Below are positions 1 to 64,000 of a stretch of 64,000 bases of DNA, in pieces; positions within the stretch are counted from its first letter, which is position 1; each line of letters starts with the position of its first letter. Source of the stretch: Strigamia acuminata (taxonomy: Eukaryota > Arthropoda > Chilopoda > Geophilomorpha > Linotaeniidae); the NCBI GenBank assembly GCA_949358305.1, contig OX442314.1, forward strand, positions 16,361,060 to 16,425,059, written 5' to 3'. A model generated the notes under the pieces. The model did not search any database, was not told the DNA's origin, and saw only the letters and a program-made list of their open reading frames with translations. The position numbers and the translations under genes are program-made.

Positions 1-336
1 AGACACTTGTAAATTAGTATAAAATCTGTAATAAATAATTGTAAGAGTTTTTTTTTATTAATTGCGTAATGGCAAAAATCAAAAAATTGTTTAATTTATA
101 ACGAGTTGTCTATTAAAATAAGCAGAAAATATTATAAAGGTTTTACATAGTTTCTATTATTTCTCACGATTATAAATTGGCGCTGGTGTCAAATGGCTCT
201 TAATTGCTTGGGTGTGTAGGGCAACAGTGCATAAATCTACACAAATTACGATCCAGCATGGACAAAATAACGAGAACAATAGTACAAACGTGTAGTTAGT
301 ATAGAAAACTAACTTTTTAAACTTTTTAGTTTCAAA

Positions 337-1576
337 ATGACGTCGTGGAAACTAAATAGCATCATCGAACTGAAAACAACAGAAATGCACACTGCTGGTG
401 AACCAGTACGAATAATTGAATCAGGTTATTCGGAAATAAAAGGCACAACATTGATGGAGAAAAGGAGCTTCATGAAAACAAATATGGATCACATCCGACA
501 ACTGCTGATGAGAGAACCGCGTGGCCATGCGGATATGTACGGAGTAATTTTGGTCGAACCCGATGACCCTTCGGCCGATATTGCAGTATTATTTCTCCAA
601 AACGAAGGTTACAGCACTATGTGCGGTCACGTCACGATGGCACTTGGCCGCTACGCAGTGGACAAGGGTCTCGTCAAACCCGTTAGCCCCGAAACTAGAG
701 TAAATATTCAATGCCCGTGCGGTTTAGTTCGTACCTTTGTAAAGTATGGCAAACATGGTTCTGGAAATGTCCGGTTTTTGAGTGTTCCCAGTTTTGCATT
801 TATGCTTGGTAAGATAATAAGAAAAAGATTATTCAAATGTCACTTTTATATTTTATTTTATTTTTGTATTGTTTGTATTTTTTAGATTTCAGAGTTGATG
901 TTCCGAGCATTGGCGAAATATGTGTTGACATTGGTTATGGAGGAGCTTATTACGCCGTGGTATCTGCGAGCAAATTGGATGTGGATATAACGGAAACTCC
1001 GGTAAAGACATTAGCTGAATTAGGAGGATTAATATCAAGTTTGTAACCTGAAATTCAGTTTTAATCGAATCCGTGATTGTTTTTAACTTGTGTTTTTTTT
1101 TTTTTTTACAGCGGCTGTCAAGAAAGCGTTAAAATTGACACATCCGGATAATGAAAACTTGGCGTTTTTGTACGGAACAATAATTACGGATGGTAAAGAC
1201 GAGTTTTCTGAAGAACCAACTAAAAATGTGTGCGTTTTTGCTGATCAACAAGTGAGAGCTTGACTAAATATTAATTTTATTATCCCAAATTAAAGTTATT
1301 GGTTTTGTTTTAAAGGTCGATCGTTCGCCAACTGGTTCTGGTGTTTCTGCTCGAATAGCAATTCAATACGCAAGAAAGCAAATTACGTTAGGGAAAAAAC
1401 GCTGTTTTCATAGTTGTATCGATTCAGAATTTTTTGGAACACCCGTGAACGAAACCAAGTGTGGAAAATATCCGGCAGTAATTGTTGAAGTAGGAGGAAG
1501 AGCTTTTTATACTGGCCGATGCACATTTATTCTCGAATTAGAGGATGATCTGAGTACAGGCTTTCTTATAAAATAA
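337..1576 (+). CDS. L3HYPDH: trans-3-hydroxy-L-proline dehydratase (proline racemase family)
   Basis: Four exons (337-808, 886-1038, 1112-1251, 1316-1576) join with GT-AG introns into 341 codons plus stop. The enzyme dehydrates trans-3-hydroxy-L-proline to a pyrroline carboxylate in the cytosol. Sequence evidence: the first catalytic site is MCGHVTMALGRY, with Cys; the second is DRSPTGSG, with Thr where true proline racemases have Cys. That Cys/Thr pair is the known signature of the dehydratase subfamily rather than the racemase. VDIGYGGAYYAVV and LAFLYGTIITDG are further family motifs. The short second intron uses donor CAA|GTTTGT, chosen because it restores the frame. Length matches the animal family (about 350 aa). 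ATG 337 is the first in-frame start. No neighbour is functionally linked. Confidence 0.93.
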
Positions 1577-1904
1577 TCACTGAACCATAATTATGGAATT
1601 AATTAAATCATTGTAATAATCAATTTACCGATTCATTTTGTTTGCATTTATTTTCATGAATGCATTAAAGATATATTTGAGGTTACTGCAATCGATGTAC
1701 AGTTTTATTTCTGTTAGAATTTTAAGTGTTAACGGTGTGGGCAACAAAGCCATCGAAGAAAACAACGGGCGCTGAGACGAAAATTGTCAGCAAAAGTAAA
1801 AAAAAAATTAATTTTATTTAATCAGAAAGATTACTGACTCAAGTGATGAATTTAAGACATGAAGTCCGGTCCGTATCAATGTAATACCAAATTTATTTGT
1901 TATT
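1577..1904. other. intergenic stretch, no gene seen
   Basis: A 328-bp AT-rich spacer between the L3HYPDH stop and the converging transposase-like gene. It should contain both 3' UTRs. I see no further coding or RNA feature. Confidence 0.5.
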
Positions 1905-4136
1905 TCAAAATTCGGTTTTTATTTGTTGCAGAAGGAAAGAATTGACATAAGTTGTGTTTGTTGCAATTGTTGTAGTATCTTCATCATTATCCTGGTTGTC
2001 TGGGAAATCTTCATCACTTGATAAATGTTCGGTTTTTATTTGTTGCAGAAGGAAAGGATTGACATAAGTTGTGTTTGTTGCAATTGTTGTAGTATCTTCA
2101 TCATTATCCTGGTTGTCTGGGAAATCTTCATCACTTGATAAATGTTCGGTTTTTATTCGTTGCAGAAGGAAAGGATTGAGACAAGTTGTGTTTGTTGCAG
2201 TTGTTGTAGCGTCTTCATCATTATTATGGCTGTCCGAGAAATCTTCACCACTTGATAAGTCTTCATCACTTGATGAATCATCCCCGGCGTTAATGATGAA
2301 TTGCTCCATTACATCATCGATTAATTCTTCCTGATCCCACATTTGTTGTTCCTTCAATAGAATGTTGTATATGAGACAAGATAAGAACGAATATGGATTA
2401 TTAATTTACAAACCTCCCTTTTTACATGCGAAAAATAACTTTCCCATTGCTGGGATGTCACTACTACAGTCCCTTGTCGCATCAGTTGTTTGACTTGTGG
2501 CAATTTAAATGTGGTGTTGTTAAAGCTAACATGGTGCTTAACCTGAAATGTTATTTTTTTATAATATAATTTCTTTTGTGTTTAGATGCAGCAAGTTTAT
2601 TGACCTGTCTCCAAACCATTTCAATTGGATTTAGGCAAGAGTGATGTGGAGGCAAGCGCAAAACTTTGAACCCTAAATCCTGGGCTCTGGAATCAAAGAC
2701 ATAGCTGACAAAATTGTCTTTTATTGCAGCTACAACCTAGTATAATAAATAAGTATTGATAATATATTAAATTAAATGTTATATTTTAAAATAGAATACC
2801 TCCAGTAACTCAGCCTTTACATAATTATCCTCAAAATGTGCATTATGGTCAATGCACCATTTTTGGATATCGGCTTTAAGCCATTCAGTTGTGGGTGTTG
2901 GATCCACTTCTTCAGTGTGATAGGATGCATTATTCATCACTATCACACTGCCTTTTTCCAAGTTTGGAAAAATGGTTTCCATCCACTTCATAAAGTTTAC
3001 CGAGATCATCTCTGAGTGGTAGGTATCATCAGATTTCTTAGCTCTAAAAGTAATTACAATAATTAAATACAGAATACTTCCAGATTAATGTAATTTAAAT
3101 TACTTGAAAAGAAGTAAACCATTCTTGACGAAACCTGTGTCACTTCCAATGTAAGCAACAATATGCCTACTTCCTTTGGGTGTGGCATGTTCCAGTCCAG
3201 TACTTAAATCACTCAGAAAACCATTTGTGTGTGATTTGCTTACATTTTCACCTACAATAAGAATTAGCATTTAGTTAATTTCAAATTTCAAATTAAATTA
3301 TAATTTCAGTTAATAACCTGCATTAACCGATGTTTCGTCCATGTAATAAATTTTTCTTCCTTCTTGACGATAAGCTTGAATCTGACGAAGATACTTTCTC
3401 CTCCATGCCACGATATCATCCCGTTCAATAAGGGCTGCATTGCGTTTATGTCTTATAAACTTGAAACCGATATCGTGGAGAAGTAATCGTAATGACTCTG
3501 AGCATATATTCGGAAGTGTTTCATCATTCTTAATTGCAGTAGCAACCTTCTGCAGTGTTGGAACCTTGCTTTTTCGAAAGAATTCGTGCACTTTCGTACG
3601 AATAGCAGTTTGTGTGAACGAATCATATATATTTAGCCGCTTGCGATGATCATTGCGTCTATTCTTGCCAGTGCCAGCTGTTTGCAATCGTCCTAAACAA
3701 CAAACAATTTTTAGTTAATTTACATATAATTTAGATTTAATTTAGATTTATTTTAAAAAAAAATTTTTTAAATCTTGGTTTAATGTTTTTAGTTACCTTT
3801 CTCACACATTTCCCTTCTTATTCTTTTAATGGAACTTGTTCCCAAACCAGTCACATGTGACACAAGCTTAATCAACTTATTTACCCCAATTTTGGGTTCT
3901 TTATTTATAAATCTGTTGAACGTATTCAACACAATCTGTTTTGCCTGGCTATTTATTGGCCGACCTCTCTTGAATTTTTGAAATTCAGCAACAGGAATTG
4001 TTGGAGGATGGCCACCACGTCTACTTCCATGCTTACTAAATCCAGGTGCAGGAATTTCAAAGAAATTTGAGAGATCTGGAGATGAACAACAACTGCTGGA
4101 GTTGCTTGCCGACATTTTGACTATACTCTTTACCAC
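1905..4136 (-). CDS. multi-exon DDE (Tc1/mariner-like, DDE_3) transposase-derived protein
   Basis: Seven exons on the minus strand (4136-3797, 3692-3318, 3251-3104, 3043-2800, 2736-2605, 2542-2414, 2351-1905) give an open 604-aa frame. The N-terminal two exons look like helix-turn-helix DNA-binding regions (IRREM... and a basic NRRNDHRKR stretch). The catalytic core follows: first Asp in IYYMDETSVNAG, then HIVAYIGSDTGF, then VIVMNNASYHTE, then LRLPPHHSCLNPIEMVW with the final Glu. The second catalytic Asp, normally in VMDNASYH in this family, is Asn here. The C-terminus is acidic and holds three 39-aa repeats. No terminal inverted repeats were found next to it. A preserved reading frame with a lost catalytic residue fits either a domesticated gene or a recently inactivated element; I cannot tell which. 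Met 4115 is an alternative start. Confidence 0.85.
1913..2263 (-). repeat. three 117-bp tandem repeats inside the transposase C-terminus
   Basis: Units start at 1913, 2030 and 2147 (period 117 bp) and encode 39-aa repeats of the LSSDEDF...NPFLLQ.IKTE type. The period is a multiple of three, so unit gain or loss keeps the frame. The outer two copies are nearly identical; the third is more diverged. Confidence 0.9.
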
Positions 4137-4319
4137 AGATTAGATTCTTCTAATCTGTGCTCTTGACTCACGGTGTCTTGACTATACCCATTGGCCGAGC
4201 CATATCACTGGTGTAGTGATCCAAAAATATAGACCCAAACACCAGAAATGCATTACAATGTACAGACATTTGTAATCGACCAACGTGATTTTTTTTAAAT
4301 ATTAAATGTTTTTACTCAC

Positions 4320-4635
4320 CCTTATCACGCAACTCCCTTCGAATTTTTCTTATGGAATTTATTCCAATACCAGTGACACACGACACAAGTTTAACCAACT
4401 CATTACATCCAATTTGAGGTTGCTTATTAAAAAGTTTGTTGAAAATATTCAGCACAATTTGTTTTGCCTGTCTATTTATTGGTCTACCACTCTTGAATTT
4501 TTCAAATTCAGCCACTGGAATTTTAGGAGCACGGCCACCACGTCTACTTCCTAGCTTACGAACAACAACAGGAAATTCCAAAAGGTTAAGAAGATCGGGA
4601 GATGAACAGCAACTGCTCGAGTTACTTGCCGACAT
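4320..4635 (-). CDS. duplicate first exon of the DDE transposase-like gene
   Basis: A second copy of the first exon of the downstream gene. It begins with the same MSASNSSSCCSSPDL residues and contains the same GRPIN.QAKQIVLN segment. It ends in donor GTGAGT in the same phase (one base over) as the other first exon, so it could splice to the exon at 3692-3318. Amino-acid identity is high but the two are clearly diverged, unlike a fresh assembly duplication. It is either an alternative first exon with its own promoter, or the remnant of a tandem copy. Confidence 0.7.
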
Positions 4636-5106
4636 TTTGCCTGTTTTCCAGAAAAAGTAACCAATACATTTTTCAAAAATGTTTTATTTCCAGATAAAAT
4701 AACCGATAAACAGAACAAACATGAGTTTTTCATTTATATGTGCATAGAACTTTATTTCAAAAAAGGAAGTAACATTTCTTTATAAAAATAATCAAAATTA
4801 TATCAACTTAAATGGTAATAGCAATCACAAAACATAATAAAAATAAAAACTACTTCTCCTAGTGGTAGTAATACAGACTGCAGTTAGGAGTAATACGGCT
4901 CAGCCAATGGGAGAAGGCCTCAGAGAAGGCCACCCTTTTGAGCTCGCTTTTGAGTCGAACAAGAGGAAAGGTGCGTGATTGGTTGTTGTAATTATCGCCA
5001 GGTGGCAATAGCAGTGTTGAATTTGTGAATAAGCTCGATTTGGTCCTGGTCTTGTGATCAAATAATTCAAATTGTCATTTGCTTTGCTGTTTCAAAACCA
5101 GTAAAC
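4636..5106. other. intergenic, divergent promoter region
   Basis: A 471-bp spacer between the duplicate first exon (-) and the V-ATPase D gene (+). The part from about 4880 to 5100 is less AT-rich and directly precedes the V-ATPase start, so it is probably that promoter and 5' UTR. No TATA box or other gene is evident. Confidence 0.4.
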
Positions 5107-6272
5107 ATGTCCGGGAAGGATCGAATTAACGTTTTCCCTTCCAGAATGTAAGTTATTCGGATTTTTTAAAAAAAAAAGTGTTGTTTTACGGGAGATTAGG
5201 AAGTATAGTAAAGGGAGTTTCGTAATAGGACATAACCGGACATTTTACATCTGCAATATTTACTTTTAGGGCCCAAACTTTGATGAAAGCACGTCTTAAG
5301 GGTGCACAAACTGGACATAGTTTGCTTAAGAAAAAAGCAGATGCATTGCAATTACGATTCCGAATGATTTTGGCGAAAATCATAGAGGTAGGTTGATTTA
5401 AATACAGGTTTGTATTGCTTCAGTTTAATTTAATATGTCGTTTACATTTCAGACGAAAACATTGATGGGCGAAGTCATGAAAGAAGCTGCATTCTCTTTA
5501 GCCGAAGCAAAATTTACAACTGGTGACACCAATCAAGTTGTGCTTCAAGGTGTGACTAAAGCACAAATTAAAGTTCGCTCTAGGAAAGATAATGTTGCAG
5601 GTTTGGATTGAATTTGAACAATTTTTACGTTTGTATTAATTAATTTCCTCGTTTCAGGTGTAAATCTGCCAATTTTTGAAAGTTACCAAGATGGCACCGA
5701 TAGTAATAATAATAAGAAAAATAATTTAATAATTTATAATTAATGGATATTCTTAATTTTTATTAGCGTTTGAGTTAGCCGGACTTGCCCGTGGTGGCCA
5801 ACAACTGACTAAGTTGAAAAAAAATTACCAACAAGCGATCACACTTCTTGTCGACTTAGCATCGCTGCAAACAGCGTTTGTTACGTTAGATGAAGTAATT
5901 AAAATAACAAACAGAAGAGTAAACGCCATCGAACACGGTAAATAATGGATTATATAACAGAAATTATATTTGTTTTACTAATTGATTTTTCTTTTTTAAG
6001 TTATCATTCCCCGAATTGAACGAACGCTAGCTTATATCATTTCTGAATTGGATGAGCGAGAAAGAGAAGAATTTTTTAGGTAATAAAGATATTATTTTAA
6101 AGAATTTAACAAACTGTGAATTTTTTATAGACTTAAGAAAATTCAAGAGAAGAAAAAGCTAATCAGAGCAAAGGCCGAGAAAGAAAAGGCCGCATTAAAA
6201 GCACAAGGTGAATTAATTGATGCTCCAAAAAGCGTGTTTGAGGGCGAAGATGATGACATATTATTTAATTAA
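5107..6272 (+). CDS. Vha36: V-type proton ATPase subunit D
   Basis: Seven exons (5107-5147, 5270-5387, 5453-5600, 5658-5702, 5767-5937, 6001-6079, 6131-6272) encode 247 aa, the usual length for this subunit. Subunit D is the central rotor stalk of the cytosolic V1 sector. It couples ATP hydrolysis to proton pumping into endosomes, lysosomes and secretory compartments. Recognition rests on the near-invariant segments RLKGAQTGHSLLKKKADAL, ELAGLARGGQQL, FVTLDEVIKITNRRVNAIEH and VIIPRIERTLAYI. The protein is almost entirely helical, fitting the coiled-coil stalk. All introns are GT-AG and 50-125 bp. The start is fixed by the family N-terminus MSGKDRINVFPSR. Nothing is broken. Confidence 0.97.
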
Positions 6273-6536
6273 TTACTTCTGTATATACCCACATATCTAA
6301 TCTAGTGACCGTTAAAGATAGACGTAGTAGTAACGCTAAAAAAATATATACATAACTTGAATTTTATTAAGAAAAATAAAATTGTTTATAGAATTGTACT
6401 GTACAGATCAAAAGAGAATATAATCGTGAGACTAGCTAATATTCTGGACGTAATCTGATGTAAAATAATTCCTAAATGTTAAAAACGTGAAATTATTTGT
6501 ATATTTATTTACATACAATAAAAAATATGGTTGGCA

Positions 6537-8451
6537 TTAATGATGTTTGTTTAAGTAGTTGTCAATAGGTTGAGCATATTCCGAATTCCAATCTCGTAGA
6601 AAAATCTTGTGTATTTCTTCTCGTATGAATTGAGTAGAGTTTGGGAAATCGGTGACCGTTTCATTAATAACAAAACCAATTCCCCCCGTATTAATGAAGT
6701 AATCTCCGGACCAATTCGATGTCCCGATGTAAGCTACGTTATCGGTTATCATGTATTTATTATGGTTTACTCTAGCAAATGGAATAAGCGATTGTTCCTT
6801 AGTAAAACTTGGCACAACGAACATTTTCTGCAAAATAAGGAAAAAGAAAAATGCAAAAATCGTCTAAACTTATCGAACCATTTTTTTTTTTTTTACAATT
6901 ACCACTTGTATGTTTATCGTTTCGTACGAATTGTTTAACACAGCCAGAGACTTTAGGTAATATACCATAGCTGGGTCCGTGTGATTCCAATGGCTAGCCA
7001 ATAATTTCACCTCAACCTGCCTCTCTATTGCAGCTTTTTTAAGTGCATCGTCTATCAGGGGCCAAAACCTGTAATAAAACGGTTTTCAATTTATTTATTT
7101 ACAATTCATTATTACTACTTCACCTACATTGGCCGAGTTGTGTAAATTGTAGCTGGAAAATAGTCCATAACAGCAACATAAATATATTTTTCAGCGCTGT
7201 TAATAACATCCAAAATAGCATCGATATCCGATGTTCGACCTTGAGCACAAAATGGTGGCGGTGAACTCTAATTAAGTAATTGTTTGGTATAAAATAAATA
7301 ATCAGGTTTCTCTATTTTATGTTTAACATTACGGCTAAGTATGTGTATGTGTTTGAATCGTTGAATTTAACGTGCAATGGAGACGTGCTGTTGTATCGAG
7401 TCGAGTATTCTTCGGGCCAATGCGGTGGAATTTCTGCTCCGGGTTGGCCCAAATCCCAATAAATTTGAAATATTTTTGACATATCCTCGGCCAGACAGCT
7501 ACAATTGTGAATTGCAACACCTAGTTCCTTAACCTTTGGTGATTTAAAACAAGCTCAAACGATTTTTCGTTAAAAATAAACAATTCTTTCAAACTATACC
7601 TGAGTAAGTGATCTCCAATCTAAATTCGCACTACCCAAATAAATATGCGTGTTGTCAACCAGCCACATTTTCGTATGTAAAATGCCGCCACCCATTAGTT
7701 TTTGAAAGTCCAAACTTCGAACTTCCGCGGCCTTTTTCGCCTGCAATTCTTCAGTATCTAAATTAGGTTGTGACGGGGCTGGTTGGTTTTGGGCAATTCG
7801 AATTTTGATGTTCCGCTCAGTGCCCGCTTTAAGTAACTCTGAGAAAATTTGTTCGCCTTGCCAATCCGATGGGTCGCGCCAAACGTCACTACCACGAAGT
7901 GTCCAATACGACGAAGCGATATCGATGGATTTCTTAGCATTTCGTATCAGACCGAGCCAACTGTCAAAAACTGACAAATTGTCAACTGTGCTGTTGTTAT
8001 ACACCAAGTCTTCCGGTATACTTTCCAAAATGACCAATCTGGAAGTATAGGGCAAAAGATCAATGTCAATACGCGTTTTACCATTATAGTGATCGATTTT
8101 ACAAAACCTGCAATTGTCAGTACATCTATCCCATCGCATGAGAAAGGATTTTATTTCGACTGCATCTCTCGCTTCTTTTCTTTGTCCCAAAAATGGCAAG
8201 ACCACGACCAAAACTATCAGAACCAGGATTATAGTTACAGGAATACAAGATGGTTTCAACCAGTGACTCCATTTATCTTCCCCAGTGTCTTTAGAATGTA
8301 AAAGGTCGACGTCTGACTTTGAAATATCATTTTCAGACGACTTGTCTATAGTTTCATTACTACTCTCATTCTGCAAAGATAAATAATAATACATTAGGGT
8401 ATATTTTGAATTTTCTGCGATGAGGCCATCTCCATCTATTGCCAATTTCAT
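6537..8451 (-). CDS. PLD3: PLD3-like phospholipase D family protein (type II membrane protein)
   Basis: Five exons (8451-7600, 7533-7333, 7267-7128, 7068-6903, 6827-6537) encode up to 549 aa. Two HKD catalytic motifs are intact: HTKMWLVDNTHIYLGSANLD and HNKYMITDNVAYIGTSNW. One membrane helix (IILVLIVLVVVLPFL) follows a hydrophilic N-terminal tail, as expected for PLD3/PLD4, which face the lysosomal lumen. Vertebrate PLD3 and PLD4 act as 5'-3' exonucleases on single-stranded nucleic acid; the same role here is inferred. YLASSPPPFC and PFARVNHNKY are further family signatures. The N-terminus is uncertain: a strong splice acceptor (TTTATCTTTGCAG) lies at about 8370, so the first 27 residues of the open frame may be intronic and a separate 5' exon may exist upstream. 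Confidence 0.9.
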
Positions 8452-9981
8452 ACATTGTCACGTTTATATGCATTAAACAATGGTCAATGCCATTAACAAT
8501 GATCGTTGCAACAAATACATTAACAACAATAGCCAATGGGTTTTTACTCTGAGCTGTTCATCAATTTAGGTCATTAATAATGATTATAACACTGGTCTAA
8601 CGTAACAGTATACAAATATCTAGTATAAAATATCTAGAAGTCACGACTTTTGATTTGGAACCAAATGCGTGGGGATGAATAACAATTCTACCTCTCCTTT
8701 TATAGCTTAATGATTTTTGAAAAACAATTTACAACCTATTAAACAATTAAAGAACCCGTTAAAACGTAATAATTGAACAACCCACGTAGCATTTAATATT
8801 CAATCTTGAGACATAAAATTTACTTAAAAGGAGGTGTAGGGGAAAAGTGTGGAAGAAAATATAATAATTATTGTAATAGTGTAGTTGCTAAATCATTTTT
8901 CCAGAAAACAGACCTCGGCTCTCATTTTTATGCATTTCGTAGATCAGGTAAACGGAAAACGAGATACGGCTACAAACACCACTCCCAGAAGGAATAACCC
9001 CCTTTCGAACAACTTATTCCGAGACTTATTCTGATTTCATCACAGATGTCAAGGATATCTCCAGGTTCTTGCAATTAATTGAAAAATATATATATTTATC
9101 ACACATATTAGATTGGAAAATGATTCAAACCACTTTATTTTGTAAAAATGGCAATAAAATACACAATTCTATTGAGGACTTTTCTGGTTTTTTTTTTGTC
9201 AACAATCTTTTTTGTGTGTTGATCCTGCTTCTCATCAGAAAAAAAAGTTTATTTTTAGAGAATCTATGTCCAGATTAAAATAAAGTCAATGACGTAAGCC
9301 TGTCACCGTGGGTTTTTCCCATTGACTAGCCGATCGCAGCGCCCTCAACTATGGCGGCAATGCATGAAATAAATAACATGGTAGAGAAACTCGACCAATC
9401 ACATCGCGCAAATTACAATAAATGTTCGTAACAGGGAAATGACGTGACCGAATAACAGCGACCAATCGTCGGACGATACTCGATTTTTCTTCGAAAGTTC
9501 GTGTTTTCCTCTTCCGTGAAGCTGATTTCATATGAATCATAGGACGAGTGGACAAGTAGCTAGACGCACTTTCTCTCTGCAGTTATCATGTTCACACTGA
9601 CAATCGCCACTCGTTCACATTTTATCACCACTGTATAGAAACTAGGTAAGTTAGATTGAGAAATAACAATTTGTAGGAAAAAAATCAAGGACAAGGTTAC
9701 CAGTCTTGATTTATATACTAATGTCGCAATGTTCATTTGAGATTCAGAGAATTTGTCTGAACTTATGAAAAAATTTAAAACGTGTGAAAATTCGATAAAA
9801 GTTGTAGGTAAAATGGTGAAAAATTGTGGTTTTTTAAGTACGTTTGACATTTTACAACTTTGTTATCAGCTTTTTTCACGTTTTATTTATTTAATCTTAT
9901 AAGCACTTGGAACATAGTTACCCACAGAATAGGTCTAGGCGTTTGTGTACTCATTTTATCTCACTATTTAGACCTGTATGC
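8452..9981. other. intergenic region and 5' region of dorsal
   Basis: About 1.5 kb without a convincing coding exon. From about 9300 to 9590 the base composition is more balanced, and the segment contains two CCAAT boxes (about 9398 and 9462) and a kappaB-like site. This is the likely dorsal promoter. A splice acceptor just before 9971 suggests the dorsal start codon lies in a second exon, with a noncoding first exon upstream. The remainder (8452-9300) is AT-rich and shows nothing I recognise. Confidence 0.4.
9310..9320. promoter_or_regulatory. kappaB-like site upstream of dorsal
   Basis: The palindromic undecamer GGGTTTTTCCC fits the Rel/Dorsal binding consensus (GGG, A/T tract, CCC/CCM). 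It lies 662 bp upstream of the dorsal start codon, beside CCAAT boxes. Autoregulation is an inference; one such match can occur by chance. Confidence 0.4.
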
Positions 9982-12900
9982 ATGGAGAACACCTCGACTA
10001 CATCACGGATTAAATTTCATAGCCAAAGTGAAGACAGCAGCAGTAGTAATCACGATATCACAATCGAAGATGTTGGTTTGTACACATTTGTCATTTTTGA
10101 ACGTTTAATTTTGTATTTTTTTTACTTAAATAGTTATTTTTTTACGTTGATAACTTTTATTTTTAATTCTATCGGCGAGTTTCGAATTTAAGTTTAATTG
10201 TTATTGATAGAAAGTGAAATAAAGGTGTGGTTCGAAAACGGGGACATGATAGGAAAATCTCTCGTTTCTGTATGGAAACGAGCACCGTAAAGAGGAAAAA
10301 AAATGTTTTCTCTGTTTAGTTCTGGGAATTTTTCTTTCATTTCGTTTTATCTGAAATCAGATTTTTTTAAAAATAATTTGAAATTTGATTTGAAAAAATT
10401 AATTCAACCTTAATTTATTTGTACATTTATTTATTTATTTATTTATTTATTTTCAGTTATGTTTGTTTTTATTTATTTTTTATTTATGATTTTATTTTGT
10501 TTTATTTTGTTTAGATTTAATTTAATCGAGTACGAGCGAGTAAAGTCCTGATTTACGTACGTCTATATTATTTTTATTTTATTTTAAATAAAAGAAAAAT
10601 GTTCTAGTCACATGGCGATTTTTTTCTCTTAAAAATTACTTTAAATTACATTGAAAGATCAAAGATTGATATCTTAAAAAAAGTGAAAGTATAATTTATT
10701 TTAATTTTATCGCTGTGTGATTTCTTCTAAACACCTACCTAAATTAACTCGTTGTTCCGTATTTAAACAGATGAGGTGATCCAACGAGCCTGCTCGCAAG
10801 GTCTATGGTCTACGGAAGAAGAAAATTCACACTCGCATGTTAAACCGTCAAAAAAAATGGCCTCGGATATAGCTCGCAACCGGCCATTTATTAAAATTAC
10901 AGAGCAACCGGCTTCAAAAGCGCTCCGATTTCGATACGAATGCGAGGGCCGATCTGCAGGAAGTTTGCCCGGTGCAAACAGCACGCAAGAAGTGAGAACC
11001 TACCCGACGATACAAGTAAAAGAATTTATTATTACAAAGTTAAATCTCCAAATTTTTAATTTTTTAACTTTTTTTAACAATTAGATCATGAATTATAGAG
11101 GACCAGTCGTCGTCGTAGTATCGTGCATCACTAAAGATTTACCATACCGGCCACACCCGCACAAATTAGTGGGAAAAGATGGATGCAAAAGAGGAATTTG
11201 CACCATGACGGTTAACTCTGAGAATATGATTTGCACGTAGGAAATTTTGATTTAAAATCAATGTGTAATATTAAAGTTAGAATTTATCGCGTAGGTTTTC
11301 CAATCTTGGAATTCAGTGCGTTAAGAAAAAAGACGTTGATGAAGCTTTGCGGGAGAGGGAAGTGCTTCGCGTGGATCCATTCAGAAGTACGACGCAATTA
11401 ACGAGTCATTTGTGATGGATAATTACTAAAAGATTAGTTTTATTTATCATTAGCGGGCTTTGATCATCGAAATCAAGCGAGTAACATCGACTTAAATTCA
11501 GTCCGGCTTTGTTTCCAAGCATTTATTGAGGGCTCTGAGAAAGATAAATTTACTCAGGCATTAACTCCTGTCGTATCAGATGCAATAACAGATAAAAGTA
11601 AATTTAAATTTATTCTATCGATTGTATTTTAAAATATCTCTCGATTCTCAATAGAGGCTACGGCGGAACTTGTAATATGCAAAATGAGTTCTTGTTCGGG
11701 GAGTGCCGATGGTAAAACTGAAATTATTTTGTTATGCGAAAAAATTGCGAAAGGTAAATATATTTAGTCGGTGTAATAATTACACGTATAAATAATTTGT
11801 AATTTTTTTTTTAATTAGATGATATTGACCTCGTGTTTTCTGAAGAGGAAAATGGTCGAGTTGTTTGGGAAGCATTAGGCGAATTCCAACCTAATGATGT
11901 CCATAAACAAGTATGTTGAACATTCCTCTTTTCCGGTTGTGATTTGGAAATATATTTAGTGTTTTTTAAAATGGTATTTATTAGGTCGCAATTACATTTC
12001 GAACTCCGCCCTACTACAATAAAGAAATCGTGCAACCAGTCGAGGTGCGTCTGCAACTTCGACGCAAATCGGACTTGACGATGAGTGAACCGAGGGCCTT
12101 TCAATACACACCTTTAGATTTAGGTATAAGGACTTTATCTTCGAAACGACTCAAGTTGGAATGCGAATTATTTCAACGAGTTTTATGTGCGTCCGAAGGA
12201 GGGGACCGAGAAACCAACGATTCGTCGGGCCCTTTTGTTGATCCACTTGTAAATGGAATGACATCCGACGTCTCGATGGGATTAAAGCGCAAAAATTCCA
12301 GCGCTATATTGGATCTATTTGTTTAATCACAATTTTTAATTTAGAATTAAAGCGATTAATTTATTTTTAAATTCAGATTATATGCAATTATGTTTCTAAA
12401 CATATCTGTGGCGATGATTTTATTTTATGTCGAAAGAAATTTTTGTTGGTCGGTTTTTCAAATATTTTTTATTTTTGTAGATCCACAAGGATTACAAAAA
12501 AAGCGTAAAAAAGTATCTGACGATAGTTTGCAGAAATATCTCAGTCAAAACACGACTATACCGTCAATGAGTGAGTATAGTATATTTTCAATATCTAATC
12601 TCCAACCTGCTGTTTTTCTTTATTTTATTTTACTTTCTTTCAGTAATACTTCTTTGCACTTTCTTTTATTTTATTCAATGATTTTAAGGCATAAGGAAAT
12701 TTTTTTGCGGGGGTTTTCAATTATAATTTATCATTTTTTTTGTTTATCTTTTTTTATCATCACATTTGTCGATTCTTATTAATCATCAAGTTTATTTGTT
12801 TTATTATTTGATTAATTTAATTTCTATTTATTTTTAAAAGCGCAGGATGGAGTGATAAAAATATTAGATAATTGGAAGTAATATTTAAAAATTGAAAAAG

Positions 12901-14668
12901 AATTTGAAAACTTGTGCGGTGATTTTTCAAATTTAAATAAAAGTTTGACTGTGTGAGAGAATTTAGGACTTAGGAGCGTGTTTGTATAAATAGGTGGAAA
13001 TTGCAGTTGCGACGGAAAAAAGTTTGTTGATTAATGAAATTGTTATCCGAAATGTTTTATGACGGGGAGAGATTTTGTTATTTGTAATTAAGTATATAAA
13101 TAATAAAATTCTCAACCTAGCATTTGGTGTGTACTTTGTAAGTATAAACTGTTGAAGTTAATTGTTTGGGAAAATTTAAAAAAAAAAAAAAAAAAAATCA
13201 GTTATTGCTCAGAAAATGACAATTGTCAGATATTTAATGTACAGTTCTAAAAAGGTTTCACAGTACGAGTGTATGAACATTTTGTGCCAAAGATTTTATT
13301 ATTATTATTATTATTGAAACACTCCCAACTTATTGTAGGTAGTAGATAAGGTAAACATTTTTACGACGTTATAAGTGCAGATATTTTAGTAGTAAAAAAA
13401 AATAGCTTTGATACTGATCTTGATATGATTCTGGAATGGCATGTTTTAACATTTAACAGTAGAATATTCATTAGTCTCGGGATAATGACATAATGTTAAT
13501 AATTTGCTTGCATTTTTCCTCAATTAATTTTTAGCTTCCTTATCAATGTAAGTATTAAAAAGTTCCACATGTGTTTTGTGGTTTCTAAAATCATTGATTG
13601 TGTTAATTCTTTTCCTATTTGTGTAATATGGTGGATTTATATATTTGTAATAGATCGAAATTGATTATTTTGGTTATTTCTTTGCAAAGTAATTTTTTTA
13701 AGAAAATTTGCCAATATGTGAAAACAAAATTCAAAATAAAAGCTATAAAAACTTAAAGGAATCGTTTTCATTCCTGGTTTTCCTTTTCTTGGCTTTTTTT
13801 TTTATTTTCATATTTCTTTTTCGTTTTTTATTTTATTTTTATTTTATTTTTTTATTTTTTCAATTTTTATTTAAATGATTTTTAGGGCCAGTTGTGAGGC
13901 CTTTTTCAAGCGTACACCCTGTTCCATCAACTTCGGGTGGAAATATAATGGCTCCACGATCGGTTATTACACCTAAACGGTTCATTAAGCAAGAAGGTAA
14001 TTTTTTTCATTTAATAAGTTTTATTTCCTTGTAAATAAAAATGTCTAATTTTTTTGTTATCACGTTTTAAAGAACCTTCGCGGCTTCCTACACCAGTTTA
14101 TACTTTTACAACTGCAAATACAATTGTACAGCAACCTATAAATTTCTACCAGAGTATTGCGCAAACTTCCATTCCATCACAGTCACAATCACCATTCAAT
14201 GATCGGATGCAAGTGTCGCCCAACCCATTGCAAATGAATATGGGATTATCCAGCCATCAACCATCGCCCATGTCAACTGACACCTCTCAAACTTCTTGCT
14301 TAACTGAAGCGATGGCGGTTTTGGGTAATTTGGGTGATCCCAATTTGGGCGATCCAAATTTGGTTTATCAAAACGCTGCAGCTGCGAATCAGCAATTGTG
14401 TGGTGTCAAGGAAAAAGAGCCGAATCAAGAAGATATGCAACTGACAAGTTTGGACTTTAATTTGTCGCTTGATTCGAATGACTTTAAGAATTTGTTGCCG
14501 GGTTCTGATGCAAGTCTCAATGCATTAGTTTCGACAATGAGCAATAACAGTCTTCATTTTTCATCTTTAGACAGTATGGCTCCCGAAACACCCGACAGTT
14601 TCAACCTCATTCAAAACGAAATTATGCCTTTTACTCCAATGGGGCAAAACGTGCATCATCAGCAATGA
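9982..14668 (+). CDS. dl: Rel/NF-kappaB transcription factor dorsal
   Basis: Eleven exons (9982-10075, 10771-11015, 11085-11236, 11295-11386, 11454-11597, 11655-11753, 11819-11910, 11985-12123, 12481-12570, 13886-13996, 14073-14668) give 617 aa. Dorsal is the nuclear effector of Toll signalling in dorsoventral patterning and immunity, held in the cytoplasm by Cactus. The Rel homology domain begins at [20 protein letters not shown]; the DNA-contacting loop [14 protein letters not shown] is intact, as is the dimerisation/IPT half ([24 protein letters not shown]). A basic nuclear localisation signal (QKKRKKVSD) starts the next exon. The C-terminal part is Gln/Ser/Pro-rich, as expected for an activation domain, and there are no ankyrin repeats, so this is not Relish. 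The start ATG at 9982 was chosen because the longer frame upstream begins only at TTG. A poly(A) signal AATAAA lies at 15087. Confidence 0.94.
12124..12326 (+). CDS. candidate intron-retained alternative C-terminus of dorsal
   Basis: If the donor at 12124 is not used, the Rel-domain exon reads on in frame for 67 codons to a stop at 12324-12326. The extension is less AT-rich than the surrounding intron and codes for charged segments such as [15 protein letters not shown] and GLKRKNSS. It would replace the normal nuclear localisation exon and activation domain, giving a short Rel protein. Drosophila dorsal also has a short alternatively spliced form; the comparison is from general knowledge. 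Transcript evidence is absent, so this is a candidate only. Confidence 0.45.
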
Positions 14669-15140
14669 CAGATTCATAATTGAAAGAAATTTTCTAAGAT
14701 TACCCTATGTAACCTTTTTTTTTAATACTTGAAGTTTTTATTCAATTGACAAATTTTGATGGATTAACAATTTTTACCTTTTATACTGTGTAGAAAGGTT
14801 AAGGTTCTAATGAATTAGCACTTTAGATGACAAATTTTAAAACTCGATTTACCTGTGTTAATGTTCAACCGTTCTACCGTAAACGTTTATTTTGTTGACT
14901 CTAATTTTCATACATTTGTTACGGATTTCTGGAAATATTTTTGAATTGTTTGTTGAACATGAGTAAAATAATCAAATTTTGGTTTGAAAAAATGTATTTT
15001 TATATATATCCTTGTTGAACATAATTTTTATAAATTTTGTTTGTTATTCATGTATTTTATTATAGAGTCAATTGTATCTTTGTACGAATAAATACTTCAG
15101 AAGGTAAAAATAATTTTTTTTATTTTTATTGAGATCATTT
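14669..15140. other. dorsal 3' UTR and convergent spacer
   Basis: A very AT-rich 472-bp stretch between the converging dorsal (+) and Pus10 (-) stop codons. It includes the AATAAA at 15087 for dorsal. No coding exon is visible. Confidence 0.6.
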
Positions 15141-17576
15141 TTATGTAGATGATTCTTCTTCTTCAATAGTGGGTGGCCAGTCTAATTGCACAGACTAAAA
15201 TATAAACAAAAACTATAAATCCAATTCCAAAGACATTTCTGCATATTTTACCTCGACATCCAATTCTAAAATATCAGTTTCAACATTAAGTAAAGTTCCC
15301 AGGCTCGGTTCCGTTCTGCCAAAATCTCCGTGTACAAATTCTTTAACGTAACTGGAAATTAATGTAAGGAATTTTGTCTAGTTTAACCTCAATTTATATT
15401 TTTCTTTCAAATAAAGGATACGTTCCAGCCTGAGTGGTTAAAACGATCTTAAAATGATATGTATCGATCAGCGAAGCTTTAATCTCGTGCACGACCCTCT
15501 GTCGTACTGCGAGAGGCCGTCTGTGCAAAACACGAATTGGTGTCTTTTGTCGAAGTGTCAAATTTTGAAAGTTTTGCAGCAAATTTAACCGTTCTGCAGT
15601 TAATGGTTGACGTGAAAAACAACGAGCTGAATATGTTTTGGTTTTTTTTTCTTCACCAACTCTCAATTCTGAAACCTCGTCTCTGTAAAAAGTAAGTCAG
15701 TCAAAGTGTATCCCAGTTCAGATTTTAAAAAACATACCTCCTCACTATTTGAAGATCTCGAACAGCTATATCATTTGTACTTTGATTAATTTCCTACAAA
15801 CCAAAATTTCATTATTAGCCATCCTGATGAATTGACTAAACATTATATTTTACTTTTTGAAATGCTTGGATTTGACGTTGAGTAAACCGTATTCTCCGCG
15901 GGTTAACAAATTCCAATACAAATGGACGACCTGTAACAATTTAATTTTTACTTATTCAATTATTTTTTTCTTAGGTAAATTAAATTAATAATATTTCAAA
16001 CCTCTTCCTAATGTTCTGACATCAACATCTTCACGCCCCGACGCAGAAAATTTGACATCTAGACCATTAATTTGATTTAATTAATGAATAACGCAATTTT
16101 TCCACTTATTTCCCTACCATCGGCTTTAAAATAAATTTCTAGTTTTTCACAAATCAATTCTTGAATTGATGTTTCCATCAACTTCTCACCATCTATTAGC
16201 CATGGAGTTTGGCTTAACTTTCTGGAAAATTTGTTGTACCGTCCTAAATGTAAGAAAAATGGAATTTAATGAAGGAAAATTCATTAAAATCTACTTCGAA
16301 CCTCCTAGATATAACGATTTGTGGAAACATTTTACTTCCTTGTAAAATGATACCGAATTAGGAATCAATGGAGGCCATTGTGTGCAGCTGTAAGTAATTT
16401 ATATTTAATTTATATCCATTATTTTAACTTATACAATTAACTCCCTTTGGACCGGGCATAGATCTAGACAGAAAGTCTCTCTGGGCACTCGTCTAGACCG
16501 GGCGCTTTTTCCTGGATCCGCCTTTGCCCGGTCTAGAGGGAGTTCACCGTACATTAATAATTCATATTATACCTTATAATCTTTTCGTCATCGAGTTCTG
16601 TTATTGCTTTTTCCACTTTGGCACGAGAAGGACCAAATTTCTAAAAAAAAAAAAAAAAATTAAATATCAGGGTATTTTAAAACTGAATTACTTGTAAATT
16701 GTAATCTTACTTTTAAATTTTTCTTCGGAGTGTTATCGATCCAGTCCAACTTATTCAAACTGTAAAAAGATAAAAAGATAAAATTTGATTTATGGTATTA
16801 AAATACTTTTCTTCTTTTTTTTCCCCAATTTCCTTACATTTCTTCACATTCCTTTGAATCATTTTCATAATTCGTTGTAATAATAATATCAAATTTGCTA
16901 ACAAAGTTAAATGAAACATGGAATTCATTTTCAACCATTGCGCCTACAATCCACTTCCACACTTCTTTAACACTCGATGGCTGTTGATTCGCATACATTT
17001 TTGGAAATTTTCTTTTCAAATAAACTTGAATAATATGCTAAAAAAAAAAGAAACACAAAAGAAACAAAGTTACAGCAAAAATAAGCGGAAACTACGGTAT
17101 ACTTACGTCTTGCAAAATACAACACAGGGGGATTGTTAAAGCCAATACAAAATCTTCAAACTGATAATCCAATCTTTTTACACTAGCAATAATCTATAAA
17201 AAAAAATAATTAATAACTTGCGAGTCTTGAATAAACCACCCGTACTTGTGAAATTTCAGAAATGTCACACAATTCTTGCAAGATCCCATAGCAAGCAACA
17301 CAAGGGTTTAAACGTTCCCTCTTCACTTTAGGCGCTTCATTGTCAATTTTCTCATCGAGATATTTAGCAATTTCCTATAAAAATATTAATTTATATTTTA
17401 TAAAGTTAAAGCCAGGCGAAACTTTTAGTATGACAAACTTCTTTGACAGCTTCGACAGACCGAAAAACCTCAATTTCCTTCACGTTAATATATCGTAAAA
17501 TGCATTTAGGACAAAATCCTGCATGCTGTAGTTCCTTAACAATACTTGTCACTTCTTCCTTAGCATCCGTAATCAT
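15141..17576 (-). CDS. Pus10: tRNA pseudouridine synthase Pus10
   Basis: Fourteen exons (17576-17439, 17374-17246, 17193-17107, 17037-16838, 16759-16711, 16640-16573, 16387-16302, 16243-16118, 16058-16002, 15930-15854, 15793-15738, 15682-15422, 15351-15252, 15194-15141) give 495 aa. Pus10 makes pseudouridine 54/55 in tRNA. The N-terminal zinc site is formed by FCPKC and NPCVACYG. The catalytic core contains SASGREDVDVRTLG, with the catalytic Asp, and RPFVLEFVNPRR; then comes the conserved RVLHRRPLAVR and QAGTYVKEFVHGDFGRTEPS near the end. The human protein is about 529 aa, so the length is normal. ATG 17576 is the first real start; the frame upstream opens only at TTG. The gene is divergent from the C1orf198-like gene, 287 bp away. 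Intron 6 contains a small inverted-repeat element. Confidence 0.95.
16439..16544. mobile_element. 106-bp inverted-repeat element (MITE-like) in a Pus10 intron
   Basis: The ends are AACTCCCTTTGGACCGGGCA and, inverted, AACTCCCTCTAGACCGGGCA: 17 of 20 bases match. Inside, the module TCTAGAC(C)GGGC recurs, so the whole segment can fold into a GC-rich hairpin. It stands out sharply from the AT-rich intron. No clear target duplication is visible and the family is not recognised. Confidence 0.6.
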
Positions 17577-17863
17577 CTTCAGACTTGGTATCAATCAATT
17601 CAACGTGTGTTGGCTTTTGTTGGCTTACACGATAGTCTACCTAACCGCCGCCAGTGCACGACACGTATCCGTATTCTTACCGGAAGTTGTCGGTTTCTGG
17701 CTGGTTGGATGGTTGGATCAGCTGCTTGTCATCTTTTTGTGTGGACGATATATTTGTTATACACTTTGGGTGGAGACGTGGAGGTTTGATCGTTTAGATC
17801 GAATGAAATGTTTACTTCTGCTTTTCCTTTGTGTTATTTTTAAATTCCCACGTGTCAATTGCC

Positions 17864-18767
17864 ATGTGTGCAATGTTTAAATCAAATCCAGATTATGATG
17901 CAGAAAATTATTTCTCGTCGATTAATTCAATGGCCAAACGGATTGTCATGGACACTGTTTCATTGCAAGCAACTCATGCGGAAAAATGGAAAGACCTTCA
18001 ATATTCCGATCAGGATGATTTAATAACGCAGAATTTCATGAAACCAGCTATGACGGAAAATCAGCTCAATGTTTCTTCCTCAACCGAACAGAATTGTTTT
18101 CCAAAATTGAAGATTACGCCTGGGCAAAAAATTGTTGTTGAAGAGGACAATGCGAATAGATTAAGAGCTGTAATTGATATTTATATAAGTGGTTTTAATT
18201 TCTCGGCTGAATTCTGCTTTGAATTTTAGGGCAAATCGTGGCGAGATGAACATTCTGCTCCTTTTATGTGGGAATCGAAAGTAAATTGCACGTACATAAT
18301 AATTGTATCTACTAAAATGATTTTATTTTTTAGAGTCAACTAAATTTGAGTTATATATTGCAAGAAATTCCACCTGAAACTCCAAACGTGGAGGAAATGA
18401 AACCCGAGGAAGTTGTAGCTGTTGACATGAAGCCGGAACATGAAGCGAGTGAAACTTGCGATGCTGAATCTCAGAATGTTAAACAGCAAAGTTTTAAAAT
18501 GAAGGAAGAGGTTGTAAAGAGAAGTCATTCGAAAAAGAAGATTGCACCTCCGATTCCAATTCCGGTTACAGCCCAGAAAGAGGTGGAACCTGCTGCAGTG
18601 AGAAAAGAGATTAAGGTTGAAAAAATGCATTCACCGGTATCTGACGATGAAAACGTAATTCAGTGGACAAACAAAAGCAGAATAGTTTTTACGTTTAATA
18701 CCTTTTCTTCTTTTTATTTTAGGATGGTATTCCAAAAACTGGATTTGATTTTTTGGATAATTGGTAG
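17864..18767 (+). CDS. C1orf198-like protein (DUF4706 type)
   Basis: Four exons (17864-18169, 18230-18280, 18334-18654, 18723-18767) give 240 aa. The function is unknown. Homology to vertebrate C1orf198 is shown by three matching blocks: the N-terminal YFSSINSMAKRI...KWKDL, the central WRDEHSAPFMWESKSQL, and the C-terminal end KTGFDFLDNW, which is the hallmark of the family. Between them lies a low-complexity, Glu/Pro/Lys-rich linker. Start choice: ATG 17864 or 17873; the frame further upstream begins only with GTG. A poly(A) signal lies near 18917. Confidence 0.85.
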
Positions 18768-19166
18768 GCCGTATTTTGTTCATGTTCAACAGCAATAATT
18801 AATAAACATTGAAACTTGTTGTATGTACAATATGTTCTGCGAATATTTGTAACACTTAACATATATATTTATACTTTTTACCACTAAGCTTTTGTATTTA
18901 TTTTTAATTTTTTTATTCAATAAAAGTGTTTACAGCCTTGATATTTATTTCTTCGATTCTGTTTCAAACAGTAATTAACATTTTATTTTCAGGTGTTTCA
19001 TTACGGTATTATTTATTATTGAAATAGAATAAACCACCACTAGATGTCGTTAAACTTGAGGTACGTAGCGAAATGTAGATGGCGATTGTGATGATGAGTT
19101 CATGAGTGCTACAAACGTGGCATCGTTTTTGTAGATTTAATCAGCCTTAATTTTCAAATTTTCGTC
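18768..19166. other. intergenic between C1orf198-like gene and ZFPL1
   Basis: A 399-bp spacer, first half 3' UTR with AATAAA near 18917, second half probably the ZFPL1 promoter. No further feature is seen. Confidence 0.5.
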
Positions 19167-20449
19167 ATGGGTCTCTGTAAATGTCCGAAAAAGAAGGTGA
19201 CAAACCAGTTCTGCTTTGAACATCGAGTCAATGTGTGCGAGCATTGTATGGTGACGAACCATCCGAAGGTGTGTATTTCCCGGTGAAAAATAAAGAAATT
19301 GACATTGAATTTGTTTTATTATTTATTCTCTTAGTGCATTGTGCAGTCGTATTTACAATGGCTTCAAGATAGTGACTACAACCCCACCTGCGAATTATGT
19401 AAAACACAGTTGGAAGGAGAATGTGTCAGATTGACTTGTTACCGTAAGTTTTGTCACAAGTAAACACCGTAAACATAAATTACAATATTACGATCTTTCT
19501 CTCTTTTGTCAGATGTTTTTCACTGGTCGTGCTTGGATAATTTTGCCAGTGCACTCCCAGCTCACACGGCCCCGGCCGGCTACACATGCCCGAACTGTCA
19601 CGTGTCAATTTTCCCCGCTCCAAATGTTGTTTCGCCAGTTGCTGACAATCTTCGGTCAATTTTGTCAAAAGCTGCTTGGGCTCGTCCTGCTTTTGGCCTG
19701 CCCTTGGCAAGTTTATTTTTATTTGTTATCGAAATTATCTTAATTAGTGTATTTACAGATTGAATCGGGCAGTGAAGATAATACGTCGGTCGTAACGAAC
19801 GGAAATCATTCCTCCTCTGCGTTGGCTTCGTCTTCATTTACACACAAAGAATCTTTGTCCATTGAACCAAAAACAACAACTTGGTCTTCTTCCGTTGTTA
19901 ATACGAACACCCAGAGAACTTCAACTAATGCCACTCACACTGCTGCAAACTTTGCTCCAACAAGTGTAACCTATCCTAGCGTAATATCTGGTTAGCAAAC
20001 ATGATTAGCAATTTTAAAAAAGGGCTTGTTTAATTAATTTTATAATTTAGCTCAGGGTACTTCACCCAGGAAACTGTACGATTCAACTGATCACTTTTCA
20101 CTGTTGAACACATCGACTGATCACGATGAAAATAAGTACAAAAGAAGATCCGCTCTTGAATGGCTAGCAAGATGGTTCAAGTAAATATTTTTTTGTTGGA
20201 AATACATAGAAGCATGAATTCCTTTGTTTTATGTTATTTATTTTATTTTATTTTAGATCTCGAACAAATGCACGAGGTCGGCCTGATCCCCATTGGAGAT
20301 TTAAGCGTTGGGTCATAGTGGCTATTCTTGTGTTGCTGGGCTTCTTCACGTTAATTATGGTTTTTATACGTCTGGGAAGAGCTGCAGCTGATGATGATCC
20401 TTTTTTAAACCCAATGGCTAATCCACAAATCAGAGTTAACGAAAGATAA
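19167..20449 (+). CDS. ZFPL1: zinc finger protein-like 1 (Golgi RING-like membrane protein)
   Basis: Six exons (19167-19268, 19335-19443, 19513-19706, 19759-19990, 20051-20180, 20257-20449) give 319 aa. ZFPL1 is a cis-Golgi integral membrane protein needed for GM130 attachment. The N-terminus has the B-box-like [20 protein letters not shown] and VNVCEHC, then a RING-like domain ([28 protein letters not shown]). A Ser/Thr-rich linker precedes the single C-terminal membrane helix [19 protein letters not shown], followed by [18 protein letters not shown], all as in the human protein. Intron 3 has a GC-AG boundary (TTG|GCAAGT): using GT here would give a stop, while GC-AG restores the conserved GLPLIES sequence. 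Confidence 0.95.
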
Positions 20450-20739
20450 AAGCCAAAACTGATTGCGAATAGTTTGGAGCTTTGATACAATTATTTTGTG
20501 TATTTTGCTTTTATTTGTATGGATCTATTTAAACACGTTAATTCTAGTGTACAAATAAAAATGCATGCTCTTGTAGTCATCTAAAAATTCTAATATAAAA
20601 AAAATTGGATTCAATAATTTTTAAGTTCAAAATATTTTAATTCGATATATGGACATACTAAAATTTAATCGATCATGATTTGTGGTAAGTTTTTTTTTTT
20701 TTTTTGTTGTTACAATTTTAAATTCAGCTTTAAACTATT

Positions 20740-21211
20740 TTATAGCATATAATATTCAGGATGATAATGAATGAATAGAGCTTCCACGCACATACGCATT
20801 AAAAATAATATTACACTTGAGCCTGAAAGATAAAATTGTTTTCTTTTAGTTAATAAATTTCGGATGAACGTACTCGTTTACCAAGTGCGATTATACACAC
20901 AGTGTGCGAAAAATACTTGGAATAACCACTTTCGTAACCAGATACAAACCCCATTGCTGCGAAGATAAAGCCTGCGGTATGACTTATCTGAAAGCACAAA
21001 AATGTATAAATTGACTTTTTATTTTGTTTCTTGAGTTTACCAAAACGATGTACAGCCATTGGCTGGAGGAATGCGACACATCACCTGTGTACGCATCGTA
21101 TACAATGTTGTCATTAATGAGTATTATAGTACAAAATATTTGTAAACTTATTGACAAGGTCATGAATAGGTCGGTGACTCGTATTCGCTTGCAAAAAAAT
21201 AGTATCCTCAT
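20740..21211 (-). CDS. small multi-pass membrane protein, unrecognised
   Basis: Three exons (21211-21041, 20987-20882, 20822-20740) join in frame into 119 aa. Three hydrophobic segments are visible: around LFMTLSISLQIFCTIILI, HTAGFIFAAMGFVSG, and TVCIIALGSSVILFLM. I do not recognise the family. Support comes from clean splice sites in matching phases and from the spacing of the membrane segments. The start at 21211 is the first ATG in frame; a further 5' exon is possible. It converges with ZFPL1, the two stop codons being about 290 bp apart. Confidence 0.6.
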
Positions 21212-26271
<5,060 letters not shown>

Positions 26272-27105
26272 AAAAAGAATGATTTTCAAAGTTAATTACA
26301 ATTATTTGTAATGTTTCAGTCTCGAGTTTAGCAGTTAATGTCATAACAGTTATTTGTTTGGAATTGTTTTTAATATTAAAGACCAAAATTAAAAAGTGTT
26401 TTTCTTGTTAAATTTGTATTTTTTTTTATTTTGTTTCAGTTTATTATAAACTCGAGTGTTTGTTTATTTTAATTAGTAAAGATTGTTTATCACAAACCAA
26501 AAAAGTTTTTATCGCTTTCAACTTTCTACATTTTAAGCTAAATTTAAACAAACTGCATGAATGAAGTTATAGACATAAACTTTAACTTAAAATGTACAAA
26601 AATATACTTATAAATTCTTCCATGTAATGTGAAATAGATTGTTGATATAAACGTTACTATTAAAATATTTAGTCAAGCAAAATTTATTCTTTATTCTTGA
26701 AACTTACTTAAAGCTGTGAACTGGCAAATAGGTAGCGAGACAATCCGCAATTGACGTCATTTCTCTATTCCTTTGAGGTTGTTGATTGTTTTTGTGATAA
26801 ACGAATAGCCCTACACAGTAACGATTTTACAGCGAGGTTCTTATATTACGAAATCAAATACGCTTGCAGTTCAAATCTTTCAGCATTAATTCTTTATTTT
26901 TTATTTGTCGCACTACATCTGATACTGATAAATTGATATTAATGAGAATTTATACGGTAATGATAGATATGATAATTAAAATTCTAAAGAACGATAACAC
27001 TCACTATTATACGAATTAATATTATTTGTGCTATATCGATTGAAAAAAGTACGTGATTAAAATTAGTTGCGTTACATTAAAAATAAGTGAACAGAAAATT
27101 ATTAT
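26272..27105. other. convergent intergenic spacer
   Basis: 834 bp of AT-rich sequence between the kinase stop (+) and the DEG/ENaC stop (-). No supported gene, RNA or repeat. Confidence 0.5.
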
Positions 27106-30100
27106 CTAATTAGATTTTGAACAAAGACGCAATAATTTTGTAATTGTAACATCAATTACACTGTAAAATGACATAATAGATACACCCATAGTGAGACCAA
27201 GTGCTGATCCAATGTCAGACAAAAAAGCCTCCAACGTGTAAGACCATTTTTCAATAAACTGTTGAATGAGGTTATGCTTGAATACAAATACGAAAGAATT
27301 GAATCCTGTTTTGTAGGGCTGAAAGTAAATTTGAATATTGAAAACAGTCTCTTCGCATTTTTTGAAACAATTGCAATGCTTCATAAAGTTGGGATCCATT
27401 TTCGAGGTAATAAGTGAATACATTTCATAAACTTTTAAAAGATCATACGAATAGCTGCACGTTGGTAGAGAAATGTTGATCATAAACGGCAATCTAATAA
27501 ATAAATAATCAATTACGATAACTAATCAAATGACCATCTTGTCAACTTACTTGCAACTCAGATGCTTTAGCCACATGGATTCAATACATCGATCCAAACA
27601 CAGATCGTAGACATTTGAACTCGTACATGGGTGTTTTGGATGATTTAATCGTTGAATCTTTAACAAATCATCAAAATTATTGGAAACTAAATCAAGAAAA
27701 ATCACTGGGTGCATATACTTTTGTGACATCATATATAATTAAAGTACGAGAAAATAACGGAATTTCGTAATGCGAAGAAACTTGTAGATATTGATTCGCA
27801 TTAACTGAGAAAAGCTAAACAAGCAACAATAACAATTTTATTTAGAAATAAAATGTTCATATTTACCTGGAAATTGTCTTTACATTCATTTAAAAGTCCG
27901 CTAGTAAATGTAGTAAACATATTTGTTCCACTATAAATGTGCGATTCTGCAAATTACCATATTTAAAGCCTACAGTTGAGTACGGTATACAACATGCAAT
28001 AGATATTTACCTATTTGTACTTCTGTACACAGACCTAAATGTGTCTTGATAGACTTCAATGTTGCATTTGGAGAATTTCCATGCGTTCTATACTGAATAA
28101 ATAGGTTTAAGAAATTATATTATTTACATTATAAAAATGTCAGTGCTGCATGTAATAAGGTATTGCTCGTGTTAATATCCCTTTCTCCTACGCAAGATCA
28201 ATAAAAACGACGCGTTTGTAAAATTTTCAACTCAAGGGATATTGCCACTACAAACACCAAATAAAATGGTTTGTTAATTCTTACCTTAAAAGGATCTACT
28301 TTTTTCGGAATTCTCCACATCTTATCAAACTTATACTTGGTAATGTTGTCAGGCCATTTTAAGTAGTCTTCAAATTTTACGTCACATGCTTGTTTACCAA
28401 TTTTTTCGGCAACCTTATTGCGGATTGGAACCAAGTCTTTGGAGCATAAAATTAGACGGGGATAAAAGACGGTTTTGTTTTCAGTCATTGTAATAATATT
28501 GGCAACAGGATACGATTTATAACGTTTCACCAGTGTGTAAATGTGATACGATGATACAGTAATGCATATTATAGTAACCATAACCGACAGTATATTTGAA
28601 ATGGAAAGTGTATATTTTTTTATACTATTACTCTGGCTTTGAAATTTCTCTTCTAAAACGAAAAGAGTTTTGACTTTGATGTACAAAAACTTAAACTTTC
28701 TATATCTCGTTCCGTCGTGATTACTCGTGAATATCAACGCAAACAGTTGAAACAACGACAACGCGCAAAGATTTAAAAATAAAACGAGATTTCCACCAAT
28801 TGAACATAATAAATCAATCACGTAAAATGTATATCGCTGTGTAATGTAGACAGCACTGCTTTCAGTCAGTCGGAGATCAATGGATGTATTTCGTTCTGTG
28901 ATTTGATGTAGGCTTGGTTTATACTGGAATACAAGCCGTTCACAACTTTTCAGACAATTACATTCGTCCTGCGGATTTAACCCAAAAAATGTGTTTACGG
29001 CACGTTCATACATTTGTCCATTTGCCTCAGCTGCCTGGCAGAGAGGCATGTGCAATTCCTTCGGAAAAAACGGATAACTAGAACGAACAAATAGGGGAAA
29101 AATATTATTTAAGAATTTTTCCTTAACTCTATAACAATTAAGGTGGGCACCATATTTTTCAATTGTAACCAGAAGCGTGGTAAACGAGAATTTACTGACT
29201 TTTTCTTTACCAAAAAATAACCTGAATTTTACAAATCTTCAAATATCTCCAGTCACTTTTTTCCCACTTGAGCCGGAAATGCCTTTCTGGCTTTACACGG
29301 CCGGCCACGTGTTCGTTTCTCACTTACGGAGAGGTTTTGGCCTCAGCTGGAAATGTTCTACCACACCTAGAACACATTGAAATAATATGTGATGGATTCA
29401 TGATGCATAATAAATTCAAAGATCTATCATTTTTAAAATTCGAAATCTTTTCATGCAACTGTTGCTCAAACTTTATTATTGTATCAACACATTGTTTGCC
29501 CAGGAATATGCAGAGGCGGGTTTAGTAACTGTCAAAATTTCCTCAGCAAATATCATAAACTGCAACTTTAACTTTGAAACTCAAATGAACTTTGATTTTT
29601 TTGTGTTATTCCTACTTGCAATTTTTCAAACAAGAAGATGGCACTAAAACATTATAACTAAATACAGTAGGTAAAGTAATTTTTTTGGGGAGGGGAATTG
29701 GGAATTGGATGGGAATTTGGTGTTTAAAAAATAATTATGATGTGGGAAAACCAGCGTGTGTAAAATTCAGATTTCTTTTGAGTGTAAAATCAGAAAAAAG
29801 GAAGAGATAAATAGAAAGCACCCAAATGCATGCAGGGGCAGTATTTTGTGGGGCAGAATTTTAGAGGGGCTGAACACTCAAACGGCATTTATTTATTTAT
29901 TTTTAAGTTCTTAAAAGATGCCCCCTTCAATTTGGCAGCCCTGAATCACGTTGCAAAACTCAGCTTTACCGGTAGGCATACAAAAATGATCCCCTGCTTT
30001 CGAATCCAAAGTCAAAATTTAACACGAAGTCCTGGAAGGTAAAGCATACTTTGACAACAGCAGAATTAATGACATAAAAGCAGAGAAATTCACCACTTAT

Positions 30101-32331
30101 GACAATTGGTAACAGGGTCATCCACCTTAGTCTTAAAAGCTTAATTCATCATTGACTCCTACCTACAGTTGTGTTCTTGCTTCAGTTTTTCGGTTAAGCA
30201 TCTATTAGCACACAATCCGTATTGATGATCATCGACACACCGCTCCCTAGAATTGTTGAGCGTTTTGTACTACAAATGAATTACGATATTAACGGCTTCT
30301 TAACGTTAACTGAGCAATGATCGTATATACCTCTGTTATTTGAATTGGTACACTAACGAGCGAACCGACAGGAAGTGTCCATGTGTTTTTGTTGTTCCAT
30401 AATTGTCTTGCACCCTTAAAGGTCCCCTAATTGAGAGTTTGTAGAAAGTTTTCTATCTATTTCTACTTTTCTCTTTCAGAATGTTCAAATAAGTTAGTGT
30501 GATTACGAGCTACCTACTAAAGAAATCGAGATAACGATTGGCTCAATTTCAAACGAAAATAGGTTTCGGCAACATCTGACTAGCCATTAATTAAATGGGC
30601 GGCATTCGAACAGCGTTAATTTCACAGGTGGACAATTAACGGGGTGACATCAATCAGAGCAACAGTATCCAGCTGGCTAACCAGCTTATCAGCAGCGCCC
30701 TGTCCGATTTTTTTTTGCGTTCCGTTTTGTTCATCGTTGTTTTGAATGCTCGATCGTGCTTTAGCCAGGCCTGCAGCTTACATAATCCGAGTTCTTTCAA
30801 CCTCAACCTCCACCCATTCAATTGTCGTCCCTTATAATTAGCACCTGTACATTCTACCACTTTTACATAGTTCCGTTCGTTTTCTAAAATCTGTTAAACC
30901 TGTAGATTTCGTGGAAAGCAGAGCCGTCTTAACACTCTTCAGCGCCCTGGGTTTAAAAAAATCAGGCGCTCCTTGCCCCTTGTCGTAATTAAATAAAAAA
31001 TCATTTGTGTAGTGTAGTGTAGTGCACTCGTATTTTTGGGGCATTCTGGCGCCCTACTTCCACCCTCCTCCAAAAGAAGTACCGGTAAGCATTTTTGTGA
31101 AAAATAAATTCAAACCAAAAGAATGTTTGAACCTAAAATGCATTTTTGGACCTAAAGATGCATCTTTAGAAAAAAAATGCCACCCGGGGTTTTACACACT
31201 ATCAACAATGTGTAGGAACAGGCCTACAAGTTCAGCTTATATTTGAACAATCATGAAGAATCTTTGTAGGAGGTGCCTGGCAGCCTTCTCTGCCTGGCGT
31301 TCCTCTCTGCCCAGCACCCCTGGGCTGCAGCCCAGTTAGCCCAATGGTGAAGGTGGGCCTGGTGGGAAGGCCGTCATATGAGAAATAATAATATTAAAAA
31401 AAAAACTTTAAACGTAATTAAATGTTTCTACTTCCAAATAAAACTAATACTGTGCAGTAAAAAAAATATGAAATAGTGAAGAAATTATGTAAAATGTAAT
31501 AACATTAAGACACTTGCCATAATTGAGCGAGTTAACGCTAATATACCCGTAGCATAAACATCAAGTTTTAATCGGAATGAATTTTTTATGTTCGCAATCT
31601 CATCTATAAAAAAAAAATGTCAAAGTAATTTACATATTACACACACTTTCTAAGAAGTAAAATTCACCAAGACGAAATGCAGAGCATATACCCATGGGAT
31701 GATCAACTTTTTTCGTTGGTATAATATTCATGTGTTGTTTGTTTCTCTAAAAAAATCATGATTATTATATCTGGAGCTTAACAGATTCATTGAACTGATT
31801 AAAGTCAAATTAACTTACTAATACCAACTGAAAACTGGTATTCACATTTGAAGCAGAAGTAAAATCAGAATAGTTCCAAAGAATTCTGAGATCATGCTCT
31901 CCCTTTTCGATCATTGTTTTCAAAAGATTCAAATACTCATCCGCGTACATATCCACTTGCTCTAAGCCATTAATCATCTCTGGTGTTAATTGATTACAAA
32001 TAGTCAATTCAGGCTTAAATTCATTCAAGATTGTCGAGCTTTCAGAAAAGGCTACATCAACAGCAACCGGCCATGACAGAAAATAAGCAATACGCTGATA
32101 CGAAAGCAAAAAGCAGCATCCAGCGCTCGCAAAAAATAACAAAAACCAAAAAAACTTCAAAATGCTTGGTGCGTTATTTTGCGCTATAAGGTCTAGTCCA
32201 GGGATAAGATTTTTTTTCGTTTCACTTAACTTGGCATCTTCGAACAATTCTCGAACTATCCCCCGAATAGCCATATTTCGTCTTCGTTTCAGTTTCTCCC
32301 AGGGATTATACATTTCCATTTTGGTCAACAT
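27106..32331 (-). CDS. double-unit DEG/ENaC (pickpocket-like) channel protein, gene 1
   Basis: Eleven exons (32331-31819, 31746-31668, 31603-31512, 30426-30331, 30269-30163, 29077-28285, 28092-28011, 27946-27867, 27814-27719, 27657-27551, 27493-27106) give an open 810-aa frame. It contains two DEG/ENaC units: TM1 (KFFWFLLFFASAGCCFLLSY) and TM2 (IDLLCSIGGNLVLFLNLCAL) of unit 1, then TM1 (ISNILSVMVTIICITVSSY) and TM2 (LSDIGSALGLTMGVSIMSF) of unit 2. Cys motifs precede each TM2 (CNCLKSCERLVF, CNCFKKCEETVF). The 793-bp sixth exon carries TM2 of unit 1 and TM1 of unit 2 with no stop between. Each unit is only about 390-410 residues. Intron 3 (donor GTCTTA, weak) is inferred from the paralogue. Introns 3 and 5 are large, about 1.1 kb each. 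Start could be 32331 or the second Met at 32316. Confidence 0.8.
30427..31511. other. enlarged intron 3 of DEG/ENaC gene 1 with transposon-like debris
   Basis: About 1.1 kb where the paralogous gene has a 52-bp intron. It contains GC-rich patches unlike the surroundings: around 30920-31080 (GCCGTCTTAACACTCTTCAG and nearby GGCGCTCC/GGCGCCCT) and 31260-31375 (including the palindrome CTGGGCTGCAGCCCAG). I see no open coding frame that I recognise. It is probably a nested insertion of non-autonomous elements. Confidence 0.4.
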
Positions 32332-32744
32332 TATAGTACACCGATTTTAGCTCTTGAATGAATCAAGTTTCTGATGACAGTGTCGAATGATTAAAATAAT
32401 GCGTTATTTTGTAACTTTGTAATCGATAAGCTAGTACATTATTTGAAAAGTGGTATCCGCCTTCCCCATTCAGCATTCGACGGCTTTCATTCGCAATGCT
32501 TTTCTCGTGCAATTTGTTACGCCCATTGCCATTGCTTTAAAAAATAACAAATACAATTTTAAAATTTAATCAACAACACAAAGAATTGCAATAAAAATAT
32601 TCAAAGTACTGGATTTAAAAACTAATTAAAAATTCATCATTTTTTTAAAAAAAAAACTTTGCTTAGAATATTCTTTTGAAAAAGTTTTCTAATCAATTTG
32701 AATTTTATCTTTGTTTAACTACAAATTCAAAAGCATTAAATCCA
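32332..32744. other. upstream flank of DEG/ENaC gene 1
   Basis: Non-coding, AT-rich. Part of it (about 32579-32710) resembles 48677-48790 on the other side of the Polinton in the same orientation (shared AATTGCAATAA.AATATTCAA and CTAATCAATTT blocks), which points to a segmental duplication within the channel cluster before the Polinton inserted. Confidence 0.4.
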
Positions 32745-32811
32745 AAATCAAAACAGTCTATTCGCATTTTTAAAAACAATTGCAATGCTTCAAAAAGTTG
32801 TGATCCAGCTT
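32745..32811 (-). pseudogene. left fragment of a third DEG/ENaC paralogue
   Basis: On the minus strand this encodes a match to the DPNFMKHCNCFKKCEETVF part of the last exon of gene 1, but with in-frame stops after the CNCF motif. It is the continuation of the fragment at 48256-48675, from which it is separated by the Polinton. The decay here argues that the copy was already dead, or has since decayed. Confidence 0.75.
32806..32811. repeat. target site duplication, left copy
   Basis: CAGCTT at 32806-32811 is repeated exactly at 48250-48255. Polintons are known to duplicate 6 bp on insertion. Confidence 0.9.
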
Positions 32812-33196
32812 AGTAGTGGGTTTGTGGGGATCCTGGGCCAGTGGTTGGTGGTGAGGGGGGGTGGGGGTGGTGAGGGTTAAGTGGGGGGAGAGATAAGGGG
32901 AGGGGGAGATAAGTGGAGGGGGAGATAACGGGAGGGGGAGATAAGGAGAGGGGGAGATAAGGGGAGAGCTAAGTGGGGGTGACTAATTGCTTCAATCAAT
33001 CAGTCTTATCATTCAATCAATGTACCCTAGGCTATTATTTGTTATTGTTTTTCTTTACTTAAGTACCTTGTTGTTGTTTTTCCCAAATTTTCAAAGGACC
33101 CTTGTTTTTCTTTACTTAAGCACCTTGTTGTTGTTTTTCCCAAATTTTCAAAGGACCCTAGGCCACTTTTAATCAAAGGAGGGATATTATTGGGTA
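32812..33196 (+). repeat. Polinton left terminal inverted repeat
   Basis: About 385 bp matching the inverse of 47864-48249. The outer part contains a G/A-rich minisatellite (about 15-bp units of the GAGGGGGAGATAA type, about 32890-32965) with a strong purine strand bias. The inner part contains two 57-bp direct repeats starting at about 33046 and 33103. Only about five substitutions and two single-base indels distinguish the two arms, mostly in the inner half. Confidence 0.95.
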
Positions 33197-33206
33197 GTTA
33201 TCTTAA

Positions 33207-33236
33207 CCAATGGGAAACTAGTAATGGGTATATATA
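33207..33236 (+). promoter_or_regulatory. CCAAT and TATA boxes of the Polinton polymerase gene
   Basis: CCAAT at 33207-33211 and TATATATA at 33229-33236 lie just inside the left terminal repeat and 60-90 bp upstream of the preferred polymerase start (33296). Their position makes the ATG at 33224 an unlikely start. Confidence 0.55.
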
Positions 33237-33295
33237 CTTGCAATTCCCTACTCTCTTCTCTTCACTTCTTGCAAGTGCTAGGTTTTGTTTGCATC

Positions 33296-36200
33296 ATGGA
33301 ATTTAACCACATTCAGTCTGAATTTGAAGAGTTGTTTATGGAGATTGAAGAATCTCTCTTTCCTCCTATTAACACACCTAATTCACTGCTTGATGTTGAT
33401 GATGAAGAAAATGGATCCAATGATTCTCCATGTTGGATTTACAATCATTCTCTGATTTATCCACTCTCATCGTCTACCATCATCAACCAGTCTCAACACG
33501 TGCAATCTCCAACCTGTGTCCTCCAATCTCAACCTGCATCATTTCAATCATGCAATCCATTGACATCATGTGAGTCTCCCGTTCCTCTCTTGATTAATCA
33601 TCAAATCCATAATCAAGTGGTGCAACATAATATTTGTGAATTTGAAGAGATGCTTACGGAAATTGAAGAATCTCTATTTCCTCAAGTTAACACGCCCAAT
33701 CCTCTACTGGAAGAAGAAAATGGATACAATGATTCTCCATGGATTTATAATCATTCTCCAATTTATCCACTCTCACCACCTACCATCATCAACCAGTATC
33801 AACACGTGCCATCTCCATCCTGCACCAATGCGTTTCAACATGTGCCAACTCCAACCTGCATCAATCAATCTGAATCTGCATCATCTCAATCGTGCAATCC
33901 ATCGATATCATGCGAGTCTCCAGTTCCTGTGTACCACTACCAACCAAATTTACACCAAGCAAGAACAAGCCGCATCGTCAATCCCCCATCTCCTATGACT
34001 TTAGTGCAACAAATTGGAGGTGGAGAGAAAGTACATTCGTGTGAGTACTGCAAAAAAAATTTTTCTTGTTTTTCAACTTTAAAAAGGCATCTTATTCATT
34101 CACATACTCTTGCTAAAAGCACATTCGCATGCGCAATTTGTACAAATATTTTTTCACGCAAAGATGCCTTGCTGCGACATGTTAAAAAAATTCACAATCG
34201 CAGCAAAGAGACATTTACTTGCAATGTTTGCAAAAAGTCTTTTTCTTCAAATAATAATTTACTTAAACACATGCAAGTTCACATTCATCCTTTACCCGCC
34301 GTTCCACATCCACAACCACTACCCTGCGATGATCCTTGTGTTGACGCATTAGAGGGAAACGTCAACACGTATAAAATTCCCGGTGATGATTGTGGTGATT
34401 TAAATCATTTTTTCATTCAACACCACACTCGAGTGAAACGGATCTTAAACTTCCAATTGATTAAAAAGAAAGCGGTAAAATATTATATCGCCGTTAATAT
34501 ACATTTCACTCGAACATCACAGAGTGGTGATACGGAAACCGTTGCATGTTTTCGAAGCATTTGCTATATTGCGCTCGTTGAATCGGATCTCGAGGACCAA
34601 TTATTGGAGGCGTACGAGAAAATTAAACGTTCTTGCGCCGAATTTCAACGAGATGGTAGTGGTTGGGTATTTGAAGCGGTGGTAGAGATGCATGTGAATA
34701 TTGGTAGATATCGCCCATTGGCTGGAAGATCTTACATCGCACTCCCCAAATTTTTAGCAGACAAAAAAGCAATAATAAATGTACAAAATCAAGATTCTTT
34801 GTGTTTTCTCTGGAGTGTTTTAGCTGCTCTGCATCCTGCACCTTCCCACCCTGAACGTGTTTCACATTATACCAAGTACCGAAACACTTTAGATTTAACC
34901 GGACTTTCATTCCCAATGACTCTTCAACAAATCCCCAAGTTTGAAACCATGAATTCTATTAGTGTTCATGTGTTTGGTTTCGAAAAAGAAGTGTTTCCCC
35001 TATACATTAGCAAATTGGAACATAAAACCCAAATAAATTTGTTACTTTTTGCTAATGATCAAACCCAACATTATTGTTGGATTAAAAATTTAAATAAACT
35101 GTTACATTCCTTAACACATCACAATGAATTAGCTCACTATTGTAAATATTGTCTGCATAGATGTTCGTCAGAACGGATACTAAAAGATCACTTGGAGTAC
35201 TGCTCAACCCATGGACTACAAAAAGTTAAATACCCCACCGATGAAACAAAATGGATGCACTTTACTGATTTCCATAAACAATTTAAAGTCCCATTTGTAA
35301 TATATGCGGATTTCGAGTCACTGCTCGTTAAAAATGTTGAAAAAGATGAGACAAGCAAAGTGCAAAAAGTGTCCAAGCACGTACCATCGGGTTATGCTTA
35401 TGCCGTTATCAATACGGAAGGTAAACTGCACCAACCTCCATCGGTATATCGAGGTGAAAATGCAGTTGATCATTTTCTTGATCATATTACTAAATTGGAA
35501 GTAGAGTTGGGAAAGCTTATGGCTTTAAATCTTCCAATGGATTTATCAAATGAAGAAAAATTGTTTATGGAAAGTGCTACATCTTGTCACATTTGTAATA
35601 AGACATTTTTAAAAAATGAAAAGAAAGTAAGGGACCATGATCATGCTACTGGCAAGTTCCGTGGCCCTGCTCATAATTTTTGTAATCTGATGTATCGCAG
35701 AACATCTAAACAAATTCCCGTTGTGTTTCATAACTTAAAAAATTATGATTCACATTTGTTAATGCAGGGAATTGGAAAGTATAAAGATCGTGAAATAAGC
35801 TGTATTCCAACCAACATGCAACGATATATTACTTTTTCACTCGGAAATCTTCGATTTCTCGATAGTCTGCAATTTATGAATGCATCTTTAGAATCATTGG
35901 TTGCTAATTTATTCAAAAGTGATCCAAACCAATTCCGAATAATGAATCAACATTTCAAACCTGATCAAATCGGTTTGTTATTACGGAAAGGTATTTTTCC
36001 ATATGAGTACATGGACTCTTGGATCAAATTCAACGAAGTCCAACTTCCTCCCATATCTGCATTTTACAGTACTCTAAGTGCGCAAAGTGTATCCGAATCT
36101 GACTATATTCATGCAAAGAAAGTGTGGGATAAATTCAATATCCTAAATCTCGGTGTTTATCAAGACCTTTATGTTTTGACTGACGTTTTGCTGCTAGCTG

Positions 36201-37720
36201 ACGTCTTTGAAAATTTTCGATCAATTTGTTTAGAGACTTATAAATTGGATTGTTGCAATTATTTCACAACACCCGGTCTCTCATGGGGGGCATGTCTGAA
36301 ACTAACAGATGTTAAATTAGAACTGTTAACGGATCCGCTTATGCATGTCTTTATTGAAAATGGTATTCGCGGTGGTATATCAATGATTAGCCATCGATTT
36401 GCTAAAGCCAATCACAAAGATATAGATGGTTATAAAAAGGACCTTCCATCCAATCACATCATCTATCTCGATGCGAATAACTTGTACGGCTGGGCAATGA
36501 ACCAATATTTACCAACTCATAATTTCAAATGGATACCGCCCACCGATGATTTTGATGTGTTAAGCATTAGTGAAACCGGCACAAAGGGATATATTTTGGA
36601 GGTAGATTTAGAATATCCCAAAGAACTCCATGATTCCCATAACGATTATCCTCTTGCTCCTGAACGACTAACAGTAACTGAAAACATGTTATCACCCTAC
36701 AGTCTCGAACACCTTATCCTACTAGAACAAAAACATCACCCATCTCCCAAATTAGTTCCTAACCTTGCTAACAAAACAAAATACATTATCCACTACCAAA
36801 ACCTCCAATTGTATTTGAAATTGGGAATGAAAGTCACGAAAATTCATAAAATTCTGGAATTTGAACAATCTGATTGGCTTGCAAAGTACATTGGCTTAAA
36901 TACTGAGTTGCGAAAACAAGCAACCAATAGTTTTCAAAAGGACTTCTTCAAATTGATGAATAATAGTGTTTTTGGGAAGTCGCTCGAATCCGTCAGGAAA
37001 CGTGTTGATGTGAGGTTGGTGCAAAATCCAGAGCGAGTGACTAAATTATTAAATTCACCAACTTTTCACGAGTTCAAGATTTTCAATGAAGATCTTGTAG
37101 GTGTACATTTAAAGAAAAGAAATATCCTATTAAATAGACCCATATACGTGGGCTTTTGCATTCTAGAACTTAGCAAAGTCCTTATGTATGATTTTCATTA
37201 TAATCATATCAAAAAAACATATGGGAACAAAGCCAAGTTGCTTTTTACTGATACGGATAGTTTAACGTATAATATCGAAACAGATGATATTTATGCAGAC
37301 ATGAAAAAAGATTTAGAAAAATTCGACACTTCAGATTATCCTTCCACACACTCCCTATACAGCACAAAGAATAAAAAGGTAATTGGAAAGTTTAAAGACG
37401 AAATGTCCGGGAAATGCATACAGGAATTTCTCGGACTTCGATGTAAAATGTATTCGTTTAAAACAAAAGATCAAGAAAAAAAGACAGCAAAAGGTGTACC
37501 TCGAAGTGTGCGAAATCAACTTCGCCACAAAGACTACAAAGAGTGTCTATTCAACAAAATAGAAAACGCACGTTCATCAAATCAAATTCGCTCTTTCGAT
37601 CACGAATTATATACAATTTTGCAAAAGAAAATTGCTTTGTCTGCTGGAGATGATAAAAGGTACATTTTGAGTGATGGTGTAACGACTCTAGCTCATGGGC
37701 ATTACAATATTATTTTGTAA
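33296..37720 (+). CDS. POLB: Polinton family-B DNA polymerase (protein-primed type) with N-terminal zinc fingers
   Basis: 1474 aa from Met 33296; the frame opens at 33224, but that ATG precedes the TATA box. The polymerase copies the element, priming from a terminal protein in related systems. Exonuclease motifs: YADFESL (about 35303), HNLKNYDSHL, and YQDLYVLTDVLLL. Polymerase motifs: A, YLDANNLYGW (about 36467); B, KLMNNSVFGKS (about 36950); C, FTDTDSL (about 37243). All key acidic residues are present. Ahead of these are three C2H2 fingers (about 34039-34280; CEYCKKNF, CAICTNIF, CNVCKKSF). The first about 220 residues contain an internal duplication, each half starting FEE(L/M)..EIEESLFP and followed by Ser/Pro/Gln-rich sequence. 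The frame is uninterrupted. Confidence 0.95.
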   Translation: MEFNHIQSEFEELFMEIEESLFPPINTPNSLLDVDDEENGSNDSPCWIYNHSLIYPLSSSTIINQSQHVQSPTCVLQSQPASFQSCNPLTSCESPVPLLINHQIHNQVVQHNICEFEEMLTEIEESLFPQVNTPNPLLEEENGYNDSPWIYNHSPIYPLSPPTIINQYQHVPSPSCTNAFQHVPTPTCINQSESASSQSCNPSISCESPVPVYHYQPNLHQARTSRIVNPPSPMTLVQQIGGGEKVHSCEYCKKNFSCFSTLKRHLIHSHTLAKSTFACAICTNIFSRKDALLRHVKKIHNRSKETFTCNVCKKSFSSNNNLLKHMQVHIHPLPAVPHPQPLPCDDPCVDALEGNVNTYKIPGDDCGDLNHFFIQHHTRVKRILNFQLIKKKAVKYYIAVNIHFTRTSQSGDTETVACFRSICYIALVESDLEDQLLEAYEKIKRSCAEFQRDGSGWVFEAVVEMHVNIGRYRPLAGRSYIALPKFLADKKAIINVQNQDSLCFLWSVLAALHPAPSHPERVSHYTKYRNTLDLTGLSFPMTLQQIPKFETMNSISVHVFGFEKEVFPLYISKLEHKTQINLLLFANDQTQHYCWIKNLNKLLHSLTHHNELAHYCKYCLHRCSSERILKDHLEYCSTHGLQKVKYPTDETKWMHFTDFHKQFKVPFVIYADFESLLVKNVEKDETSKVQKVSKHVPSGYAYAVINTEGKLHQPPSVYRGENAVDHFLDHITKLEVELGKLMALNLPMDLSNEEKLFMESATSCHICNKTFLKNEKKVRDHDHATGKFRGPAHNFCNLMYRRTSKQIPVVFHNLKNYDSHLLMQGIGKYKDREISCIPTNMQRYITFSLGNLRFLDSLQFMNASLESLVANLFKSDPNQFRIMNQHFKPDQIGLLLRKGIFPYEYMDSWIKFNEVQLPPISAFYSTLSAQSVSESDYIHAKKVWDKFNILNLGVYQDLYVLTDVLLLADVFENFRSICLETYKLDCCNYFTTPGLSWGACLKLTDVKLELLTDPLMHVFIENGIRGGISMISHRFAKANHKDIDGYKKDLPSNHIIYLDANNLYGWAMNQYLPTHNFKWIPPTDDFDVLSISETGTKGYILEVDLEYPKELHDSHNDYPLAPERLTVTENMLSPYSLEHLILLEQKHHPSPKLVPNLANKTKYIIHYQNLQLYLKLGMKVTKIHKILEFEQSDWLAKYIGLNTELRKQATNSFQKDFFKLMNNSVFGKSLESVRKRVDVRLVQNPERVTKLLNSPTFHEFKIFNEDLVGVHLKKRNILLNRPIYVGFCILELSKVLMYDFHYNHIKKTYGNKAKLLFTDTDSLTYNIETDDIYADMKKDLEKFDTSDYPSTHSLYSTKNKKVIGKFKDEMSGKCIQEFLGLRCKMYSFKTKDQEKKTAKGVPRSVRNQLRHKDYKECLFNKIENARSSNQIRSFDHELYTILQKKIALSAGDDKRYILSDGVTTLAHGHYNIIL

Positions 37721-37903
37721 AAAGTGTTATTTATTTATTTATTTATTTTGTAAACAAAACTGTTACATATTTTTATTATTATTATATCATTATCTTATCA
37801 TGTAATTTATTTTGTAAATGAAATTATTATTATTATTATTATTATTATTTTTATAAAATAAAACCATTATTATATATATTATCGTGTCATTCTTTCACAA
37901 ACC
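37721..37903. other. Polinton spacer with ATT/TTAT microsatellites
   Basis: 183 bp between the polymerase stop and the PC4-like gene, made largely of TTTA and TTA repeats (for example 37827-37850), with AATAAA near 37857. Confidence 0.5.
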
Positions 37904-38290
37904 ATGGACAGAGCAGGATTACAGAAAAACCTGATGCTCTTATTTGAAAATCATAAATTATGGATTACGACTGGAAGTTTCTCTGTTGTTGGATGTTGTA
38001 TCGTTATTCTACAAATCATGATTCTGATGTACTCTCCTCCAACCTTAATCCAACCAACTGTGGATGTAGTGAAAATGTTGCCTGTATCCAATGGATGCAA
38101 TTCCACTTTTGATCTAGGAAATGGAAAACAACTAAATATTTGCAAACGTGGAGATGATGTAATATTTGATATCAGACAGTTTAGCAGAGCTGGTCCATCC
38201 ATCAAAGGAATTAATTTAAATTGGTATCAATGGATTAGATTAACTCGAGCAATCTCTTTTCTCCATTCGAATGTAACTATTGTTAAATAA
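37904..38290 (+). CDS. membrane-anchored PC4-like (ssDNA-binding coactivator fold) protein of the Polinton
   Basis: 128 aa. Residues about 23-43 form a hydrophobic helix (GSFSVVGCCIVILQIMILMY). From about residue 68 onward the sequence resembles the PC4/Sub1 single-stranded-DNA-binding domain: FDLGNGKQLNICKRGDDVIFDIRQF, then GINLNWYQWIRLTRAI, which aligns with the PC4 GISL...QW..L...I ending. The membrane segment plus PC4-like domain is an unexpected combination. Function in the element is unknown; single-strand binding during replication or transcription is an inference. The gene is convergent with the integrase, with only 52 bp between stops. Confidence 0.6.
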   Translation: MDRAGLQKNLMLLFENHKLWITTGSFSVVGCCIVILQIMILMYSPPTLIQPTVDVVKMLPVSNGCNSTFDLGNGKQLNICKRGDDVIFDIRQFSRAGPSIKGINLNWYQWIRLTRAISFLHSNVTIVK

Positions 38291-38342
38291 ACAAGTGCAT
38301 ATGCAATGATCGAAATATATCTTTATTATTTGTGTATACAAA

Positions 38343-39437
38343 TTATAATGGTGGGTTGTCTCGTAAGTCATCAGCGGGAATCCAGGAATTAAATTCATCT
38401 CCATAACCCATCCACTTTACAAAATATAATTTATTCGCACCTTTGCCTTTAGACTTTAATACTGTTTCTACAGCATACTCCGCATCCTTGGGTTTATTAA
38501 TTTTCTGCAACTCAAATTCATAAAATGTACCGAGTAAAGGTTCATCATTGTAATCTTTAAGCATATAGACAACTTCTGGTGGTCGGATTAATCGATTGGC
38601 AATATAATAAATTTGATGCGAATAGCTTCCCCTGTATCCCTTTCGGAAAACCACTTTTGATTTTGATATTCTAACACCATCACCAATATTAAACTTAAAT
38701 TTTTTATGTCTTTTATTTATTGTATCACCATATAAGTGGTAAAACACTGCCGGTTCTTTCTCTTTCGTAACATCAACAGGTTTCATTCCTAATGTTCGAT
38801 GAACGCTATGATTATATGAATCAATAAATGTTTGCAGTTGGTCAATATATCGATGTCTGCCGGTATATGTGAAATAAGTCCACATTTTCTGCTTTATGGT
38901 CCGATTTAATCTTTCACAAAGTGAACATTTAATATCATCATTTTCACTTGTAAAATGTTTGATGTTATTTTTTAGTAAGAATTCCTGAAAAGCTTTATTT
39001 AAGTATTCTTTTCCCTTATCGGTCTGTAGAAAAAGGGGTTTAGTCTTGGCACGTTTTAGAATTGTTTCAAAAGCTTTTATAATATGTTGCGCAGACTTTG
39101 TTGGTAAAGCTTCAATATACGCATATCGTGAAAATACATCAATGACAGTCATTAAATATCTATTTCCATCATTTTCCTTTGCTATGTTTCCAACTTCAAC
39201 CAAATCCGATTGCCATTGGTAATTAATAGATGGTACAATAGTCTTAGAGCGTTGAAACTTGTATCGAACTGGTTTATGTAAGGTATATGAGTCTAGTCCT
39301 TGTAACCAATCTTGAATCTCCTTTCTGGTAACTTGTACCCCCCGATTACGTGCAGCATGGAACAATTTATCTCGACTACTAAATCCGGCAGGATTTCTTG
39401 GATTAAAGTAGATATCTTTCAATTGTTGCTCTGCCAT
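38343..39437 (-). CDS. INT: Polinton retroviral-type integrase with chromodomain
   Basis: 364 aa. The catalytic core has the D,D-35-E-type triad: QSDLVEV, LQTDKGKEY and the Glu in LCERLNRTIK, followed by YNHSVHRTLGMKP. The C-terminus carries a chromodomain (YAVETVL...LYFVKWMGYGDEFNSWIPADDL), which may guide target choice by binding histone marks. The enzyme inserts the element and makes the 6-bp duplications seen at its ends. It is last in the leftward run of genes that starts at the ATPase. Confidence 0.93.
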   Translation of the reverse strand: MAEQQLKDIYFNPRNPAGFSSRDKLFHAARNRGVQVTRKEIQDWLQGLDSYTLHKPVRYKFQRSKTIVPSINYQWQSDLVEVGNIAKENDGNRYLMTVIDVFSRYAYIEALPTKSAQHIIKAFETILKRAKTKPLFLQTDKGKEYLNKAFQEFLLKNNIKHFTSENDDIKCSLCERLNRTIKQKMWTYFTYTGRHRYIDQLQTFIDSYNHSVHRTLGMKPVDVTKEKEPAVFYHLYGDTINKRHKKFKFNIGDGVRISKSKVVFRKGYRGSYSHQIYYIANRLIRPPEVVYMLKDYNDEPLLGTFYEFELQKINKPKDAEYAVETVLKSKGKGANKLYFVKWMGYGDEFNSWIPADDLRDNPPL

Positions 39438-39485
39438 ATGTTTTTCTAACTTTGTTCTATGCTCCTAGTTATACTGTTTATTTCT

Positions 39486-40370
39486 TTATTTTTTTTTCTT
39501 TTTTTGTGAACCGGAACTTGGTGTTTTATATTTGAATAAACTCTCGTCTTGATCTCGTTGAAATCTTAAAGATTTGTTTGGTGTTCCGTAATGTGCCCAA
39601 GTGTTCTCTAAGTCTGACAGCTCTTGATCTTGATCTGATAGTGTTTGATTATTGATGATGGAGTCATTTCCACTCAATGACTCTCTATGAATGTCCCTAG
39701 TAATTGTGGGAGTTGAAGTGCTCATCGGTCTAATTAATTCCTTTCTTAAATTCTTGTTTATAATGTATTCTTTTGGTACATTTGAATCAATCAAAATTTT
39801 AATATACTCTGACTGACCAATCGGAATTACATTTTGCTTCGGGCGGTTTCTTATGGTATAGTTTATAAGATCAGCTTTGGTTGTATTTGGAATTTTTACT
39901 CCATCTATAATCATTTCCGATAGATTGCTCCATTTCAACCTTGGATTCAAATTCATAACTTCCATTAACGCAATAGCTTGTTTCTTTTGATCTTTTGACA
40001 TTTTATTCAACATTATTTTATCCAATGGTTGAAGAACAAATGGCGATTGAGATGTGGATAAGTGCGAAACAATTGGTGGTGGTGATTGAGGTGGAGATGC
40101 GGATTGAGTTGGAGGTGATATAGTAACAGTTTTTGGTGCATTTAATTGTTTAATTAGCTTTTGTTTAAAGTTTCCAAATTGCGATTGAAGTGTCGATATA
40201 AGTTTAGCTTTCATTTCATCATTCAAGTTTGCATCATTGAAAATTTCCTCTATTGACGATTCAATCTTTTGCAATTTTTGATATTGCGGATCAATATCAT
40301 CATAGTTCTTTTTCGAATATTGTAAAGATGACATCATTTCCTGCGGTACTAAAACCATTTTCCTAGCCAT
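39486..40370 (-). CDS. Polinton conserved structural/unknown protein (294 aa)
   Basis: Not assigned to a known fold. Visible features: helical N-terminal part, a Pro/Ser-rich linker (SPPTQSASPPQSPPPIV), a central globular region (KIMLNKMSKDQKKQAIALME, LLKW-like positions) and a C-terminal polar tail ending in seven lysines. Its start codon overlaps the stop of the upstream 111-aa gene by 8 bases (ATGGCTAG), so it is probably translated by reinitiation or from the same message. Its place between ATPase/core-like and integrase genes suggests a virion or packaging role, but that is inference. Confidence 0.7.
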   Translation of the reverse strand: MARKMVLVPQEMMSSLQYSKKNYDDIDPQYQKLQKIESSIEEIFNDANLNDEMKAKLISTLQSQFGNFKQKLIKQLNAPKTVTISPPTQSASPPQSPPPIVSHLSTSQSPFVLQPLDKIMLNKMSKDQKKQAIALMEVMNLNPRLKWSNLSEMIIDGVKIPNTTKADLINYTIRNRPKQNVIPIGQSEYIKILIDSNVPKEYIINKNLRKELIRPMSTSTPTITRDIHRESLSGNDSIINNQTLSDQDQELSDLENTWAHYGTPNKSLRFQRDQDESLFKYKTPSSGSQKKKKK

Positions 40371-40698
40371 TTTGTTTACTAATTAGTTTACCTACTAATG
40401 CTCCAATAATTGGGGCGAGTAGTTGCGGTAAAAATCCACCAGTTTGAATGACCAAGTTCCGTCTTTGTTTGAATGAAGATGTAGGAGTGGCCAATTTTCT
40501 TAACAACCTTCTCTTTCGATAAAGTGATTGTTTCTGATTTGCTCCTAACTTAATTGTACCTTTTATAATGTTTAAACAAATTTCACAGATGGTTTTACAG
40601 AAATCATCGTTAGAATGTTTGAGAAAATCCTTGATTTGTCTCTTATTTAAATCGGGAATGGCCCGGAGCACATTGGCGTGACGTCTTACTCGTTTCAT
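40363..40698 (-). CDS. Polinton small basic core-like protein (111 aa)
   Basis: 111 aa, basic (MKRVRRHANVLRAI, LYRKRRLLRKL), ending with a glycine-rich hydrophobic tail (TGGFLPQLLAPIIGALVGKL). Small proteins with this N-basic and C-hydrophobic layout recur in Polintons and related adintovirus-like elements and resemble adenoviral core peptides. It lies 9 bp from the ATPase and overlaps the next gene by 8 bp. Confidence 0.75.
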   Translation of the reverse strand: MKRVRRHANVLRAIPDLNKRQIKDFLKHSNDDFCKTICEICLNIIKGTIKLGANQKQSLYRKRRLLRKLATPTSSFKQRRNLVIQTGGFLPQLLAPIIGALVGKLISKQNG

Positions 40699-40707
40699 TG
40701 GTGGAAT

Positions 40708-41307
40708 CTATATGTAAACTATAGTATATTCATCCGGAAATATATTAGTCTTCACTCTTTGATCTTGGGGTGTATCCGGTTTCAAATCAATTAATAAATA
40801 CCCAAAACTTTGCGCTGTTGCATCGTTAAATGCTGATATGAAAAATTTACCTCGCTGTGGGAACATTTGACTCCCTACTTTTGCGATTTGATTCATATCC
40901 CTTGGATTTCGAAAAAGGATTAAATAGTGACTATTTAAAGATAAAGTTCGTTGATATTTGCTTTGATGAAATATGTTTTGGCATAAATAAAATACACTAG
41001 TGCTCGTATGGTGCGAATATTTAGTCCACAATAACCCAATCTCTTGATTTAAATTTTCCATTTGATCGTCAATGATGAAAAGCTTTCTCGTTGATGAATC
41101 CAAAGTCTTTAAATTGGGTAATCCTTCGTGGAACTGCACATTGGGAAATTCGATATACCACTGTTGCCATATTGAATAGTACCAGCAAATATCTTGTGGG
41201 GGTGGATCAATCATTTTACTCGCATTTCGGATAATTTTCTTACATATCTCCGTTTTGCCCGTACCCGAACTTCCAGAAATAATAGCAGTAAATGGATGAT
41301 GAAACAT
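40708..41307 (-). CDS. ATP: Polinton DNA-packaging ATPase (FtsK/HerA-like, A32 family)
   Basis: 199 aa. Walker A is GSSGTGKTEICKK and Walker B LFIIDDQM. The compact single-domain size and the following YLCQNIF and LILFRNPRDMNQI segments are typical of Polinton packaging ATPases, which pump DNA into the capsid. It is the first gene of the leftward run and is divergently transcribed from the minor capsid gene across a 53-bp spacer. Confidence 0.92.
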   Translation of the reverse strand: MFHHPFTAIISGSSGTGKTEICKKIIRNASKMIDPPPQDICWYYSIWQQWYIEFPNVQFHEGLPNLKTLDSSTRKLFIIDDQMENLNQEIGLLWTKYSHHTSTSVFYLCQNIFHQSKYQRTLSLNSHYLILFRNPRDMNQIAKVGSQMFPQRGKFFISAFNDATAQSFGYLLIDLKPDTPQDQRVKTNIFPDEYTIVYI

Positions 41308-41360
41308 TGTTCATATAAGAGGTGATGTCACCTCAATGATGCAATCAGAAGTGAGCAGGC
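41308..41360. promoter_or_regulatory. bidirectional promoter spacer with palindrome
   Basis: The 53-bp gap between the divergent ATPase and minor capsid start codons contains GAGGTGATGTCACCTC (41319-41334): 7-bp perfect arms around TG, with a CRE/AP-1-like TGATGTCA core. Symmetry and position suggest an operator or shared transcription-factor site controlling both gene runs. This is inference. Confidence 0.5.
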
Positions 41361-42491
41361 ATGGATCCGGAACAGAGTTTCTATGTGAGTCTTCCATCAA
41401 ATAGCAGCTTAGATTATTACCCGAATAATACATTGACGGAATTTCATACGCAATTACCATCATATATTAATTTAGATGAAAATTGGGAAGTGGGTCTGGT
41501 TGGATTCCTTTATCCAAGAAGCTGGAGTACTGCTCTATTGCCCCGAGGTGCCGATTTTCGAATACTGAAGAATGAAGTCAATGCAATCAAATTTCCACCA
41601 TTCAAATTTGTGGATGCATCCCTACCGCAGGATAAGCTAATATCCGAGTTTCTTAACTTTTTAAATAATAATTTAACATCTCCAACCAAGAAAGATGAGA
41701 AAGTTAAAGATCTTGACAAAGCATTGCAAAAATTAGGAATTAAATTTCACTGGAATTCCACTCGTTTAAGATTTGAAATAATAATTATGCCTAAGTTTCA
41801 AGTCATGATCCCGCAGAGGCTGGCATATGTGTTAGGTTTTGTGAAAGATGAAGATGATGATTTTTACGCTGATGAATCCAAGACGGCTCGTGATTCTCCA
41901 CGTCTCACACCAAATCTTATCAATGATAAAAATTGGAATTTATCAATTGAAAAGGAGACTGATGGTAAACAGAAACAAAGCTTGAAACCTGGAAATTATT
42001 CGGGACCTGATCAATTAGTAGATGCTTTAAATCTTAAAGCACTCGTAGTTATTGATAAAGCACCATTTAGTTTTAATATATCATCAAAGAAAATTGAGAT
42101 TAACTTGCCAATTAACACCAAGTTGGTTCTTGATAAAGCCTTGGCATCAACTCTCGGTTTTAATGATTTGCGTGTAATTACAAAAACAACAGAAGCTTTT
42201 CATAAAATGGATGAACAAGTTGGACTATATCATATGTACTTGTATTGCAATCTAATACAACCAAACATTGTTGGGGATACTTTAGCGCCACTGTTAAGAA
42301 TAATACAGATTCAAGGAAAAGAGCGAGGACAATACATCTCCCAAACTTTTGAAAATCCACATTATAAACCGCTGGCAAAATTGCAATTTGAATCCATACA
42401 AGTGCTTATAAGGGGTGACACCGGAGAAAAAGTACCATTCGAGTTTGGACGTGTCGTTGCAACGTTACACTTCAGGAAGAGATTGGATTGA
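41361..42491 (+). CDS. Polinton minor capsid (penton-like) protein
   Basis: 376 aa. It is recognised mainly by position (start of the capsid run, beside the packaging ATPase), size and the N-terminus: FYVSLPSNSSLDYYPNNTLTEF, then ...ENWEVGLVGF..P.SW, which is the usual opening of the single jelly-roll penton proteins (PX of Polintons). In virions the protein sits at fivefold vertices. The frame is intact. Confidence 0.8.
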   Translation: MDPEQSFYVSLPSNSSLDYYPNNTLTEFHTQLPSYINLDENWEVGLVGFLYPRSWSTALLPRGADFRILKNEVNAIKFPPFKFVDASLPQDKLISEFLNFLNNNLTSPTKKDEKVKDLDKALQKLGIKFHWNSTRLRFEIIIMPKFQVMIPQRLAYVLGFVKDEDDDFYADESKTARDSPRLTPNLINDKNWNLSIEKETDGKQKQSLKPGNYSGPDQLVDALNLKALVVIDKAPFSFNISSKKIEINLPINTKLVLDKALASTLGFNDLRVITKTTEAFHKMDEQVGLYHMYLYCNLIQPNIVGDTLAPLLRIIQIQGKERGQYISQTFENPHYKPLAKLQFESIQVLIRGDTGEKVPFEFGRVVATLHFRKRLD

Positions 42492-42495
42492 CAAG

Positions 42496-42978
42496 ATGAG
42501 ATTTCACTATGAACTAAACCCTCAAATCTGCATGGATAGATATTGCTCAAATCATGCGCAAATAGGTGGAGCAGATCTTCCTATATTTGTAGGATCTCGC
42601 TATCAACAAGGACATGGTTTGGGTTCACTTATAAGTGACGCATTTCGAATTGTAAAGCCTTTTGTGAGAAGTGGAGCGTTGGATGCAGCAACGTATGGTT
42701 TGAAGAGAGGATTAGACGTAATTTCCGATATGCGTGTAAACAAGAGAAAATTTGGAAATGCATTTAAAGATCAGGTTGTTCGAACCAAATCGGATTTTTT
42801 AAAAAAGATTGGTGTACAGAAAGGAGGCAAACAAAAGCGGATGGATGGTAAACAAAAGAAAAGACGTGTAACCAAACAAAAGAATCAGTCTAAGAGACGA
42901 ACTCGACCAAAGAAGAACGTGCGTAGGAAGTCCTGCAAAAGGAAAACTTCACTTCTTGGACCTGACATATTTGATTAG
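42496..42978 (+). CDS. Polinton basic core/pVI-like protein
   Basis: 160 aa from Met 42496, which lies 4 bp after the minor capsid stop; the longer open frame to 42415 would overlap that gene. Features: a short hydrophobic motif YQQGHGLGSLISDAFRIV, then a helical stretch and a very basic tail (KQKKRRVTKQKNQSKRR...). The YQ.GHG.G motif is common in small Polinton and adintovirus virion proteins, compared with adenovirus minor core proteins. DNA condensation or membrane action is inferred. Confidence 0.75.
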   Translation: MRFHYELNPQICMDRYCSNHAQIGGADLPIFVGSRYQQGHGLGSLISDAFRIVKPFVRSGALDAATYGLKRGLDVISDMRVNKRKFGNAFKDQVVRTKSDFLKKIGVQKGGKQKRMDGKQKKRRVTKQKNQSKRRTRPKKNVRRKSCKRKTSLLGPDIFD

Positions 42979-42980
42979 CC

Positions 42981-44318
42981 ATGCCGCAATTTCCCCATGA
43001 ATCATCTGCCGAAGGCGCGACTCCAGAACTAGACATTTTTGGATTACCACTCACACAAATAACAGTGGAAGATAATTATTGGAGTGAATACCATCCAATT
43101 ACAGCCGTAACTGCAGGACAGCCATTAGATTTTTCAATCAAGGGTACTGCTGATACGTACATTGACTTGAGTCAAACATACTTGTTACTAAATGTAACTG
43201 TAACCGATGGTGCTGGGGCTGTAATTACAAAAACAGCTAAGGTTTCTCCTACAAATTTATTCCTACATTCATTGTTCAGTCAAATAGATGTTAGACTAAA
43301 TGATAAGCTAGTGTCAGCTTCCGATTCAAATTATTGTTATAGAAGTTATCTCGAAACAATTCTCAGTTTTTCAAATGATGCCAAAAAGAGTTATAAAACA
43401 GTGGAGATGTATTATGAGGATACAGGAGGATCATTTGATGATTTAGATCCAACAGTAGCAGATTTTAACGAGGAGTTTGGAATTTATAAACGATATCATC
43501 GACTCATGCAGGATGGTGATTGTGGAAAATTACAGATGTTTGGAAGACTTCACTGCGATATCTTTTCTCAACCACATTATCTCATAAATAATGTTGACTT
43601 GCGAATTACACTTACTAGACAAAATGATGCATTTAGTTTAATTTCAAAAGAGGCAGGGGCGGCCTATAAAACAGTTATAAATGATGCAACTTTATTTGTA
43701 AAAAAGATAGTTCCTAGCGCTAGTGTACTCTTAGCTCATCATCAAGCATTAGAGCAACGTAATGCGAAATATCCCATTAGAAGGGTAGAAGTTAAGACAT
43801 TTACAATTGCTACAGGATCGCAAACTGCTATGATTGATAATGCATTTCTCGGTCAATATCCATCCCGATTGATTATTGGTCTTGTGAAAAACACTGCCTA
43901 CTGCGGATCATATGCCAGTAATCCGTATAATTTTGAAAACCAAGGAATAAATTTTCTTCAAGTATTTTTGGATGGAAAAGGAGTACCAATGAGTCCATAT
44001 AAGCCAGATTTTGCAAAAGGACAAGCAGCTCGTGAATTTATTACCTTATACCAAACTATGAATAGAGCAGATAAAGATTTAGGATTAGGCATTTCGTATA
44101 CTGATTATTGTTTAGGCGGAAATGTTTTATTTGGATTTGATTTAACGCAAGATGCATCCGCCGGTCAACCACATTTGAATTTAGTAAAACAAGGAAATGT
44201 TAGGATTGAAATGAGATTTAATAAAGCCTTAACTGCAACCATAACCGTATTAGTACTGGCGGAATATCAATCCATACTGGAGATTGATAGAGCGAGGAAT
44301 ATCATTACTGAATTTTAA
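42981..44318 (+). CDS. MCP: Polinton major capsid protein (double jelly-roll)
   Basis: 445 aa, the expected size of a Polinton double jelly-roll capsid protein (PY). The N-terminal segment IEYHPI-like (SEYHPITAVTAGQPLDFSIKG) and DLSQTYLLLNVTVTD, followed by SLFSQIDVRLNDKLVS, is the characteristic opening of this family. The centre holds YKRYHRLMQDGDC and NVDLRITLTRQNDAF. Capsid homotrimers build the icosahedral shell. It starts 2 bp after the core-like gene and is followed after 8 bp by the protease. Confidence 0.9.
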   Translation: MPQFPHESSAEGATPELDIFGLPLTQITVEDNYWSEYHPITAVTAGQPLDFSIKGTADTYIDLSQTYLLLNVTVTDGAGAVITKTAKVSPTNLFLHSLFSQIDVRLNDKLVSASDSNYCYRSYLETILSFSNDAKKSYKTVEMYYEDTGGSFDDLDPTVADFNEEFGIYKRYHRLMQDGDCGKLQMFGRLHCDIFSQPHYLINNVDLRITLTRQNDAFSLISKEAGAAYKTVINDATLFVKKIVPSASVLLAHHQALEQRNAKYPIRRVEVKTFTIATGSQTAMIDNAFLGQYPSRLIIGLVKNTAYCGSYASNPYNFENQGINFLQVFLDGKGVPMSPYKPDFAKGQAAREFITLYQTMNRADKDLGLGISYTDYCLGGNVLFGFDLTQDASAGQPHLNLVKQGNVRIEMRFNKALTATITVLVLAEYQSILEIDRARNIITEF

Positions 44319-44326
44319 CTCAAGCT

Positions 44327-44851
44327 ATGAACACGCTCCAAATAACGGAGATTTTATCTAAGAATTCAGTGACGAGGCAAATTTTTAAAGGTGTATATCC
44401 AATTGATTTGCTATCCTCATCGCAACAAACAAACAAAACATGCGCGTTTGTTGTAAATACTCATCCCCATACAAAACCAGGCGAACATTGGGTAGCATTG
44501 TTTCGAGATGAGAAAGTACCCGGTGCGATTGAATATTTTGATTCGTTCGGTAAACCACCAGCGAAAGAAATTACTGCTTTTATTCAAAATATTGGATGTA
44601 AACTAACCAACAGGATTACTCAAACCTATCAATCACCGTGTAGTCTCGCATGTGGATATTATTGCATTTATTTTATTTATAATAGGTGTAAAGGAAAAAG
44701 CTTTGATTATATAAAAAATCAATTTAATCCAAGAAATCCATATTACAATGATAAAAAAGTTACAAAATTTGTTAAACATATTTTTAATTTTAAGATGTCA
44801 ACATTGTATGATAAAAATTGTATCGTACAAATAAGTAAAACAAAGAAATAA
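44327..44851 (+). CDS. PRO: Polinton adenain-like cysteine protease
   Basis: 174 aa. The catalytic set of C5/C48-type proteases is visible: His in GEHWVALF, Asp in EYFDSFGKPP, Gln region TYQSPCSLACGYYC with the nucleophile Cys. These proteases mature capsid proteins. It ends the rightward run, and AATAAA overlaps the stop region at about 44848. Confidence 0.92.
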   Translation: MNTLQITEILSKNSVTRQIFKGVYPIDLLSSSQQTNKTCAFVVNTHPHTKPGEHWVALFRDEKVPGAIEYFDSFGKPPAKEITAFIQNIGCKLTNRITQTYQSPCSLACGYYCIYFIYNRCKGKSFDYIKNQFNPRNPYYNDKKVTKFVKHIFNFKMSTLYDKNCIVQISKTKK

Positions 44852-44880
44852 AGTAATTGTTACAAAATCTGGTGTTTCTA

Positions 44881-45207
44881 TCAACCTGGTGTATCTAACC
44901 CATAGATGGATTTATAAATCAACCACTCTTCATTCAGTCCTTTTTCAAAAGTAATTCTCATTAATGGACAATAGGCATACCAAGAATAATGTTCCAAAAG
45001 AGGTATGTCACCACGTTTCCACTCTTTTAATCGACCGAGACAGTAGACGCACTCAACATGATCATTTTCACCCAAGTATTTGAATCCAGCACGGGCTAAG
45101 GTGGAAGGGTCGGCGATGTGTCTAGAAACAGGCCAGTTGCGAAAGGTTTGCTTCCGTTCCCGGATTCGCCGCATCATCTCCGTTCGCATTTTCATTTCCC
45201 GTTCCAT
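44881..45207 (-). CDS. Polinton BIR-domain (inhibitor-of-apoptosis-like) protein
   Basis: About 108 aa from Met 45207 (frame open to 45255). A single BIR domain fills the protein: RKQTFRNWP, LARAGFKYLGENDHVECVYC, GRLKEWKRGDIPLLEHYSWYAYC. The zinc ligands C-x2-C, H and C are all present and spaced as in type I/II BIR domains. There is no RING finger. IAP-like proteins with BIR domains can block caspases; whether this one does is not shown. Its 5' end overlaps the end of the exonuclease-like gene in another frame. Confidence 0.82.
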   Translation of the reverse strand: MEREMKMRTEMMRRIRERKQTFRNWPVSRHIADPSTLARAGFKYLGENDHVECVYCLGRLKEWKRGDIPLLEHYSWYAYCPLMRITFEKGLNEEWLIYKSIYGLDTPG

Positions 45208-45781
45208 GAAGGAGGGCTTCAAGATCGTCGAGATAAGAATGGTCTTGAGTTTCAATACACCACTCCTTAAAGCAAAGACACTCAGCTTGAGGACAGTGCA
45301 TTAACTTGGAGGGAAGTAGGGATTCATGAAGGTGACATAAAGGTTTTGAATCAGGATCAAGATTAAAATGAAGGTCCTGATATTTTGGACATCCCAATGA
45401 TTCCAGGTCGAGGTATGGAATGTCACATTTGATTAACCAATTTTTTTCAATTTGGCCTCCTTTGAATGCAATAATTGGTCTGTTGGCTTCCTGAACACAA
45501 TTTATATGTAAAGATGTGAGGATAAAAGGAATCCAGCTTTGAGGTAGATCATCAGGACCATCTTCAAACTTCATACCGTGGATATTACGTTTTAACCAAG
45601 CAGCAACTTTTTGCCATTTTGGTTCTAGTTTGTCAAATTGTCCAACACGAAAGTGATAACTTAAAGTAGAATCCTTGTATAGAAAACACACTCCGAGCTC
45701 CTTGAGTAGAAAGTCGGGACCAAACTGGAATCCCTCAAAGTCAATAATACAACCTACGTTTTTTAATTGTTCCGAATTCAT
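45122..45781 (-). CDS. Polinton DEDD-like exonuclease protein (putative)
   Basis: 219 aa from Met 45781 (frame open to 45811). The N-terminus has IIDFEGFQFGPDFLLKELGV, with the D-x-E of a DEDD/DnaQ-like exonuclease. Later comes IAFKGGQIEKNWL...IPYLDLESLGCPK, which has the layout of the second and third acidic motifs. The C-terminal part is Cys/His-rich (HCPQAECLCFKEWC). Assignment to the DEDD fold is by motif pattern only. The gene sits between the AlkB-like and BIR genes and overlaps the BIR frame by about 86 bp. Confidence 0.6.
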   Translation of the reverse strand: MNSEQLKNVGCIIDFEGFQFGPDFLLKELGVCFLYKDSTLSYHFRVGQFDKLEPKWQKVAAWLKRNIHGMKFEDGPDDLPQSWIPFILTSLHINCVQEANRPIIAFKGGQIEKNWLIKCDIPYLDLESLGCPKYQDLHFNLDPDSKPLCHLHESLLPSKLMHCPQAECLCFKEWCIETQDHSYLDDLEALLHGTGNENANGDDAANPGTEANLSQLACF

Positions 45782-45794
45782 TCTAAAACACGAA

Positions 45795-46500
45795 TTAAAA
45801 TAAATATTCATTTATAATAATATCATTAAATAAATGGAACTTACTTTGAATGATGTTTCTAAAAGTTAAGTTGATTCGCGGATGAAGTGCAGAAATTTGC
45901 TTTGGAAGACTGTGATACCAAAAACGGTTTGTAGGTTGGTGCATTAGCAGAATGCTACCGTGTTCCAACGCGAGAGAAATCGGCTTTGGTGGTAAGACTG
46001 AGTTGCGAATAGTATACTTTCGCTTAAGAGACACGTGACGAAGAACAAAGTTTCTGTTTTGTCCTAGAGACAGGCTCGCTATTGGTGCGTTTGGATGAAG
46101 TCCCACCTCATCGTCTCGATGTTCACCAATAGTCTGGTTGCCATTTGCATAACGATTAACGAGAACAAAGTTAAATTCATGTCCGGTAACAAACTGAACG
46201 GCATCTCGTAAATCACGCAAAAGAGGAGTCCAAGTTTTAACCGGTAAAGTATTACCAGAAAATGAATATTTCAATCCATCATCACCAAATGCAACTTGTT
46301 GTCTCGGTATATTGATCCACTTGCCATAAATCTTGATTTGACTCACAAGTCAGTCTACCTGTATAGTATGTGATTTCATTTTCCAGCTTTTGAAATGTAG
46401 AATCAGCTACTTCTTTGTTGAAAAGAAGCCCATACTGCAAGTGTAAATCCTGCTTGGGAATATCTTTCCAACAAACAGGCTCTATTGTCGTCTTCTCCAT
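45795..46500 (-). CDS. Polinton AlkB/ALKBH2-like 2-oxoglutarate/Fe(II) dioxygenase, frameshifted
   Basis: Two overlapping frames (46500-46282 and 46346-45795) together make an ALKBH2-like protein; a one-base shift at about 46350-46370 separates them. The downstream frame has no ATG near its start, so the upstream part is needed. Dioxygenase residues are intact: GEHRDDE (His and Asp iron ligands), PIASLSLG, LEHGSILLMHQPTN, WYHSLP (second His) and PRINLTFR (2-oxoglutarate Arg). Family members remove alkyl lesions from DNA bases. The frameshift may be a real inactivating mutation or a sequence error. A potential donor (CAAA|GTAAGT, about 45835) pairs with an acceptor at about 45783. TATATATA at 46532-46539 is a likely promoter. 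Confidence 0.85.
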
Positions 46501-46569
46501 GTTTTTTCATCCAAAAGAAACATCAGCTCGGTATATATAGCAGTTAACCTATTCTGCTGTCCAATCGGA

Positions 46570-46880
46570 GACATGTCTAAACTTGCCCCCCCAAGCGGTT
46601 TCAACAAATTATAGCAGAGGACTCCTCCCCTTTGCACCGCTCACTTCCTGTTTTATCCCCCCTTCCAAACAGTGCCATTGCTGAGACATGTTGAAACTTG
46701 TCTAAAATGGTTTCAACGAATCATAGCAGAGGAGACATTTGCACCACTCACTTTCTGTTTTATCCTCCCTTCCAAACAGTGCAATTGATGAGACATGAAA
46801 CTTGTCTAAAATGGTTTCAACGAATCATAGCAGAGGACAACGTTGCACCGCTCGCTTCCTGTTTTATCCTCCATTTCCAC
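46570..46880. repeat. three about 105-bp tandem repeats upstream of the AlkB-like gene
   Basis: Three units share GGTTTCAACGAATCATAGCA-type sequence followed by TTGCACCGCTCACTTCCTG and TTTTATCC...CCTTCCAAACAGTG (blocks at about 46631, 46739 and 46845). They lie in the region where promoters of the leftward accessory genes are expected. Confidence 0.8.
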
Positions 46881-47081
46881 TAATATAACACAAACACCCT
46901 TATTACAACTTAACTTATTTGTTAAAGAAATTAATGAAAGAAAAAAGATGTATTCTTATTCAAACAAATTTTATTTATATAATTAACACAAAAAAAAAAA
47001 GAAATAAGTACAAAAAAAAAAATTTAAACTAAAGTATACAATTTCTATTCTACCAATACAAATAACAAATTAACTATAAAT
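46881..47081. other. Polinton A/T-rich spacer
   Basis: About 200 bp with A-runs between the repeat array and the downstream stop codon; probable 3' UTR of the leftward gene at 47082-47738. Confidence 0.4.
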
Positions 47082-47738
47082 CTATTCATCATCATCAGTA
47101 TCGACAGGTACACTGGTAGGTTTTGAATCGACATCCTCATCAGAAGAATCCACAAAATGCACACCAGGAATGGGTCTCTGATATGGTTTCTTCTTCATTT
47201 GCTTTCTCTCCTTTTTCTTTTTTAAAACAATTGGAGCTTGAGATGTGGTCGGAGTAACAAATGAACTTGCAGTTGTTTCCTCGGGAATAGCTGGAAATTG
47301 AAGGTTGCTCTCTTGCAACTTTGACAGAGCTTCATCGATGCCCGAAAATATGGATGATCGCTGCTTCTTGAGTTGACGCCATTGTTCATACGAAAGCAGA
47401 ATAAACTTCTCTGGCGCAAATGAATGACATATCATCAAAGATACATCATCAGTTTTCGACTTGGAAATAGTGACTAAAACACCACCTACACACTCAATGG
47501 TTGATGATTTCTTGGTTTTTAAATTCGCAATTTCACTCGTTATCTGCTTCCAATGTTCCACAAAATCATAAAATGTCTTAACGTTCATGCACATACCATC
47601 ACGAGAGGGATACAGCTTTCCGTTCGGGTATGTCAGAAATCGTCTTAGGTGGATGTAGACTCCAGCTAGAAATGGATTGACTTGACAATAGATCTCCCCA
47701 CCAAGAGAGTAGATCCCGCTGCTTGAAGTAGTAGTCAT
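47082..47738 (-). CDS. Polinton PC4-like transcription cofactor-type protein
   Basis: 218 aa from Met 47738; the frame is open to 47786, but that first Met lies within the TATA box. The N-terminal part (GGEIYCQVNPFLAGVYIHLRRF, then PSRDGMCMNVKTFYDFVEHW) matches the PC4/p15 coactivator pattern of strands followed by a helix. A second stretch ends FILLSYEQWRQLKKQRSSIF, also PC4-like, so the fold may be duplicated. The C-terminus is basic then acidic (KKKKERKQMKKKP, VDSSDEDVDS). A DNA- or transcription-related role is inferred. It is the gene closest to the right terminal repeat and mirrors polymerase at the left. Confidence 0.6.
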   Translation of the reverse strand: MTTTSSSGIYSLGGEIYCQVNPFLAGVYIHLRRFLTYPNGKLYPSRDGMCMNVKTFYDFVEHWKQITSEIANLKTKKSSTIECVGGVLVTISKSKTDDVSLMICHSFAPEKFILLSYEQWRQLKKQRSSIFSGIDEALSKLQESNLQFPAIPEETTASSFVTPTTSQAPIVLKKKKERKQMKKKPYQRPIPGVHFVDSSDEDVDSKPTSVPVDTDDDE

Positions 47739-47794
47739 GGCTTGTTTGTGAAAGAAATGGTGAGTATCCCAAAATGCGAGTTGCATTTATACAG

Positions 47795-47850
47795 GATAAC
47801 TCCTCCCCTTTGAACCGCTCACTTCCTGTTTTACCCTTCCTTTCCATCAC
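47795..47850 (-). promoter_or_regulatory. dispersed copy of the Polinton promoter-like repeat
   Basis: The 34-bp block CTCCTCCCCTTTGAACCGCT plus CACTTCCTGTTTTA matches 46621-46654 with one mismatch. It lies immediately upstream of a TATAAA (minus strand, 47791-47786) preceding the 47738 start codon. The same block stands upstream of the AlkB-like gene, so it looks like a shared promoter module of the element. Confidence 0.6.
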
Positions 47851-47863
47851 TGACATTGATGAG

Positions 47864-48249
47864 TACCCAATAATATCTCTCCTTTGGTTAAAAGTAGCCT
47901 AAGGGTCCTTTGAAAATTTGGGAAAAACAACAACAAGGTGCTTAAGGAAAGAAAAACAAGGGGCCTTTGAAAATTTGGGAAAAACAACAACAAGGTACTT
48001 AAGTAAAGAAAAACAATAACAAATAATAGCCTAGGGTACATTGATTGAATGATAAGACTGATTGATTGAAGCAATTAGTCACCCCCACTTAGCTCTCCCC
48101 TTATCTCCCCCTCTCCTTATCTCCCCCTCCCGTTATCTCCCCCTCCACTTATCTCCCCCTCCCCTTATCTCTCCCCCCACTTAACCCTCACCACCCCCAC
48201 CCCCCCTCACCACCAACCACTGGCCCAGGATCCCCACAAACCCACTACT
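47864..48249 (-). repeat. Polinton right terminal inverted repeat
   Basis: Inverse of the left arm, including the G/A-rich minisatellite (here C/T on the + strand) and the two 57-bp repeats. It ends ...CCCACTACT at 48249. Confidence 0.95.
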
Positions 48250-48255
48250 CAGCTT
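48250..48255. repeat. target site duplication, right copy
   Basis: CAGCTT, identical to 32806-32811, directly next to the element's terminal CT. Confidence 0.9.
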
Positions 48256-48675
48256 CGAGATGAAGGCTGAATACATTTCATAAACTCCTAAGAGACCATA
48301 CGAATAGTTACATGTTGGTAGAGATACGTTGGTCATAAATGAGAATCTAATAAATAAATCATCAATCAAACACATCGTGGACATTTGGATTTGTACATGG
48401 GTTTTCTGGATCATTTATACGATAATCTTTAACAAATCATCAAAATTATTGGAAATTAAATCAAGAAAAATCACTGAGTGCTTATACTTTTGTGTGACCT
48501 CCAAACGGAATTGAGTAATGCAGCTATTGATTCGCATTAACCGAAAAAAGCTAAATAAACAACAATAACAATTTATTTCTGTTACATTCACATTTTCTTG
48601 TGCCTGAAAATTGTCTCCACATCGATTCAAAAGTGATTGAAGTAAAATTATAGTAAAAATATTTGCTCCACTCAA
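48256..48675 (-). pseudogene. right fragment of a third DEG/ENaC paralogue, split by the Polinton
   Basis: Minus-strand pieces match gene 1 exons 8-11 in order: ...FTIILLQSLLNRCGDNFQ, a degraded exon-9 segment, a truncated exon-10 segment (DPENPCTNPNVHDV then stop) and FMTNVSLPTCNYSYGLLGVYEMYSAF of the last exon, which runs into the Polinton end. The exon-10 part lost its second half. The last exon continues at 32811 on the far side of the element. Confidence 0.8.
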
Positions 48676-48990
48676 AAAATTGCAATAAGAATATTCAAGC
48701 TATTGAGTTCAGAAACAAAATTCATACACAGTTTATAATAATTTAAAACTTCTGTAAACCTTTTTCAAAACTTTTCTAATCAATTTTAATGTTATCATTG
48801 GAATTTTGGCAGCTGAAGAATCCGCCTGTTTGTTTCGATATCTCAAAAGTCATTAATTTCTGAAGACAGTATTTAGTAGTCATTTAAAGTCATTTTTTTA
48901 TAAAGCCTATAAATTCCTACGTATTGAGGAATCAAAACAATTTAAAAGGATATCTATCACATGTTAAACCCTTATCATTTGCACCAATAC
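48676..48990. other. intergenic, partly duplicated from the 32.6-kb region
   Basis: AT-rich. 48677-48790 resembles 32579-32710. No gene seen. Confidence 0.4.
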
Positions 48991-48999
48991 CCCAATTTG

Positions 49000-49007
49000 T
49001 ATAAAAG
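49000..49007 (+). promoter_or_regulatory. TATA box of the trypsin-like gene
   Basis: TATAAAAG lies 55 bp upstream of the ATG, the usual arrangement for strongly expressed insect digestive protease genes with a short 5' UTR. Confidence 0.75.
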
Positions 49008-49054
49008 ATCCCGCTTAGCCAAAATCAACCACTCCGACTTAATAACATTTCAAA

Positions 49055-50254
<1,200 letters not shown>

Positions 50255-51535
50255 ACACCTAAATCCTTACTATGTAATTGAAAATCGTTAAATTGGTTTA
50301 TGCTAATGCTGAAACACTAGTCATGTACAAAGAAAATAAAAGTATGTTTACCGAACTGAAATTCTCTTTCAATGAAAACACGCAAATCCAGTGGACTATA
50401 AATTATTTACAGCACACATTATTCAAACTAAACCGCCTCTAAAAGCCTATAAAAGATGTTTATCTTAAAATTCAAACAGATGATTAACAATTTATAAACT
50501 GCCACATTACAGCAGACTATAAATAGACATTCATACTAAAATAGCAGTTTCACATAGAATCATCTATTTATTTAGAAATCTTCTAGCTATAGATTAAAAT
50601 GTACAAGTAAAATAAAATGTTGAAAGTAATTTAGATGTTTTTAGGCCGCTTGAAATTGAGTGCAATAAATTCCTACAAGGTCCGACGAATGTTTAGATAC
50701 GAAGTCGCCACAAATTCATACAAATTCTCTTGTTTGATCGACACTATGCCCTAGACATGGAAGTTTCACGTAAGAAATTTCCTAAGACTCAATTTCTGAT
50801 TTGTTATGAAATCGAGTACTAGTAGTATTGGTTAAATCAACCCAAAGTGCGATCTTTGCGTTACAACTTCGGATTGATGACATCATCATCGAAGATATAA
50901 ATAACAACTTCAAACATTATCACCATATCCAATGCATATTCTACTTTCATCCGAGAAAAGATAACCATTTCCCAGTCTTCCATTGTCCACGTTTCATATG
51001 TTTTTGCCCAGGTTAATCTCGTTCTCTGCTGTCTTAATGTTATAAAAAGTACAGACGAAATAAACTTCCCTTCAGTTAAGCTTTTTTAAGTTTATATACC
51101 AATGGCATCAATCTTGAGTTTCTTGACTCGGTCTTTCGTTATCCTAACAACAGTATTAAAAGATAGACCGGGCAAATAATGATAGATAAACTTAAAACAG
51201 CTAAACAGAAGGGAAGTATATTTTGTCCTCGACTGTACAATAAACAAAAAAACAAATCGAAAGTTGTACTTTTCCTGTATTTAATATTCAGAAATTAATT
51301 GTGACATTATTTATTGACCGGCTCATATTCTTTGAAGACTTCAAACATAATTACACCAAGCACGAAAGCTAACGATTAGAAATATTCTTTCAATCCATTA
51401 CAATCTAAAAATCAAACTTAGTACATCGTGTAATAAATTATTATCTAATAAAATATTCATTCACTCAAATAAAACAGTCGTGCCGTACATCAAGCGTCCA
51501 TTTACCGCAACAGATTCGATCACAAACTATCAACC
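50255..51535. other. intergenic, nothing recognised
   Basis: 1.28 kb of AT-rich sequence between the protease and DEG/ENaC gene 2. Apart from the protease poly(A) signal, I see no coding exon, RNA or repeat. Confidence 0.5.
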
Positions 51536-54532
51536 ATGGTCAAAGCAAGAAAAATTATCAAGCAACTCTTGCACAGCCACGAGAAAAATAATTGGACATC
51601 TACAACCGGTTTAAGACAGGTGTCTAATCCTAATTATCCAATTTGGTTGCGTGGCGTTTGGTTGATGATTTTCATCACGAGTTTAGCTCTATGCTCGTAT
51701 CAAACGTACAATAGAGTAATGCATTACCGATCGGGTCCAATTGCAGTCGATGTTCGATTCGTTGAAATCACCAGATTTCCTTCATTCACGGTTTGTTCGC
51801 AAGATACTCAAGAAATGATAAACTACAAGCAAAAACATTTTCTCGACGACAACATATTTTCCACATTTACTTGCATGAATCAACTTTTGTATGTGATGGA
51901 TCAAGTCCAGAATGTAAATGTAGATGAGTTGTGGAAACTAACCAATACGGCTAACATCGTCTCATCGGCAGTATTGAAACGGGTAAGATACAATCGTTTT
52001 CTATTTTAAAAATTTTGCATTCGAGATTTCTCGTTTAAAATTGCTGTGTGGTAAATCCAACAAAAGTTCGCCAAGTAAACCCAGCTCATACTATTTTTTT
52101 AGTTAAATAATATCACAACAGTTACTCCAAAGCAAGTAATTGCACCAATGGGAATATGTTCAGCATTTCATTTAGGTATGGTTAACTATCTTTTTTCAAA
52201 TTAATAGTTACGGTACAATTAATTTTTAATACGTTGTAAAACCCAGATGGTGAAATGAAACATCCTACTTCAACTCAATTTATTCTGAAATTGGCAAAAC
52301 TACCAAACAGCTGTGAAACTTCAATAATTTCAGTAAGTAACTTAAGTTAGTTTATAAAATTAAATTAAATTATGTTCTTTTTAGGGCAGTGCACATGAAC
52401 CTGGAGAACATTCACCAGACATTCGCAATCTATTTGGATTTTCTCCATTTCAAATCATCTACATTACTCTAGTCTACAAACAGGTATATTTCCTACATTT
52501 AAATTATGACCATAAACTAAAATCGTCATTTTACTTTTATTTTCCAGTACATCTTTTTAAATTCTACAAAAAATCCCTGTGTGGATCATACGACCTACAA
52601 CGAATGCCAGTTAAAATGCTTATTGAAAATGTACACCAAACATCAATTTCCATGCAGGTATTTATTTTAAAAAATCAAATAATTAAATCCAACACCACTA
52701 AGTTTTCTCTAGGTTCCCATTCATGCCAAGTAAATTAAATTTAGATTTATGCACCACAAAAAAAGACGTTACCAAAGAATTGTACGCCAAAGCAACAAAC
52801 ACCTTCATCAGCACAAATCCAACACAAGATTGCAACTGCCTTCGACGTTGCAACAGAATCGTTTTCGAATTCTCTCTAACCAATAACGACATGCATCAAA
52901 ACGAAACAACATTCAACTTGATTCTTAGAAACAAACAACTTTTATCAGTAGAAGAGCGGCTTGCCTTCGATTTCATATCCCTACTCGGAGACTTTGGCGG
53001 CAATTTAGGCTTATATTTCGGATTATCCATTCTCTCTGCAGTTTACTACGTGCAACAATACATAGAATGCCTCGATGCCCGAGCTAAAGTCAACAGTCTG
53101 CGGAGAAAACATCCAAAAGCCTACCGTTTTCTCGCCCACATTTTCAACAAAGAAATGAAGAAAAGAGAGAAAAATATCTTTTCCAAATACACATTTCAAA
53201 GACACCCTCATTGCCTCGTTTCACTTTTGCTATTGGTTGTCACAATTTATTTACTAACGATCCGCGTATTATTCTACATTTCTGAACCAACCCAAGTAGT
53301 GATCAACGTTGTCGAAAACTCGACCATGAATTTCCCATCACTGACACTCTGCGGTGAAAGCAGGAGCTATTCCAAACTCAGAAAAGCATATGCAAAAAAA
53401 GACGCAACAAAGCACTACTGCGAAGCCAACTTTTGGGATTTCTTTGACAAAAATCTAACCGCTCAAGAGATATGGGCCTTCACAGATATCACTGACGTAA
53501 TTTCTAACAGAACCGAAGAATTTGCAAAGGTATATCACAGCCGTCTGCAACTTATTTTTTTTTACTAATAAAACACCCACCATTTCCACACAACAGGCGA
53601 ATGTTGGTATTTTATCACTAAAAGCAGAGAAACAAACAGCGACCAATACCCCAACAGGCCGCTGTTCACATTTCAAAATAGGTAAATAATTTCTAACAAA
53701 AAATAAATAAATAAATCGATCATCACATTAGGTGAACACACGTTTGCTGGAACCGCTACACTGTTTGCCATTTTGTTGCAACAAAAACAGTGTCAACCAG
53801 AAGCCTTATCGTACATTACGGAAAACGATATGGAGCCAAACATTATTTACCGCACTCCTGTAATCGTCGGTGGAAATGCCGCTATCCTTCTTACAGCCAA
53901 AAAGGTATTACTTTACACACCCCAATAATCTAAAAAAAACCAAAGATATTTAAATATTTAGCCTAATAAGTCTAATTTCCTAGGTGACTTACCACAAAAG
54001 CTACAATAACCCATGCGTAAGTCCTAAAAGCGCTTTAAAATGTGAAACTCGGTGCCTACAAAGAAAACTGAACGAGAAACTGCAATGCAGGTAAGCCTAC
54101 CAAAATTAATTCTATATAAAAAAAATACAGAAGATAATTGTCTTCAGACTCCCATACATGAAAAACATTCGCTATCCAATGTGCACCTCTTCAAAATCAG
54201 CGCTATTAGCCCAACTTACATTTAAAGATGTTTTTCTAGACAAAAAATCATGTAATTGTACTAAATCTTGCACCACCGTTATTTACGACACAAACTGGTA
54301 TTTCGAACCCCATGATCATTGGTTAATGACAATGTACGTAACGATTTTTATTCACAACACAGTCGAATATATCAACGAGCTACCTCATTACACACATGTC
54401 CAATTAATGTGCGATATTGGCTCCATCTTAAGTCTCACTCTGGGTTTATGCATTCCAGTTATATTTCTCACTTTGCAGAATATTACATTTTCCACTTGCA
54501 GTAAAATACTTGCAAAAAAACACTCGAAATAA
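51536..54532 (+). CDS. double-unit DEG/ENaC (pickpocket-like) channel protein, gene 2
   Basis: Ten exons (51536-51982, 52103-52175, 52247-52332, 52385-52483, 52548-52657, 52713-53529, 53597-53681, 53732-53904, 53984-54090, 54148-54532) give 793 aa. Unit 1 runs from TM1 (WLRGVWLMIFITSLALCSY, about residues 42-60) to TM2 (LGDFGGNLGLYFGLSILSA, about 362-382). After a cytoplasmic linker of about 55 residues, unit 2 begins with TM1 (VSLLLLVVTIYLLTIRVLFY, about 441-460) and ends with TM2 (CDIGSILSLTLGLCIPVIF). Cys motifs CNCLRRCNRIVF and CNCTKSCTTVIY precede the second helices. The 817-bp exon 6 joins the units in one frame. The extracellular loops are short for the family. The exon plan matches gene 1 except that exon 8 here is two exons there. 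The N-terminal HG gating motif usual in the family is not seen. Confidence 0.88.
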
Positions 54533-54634
54533 AAACGAAACGTCTGTAACTGTTTTATGTAACAATAATAATAAAAAAGTGTATTTCACAAATTAATTTA
54601 CAAACTTCTAAGTTAAAAGAAACCACAAAAATAG

Positions 54635-55420
54635 TTACATTTTAAAACGCTTGGAAATGAAAGAAGAATCGTCTCCACTAGATCTTTTTCCCAAATTGTC
54701 AAATGTGTGATTTCCTGCATCGACGTGAAATTCCTCGCCCCAATCCGGAGACGTTATTGTTGACATACGACTCGAATTTCCTGCACCGTTATAAAATCCA
54801 CGGCACCGAGCCGGTTTTCCTGCATCATTGTACAATTCCTGGCACCAAAACGAAAGCTCTATTATTGGCACATGAGTCGGATCACCATATCGAGTAAATA
54901 GTTCGAGTAAATAATCCGCTCTGTATATCCCAGGTGGTCTAGCTTGCGCAAATTCCTTAACGGCTGAACGTACGTCCCATCCCTGCTTCTCTACCAAGTA
55001 AGCAACAATCAAGAATCCAGTTCTATTAAATCCGTGGGTGTCATGAATTCCTATAAGCTGCGACGTGTGTGCCAATATAAAGTTACTACAGATATTAATA
55101 AATTCACGCGTTTCATTTAAATCCGGGCATTCGTCGTTCCTTCGACATGAAAGTCTCAAGTATAATATATCCCGAGATTCAACCTCTGCTTTGTCATAAA
55201 ATCCGTCGGTGTTCGTCAAATTAATCCACAGACCCAAATTTGCTTCATAACTGAGCATGACCATAAATCTGTGTTGTACTATCATTGAAGGTGTGAATAT
55301 ATAGTCAGGAGGGACTTGATTTGATTTCAAAGGCGTTTTAAACGCAAAAAAACGTTCGCCTACTAAACGAGTTGCTGTGTTTGGACACTGCAACCACCTT
55401 TGAGGAATATCAGTAGACAT
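54635..55420 (-). CDS. capping-enzyme triphosphatase-like pseudophosphatase (intronless)
   Basis: 261 aa from Met 55420 (frame open to 55444), one exon. It matches the N-terminal RNA 5'-triphosphatase domain of metazoan mRNA-capping enzyme: RWLQCPNTA at the start, LGLWINLTNTDGFYD, DECPDLNETREFI, the active-site loop GIHDTHGFNRTGFLIVAYLVE and FAQARPPGIYRADYL. In the loop the nucleophilic Cys (HCTHGFNRTG in active enzymes) is Asp, so phosphatase chemistry should be lost. The guanylyltransferase domain is absent, and a novel tail holds three imperfect repeats (..LYNDAG, FYNGAG, FHVDAG). Lack of introns in an intron-rich neighbourhood suggests a retrocopy. The long open frame suggests it is or was maintained. 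Confidence 0.85.
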   Translation of the reverse strand: MSTDIPQRWLQCPNTATRLVGERFFAFKTPLKSNQVPPDYIFTPSMIVQHRFMVMLSYEANLGLWINLTNTDGFYDKAEVESRDILYLRLSCRRNDECPDLNETREFINICSNFILAHTSQLIGIHDTHGFNRTGFLIVAYLVEKQGWDVRSAVKEFAQARPPGIYRADYLLELFTRYGDPTHVPIIELSFWCQELYNDAGKPARCRGFYNGAGNSSRMSTITSPDWGEEFHVDAGNHTFDNLGKRSSGDDSSFISKRFKM

Positions 55421-56194
55421 CTTACGACTTAAACACGACACCAAATGAGTTAAATGCTCGTTTGTACTAAAATGCCACGTCTAACTTCTATATAACCTTC
55501 AATTCGTGCTGCAAAGTTGCTGATGTTGGAATTCTCGGATCCGGAACAATACGACAAGTGATTTTATTCAACGAAATACACAGGTTAAGTACTACAATAA
55601 TCAGCCCTGATTGGCTGCTACAAAAAACGTTCGCTGGACGTATTGGCGGCCGACATACACAATGTCCAACAGCTGATTCGTTGATAAGTTAATGATATTC
55701 ATGTACGAAACGTCTCAAGGCAGCATAATTTGTTTTAAATTTGTTTTTATACGCCTAATTTACAATTTTATTATTTCGTCAGTGTAAAATGCCAAAATTC
55801 ACAACATTTTTTTATATTTGTATTACTCTCTTTACGATGTTTAATATTAAATATTAAATATTTCAATTTCAATACTTCAATTTACGATAATTAGACAATT
55901 TTAATAATTATGTCGTATTTTATCTATTCCACCAACGTTCTGTACGAGACTTTACATTTGGATAGTCTTATTCGTCTAAAATAATTCGTCTATAATAATT
56001 TGCCACACAAAGTTTATTTCAACCATAATTATTTGAAATATTAATTAAAAACCTATTACGTGTCGAATATATCATGATTTATTTAATATTAATCTAGTTT
56101 ACAGCTCAGTAGTAAATTGTAATTGATTACTGATGTCTGATAAAATTCGACTCGATGTATATGACATGCGAGTAAAATCGAATGCTTCGACCAA
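55421..56194. other. intergenic, nothing recognised
   Basis: 774 bp between two minus-strand genes, AT-rich. It should contain the promoter of the capping-like gene and the 3' UTR of the dehydrogenase gene. Confidence 0.5.
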
Positions 56195-57499
56195 TCAAGT
56201 TGGTGGCAATGTTGCCATTCCACCATCCACAAGAATTCTGCTGCCTGAGACGAACGAAGCCATATCAGATGCCATGACTGCAACAATCTTAGCGACTTCT
56301 TGCGGCGTACCAGTGCGCTTTAACGCATGACCTGGCTCTAAACTCTTAATAAGCTAAACGTTACAGCACGTTATTAATTATTCTCTTTTCTTCGTAATAA
56401 ATCTCATACTCCTGTACACGCTTCTTCATCCATATTTTCAAATTTCCACAAGTTCGTCGGTATCACTCCAGGACTAAATCAAAAAATTATTCTTTCAAAC
56501 TCAAATAAACATTCACAACCCTTGAAAAACTTTACTTAATTGAAACAACCCTAACCGCACTCGGACCTAACTCTAGAAGTAGAAAAAAATGTCACTTCAA
56601 TTGTCAGTAATTTATTGCCATGTCAGCAACCAATTGCTTACCCGCTGCTAAACAAACCGTAAGTTGGTCTAAAGCTGCTTTAGAGATTGCGTAAACTCCA
56701 GCGATATGATTCTAAAACCAGCAAATTATTCATTAAATCCAAATCAAACCATTATATTTACATCTCGAAAACATTCCTAACCGGGCGAACAGAGACTACG
56801 CTTGACATATTGATGATGCAACCTTTGGTATCAAGTAAATGGGGGATGCACAAACGACATAAATCATACGGAACCCTTAAAAAATGTATAATGACCACTT
56901 CATTTAATCCATTTAATCCTTTTCCGAATCCGTATCAGTAATTACCGAAAATTAATATCAAACGTTTTGTCGAATGCATCGAGTGGTGACTGTTGCACAT
57001 TTCCCAACTCCAATATACCAGCATTATTGACCTACACAGTTATCTCGAAAAAAAATTTTTCATAAAAATAAAAATTTGATAACGGGGATTAAATTACCAG
57101 AATATCAATTTTCGAAAATCTTTGAACCGTTTCGTTTACTACATATCGGCGGAATTCTCGTTGAGTTAGATCTCCAACTATTGTTACAGGCTGCATTGAA
57201 AAGAAAACGAAAAATATACACAGAATTTTACGAGTAGTTTAATAAAAATAGTCTAGGCTTATAAGAACCTTGGCAGTGGATATTTTCTGGCATTCAAGTT
57301 TCACATACTCGAGATCAGTAGCGTTTCTTGCAACAAGTGACAAGAAACAGCCTTGACTTGCCAATTCGGTGGCAATTGCAGCTCCTAAACCTCTGCTTGC
57401 TCCTAATTGTACAGCAAAATGTAAATAAAAGTATACAAATAAGAAATTTAGAATTGTTTTCTAACCCGTCACGATTGCTACTTTATCCTGAAGATTCAT
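56195..57499 (-). CDS. classical short-chain dehydrogenase/reductase
   Basis: Nine exons (57499-57466, 57402-57269, 57190-57098, 57031-56946, 56875-56782, 56711-56642, 56572-56536, 56473-56410, 56353-56195) give 256 aa. Cofactor-binding motif TGASRGLGAAIA, the NNAG motif (VNNAGILE), catalytic Ser in NMSSVVS and the YAISK pair (Tyr, Lys) are all present, followed by NPGVIPTN and a C-terminal FVSGSRILVDGGM. This is the 3-oxoacyl-reductase-like group of insect SDRs. The substrate is not predictable. The length is standard. It is divergent from the small gene at 57738, 238 bp away. Confidence 0.93.
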
Positions 57500-57737
57500 T
57501 ATCCGTGTCACTTAATTTTTAATGAATGCCACTACGGTAATTGAAACGAATCAAAGTTTAGACTCAATAAACACAAAGTTCAAAGGTTGAAAAACTAAAT
57601 AAAATCGTGGTTGTCATGGATACAATTTGACAACAAATAAGTCGAAGAATAGAGAATGATGTTTCTAATGTTTTCTTTGGAATTCGGAAGAAAATAATCG
57701 AATTTTTCGTCTCGGTTCGAACTGCAGAAATCGAATT

Positions 57738-58073
57738 ATGGACACAAACAGAAAACGAAATGAGGACGAAGTGGACCAAATCGACGCAATTAAGCAACGA
57801 TACAGGGCATGGTCGCAGCCATTTCCGGTAATATTTGCTGAGAAAAAGAAATCACCTACCTGTACTTCAAGTTCCGCCGTGATTTCCGACAGAAATTCGG
57901 CATCGTTGGAATCGACAAAAAGCGGGATAAATAAGAGTCCATCTCCGCAAATTCCGAAGCAGAATGCTGGGCCGAACCCAAAGCCGACTAAGACGAGTGA
58001 TATGCGCCAGAAGTTGCACGGAATTCCTTTTTACAACTGGCCAATGTGGATTGAAGATGATGGATGCAATTGA
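57738..58073 (+). CDS. small uncharacterised protein (111 aa)
   Basis: A single-exon frame of 111 aa. It has a charged N-terminus (MDTNRKRNEDEVDQIDAIKQ), then YRAWSQPFPVIF, a Ser/Pro/Lys-rich linker and a conserved-looking end (HGIPFYNWPMWIEDDG). I do not recognise the family. Less AT-rich composition than the flanks, placement in a divergent promoter arrangement with the dehydrogenase gene and an AATAAAG about 55 bp after the stop support it as a real gene. Confidence 0.6.
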   Translation: MDTNRKRNEDEVDQIDAIKQRYRAWSQPFPVIFAEKKKSPTCTSSSAVISDRNSASLESTKSGINKSPSPQIPKQNAGPNPKPTKTSDMRQKLHGIPFYNWPMWIEDDGCN

Positions 58074-58460
58074 AACTGTTAAAAATTGATGCAAATTTCA
58101 TGTTATGACTATGAATTAATTGTAACTCTAATAAAGTAACTAATCACTCAGTGAGCTTTACAAAATATAATGAAAGGAAATTCATGGTGATGACGGATAA
58201 TACATACATGAATGTTGGACAAAACAGTCGTATGAATTTGGCGGTGGCCATTTTAAAATTGAAAATCTGTCCTGCTTTTCCCTCTGGTGACCAATTTACC
58301 AATTTATCGATAAGTGGCGCCAACTCCAAGTTAAACTGTTTTTTGTTAAAAATTTATTTGACAATTTTATGAAATATTTTCTGAAAAGATTTGAAATAAT
58401 CTAAATTTAATTTTAAAAATAAGTTTTGGTTGTCATGTGATCATTCGTTCACATCAAGAT

Positions 58461-59393
58461 ATGGCGGTTAGCGACTTAGGCCCCGCCGTTTTAAATAAAA
58501 CATTGCAATTGAGCGATTTTCATAGCGCTTTGATTCGAAGTGGAATGCACGTAAAAGGTTTAATTTAAATCTATGAAAATTCGAATATATCTCGGGTAAT
58601 GTTTCAATGATATTAGTATCGAAATCAACTTTACCAAACAGTTGCATATTTCCGAAAATATGCTTGGCTTTCTTAATAGAATCTTTGACAGACGATGACA
58701 TTGCTAATCCCAAAGATATTCAAACAAGGCATGCGTTTAATTTATTACTAAAATATAAAACGATTAAATTCTAAATGACTTGTTTAGAATTAAAGAATTC
58801 ATTGATCTTCACCAGCAATCGCTTCTCATAATTATAGTTCAACAGTTAGATGAAAATACATTACATTCCATTGGAAACATTCAGCTGACGTAAGTAATAA
58901 ACTTCCTTGATATTCCTATAATTTATAATTTATTTGTTCAGACTGCATCCGCAAGAAACCAATATTATTTGTGTTTTGAATTACTTAGAAGCTGTGGAAG
59001 TTATACGAAATTTAAGCTCTGTAAGTAAATATTTTTTATATTTCAACAGCAATTTTATTTTATATTTTTCTTTAATATATAGATGATTCATCCACGTGTA
59101 AAACAAATCTCTCGAGATAGAATTGATGCCGTTTTATGTAATCTTAACAAGGAAAACATATTGGCAAATTCTTTAGGATGCATTTTATCAACATCAATGG
59201 GTGGTATGCAGCTATTGTTATAATACCTACCTTGTTTTTTTCCAGTAGAAAAAATCTGAAATAGTCTTAATTTTCTTCAGATCACTCGCGTACTCATCTT
59301 TTAAACACTTTCGGTAGTATTTCAGCGATAGTAAAATCTAACCCACAACAATTAATAAACTCTTTTGAAAATAATTTTGTCAGTGAAGATTAG
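58461..59393 (+). CDS. uncharacterised helical protein (186 aa)
   Basis: Six exons (58461-58557, 58680-58728, 58788-58889, 58942-59020, 59083-59203, 59281-59393) give 186 aa. The sequence is rich in Leu/Ile and predicted helical (LHQQSLLIIIVQQLDENTLH, ICVLNYLEAVEVIRNLSS). I could not assign a family. Intron 2 is GC-AG (ACAAG|GCATGC to TTTAG), 59 bp; skipping the splice would give an early stop. Start ATG is at 58461. Confidence 0.7.
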
Positions 59394-59636
59394 AGAATGA
59401 AAATGATATAAAGTTTTCTTTTAATTTGTATTGTATTTTAATTGTATTTATATATTTTTGTTGTTCAGTTTTATGAAATAAATTATACGGGGTCACCAAA
59501 GTGAAAACGTTTTTGTTTCATTCATTCTTTCGTGTAGTTTGATTTGAATTACCCGCTATTAACTGCGCTTGCGTAGTCGACGTGAAATCGTGTTTATAAA
59601 CGAAAGGGAGCGTGGTGAGAGAGCGCAGTTGTCATC

Positions 59637-62507
59637 ATGATGCGAATGTGGTCGGGTTTTTTCATAGTGTTTTCCTGTTTGACAGTTGCATTGTACGCCA
59701 ACAATGTAGATTTTAAAACATGTCCGAAAGGTAATTTATTTGTAGTTTTCTTTTTAAGTGTTTCTCTAAAAATTTTATTTTAGCATTTAAATGTTTTATA
59801 AGCTTTAAAAAATATAATGCATGGGGTAAAACACATAAACGTTAAACTTTAATAATCGGAATTTAATTTTCCTACGTTGAGGAAAATATCTGTCATCTGT
59901 TTCTTTGTTTTTTAAAAAAAAAACGTTTGAATTTGTATACGCGGATGAATTGTATATGCCGGATACTAAAGTTAAGTTAAATATCAATTTTTTTCTTTAT
60001 GGTTTCAAATTTTTGCAAATAAATGGTAAACAAATAGCGATAATCAAATTTCTTCGGTGAAACAAAACAAAAAATATTCAAACAGAATTGTTTGATGAAA
60101 GTTCACTGCTTTCTACGCAGACAGTAATAATTAATGGAAATGTATTTAATGACCTATTTACAAAATAAATTTTTTTTCCTTCATTTTTTTTGTTTAAAAG
60201 AAAATAACTGCATAAATCCCTAGAACTTTTTATTTCACTTTGACCTGTTTTTGAAAGTTCATACGAAAATTTTGACCGGTCAAATCAGGTCGAACAGTTG
60301 TGTGATTGAACTTTTGAATTAAACCTAGGTGTGCTTATTCCGTGTTTCATATACAAGTAATTCTAATTTGGCTGAAAAACTGCAAAATTCAAATTAAATA
60401 AGCTTCAAACACATGTTTTTACTCTTAAACCTCGAGGAAAAATAGAGGTGCAACTGCACCTAGTCCCGCGCGGGTATGTCTAGACTGTGTATACAGAGTG
60501 GGGGCAAAGCTAAGCTTAAGTTAACAAACGCGACATGTTGAATCTCATGGCTGAATCTCGGGAAAAAAGGAGGAAAATCAATGAAATTTTAACTGAGTAC
60601 TTGTCCAACATTCTGCTTTGATGTCACTTCACAAAATAATTTTTTCATCCAGAGCTAATGGATAGATTTTCATAAAATTTTAGGTGAACAAAGCAGAATG
60701 TTGGACAAGTACTCAGTTAAAATTTCGTTGGTATTCCTCCTTTTTTCCCCAAGATACAGCCATAAGATTAAACATGTCGCGTTTGTTAACATAGTTTTGC
60801 CCCGCACTGTAGTAGACAGAGCATTGAAGCAAAGCAGACTTGTCTGAAACTTCAGTATTGGATTTGGATATTACGGAGTTAGTACTGTTTGTTCCCAAAT
60901 TTTGTCATTTGTAGTCTGTTAAAAATTGTTGATATTCAGAATTAATGCTTTTGGAAAAATAGACAAAACGTTTAATCAACATTTTCTCAACATTTTATTA
61001 TAACTATATAAAAATTAGATAAGAGTGTTTTCACATTAACACCATAAAACACAAAACCATAATAACAAGTAACAACCTATACATAGCACAATAATTCAAT
61101 AAAAAAAACATTTTAAATCTATCAACAACTGCAATCAATTTCTGATCATTGATTTGAAATAAATTGGTTCACGGCCACAAACTTTTGTCTAGCCAAAGGC
61201 TTTGTAAAAATATCTCATTAATTACAGTCTAGTCCGTTGGAAAATTGTGGAGAAATTGTGGAGTTGGAGAAATTGTGTAGCTAAACAATGAGGATGTTAT
61301 AAAAAAAATAAGTAATATACTAATATAAGACGAGCAACTACATGGGATCATCCATCTTGGATGTCACCAGAATAAAAGTTAGCACAAGCTGTAAACAGCT
61401 CTGACAGCACAACGTGTGATCACTTCACAATAAAGTACTGTATGTGTGTATGCTTTATATACACATACAGTACGGTACTTTATTGTGAAGTGATCACACG
61501 TTGTGCTGTCAGAGCTGTAAGTTATATGTGGCTAAACAATGAGGATGTTATAAAAAAAAATAAGCAATATAAGACGAGCGACTACATGGGAGCATCCATC
61601 TTGGATGTCACCAGAATAAGAGTTAGCGCAAGTTGTATACAGCTATGACAGCACAACGTGTGATCACTTCACAATAAAGTACTGTATGTGTATATAAAGC
61701 ATACGAACGGCCCAAATGGGCTCTAAAGGTTACCAAATATCCAAAGAAAACGCACTTTACTCCACACTTATCCAAGTGCATTACTTTCGAATATTCCCCG
61801 GTTTTCCCTGATCCCAGACTTCGTACGGAGTTTTACCGGCGATTTGGTTCACCGTTCGATCTCTCATGTAAACCGTAGTACTGACAGCTTCAACCCAAAA
61901 ATTGGCCCCCAATAGGACTGATAATCTCTAATTTTCTCATCTTTAACTACTTTCAGTTGCTGGAAATGATGCCAGTATCGTTAAAGCTGTTCGTGTTGAA
62001 AAATGTAAGGGCCATCCGTGCGAATTGAAAAGAGGAGAAACCTACTCGTTTGAAATTGATTTCGTTCCAAGTGAGTGTAATATAAGAAATAGAATTAAAT
62101 GTAGAACGTGCTTAGTGGAGTGGCCCTTTTAATTTTACCAATATATTCTCAAAAAGACAAGGACGCTGAGAAAGTCGATGTTGCTGCATTCGGAGTGCTT
62201 ATAGAATCATTGGAAGTGCCTTGGCCCGGGATGAAAACTAATGTGTGCGAAAACGAACAATTCAACATCAAATGTCCGATACAAGCGAAGGAAAAAGTCA
62301 CGTACATCAACAAAGTTGAAGTTCTGTCATCTTATCCAACGGTAAACCGGAAATATTTTTAAACTTTGGCCAGAAAACACGACAGTACCACATTTTTTAA
62401 ATTCATACTATATTTCGTTTTAGGCTAAGGTTTCAGTTCACTGGAAAATAAAACTTAACGGCGTACTGGCATCGTGTGTCGTTGTCGACGTTAAGATTGT
62501 AGCATAA
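59637..62507 (+). CDS. NPC2: NPC2-like secreted sterol/lipid-binding protein (ML domain)
   Basis: Four exons (59637-59730, 61957-62070, 62157-62341, 62424-62507) give 158 aa. A signal peptide (FFIVFSCLTVALYANN) is followed by the MD-2-related lipid-recognition fold. Six cysteines sit in the NPC2 pattern (FKTC, VEKCKGHPC, NVCENE, IKCPI, LASC). Motifs HPCELKRGETYSFEIDFVP and CPIQAKEKVTY are typical. Insects carry several NPC2 paralogues that bind sterols or odorant-like lipids; which one this is cannot be told. Intron 1 is unusually large (2226 bp) and is filled with transposon remains. The start is the first of two ATGs (59637 or 59640). Confidence 0.92.
60492..60811. mobile_element. mariner-type MITE with about 120-bp inverted repeats
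   Basis: TA-flanked ends CAGAGTGGGGGCAAA and, inverted, CAGTGCGGGGCAAAA continue into arms that match for about 120 bp (GTTAACAAACGCGACATGTT, TTTTAACTGAGTACTTGTCC and CAACATTCTGCTTTG in both). A central loop of about 75 bp holds no frame. The CAGNG start and TA duplication are typical of Tc1/mariner non-autonomous elements. Confidence 0.8.
61120..61920 (-). mobile_element. Ty1/copia retrotransposon remnant, broken
   Basis: Two minus-strand pol fragments flank a repeat cluster. 61920-61733 encodes an integrase end (FWVEAVSTTVYMRDRTVN, AGKTPYEVWDQGKPG, later C.FFGYL in a shifted frame). 61205-61120 encodes the terminal RNase H motif DIFTKPLARQKF. The reverse transcriptase part between them is missing, so the remnant is dead. 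Order and orientation fit one element with an internal deletion or replacement. Confidence 0.7.
61277..61708. repeat. direct and inverted repeat cluster
   Basis: A block of about 180 bp (GTGGCTAAACAATGAGGATG to TACTGTATGTGT) occurs at 61277-61460 and again at 61530-61700. Between them an inverted copy of its end (TTTATTGTGAAGTGATCACA, about 61480-61520) makes a palindrome of roughly 60-bp arms with the first block. No open frame is supported. Confidence 0.75.
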
Positions 62508-63007
62508 ATTAGGATCCAGAAACAAAAAGTCAATCTCAGTGTAGCAATAATGTATACCGATAGTCCGGCATTTTGCAGTAATAAAAAATAGTGTTTTAAG
62601 AAAGATTCAAAAAAGTTATTTAAAAATTGAATTGCGTAACACAAGATTTAAAATTCAATATGTAAAATTAATTAGGTTTGCCTACCGGAAGTAAGAATTA
62701 TAAATTAAACATCGGTAAGGAAAATTGCAAAAATGCTTATCAGTTGTTAGGCAATTCAAGGTAATCGTTCATTATTAAACAATTGTTCACTTTTCAAGGC
62801 TAAGCTTTATGCATCCTGAAAGTAATTTAGGAGTTGTATGCGTGTGGTGTGGGTGTTGGCATTTTTAATACAATCCAAAACACCCATCACACACTTGTGT
62901 AAGTAATAATTGTTGTCATTATCAAGTGCATCAATCAGAGAATGTAATCTTTATGCTGCAATTTCAAAATTCAATATTTTAATTCAAATTTTAAATACAG
63001 TATTATA
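62508..63007. other. convergent spacer between NPC2-like gene and PIGH
   Basis: 500 bp, AT-rich, holding the two 3' UTRs. No other feature seen. Confidence 0.5.
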
Positions 63008-63908
63008 TCATTTTAGTTTTTCTGAAAAATAATTCTCTTGCACTAATGAAAAACTTTTATCATTCCTTTGTAATATTTCTTGAATTTCTTTATAAATTTT
63101 TAGTAAACAATTTAGACGTGGTTTGCTGTGCTACAGAAGTAATGAAAAAACTTAATAATATATTCTTAACAATTAAAAATAACAAAAAAAATAATTTAAC
63201 TTACTATTAATAACGGCTTTAACGACTTATCCTTCATAACTACAGTCAAGTAGAAAATCACTTGTCCCTGCGCAGAAATATTTTGTAAATTAATGTAATC
63301 GAGCTTCGATAAACTTTAAATCTTAACCATCGTAACTGCTTCATTGATGACAACATCAACAATGTCTTCACGATTTAAAATCTCAGTTGATTTCCAACCA
63401 AACCAATAAACTGTTGTTTGTTGTATTCCAATCATTTCCATTTCGATGAGAAGCGATTCTGTTAATAATAACACAAACGTTTAATAATAAGATTTAAAAA
63501 ACGTTTAATAATAAAAGAGACAATAAAGCTAGTTTCTTCGTACCTTTAGTAACACAAGAGAACATATTCATTGCGGCAATTAAAATAACGATGCAATAAA
63601 TGCATATAAATATTAATGTCATCTACAAAATAAATTTGTTGTAAATAATAAATAATTAAATAAGATCACAACTTGATTTATACATATAGGTATACTTGTA
63701 CATCTTTAACAAATCCATTCAAAAGAATAAACGATCCCAATAACACAGTCCACATCTTAACTGTTTGAGCTAAATCGACTGGAATTTCCACCGTGTATTC
63801 ATTACAGCGATATAATCCTTGTGTACAAATATAATGACGTTTATAAAATTGCAACTTTGCTTTAGACAAGCCATCAACCACTTCTGAGTAAGTTTCCACT
63901 GTCTTCAT
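63008..63908 (-). CDS. PIGH: GPI-GlcNAc transferase subunit H (PIG-H)
   Basis: Five exons (63908-63702, 63622-63544, 63458-63328, 63267-63205, 63130-63008) give 200 aa (human 188). PIG-H is a subunit of the ER complex that starts GPI-anchor synthesis by adding GlcNAc to phosphatidylinositol. Two hydrophobic segments form a hairpin (VKMW TVLLGSFILLNG and LIFICIYCIVILIAAMNMF). The PIG-H domain follows: ESLLIEMEMIGIQQTT, IVDVVINEAVTM, VIFYLTVVMKD and KPRLNCLLKIYKEIQEIL. The ATG at 63908 is the first real start; the frame upstream opens at TTG. The gene's 5' flank leaves the window. Confidence 0.88.
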
Positions 63909-64000
63909 TTTAATTGTGTTCAAGTTTATAATTATTTACAGTTCCACTCGACAGACTCTTATAACTGCAAAAAAAAGGAAATAAAATAAATATCAAATCA

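What the first reader, a model, noticed from the sequence alone, without database searches (positions are those of the whole stretch)
51536..54532. Two DEG/ENaC channel units concatenated in one 793-aa reading frame
Seen: a single 817-bp exon contains the Cys motif and TM2 of one DEG/ENaC unit, a linker of about 55 residues and the TM1 of a second unit, with no stop, splice site or start needed between them. All ten exons join in phase to 793 codons. Known: DEG/ENaC channels are normally trimers of single two-helix subunits. Inferred: this is a natural tandem dimer, so assembly must break or rework the trimer rule (for example three double subunits as a six-unit assembly, or one linked pair plus a single subunit). 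I know of no described channel of this type in insects.
Basis: partly seen in the sequence, partly recalled or inferred. Interest (0 to 1): 0.88.

Follow-up and report, generated by a model that had tools for sequence, protein, structure and literature searches.

The report
Natural double-subunit sodium-channel-family genes
Two genes in this presumably insect DNA each encode two DEG/ENaC-type channel subunits joined into one protein, although channels of this family are usually described as three separate subunits, so nature seems to have made a linked pair of the kind that laboratories build to fix subunit number.

Summary
Gene A (51536-54532, +) splices from ten exons into one 793-aa frame with two DEG/ENaC (Pfam ASC) units; one 817-bp exon carries the end of unit 1, a linker of about 47 residues and TM1 of unit 2, without a stop. 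A and B align end to end at only 27% identity (E 1e-68). Unit 1 groups with unit 1 and unit 2 with unit 2, so the pairing, most simply the fusion, predates their duplication. The four units share 10 invariant cysteines and a repeated intron pattern. Neither frame has a stop; about 49 and 58 are expected without selection. Gene B's linker has no Met, against a separately started unit 2. The linker letters are not conserved, and two units have altered pore motifs. Ten literature searches listed no natural DEG/ENaC tandem dimer, but insect proteins, transcripts and the host genome could not be searched, and assembly is untested. Most likely the pair supplies two of three subunits of a trimer. A new variant of a known kind.

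The parts
51536..54532 (+). Gene A, ten exons, 793-aa protein with two ASC (DEG/ENaC) units
51536..52657 (+). Gene A exons 1-5: TM1 and much of the extracellular domain of unit 1 (exons 51536-51982, 52103-52175, 52247-52332, 52385-52483, 52548-52657)
52713..53529 (+). Gene A fusion exon, 817 bp: Cys motif and TM2 of unit 1, linker (residues 391-437), TM1 and start of the extracellular domain of unit 2
53597..54532 (+). Gene A exons 7-10: rest of unit 2 to the stop (exons 53597-53681, 53732-53904, 53984-54090, 54148-54532)
27106..32331 (-). Gene B, paralogous double gene, 11 exons, 808-aa protein; exons (high to low) 32331-31819, 31746-31668, 31603-31518, 30426-30331, 30269-30163, 29077-28285, 28092-28011, 27946-27867, 27814-27719, 27657-27551, 27493-27106
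28285..29077 (-). Gene B fusion exon, 793 bp: TM2 of unit 1, 42-residue linker without Met, TM1 of unit 2, no stop
48268..48672 (-). Gene C, 5' part of a broken partial copy of the 3' end of a gene-B-like gene (unit 2 only)
32750..32807 (-). Gene C, 3' part, cut off from the rest by the mobile element
32812..48249 (.). Mobile element of about 15.4 kb inside gene C: inverted repeats of about 390 bp (97.7% alike), 6-bp target duplication, integrase with chromodomain

Best explanation
Shown from sequence: the single open frame, two ASC units in each protein, and the same arrangement in two diverged paralogues. Inferred from the exon layout: two neighbouring single-unit genes fused when the DNA between them was lost, joining the last exon of the first in frame to the first exon of the second; most simply this happened once, before A and B duplicated. 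Inferred from family topology: the linker lies in the cytosol, where the C end of one subunit and the N end of the next both lie, so no topology has to change. Inferred, untested: the pair fills two of the three places of a trimeric pore, and the third is filled by a single subunit or by one unit of a second double protein, which fixes the 1:1 ratio of unit 1 to unit 2. It would conduct cations as a sensory or epithelial channel.
For: Complete 793- and 808-codon frames, 0 stops against about 49 and 58 expected. A/B collinear BLASTP over 819 columns, 26.7% identity, E 1.2e-68. 4 of 4 units pass the Pfam ASC cut-off. Quartet A1+B1 | A2+B2 best under LG and WAG, alternatives p-SH 0.009 and 0.004; diagnostic columns 10 against 2 and 3. 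Intron phases 0,1,0,0,2 occur twice in gene B, and in gene A with one loss; three intron positions fall in the same alignment column in 4 of 4 units; 10 cysteines are invariant. The gene B linker has no Met. No AATAAA or ATTAAA lies between TM2 and the end of either fusion exon. Cytosolic N and C ends in the family: passage of PMC9822975. Linked ASIC subunits with 19-residue linkers make functional channels (passages of PMC10329638), and a table row printed (PMC4529235) gives activation and amiloride values for a two-unit ASIC1a fusion.
Against: No transcript or protein evidence. The linker sequence is not conserved between A and B (score no better than shuffled, p 0.25; codon-position identities flat at 0.36/0.45/0.38). 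Gene A has a Met at 420 in the linker that could in principle start unit 2, and AATAAA signals in the two introns after the fusion exon (53567; 53702-53710). Pore motifs are partly altered: A2 reads GLC and B1 NLC where GxS is usual, and no unit has a full HG motif, so some units may not be pore-competent. TM2 of unit A1 misses the hydropathy threshold. Gene B has one GC-AG intron and an acceptor that looks weak by eye. The four-unit tree has very long branches and no outgroup. No other species could be checked.
Confidence: 0.8

Rival explanations
1. One fused protein is made, but it does not work as part of a trimer: doubles assemble with each other into a complex of an even number of units, either two doubles as a four-unit channel or three doubles as two linked trimers.
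For: An even number of units follows naturally from a double. Passages of PMC4529235 report a mainly homotetrameric ASIC1a at the cell surface, so the trimer rule has been disputed by crosslinking.
Against: The four best structure matches list 3 chains per entry, and PDPNaC1 is reported as a homotrimer (abstract). Nothing in the sequence tells how the units pack.
Confidence: 0.15
2. Two separate proteins are made from the locus, by an internal promoter, internal start or early polyadenylation, and the continuous frame is incidental.
For: Gene A has Met 420 before TM1 of unit 2, an AATAAA in the intron right after the fusion exon (53567) and three overlapping ones in the next intron (53702-53710); gene B also has such hexamers in later introns and one in a later exon. 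The linker sequence is not conserved.
Against: The gene B linker has no Met. Both paralogues keep the frame open through the linker (chance about 0.07 and 0.02 at their composition). A stop after TM2 of unit 1 is absent in both, and the intronic signals of gene A would leave a piece of unit 2 on unit 1.
Confidence: 0.08
3. One of the two units is no longer a channel part but a regulatory or chaperone domain; for example the unit without GxS only tethers or modulates.
For: Each gene has one unit with GxS (A1 GLS, B2 GVS) and one without (A2 GLC, B1 NLC). Unit 2 has lost the region of the HG motif in both genes (by eye).
Against: 10 cysteines and the G..L.L core of TM2 are kept in all four units, and membrane helices are predicted or, for TM2 of A1, placed by alignment. 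The structure-solved relative listed as Broad-range thermal receptor 1 reads GIC at this place in the printed alignment, and PDPNaC1 lacks a canonical HG motif yet conducts (passages).
Confidence: 0.2
4. Assembly or annotation artefact: two genes joined by a misassembly or by a wrong gene model.
For: Wrongly fused gene models are common in insect genomes (recalled, not tested).
Against: The fusion lies inside one exon with no intron or gap between the units, the window has no N, and the same kind of join occurs in a paralogue at 27% identity.
Confidence: 0.03

Closest known systems
Insect pickpocket (PPK) DEG/ENaC subunits
   Same: ASC family match, two membrane helices per unit, cysteine-rich extracellular domain, multi-exon genes near each other. 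Clusters of pickpocket genes are reported in crickets, with an independent class V expansion in Tribolium castaneum (passages of PMC8203789).
   Different: As I recall, and as the introduction of PMC9822975 describes the superfamily (two transmembrane domains per member, passage), described members carry one unit per protein; A and B carry two. No unit has the full HG motif. No insect PPK sequence could be compared, except that Pickpocket 26 appears in the structure list at E 0.026.
Myriapod channels BRTNaC1 and PDPNaC1
   Same: Closest sequences among solved structures: entries named Broad-range thermal receptor 1 (taken as BRTNaC1, recalled) E 3.4e-18 and PDPNaC1 E 4.5e-11 with gene A; 1.9e-24 for unit B2 with the former. 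The former has Cys in the GxS place; PDPNaC1 lacks a canonical HG motif.
   Different: Single-unit chains of 421-431 residues in the solved entries; PDPNaC1 forms a homotrimer (abstract).
Engineered ASIC concatemers
   Same: Subunits joined head to tail by a linker in one polypeptide (passages of PMC10329638, and PMC4529235).
   Different: Made in the laboratory; those join three subunits and so match a trimer exactly, those join two, three or four copies of one subunit. Here the join is natural, with two different units and a linker of 42-47 residues.
Natural internal repeats in other channels (two-pore-domain K+ channels, TPC, Nav/Cav; recalled)
   Same: Evolution by fusing repeated channel units in one chain.
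   Different: Those belong to four-fold pores, where two or four repeats divide evenly. Two units do not divide into a three-unit pore.

Membership tests
DEG/ENaC (Pfam ASC, PF00858) | Sequence match to the family profile above the curated cut-off | tested here: met
   4 of 4 units above 23.6 bits: 91.2, 56.4, 87.8, 60.1
DEG/ENaC (Pfam ASC, PF00858) | Two membrane helices per unit around a large extracellular domain | tested here: met
   Hydropathy above 1.5 finds four helices of four in B but three of four in A; TM2 of unit A1 falls below that threshold and is placed by alignment with B1 and the ASC profile
DEG/ENaC (Pfam ASC, PF00858) | Conserved extracellular cysteines | tested here: met
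   10 cysteine columns invariant in 4 of 4 units
DEG/ENaC (Pfam ASC, PF00858) | G/SxS selectivity motif in TM2 (named in a passage of PMC8536179) | tested here: inconclusive
   Met in 2 of 4 units (A1 GLS, B2 GVS); A2 GLC and B1 NLC differ. A solved relative reads GIC
DEG/ENaC (Pfam ASC, PF00858) | HG motif before TM1 | tested here: not met
   Read by eye: units 1 keep a Gly (TTGL, IPGL) without the His, units 2 lack the region. PDPNaC1 also lacks a canonical one and CeDEGT-1d is said to lack it (passages), so it is not strictly defining
DEG/ENaC (Pfam ASC, PF00858) | Trimeric assembly and amiloride-sensitive cation current | not testable with these tools
   Needs expression; the structure prediction of the fusion exon was too poor to use (mean pLDDT 38)
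DEG/ENaC single-subunit pickpocket proteins | One ASC unit per polypeptide | tested here: not met
   Two ASC units in one frame in 2 of 2 complete genes in the window
Insect PPK family, a given class | Place in the PPK tree | not tested

The most novel reading that the evidence does not exclude
An old, presumably insect lineage of naturally concatenated DEG/ENaC channels, kept fused since before the A/B duplication, whose two-unit chains build either a trimer of fixed two-plus-one make-up or a pore with an even number of units, making it the first natural covalently linked subunit pair in a trimeric channel family.
Probability: 0.5. Interest if true: 0.8.

Novelty: new variant of a known kind. 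Interest (0 to 1): 0.64.

Why it matters
How many subunits a DEG/ENaC channel has, and in what order, has been studied largely with artificial concatemers and solved structures (recalled; examples), and at least one study argues for tetramers (PMC4529235, passages). A natural double subunit that has lasted through deep divergence is an experiment done by evolution: if it forms a trimer, a third unit must be recruited or one unit left out; if it forms a four- or six-unit complex, the trimer rule has an exception. It also offers a natural way to fix a 1:1 pair of channel subunits.

Tried and rejected
Protein-database search for relatives: not answered for gene A or for the gene B fusion-exon frame. 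Relatives by DNA: viral contigs with the gene A exon (5 pattern matches, 0 confirmed) and with the two-row A/B alignment (50 matches, 0 confirmed), and genome contigs, which is bacterial and archaeal (19 matches, 0 confirmed); these collections are not expected to hold insect genes, so the misses say nothing about other insects.

Structure prediction of the fusion exon from a two-row alignment gave mean pLDDT 38 and pTM 0.20 and is not used; no fold search was made.

Conservation of the linker sequence was tested and not found (p 0.25): the frame is kept, the letters are not. Codon-position identities (unit 1 0.44/0.59/0.31, unit 2 0.42/0.57/0.34) fit selection on protein, but the columns come from a protein alignment, which favours this pattern, and I did not compute a chance level, so I lean on the absence of stops instead.

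The likelihood-mapping run gave only the tree; support values come. In one search one gene B splice donor was set one base off, which broke the frame; the donor used keeps it open. In one search another splice site (exon 9 acceptor) was first set wrongly and was moved 10 bases, guided by similarity to gene A.

Literature: ten searches were answered (one search was for named channels only) and none of the listings showed a natural DEG/ENaC tandem dimer. Listings were capped at 10-20 papers, and several were noisy, since ASC has other meanings. The review of the insect PPK family (PMC8438182) is not held. Of eight papers opened I saw passages only, no whole text: PMC4529235, PMC9822975, PMC8203789, PMC10507113, PMC8536179, PMC12714832, PMC10699805 and PMC10329638; PMC10507113 and PMC10699805 gave nothing used here. 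That Pfam or InterPro lists other proteins with two ASC domains is a possibility that I recall but could not check.

Full report
WHAT WAS CHECKED. Gene A was rebuilt from the DNA. Ten exons between 51536 and 54532 on the + strand join through 9 of 9 GT-AG introns of 50-120 bp into 2382 nt, 793 codons and a stop. The first Met stands in the context CAACCATGG and is the first Met of its open frame. Pfam finds only ASC, the DEG/ENaC family, at 3.1e-39 with two stretches. Cut in the linker, each half passes the family cut-off alone. The 817-bp exon 52713-53529 holds the CNC cysteine motif and TM2 of unit 1, a linker that I place at residues 391-437, and TM1 with the start of the extracellular domain of unit 2.

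A SECOND DOUBLE GENE. tblastn of the two halves against the window gave hits on the minus strand at 27-32 kb. These form a complete gene of the same kind, gene B: 11 exons from 32331 down to 27106, 808 aa, nine GT-AG introns and one GC-AG intron out of ten. Its 793-bp fusion exon 29077-28285 reads from the cysteine motif and TM2 of unit 1 through a 42-residue linker into TM1 of unit 2 without a stop. BLASTP aligns A 5-791 with B 23-808 in one piece, 819 columns, 26.7% identity, E 1.2e-68. Some gene B splice sites were chosen with gene A as a guide.

WHY THIS MATTERS FOR THE FUSION. The two genes are far diverged (third codon positions 0.31-0.34 identical in the two units; chance level not computed), so unconstrained sequence would be full of stops: about 49 in A and 58 in B by base composition; 0 and 0 are seen, while the other frames of the spliced sequences hold 53 and 29, and 54 and 63. 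In a four-unit tree, A1 with B1 against A2 with B2 is favoured by about 16-18 log units; both other groupings are rejected (p-SH 0.009 with LG, 0.004 with WAG). The branches are very long and there is no outgroup. Ten alignment columns mark this split, against 2 and 3 for the other two. BLASTP scores agree: A1-B1 7e-49 and A2-B2 1e-32, against 4e-18 for A1-A2, 4e-16 for B1-B2, 1e-25 for A1-B2 and 2e-13 for A2-B1. So the order unit 1 - unit 2 existed before A and B separated. The simplest history is one fusion before the duplication; two separate losses of a stop at the same place cannot be excluded by the tree alone.

ANATOMY OF THE JOIN. Intron phases of gene B read 0,1,0,0,2 and again 0,1,0,0,2; gene A reads 0,1,0,0,2 and 0,1,0,2, having lost one. 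Three of these introns (phases 1, 0 and 2) fall in the same alignment column, 223, 290 and 326, in 4 of 4 units; the first introns lie within 13 columns of each other, and the third introns of the three units that have one within 5. The fusion exon is thus laid out like the last exon of a first gene joined to the first exon of a second, which points to loss of the DNA between two tandem genes (inference). Ten cysteines are invariant in the four units, so both extracellular domains look folded and kept.

WHAT SPEAKS AGAINST. The linker sequences of A and B are not detectably related (p 0.25), only open and of similar length. The chance of an open linker at its own composition is about 0.07 for A and 0.02 for B, so the linker alone proves little; the weight lies on its being flanked by two conserved units in both genes. 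Gene A has a Met at 420 that could start a separate unit 2, and AATAAA hexamers in the two introns after the fusion exon, at 53567 and 53702-53710; gene B has AATAAA hexamers in introns 5 and 8 and an ATTAAA in exon 10. Gene B has no Met in its linker, so a separately started unit 2 is unlikely as the ancestral state. Pore motifs vary: A1 GLS, A2 GLC, B1 NLC, B2 GVS, so each gene has one canonical and one altered unit, in opposite order. The printed alignment of the solved relative named Broad-range thermal receptor 1 shows GIC there. No unit has a complete HG motif (read by eye); PDPNaC1 also lacks a canonical one although it conducts (passages of PMC12714832).

HOW IT MOST LIKELY WORKS. In this family both ends of a subunit lie in the cytosol (passage of PMC9822975), so joining the C end of one to the N end of the next needs no change of topology. 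Linked ASIC subunits with 19-residue linkers are functional (passages of PMC10329638), and a table printed (PMC4529235) gives activation and amiloride values for a two-unit ASIC1a fusion, so a natural two-unit chain with a linker of 42-47 residues is plausible. I therefore hold that the pair fills two places of a trimer and that a third unit is recruited from a single subunit or from a second double. This last step is inference. The rival, an even-numbered complex, has some support from the same study, which finds mainly ASIC1a tetramers at the cell surface (passages), against the trimeric structures of the nearest solved relatives (3 chains per entry; abstract).

SURROUNDINGS. A partial third copy, gene C, lies between A and B: sequence 73-91% identical in DNA to the 3' end of gene B, unit 2 only, at 48672-48268 and 32807-32750 on the minus strand. 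It is split by a mobile element of about 15.4 kb (32812-48249) with inverted repeats of about 390 bp (97.7% alike) and a 6-bp target duplication. Of eight of its frames scanned, two have matches above the Pfam cut-off (an integrase with chromodomain; a 1515-aa frame with zinc finger and endonuclease VII), one has a sub-cut-off match (PC4) and five have none. I take it for a Polinton/Maverick-like element, from recall of such elements; a DNA polymerase is recognised by eye only. The cluster is therefore a place where these genes have been copied and broken.

LIMITS. No insect protein set, transcript or host genome could be searched (and ten busy calls to the genome search). In the open-access library I ran ten answered searches and saw no natural DEG/ENaC tandem dimer in the listings, which were capped. 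The paper most likely to mention one, on the evolution of insect PPK genes, is not held.

VERDICT. A new variant of a known kind: DEG/ENaC proteins in which two units are naturally concatenated and kept so in two diverged paralogues. What the channel looks like when assembled is open.

Noticed in passing
window 32812-48249: Mobile element of about 15.4 kb with inverted repeats of about 390 bp (97.7% alike), 6-bp target duplication, integrase plus chromodomain frame and a 1515-aa frame with zinc finger and endonuclease VII match; Polinton/Maverick-like (recalled), sitting inside a broken channel-gene copy.
   Followed up: partly
window 48268-48672 and 32750-32807, minus strand: Broken partial third copy (gene C) of the 3' end of a gene-B-like double gene, 73-91% identical in DNA to gene B.
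   Followed up: partly
window 54638-55480, minus strand: Uninterrupted 281-codon frame with a dual-specificity phosphatase match (2.3e-10), tail to tail with gene A about 100 bp away; could be a retrocopy.
   Followed up: no
window 49046-50254, + strand: Frames that look by eye like a trypsin-type serine protease gene with introns (GDSGGPL motif), between gene C and gene A.
   Followed up: no
window 31516-31517, minus strand: Gene B intron 3 uses a GC donor (GCAAGT), and introns 3 and 5 are about 1.09 kb each while the other eight are 52-192 bp.
   Followed up: no
gene A 51536-54532 (residues 364-385 and 754-775); gene B 32331-27106 (residues 385-406 and 772-793): The altered pore motif sits in unit 2 of gene A but in unit 1 of gene B, so the two double genes changed opposite units.
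   Followed up: no
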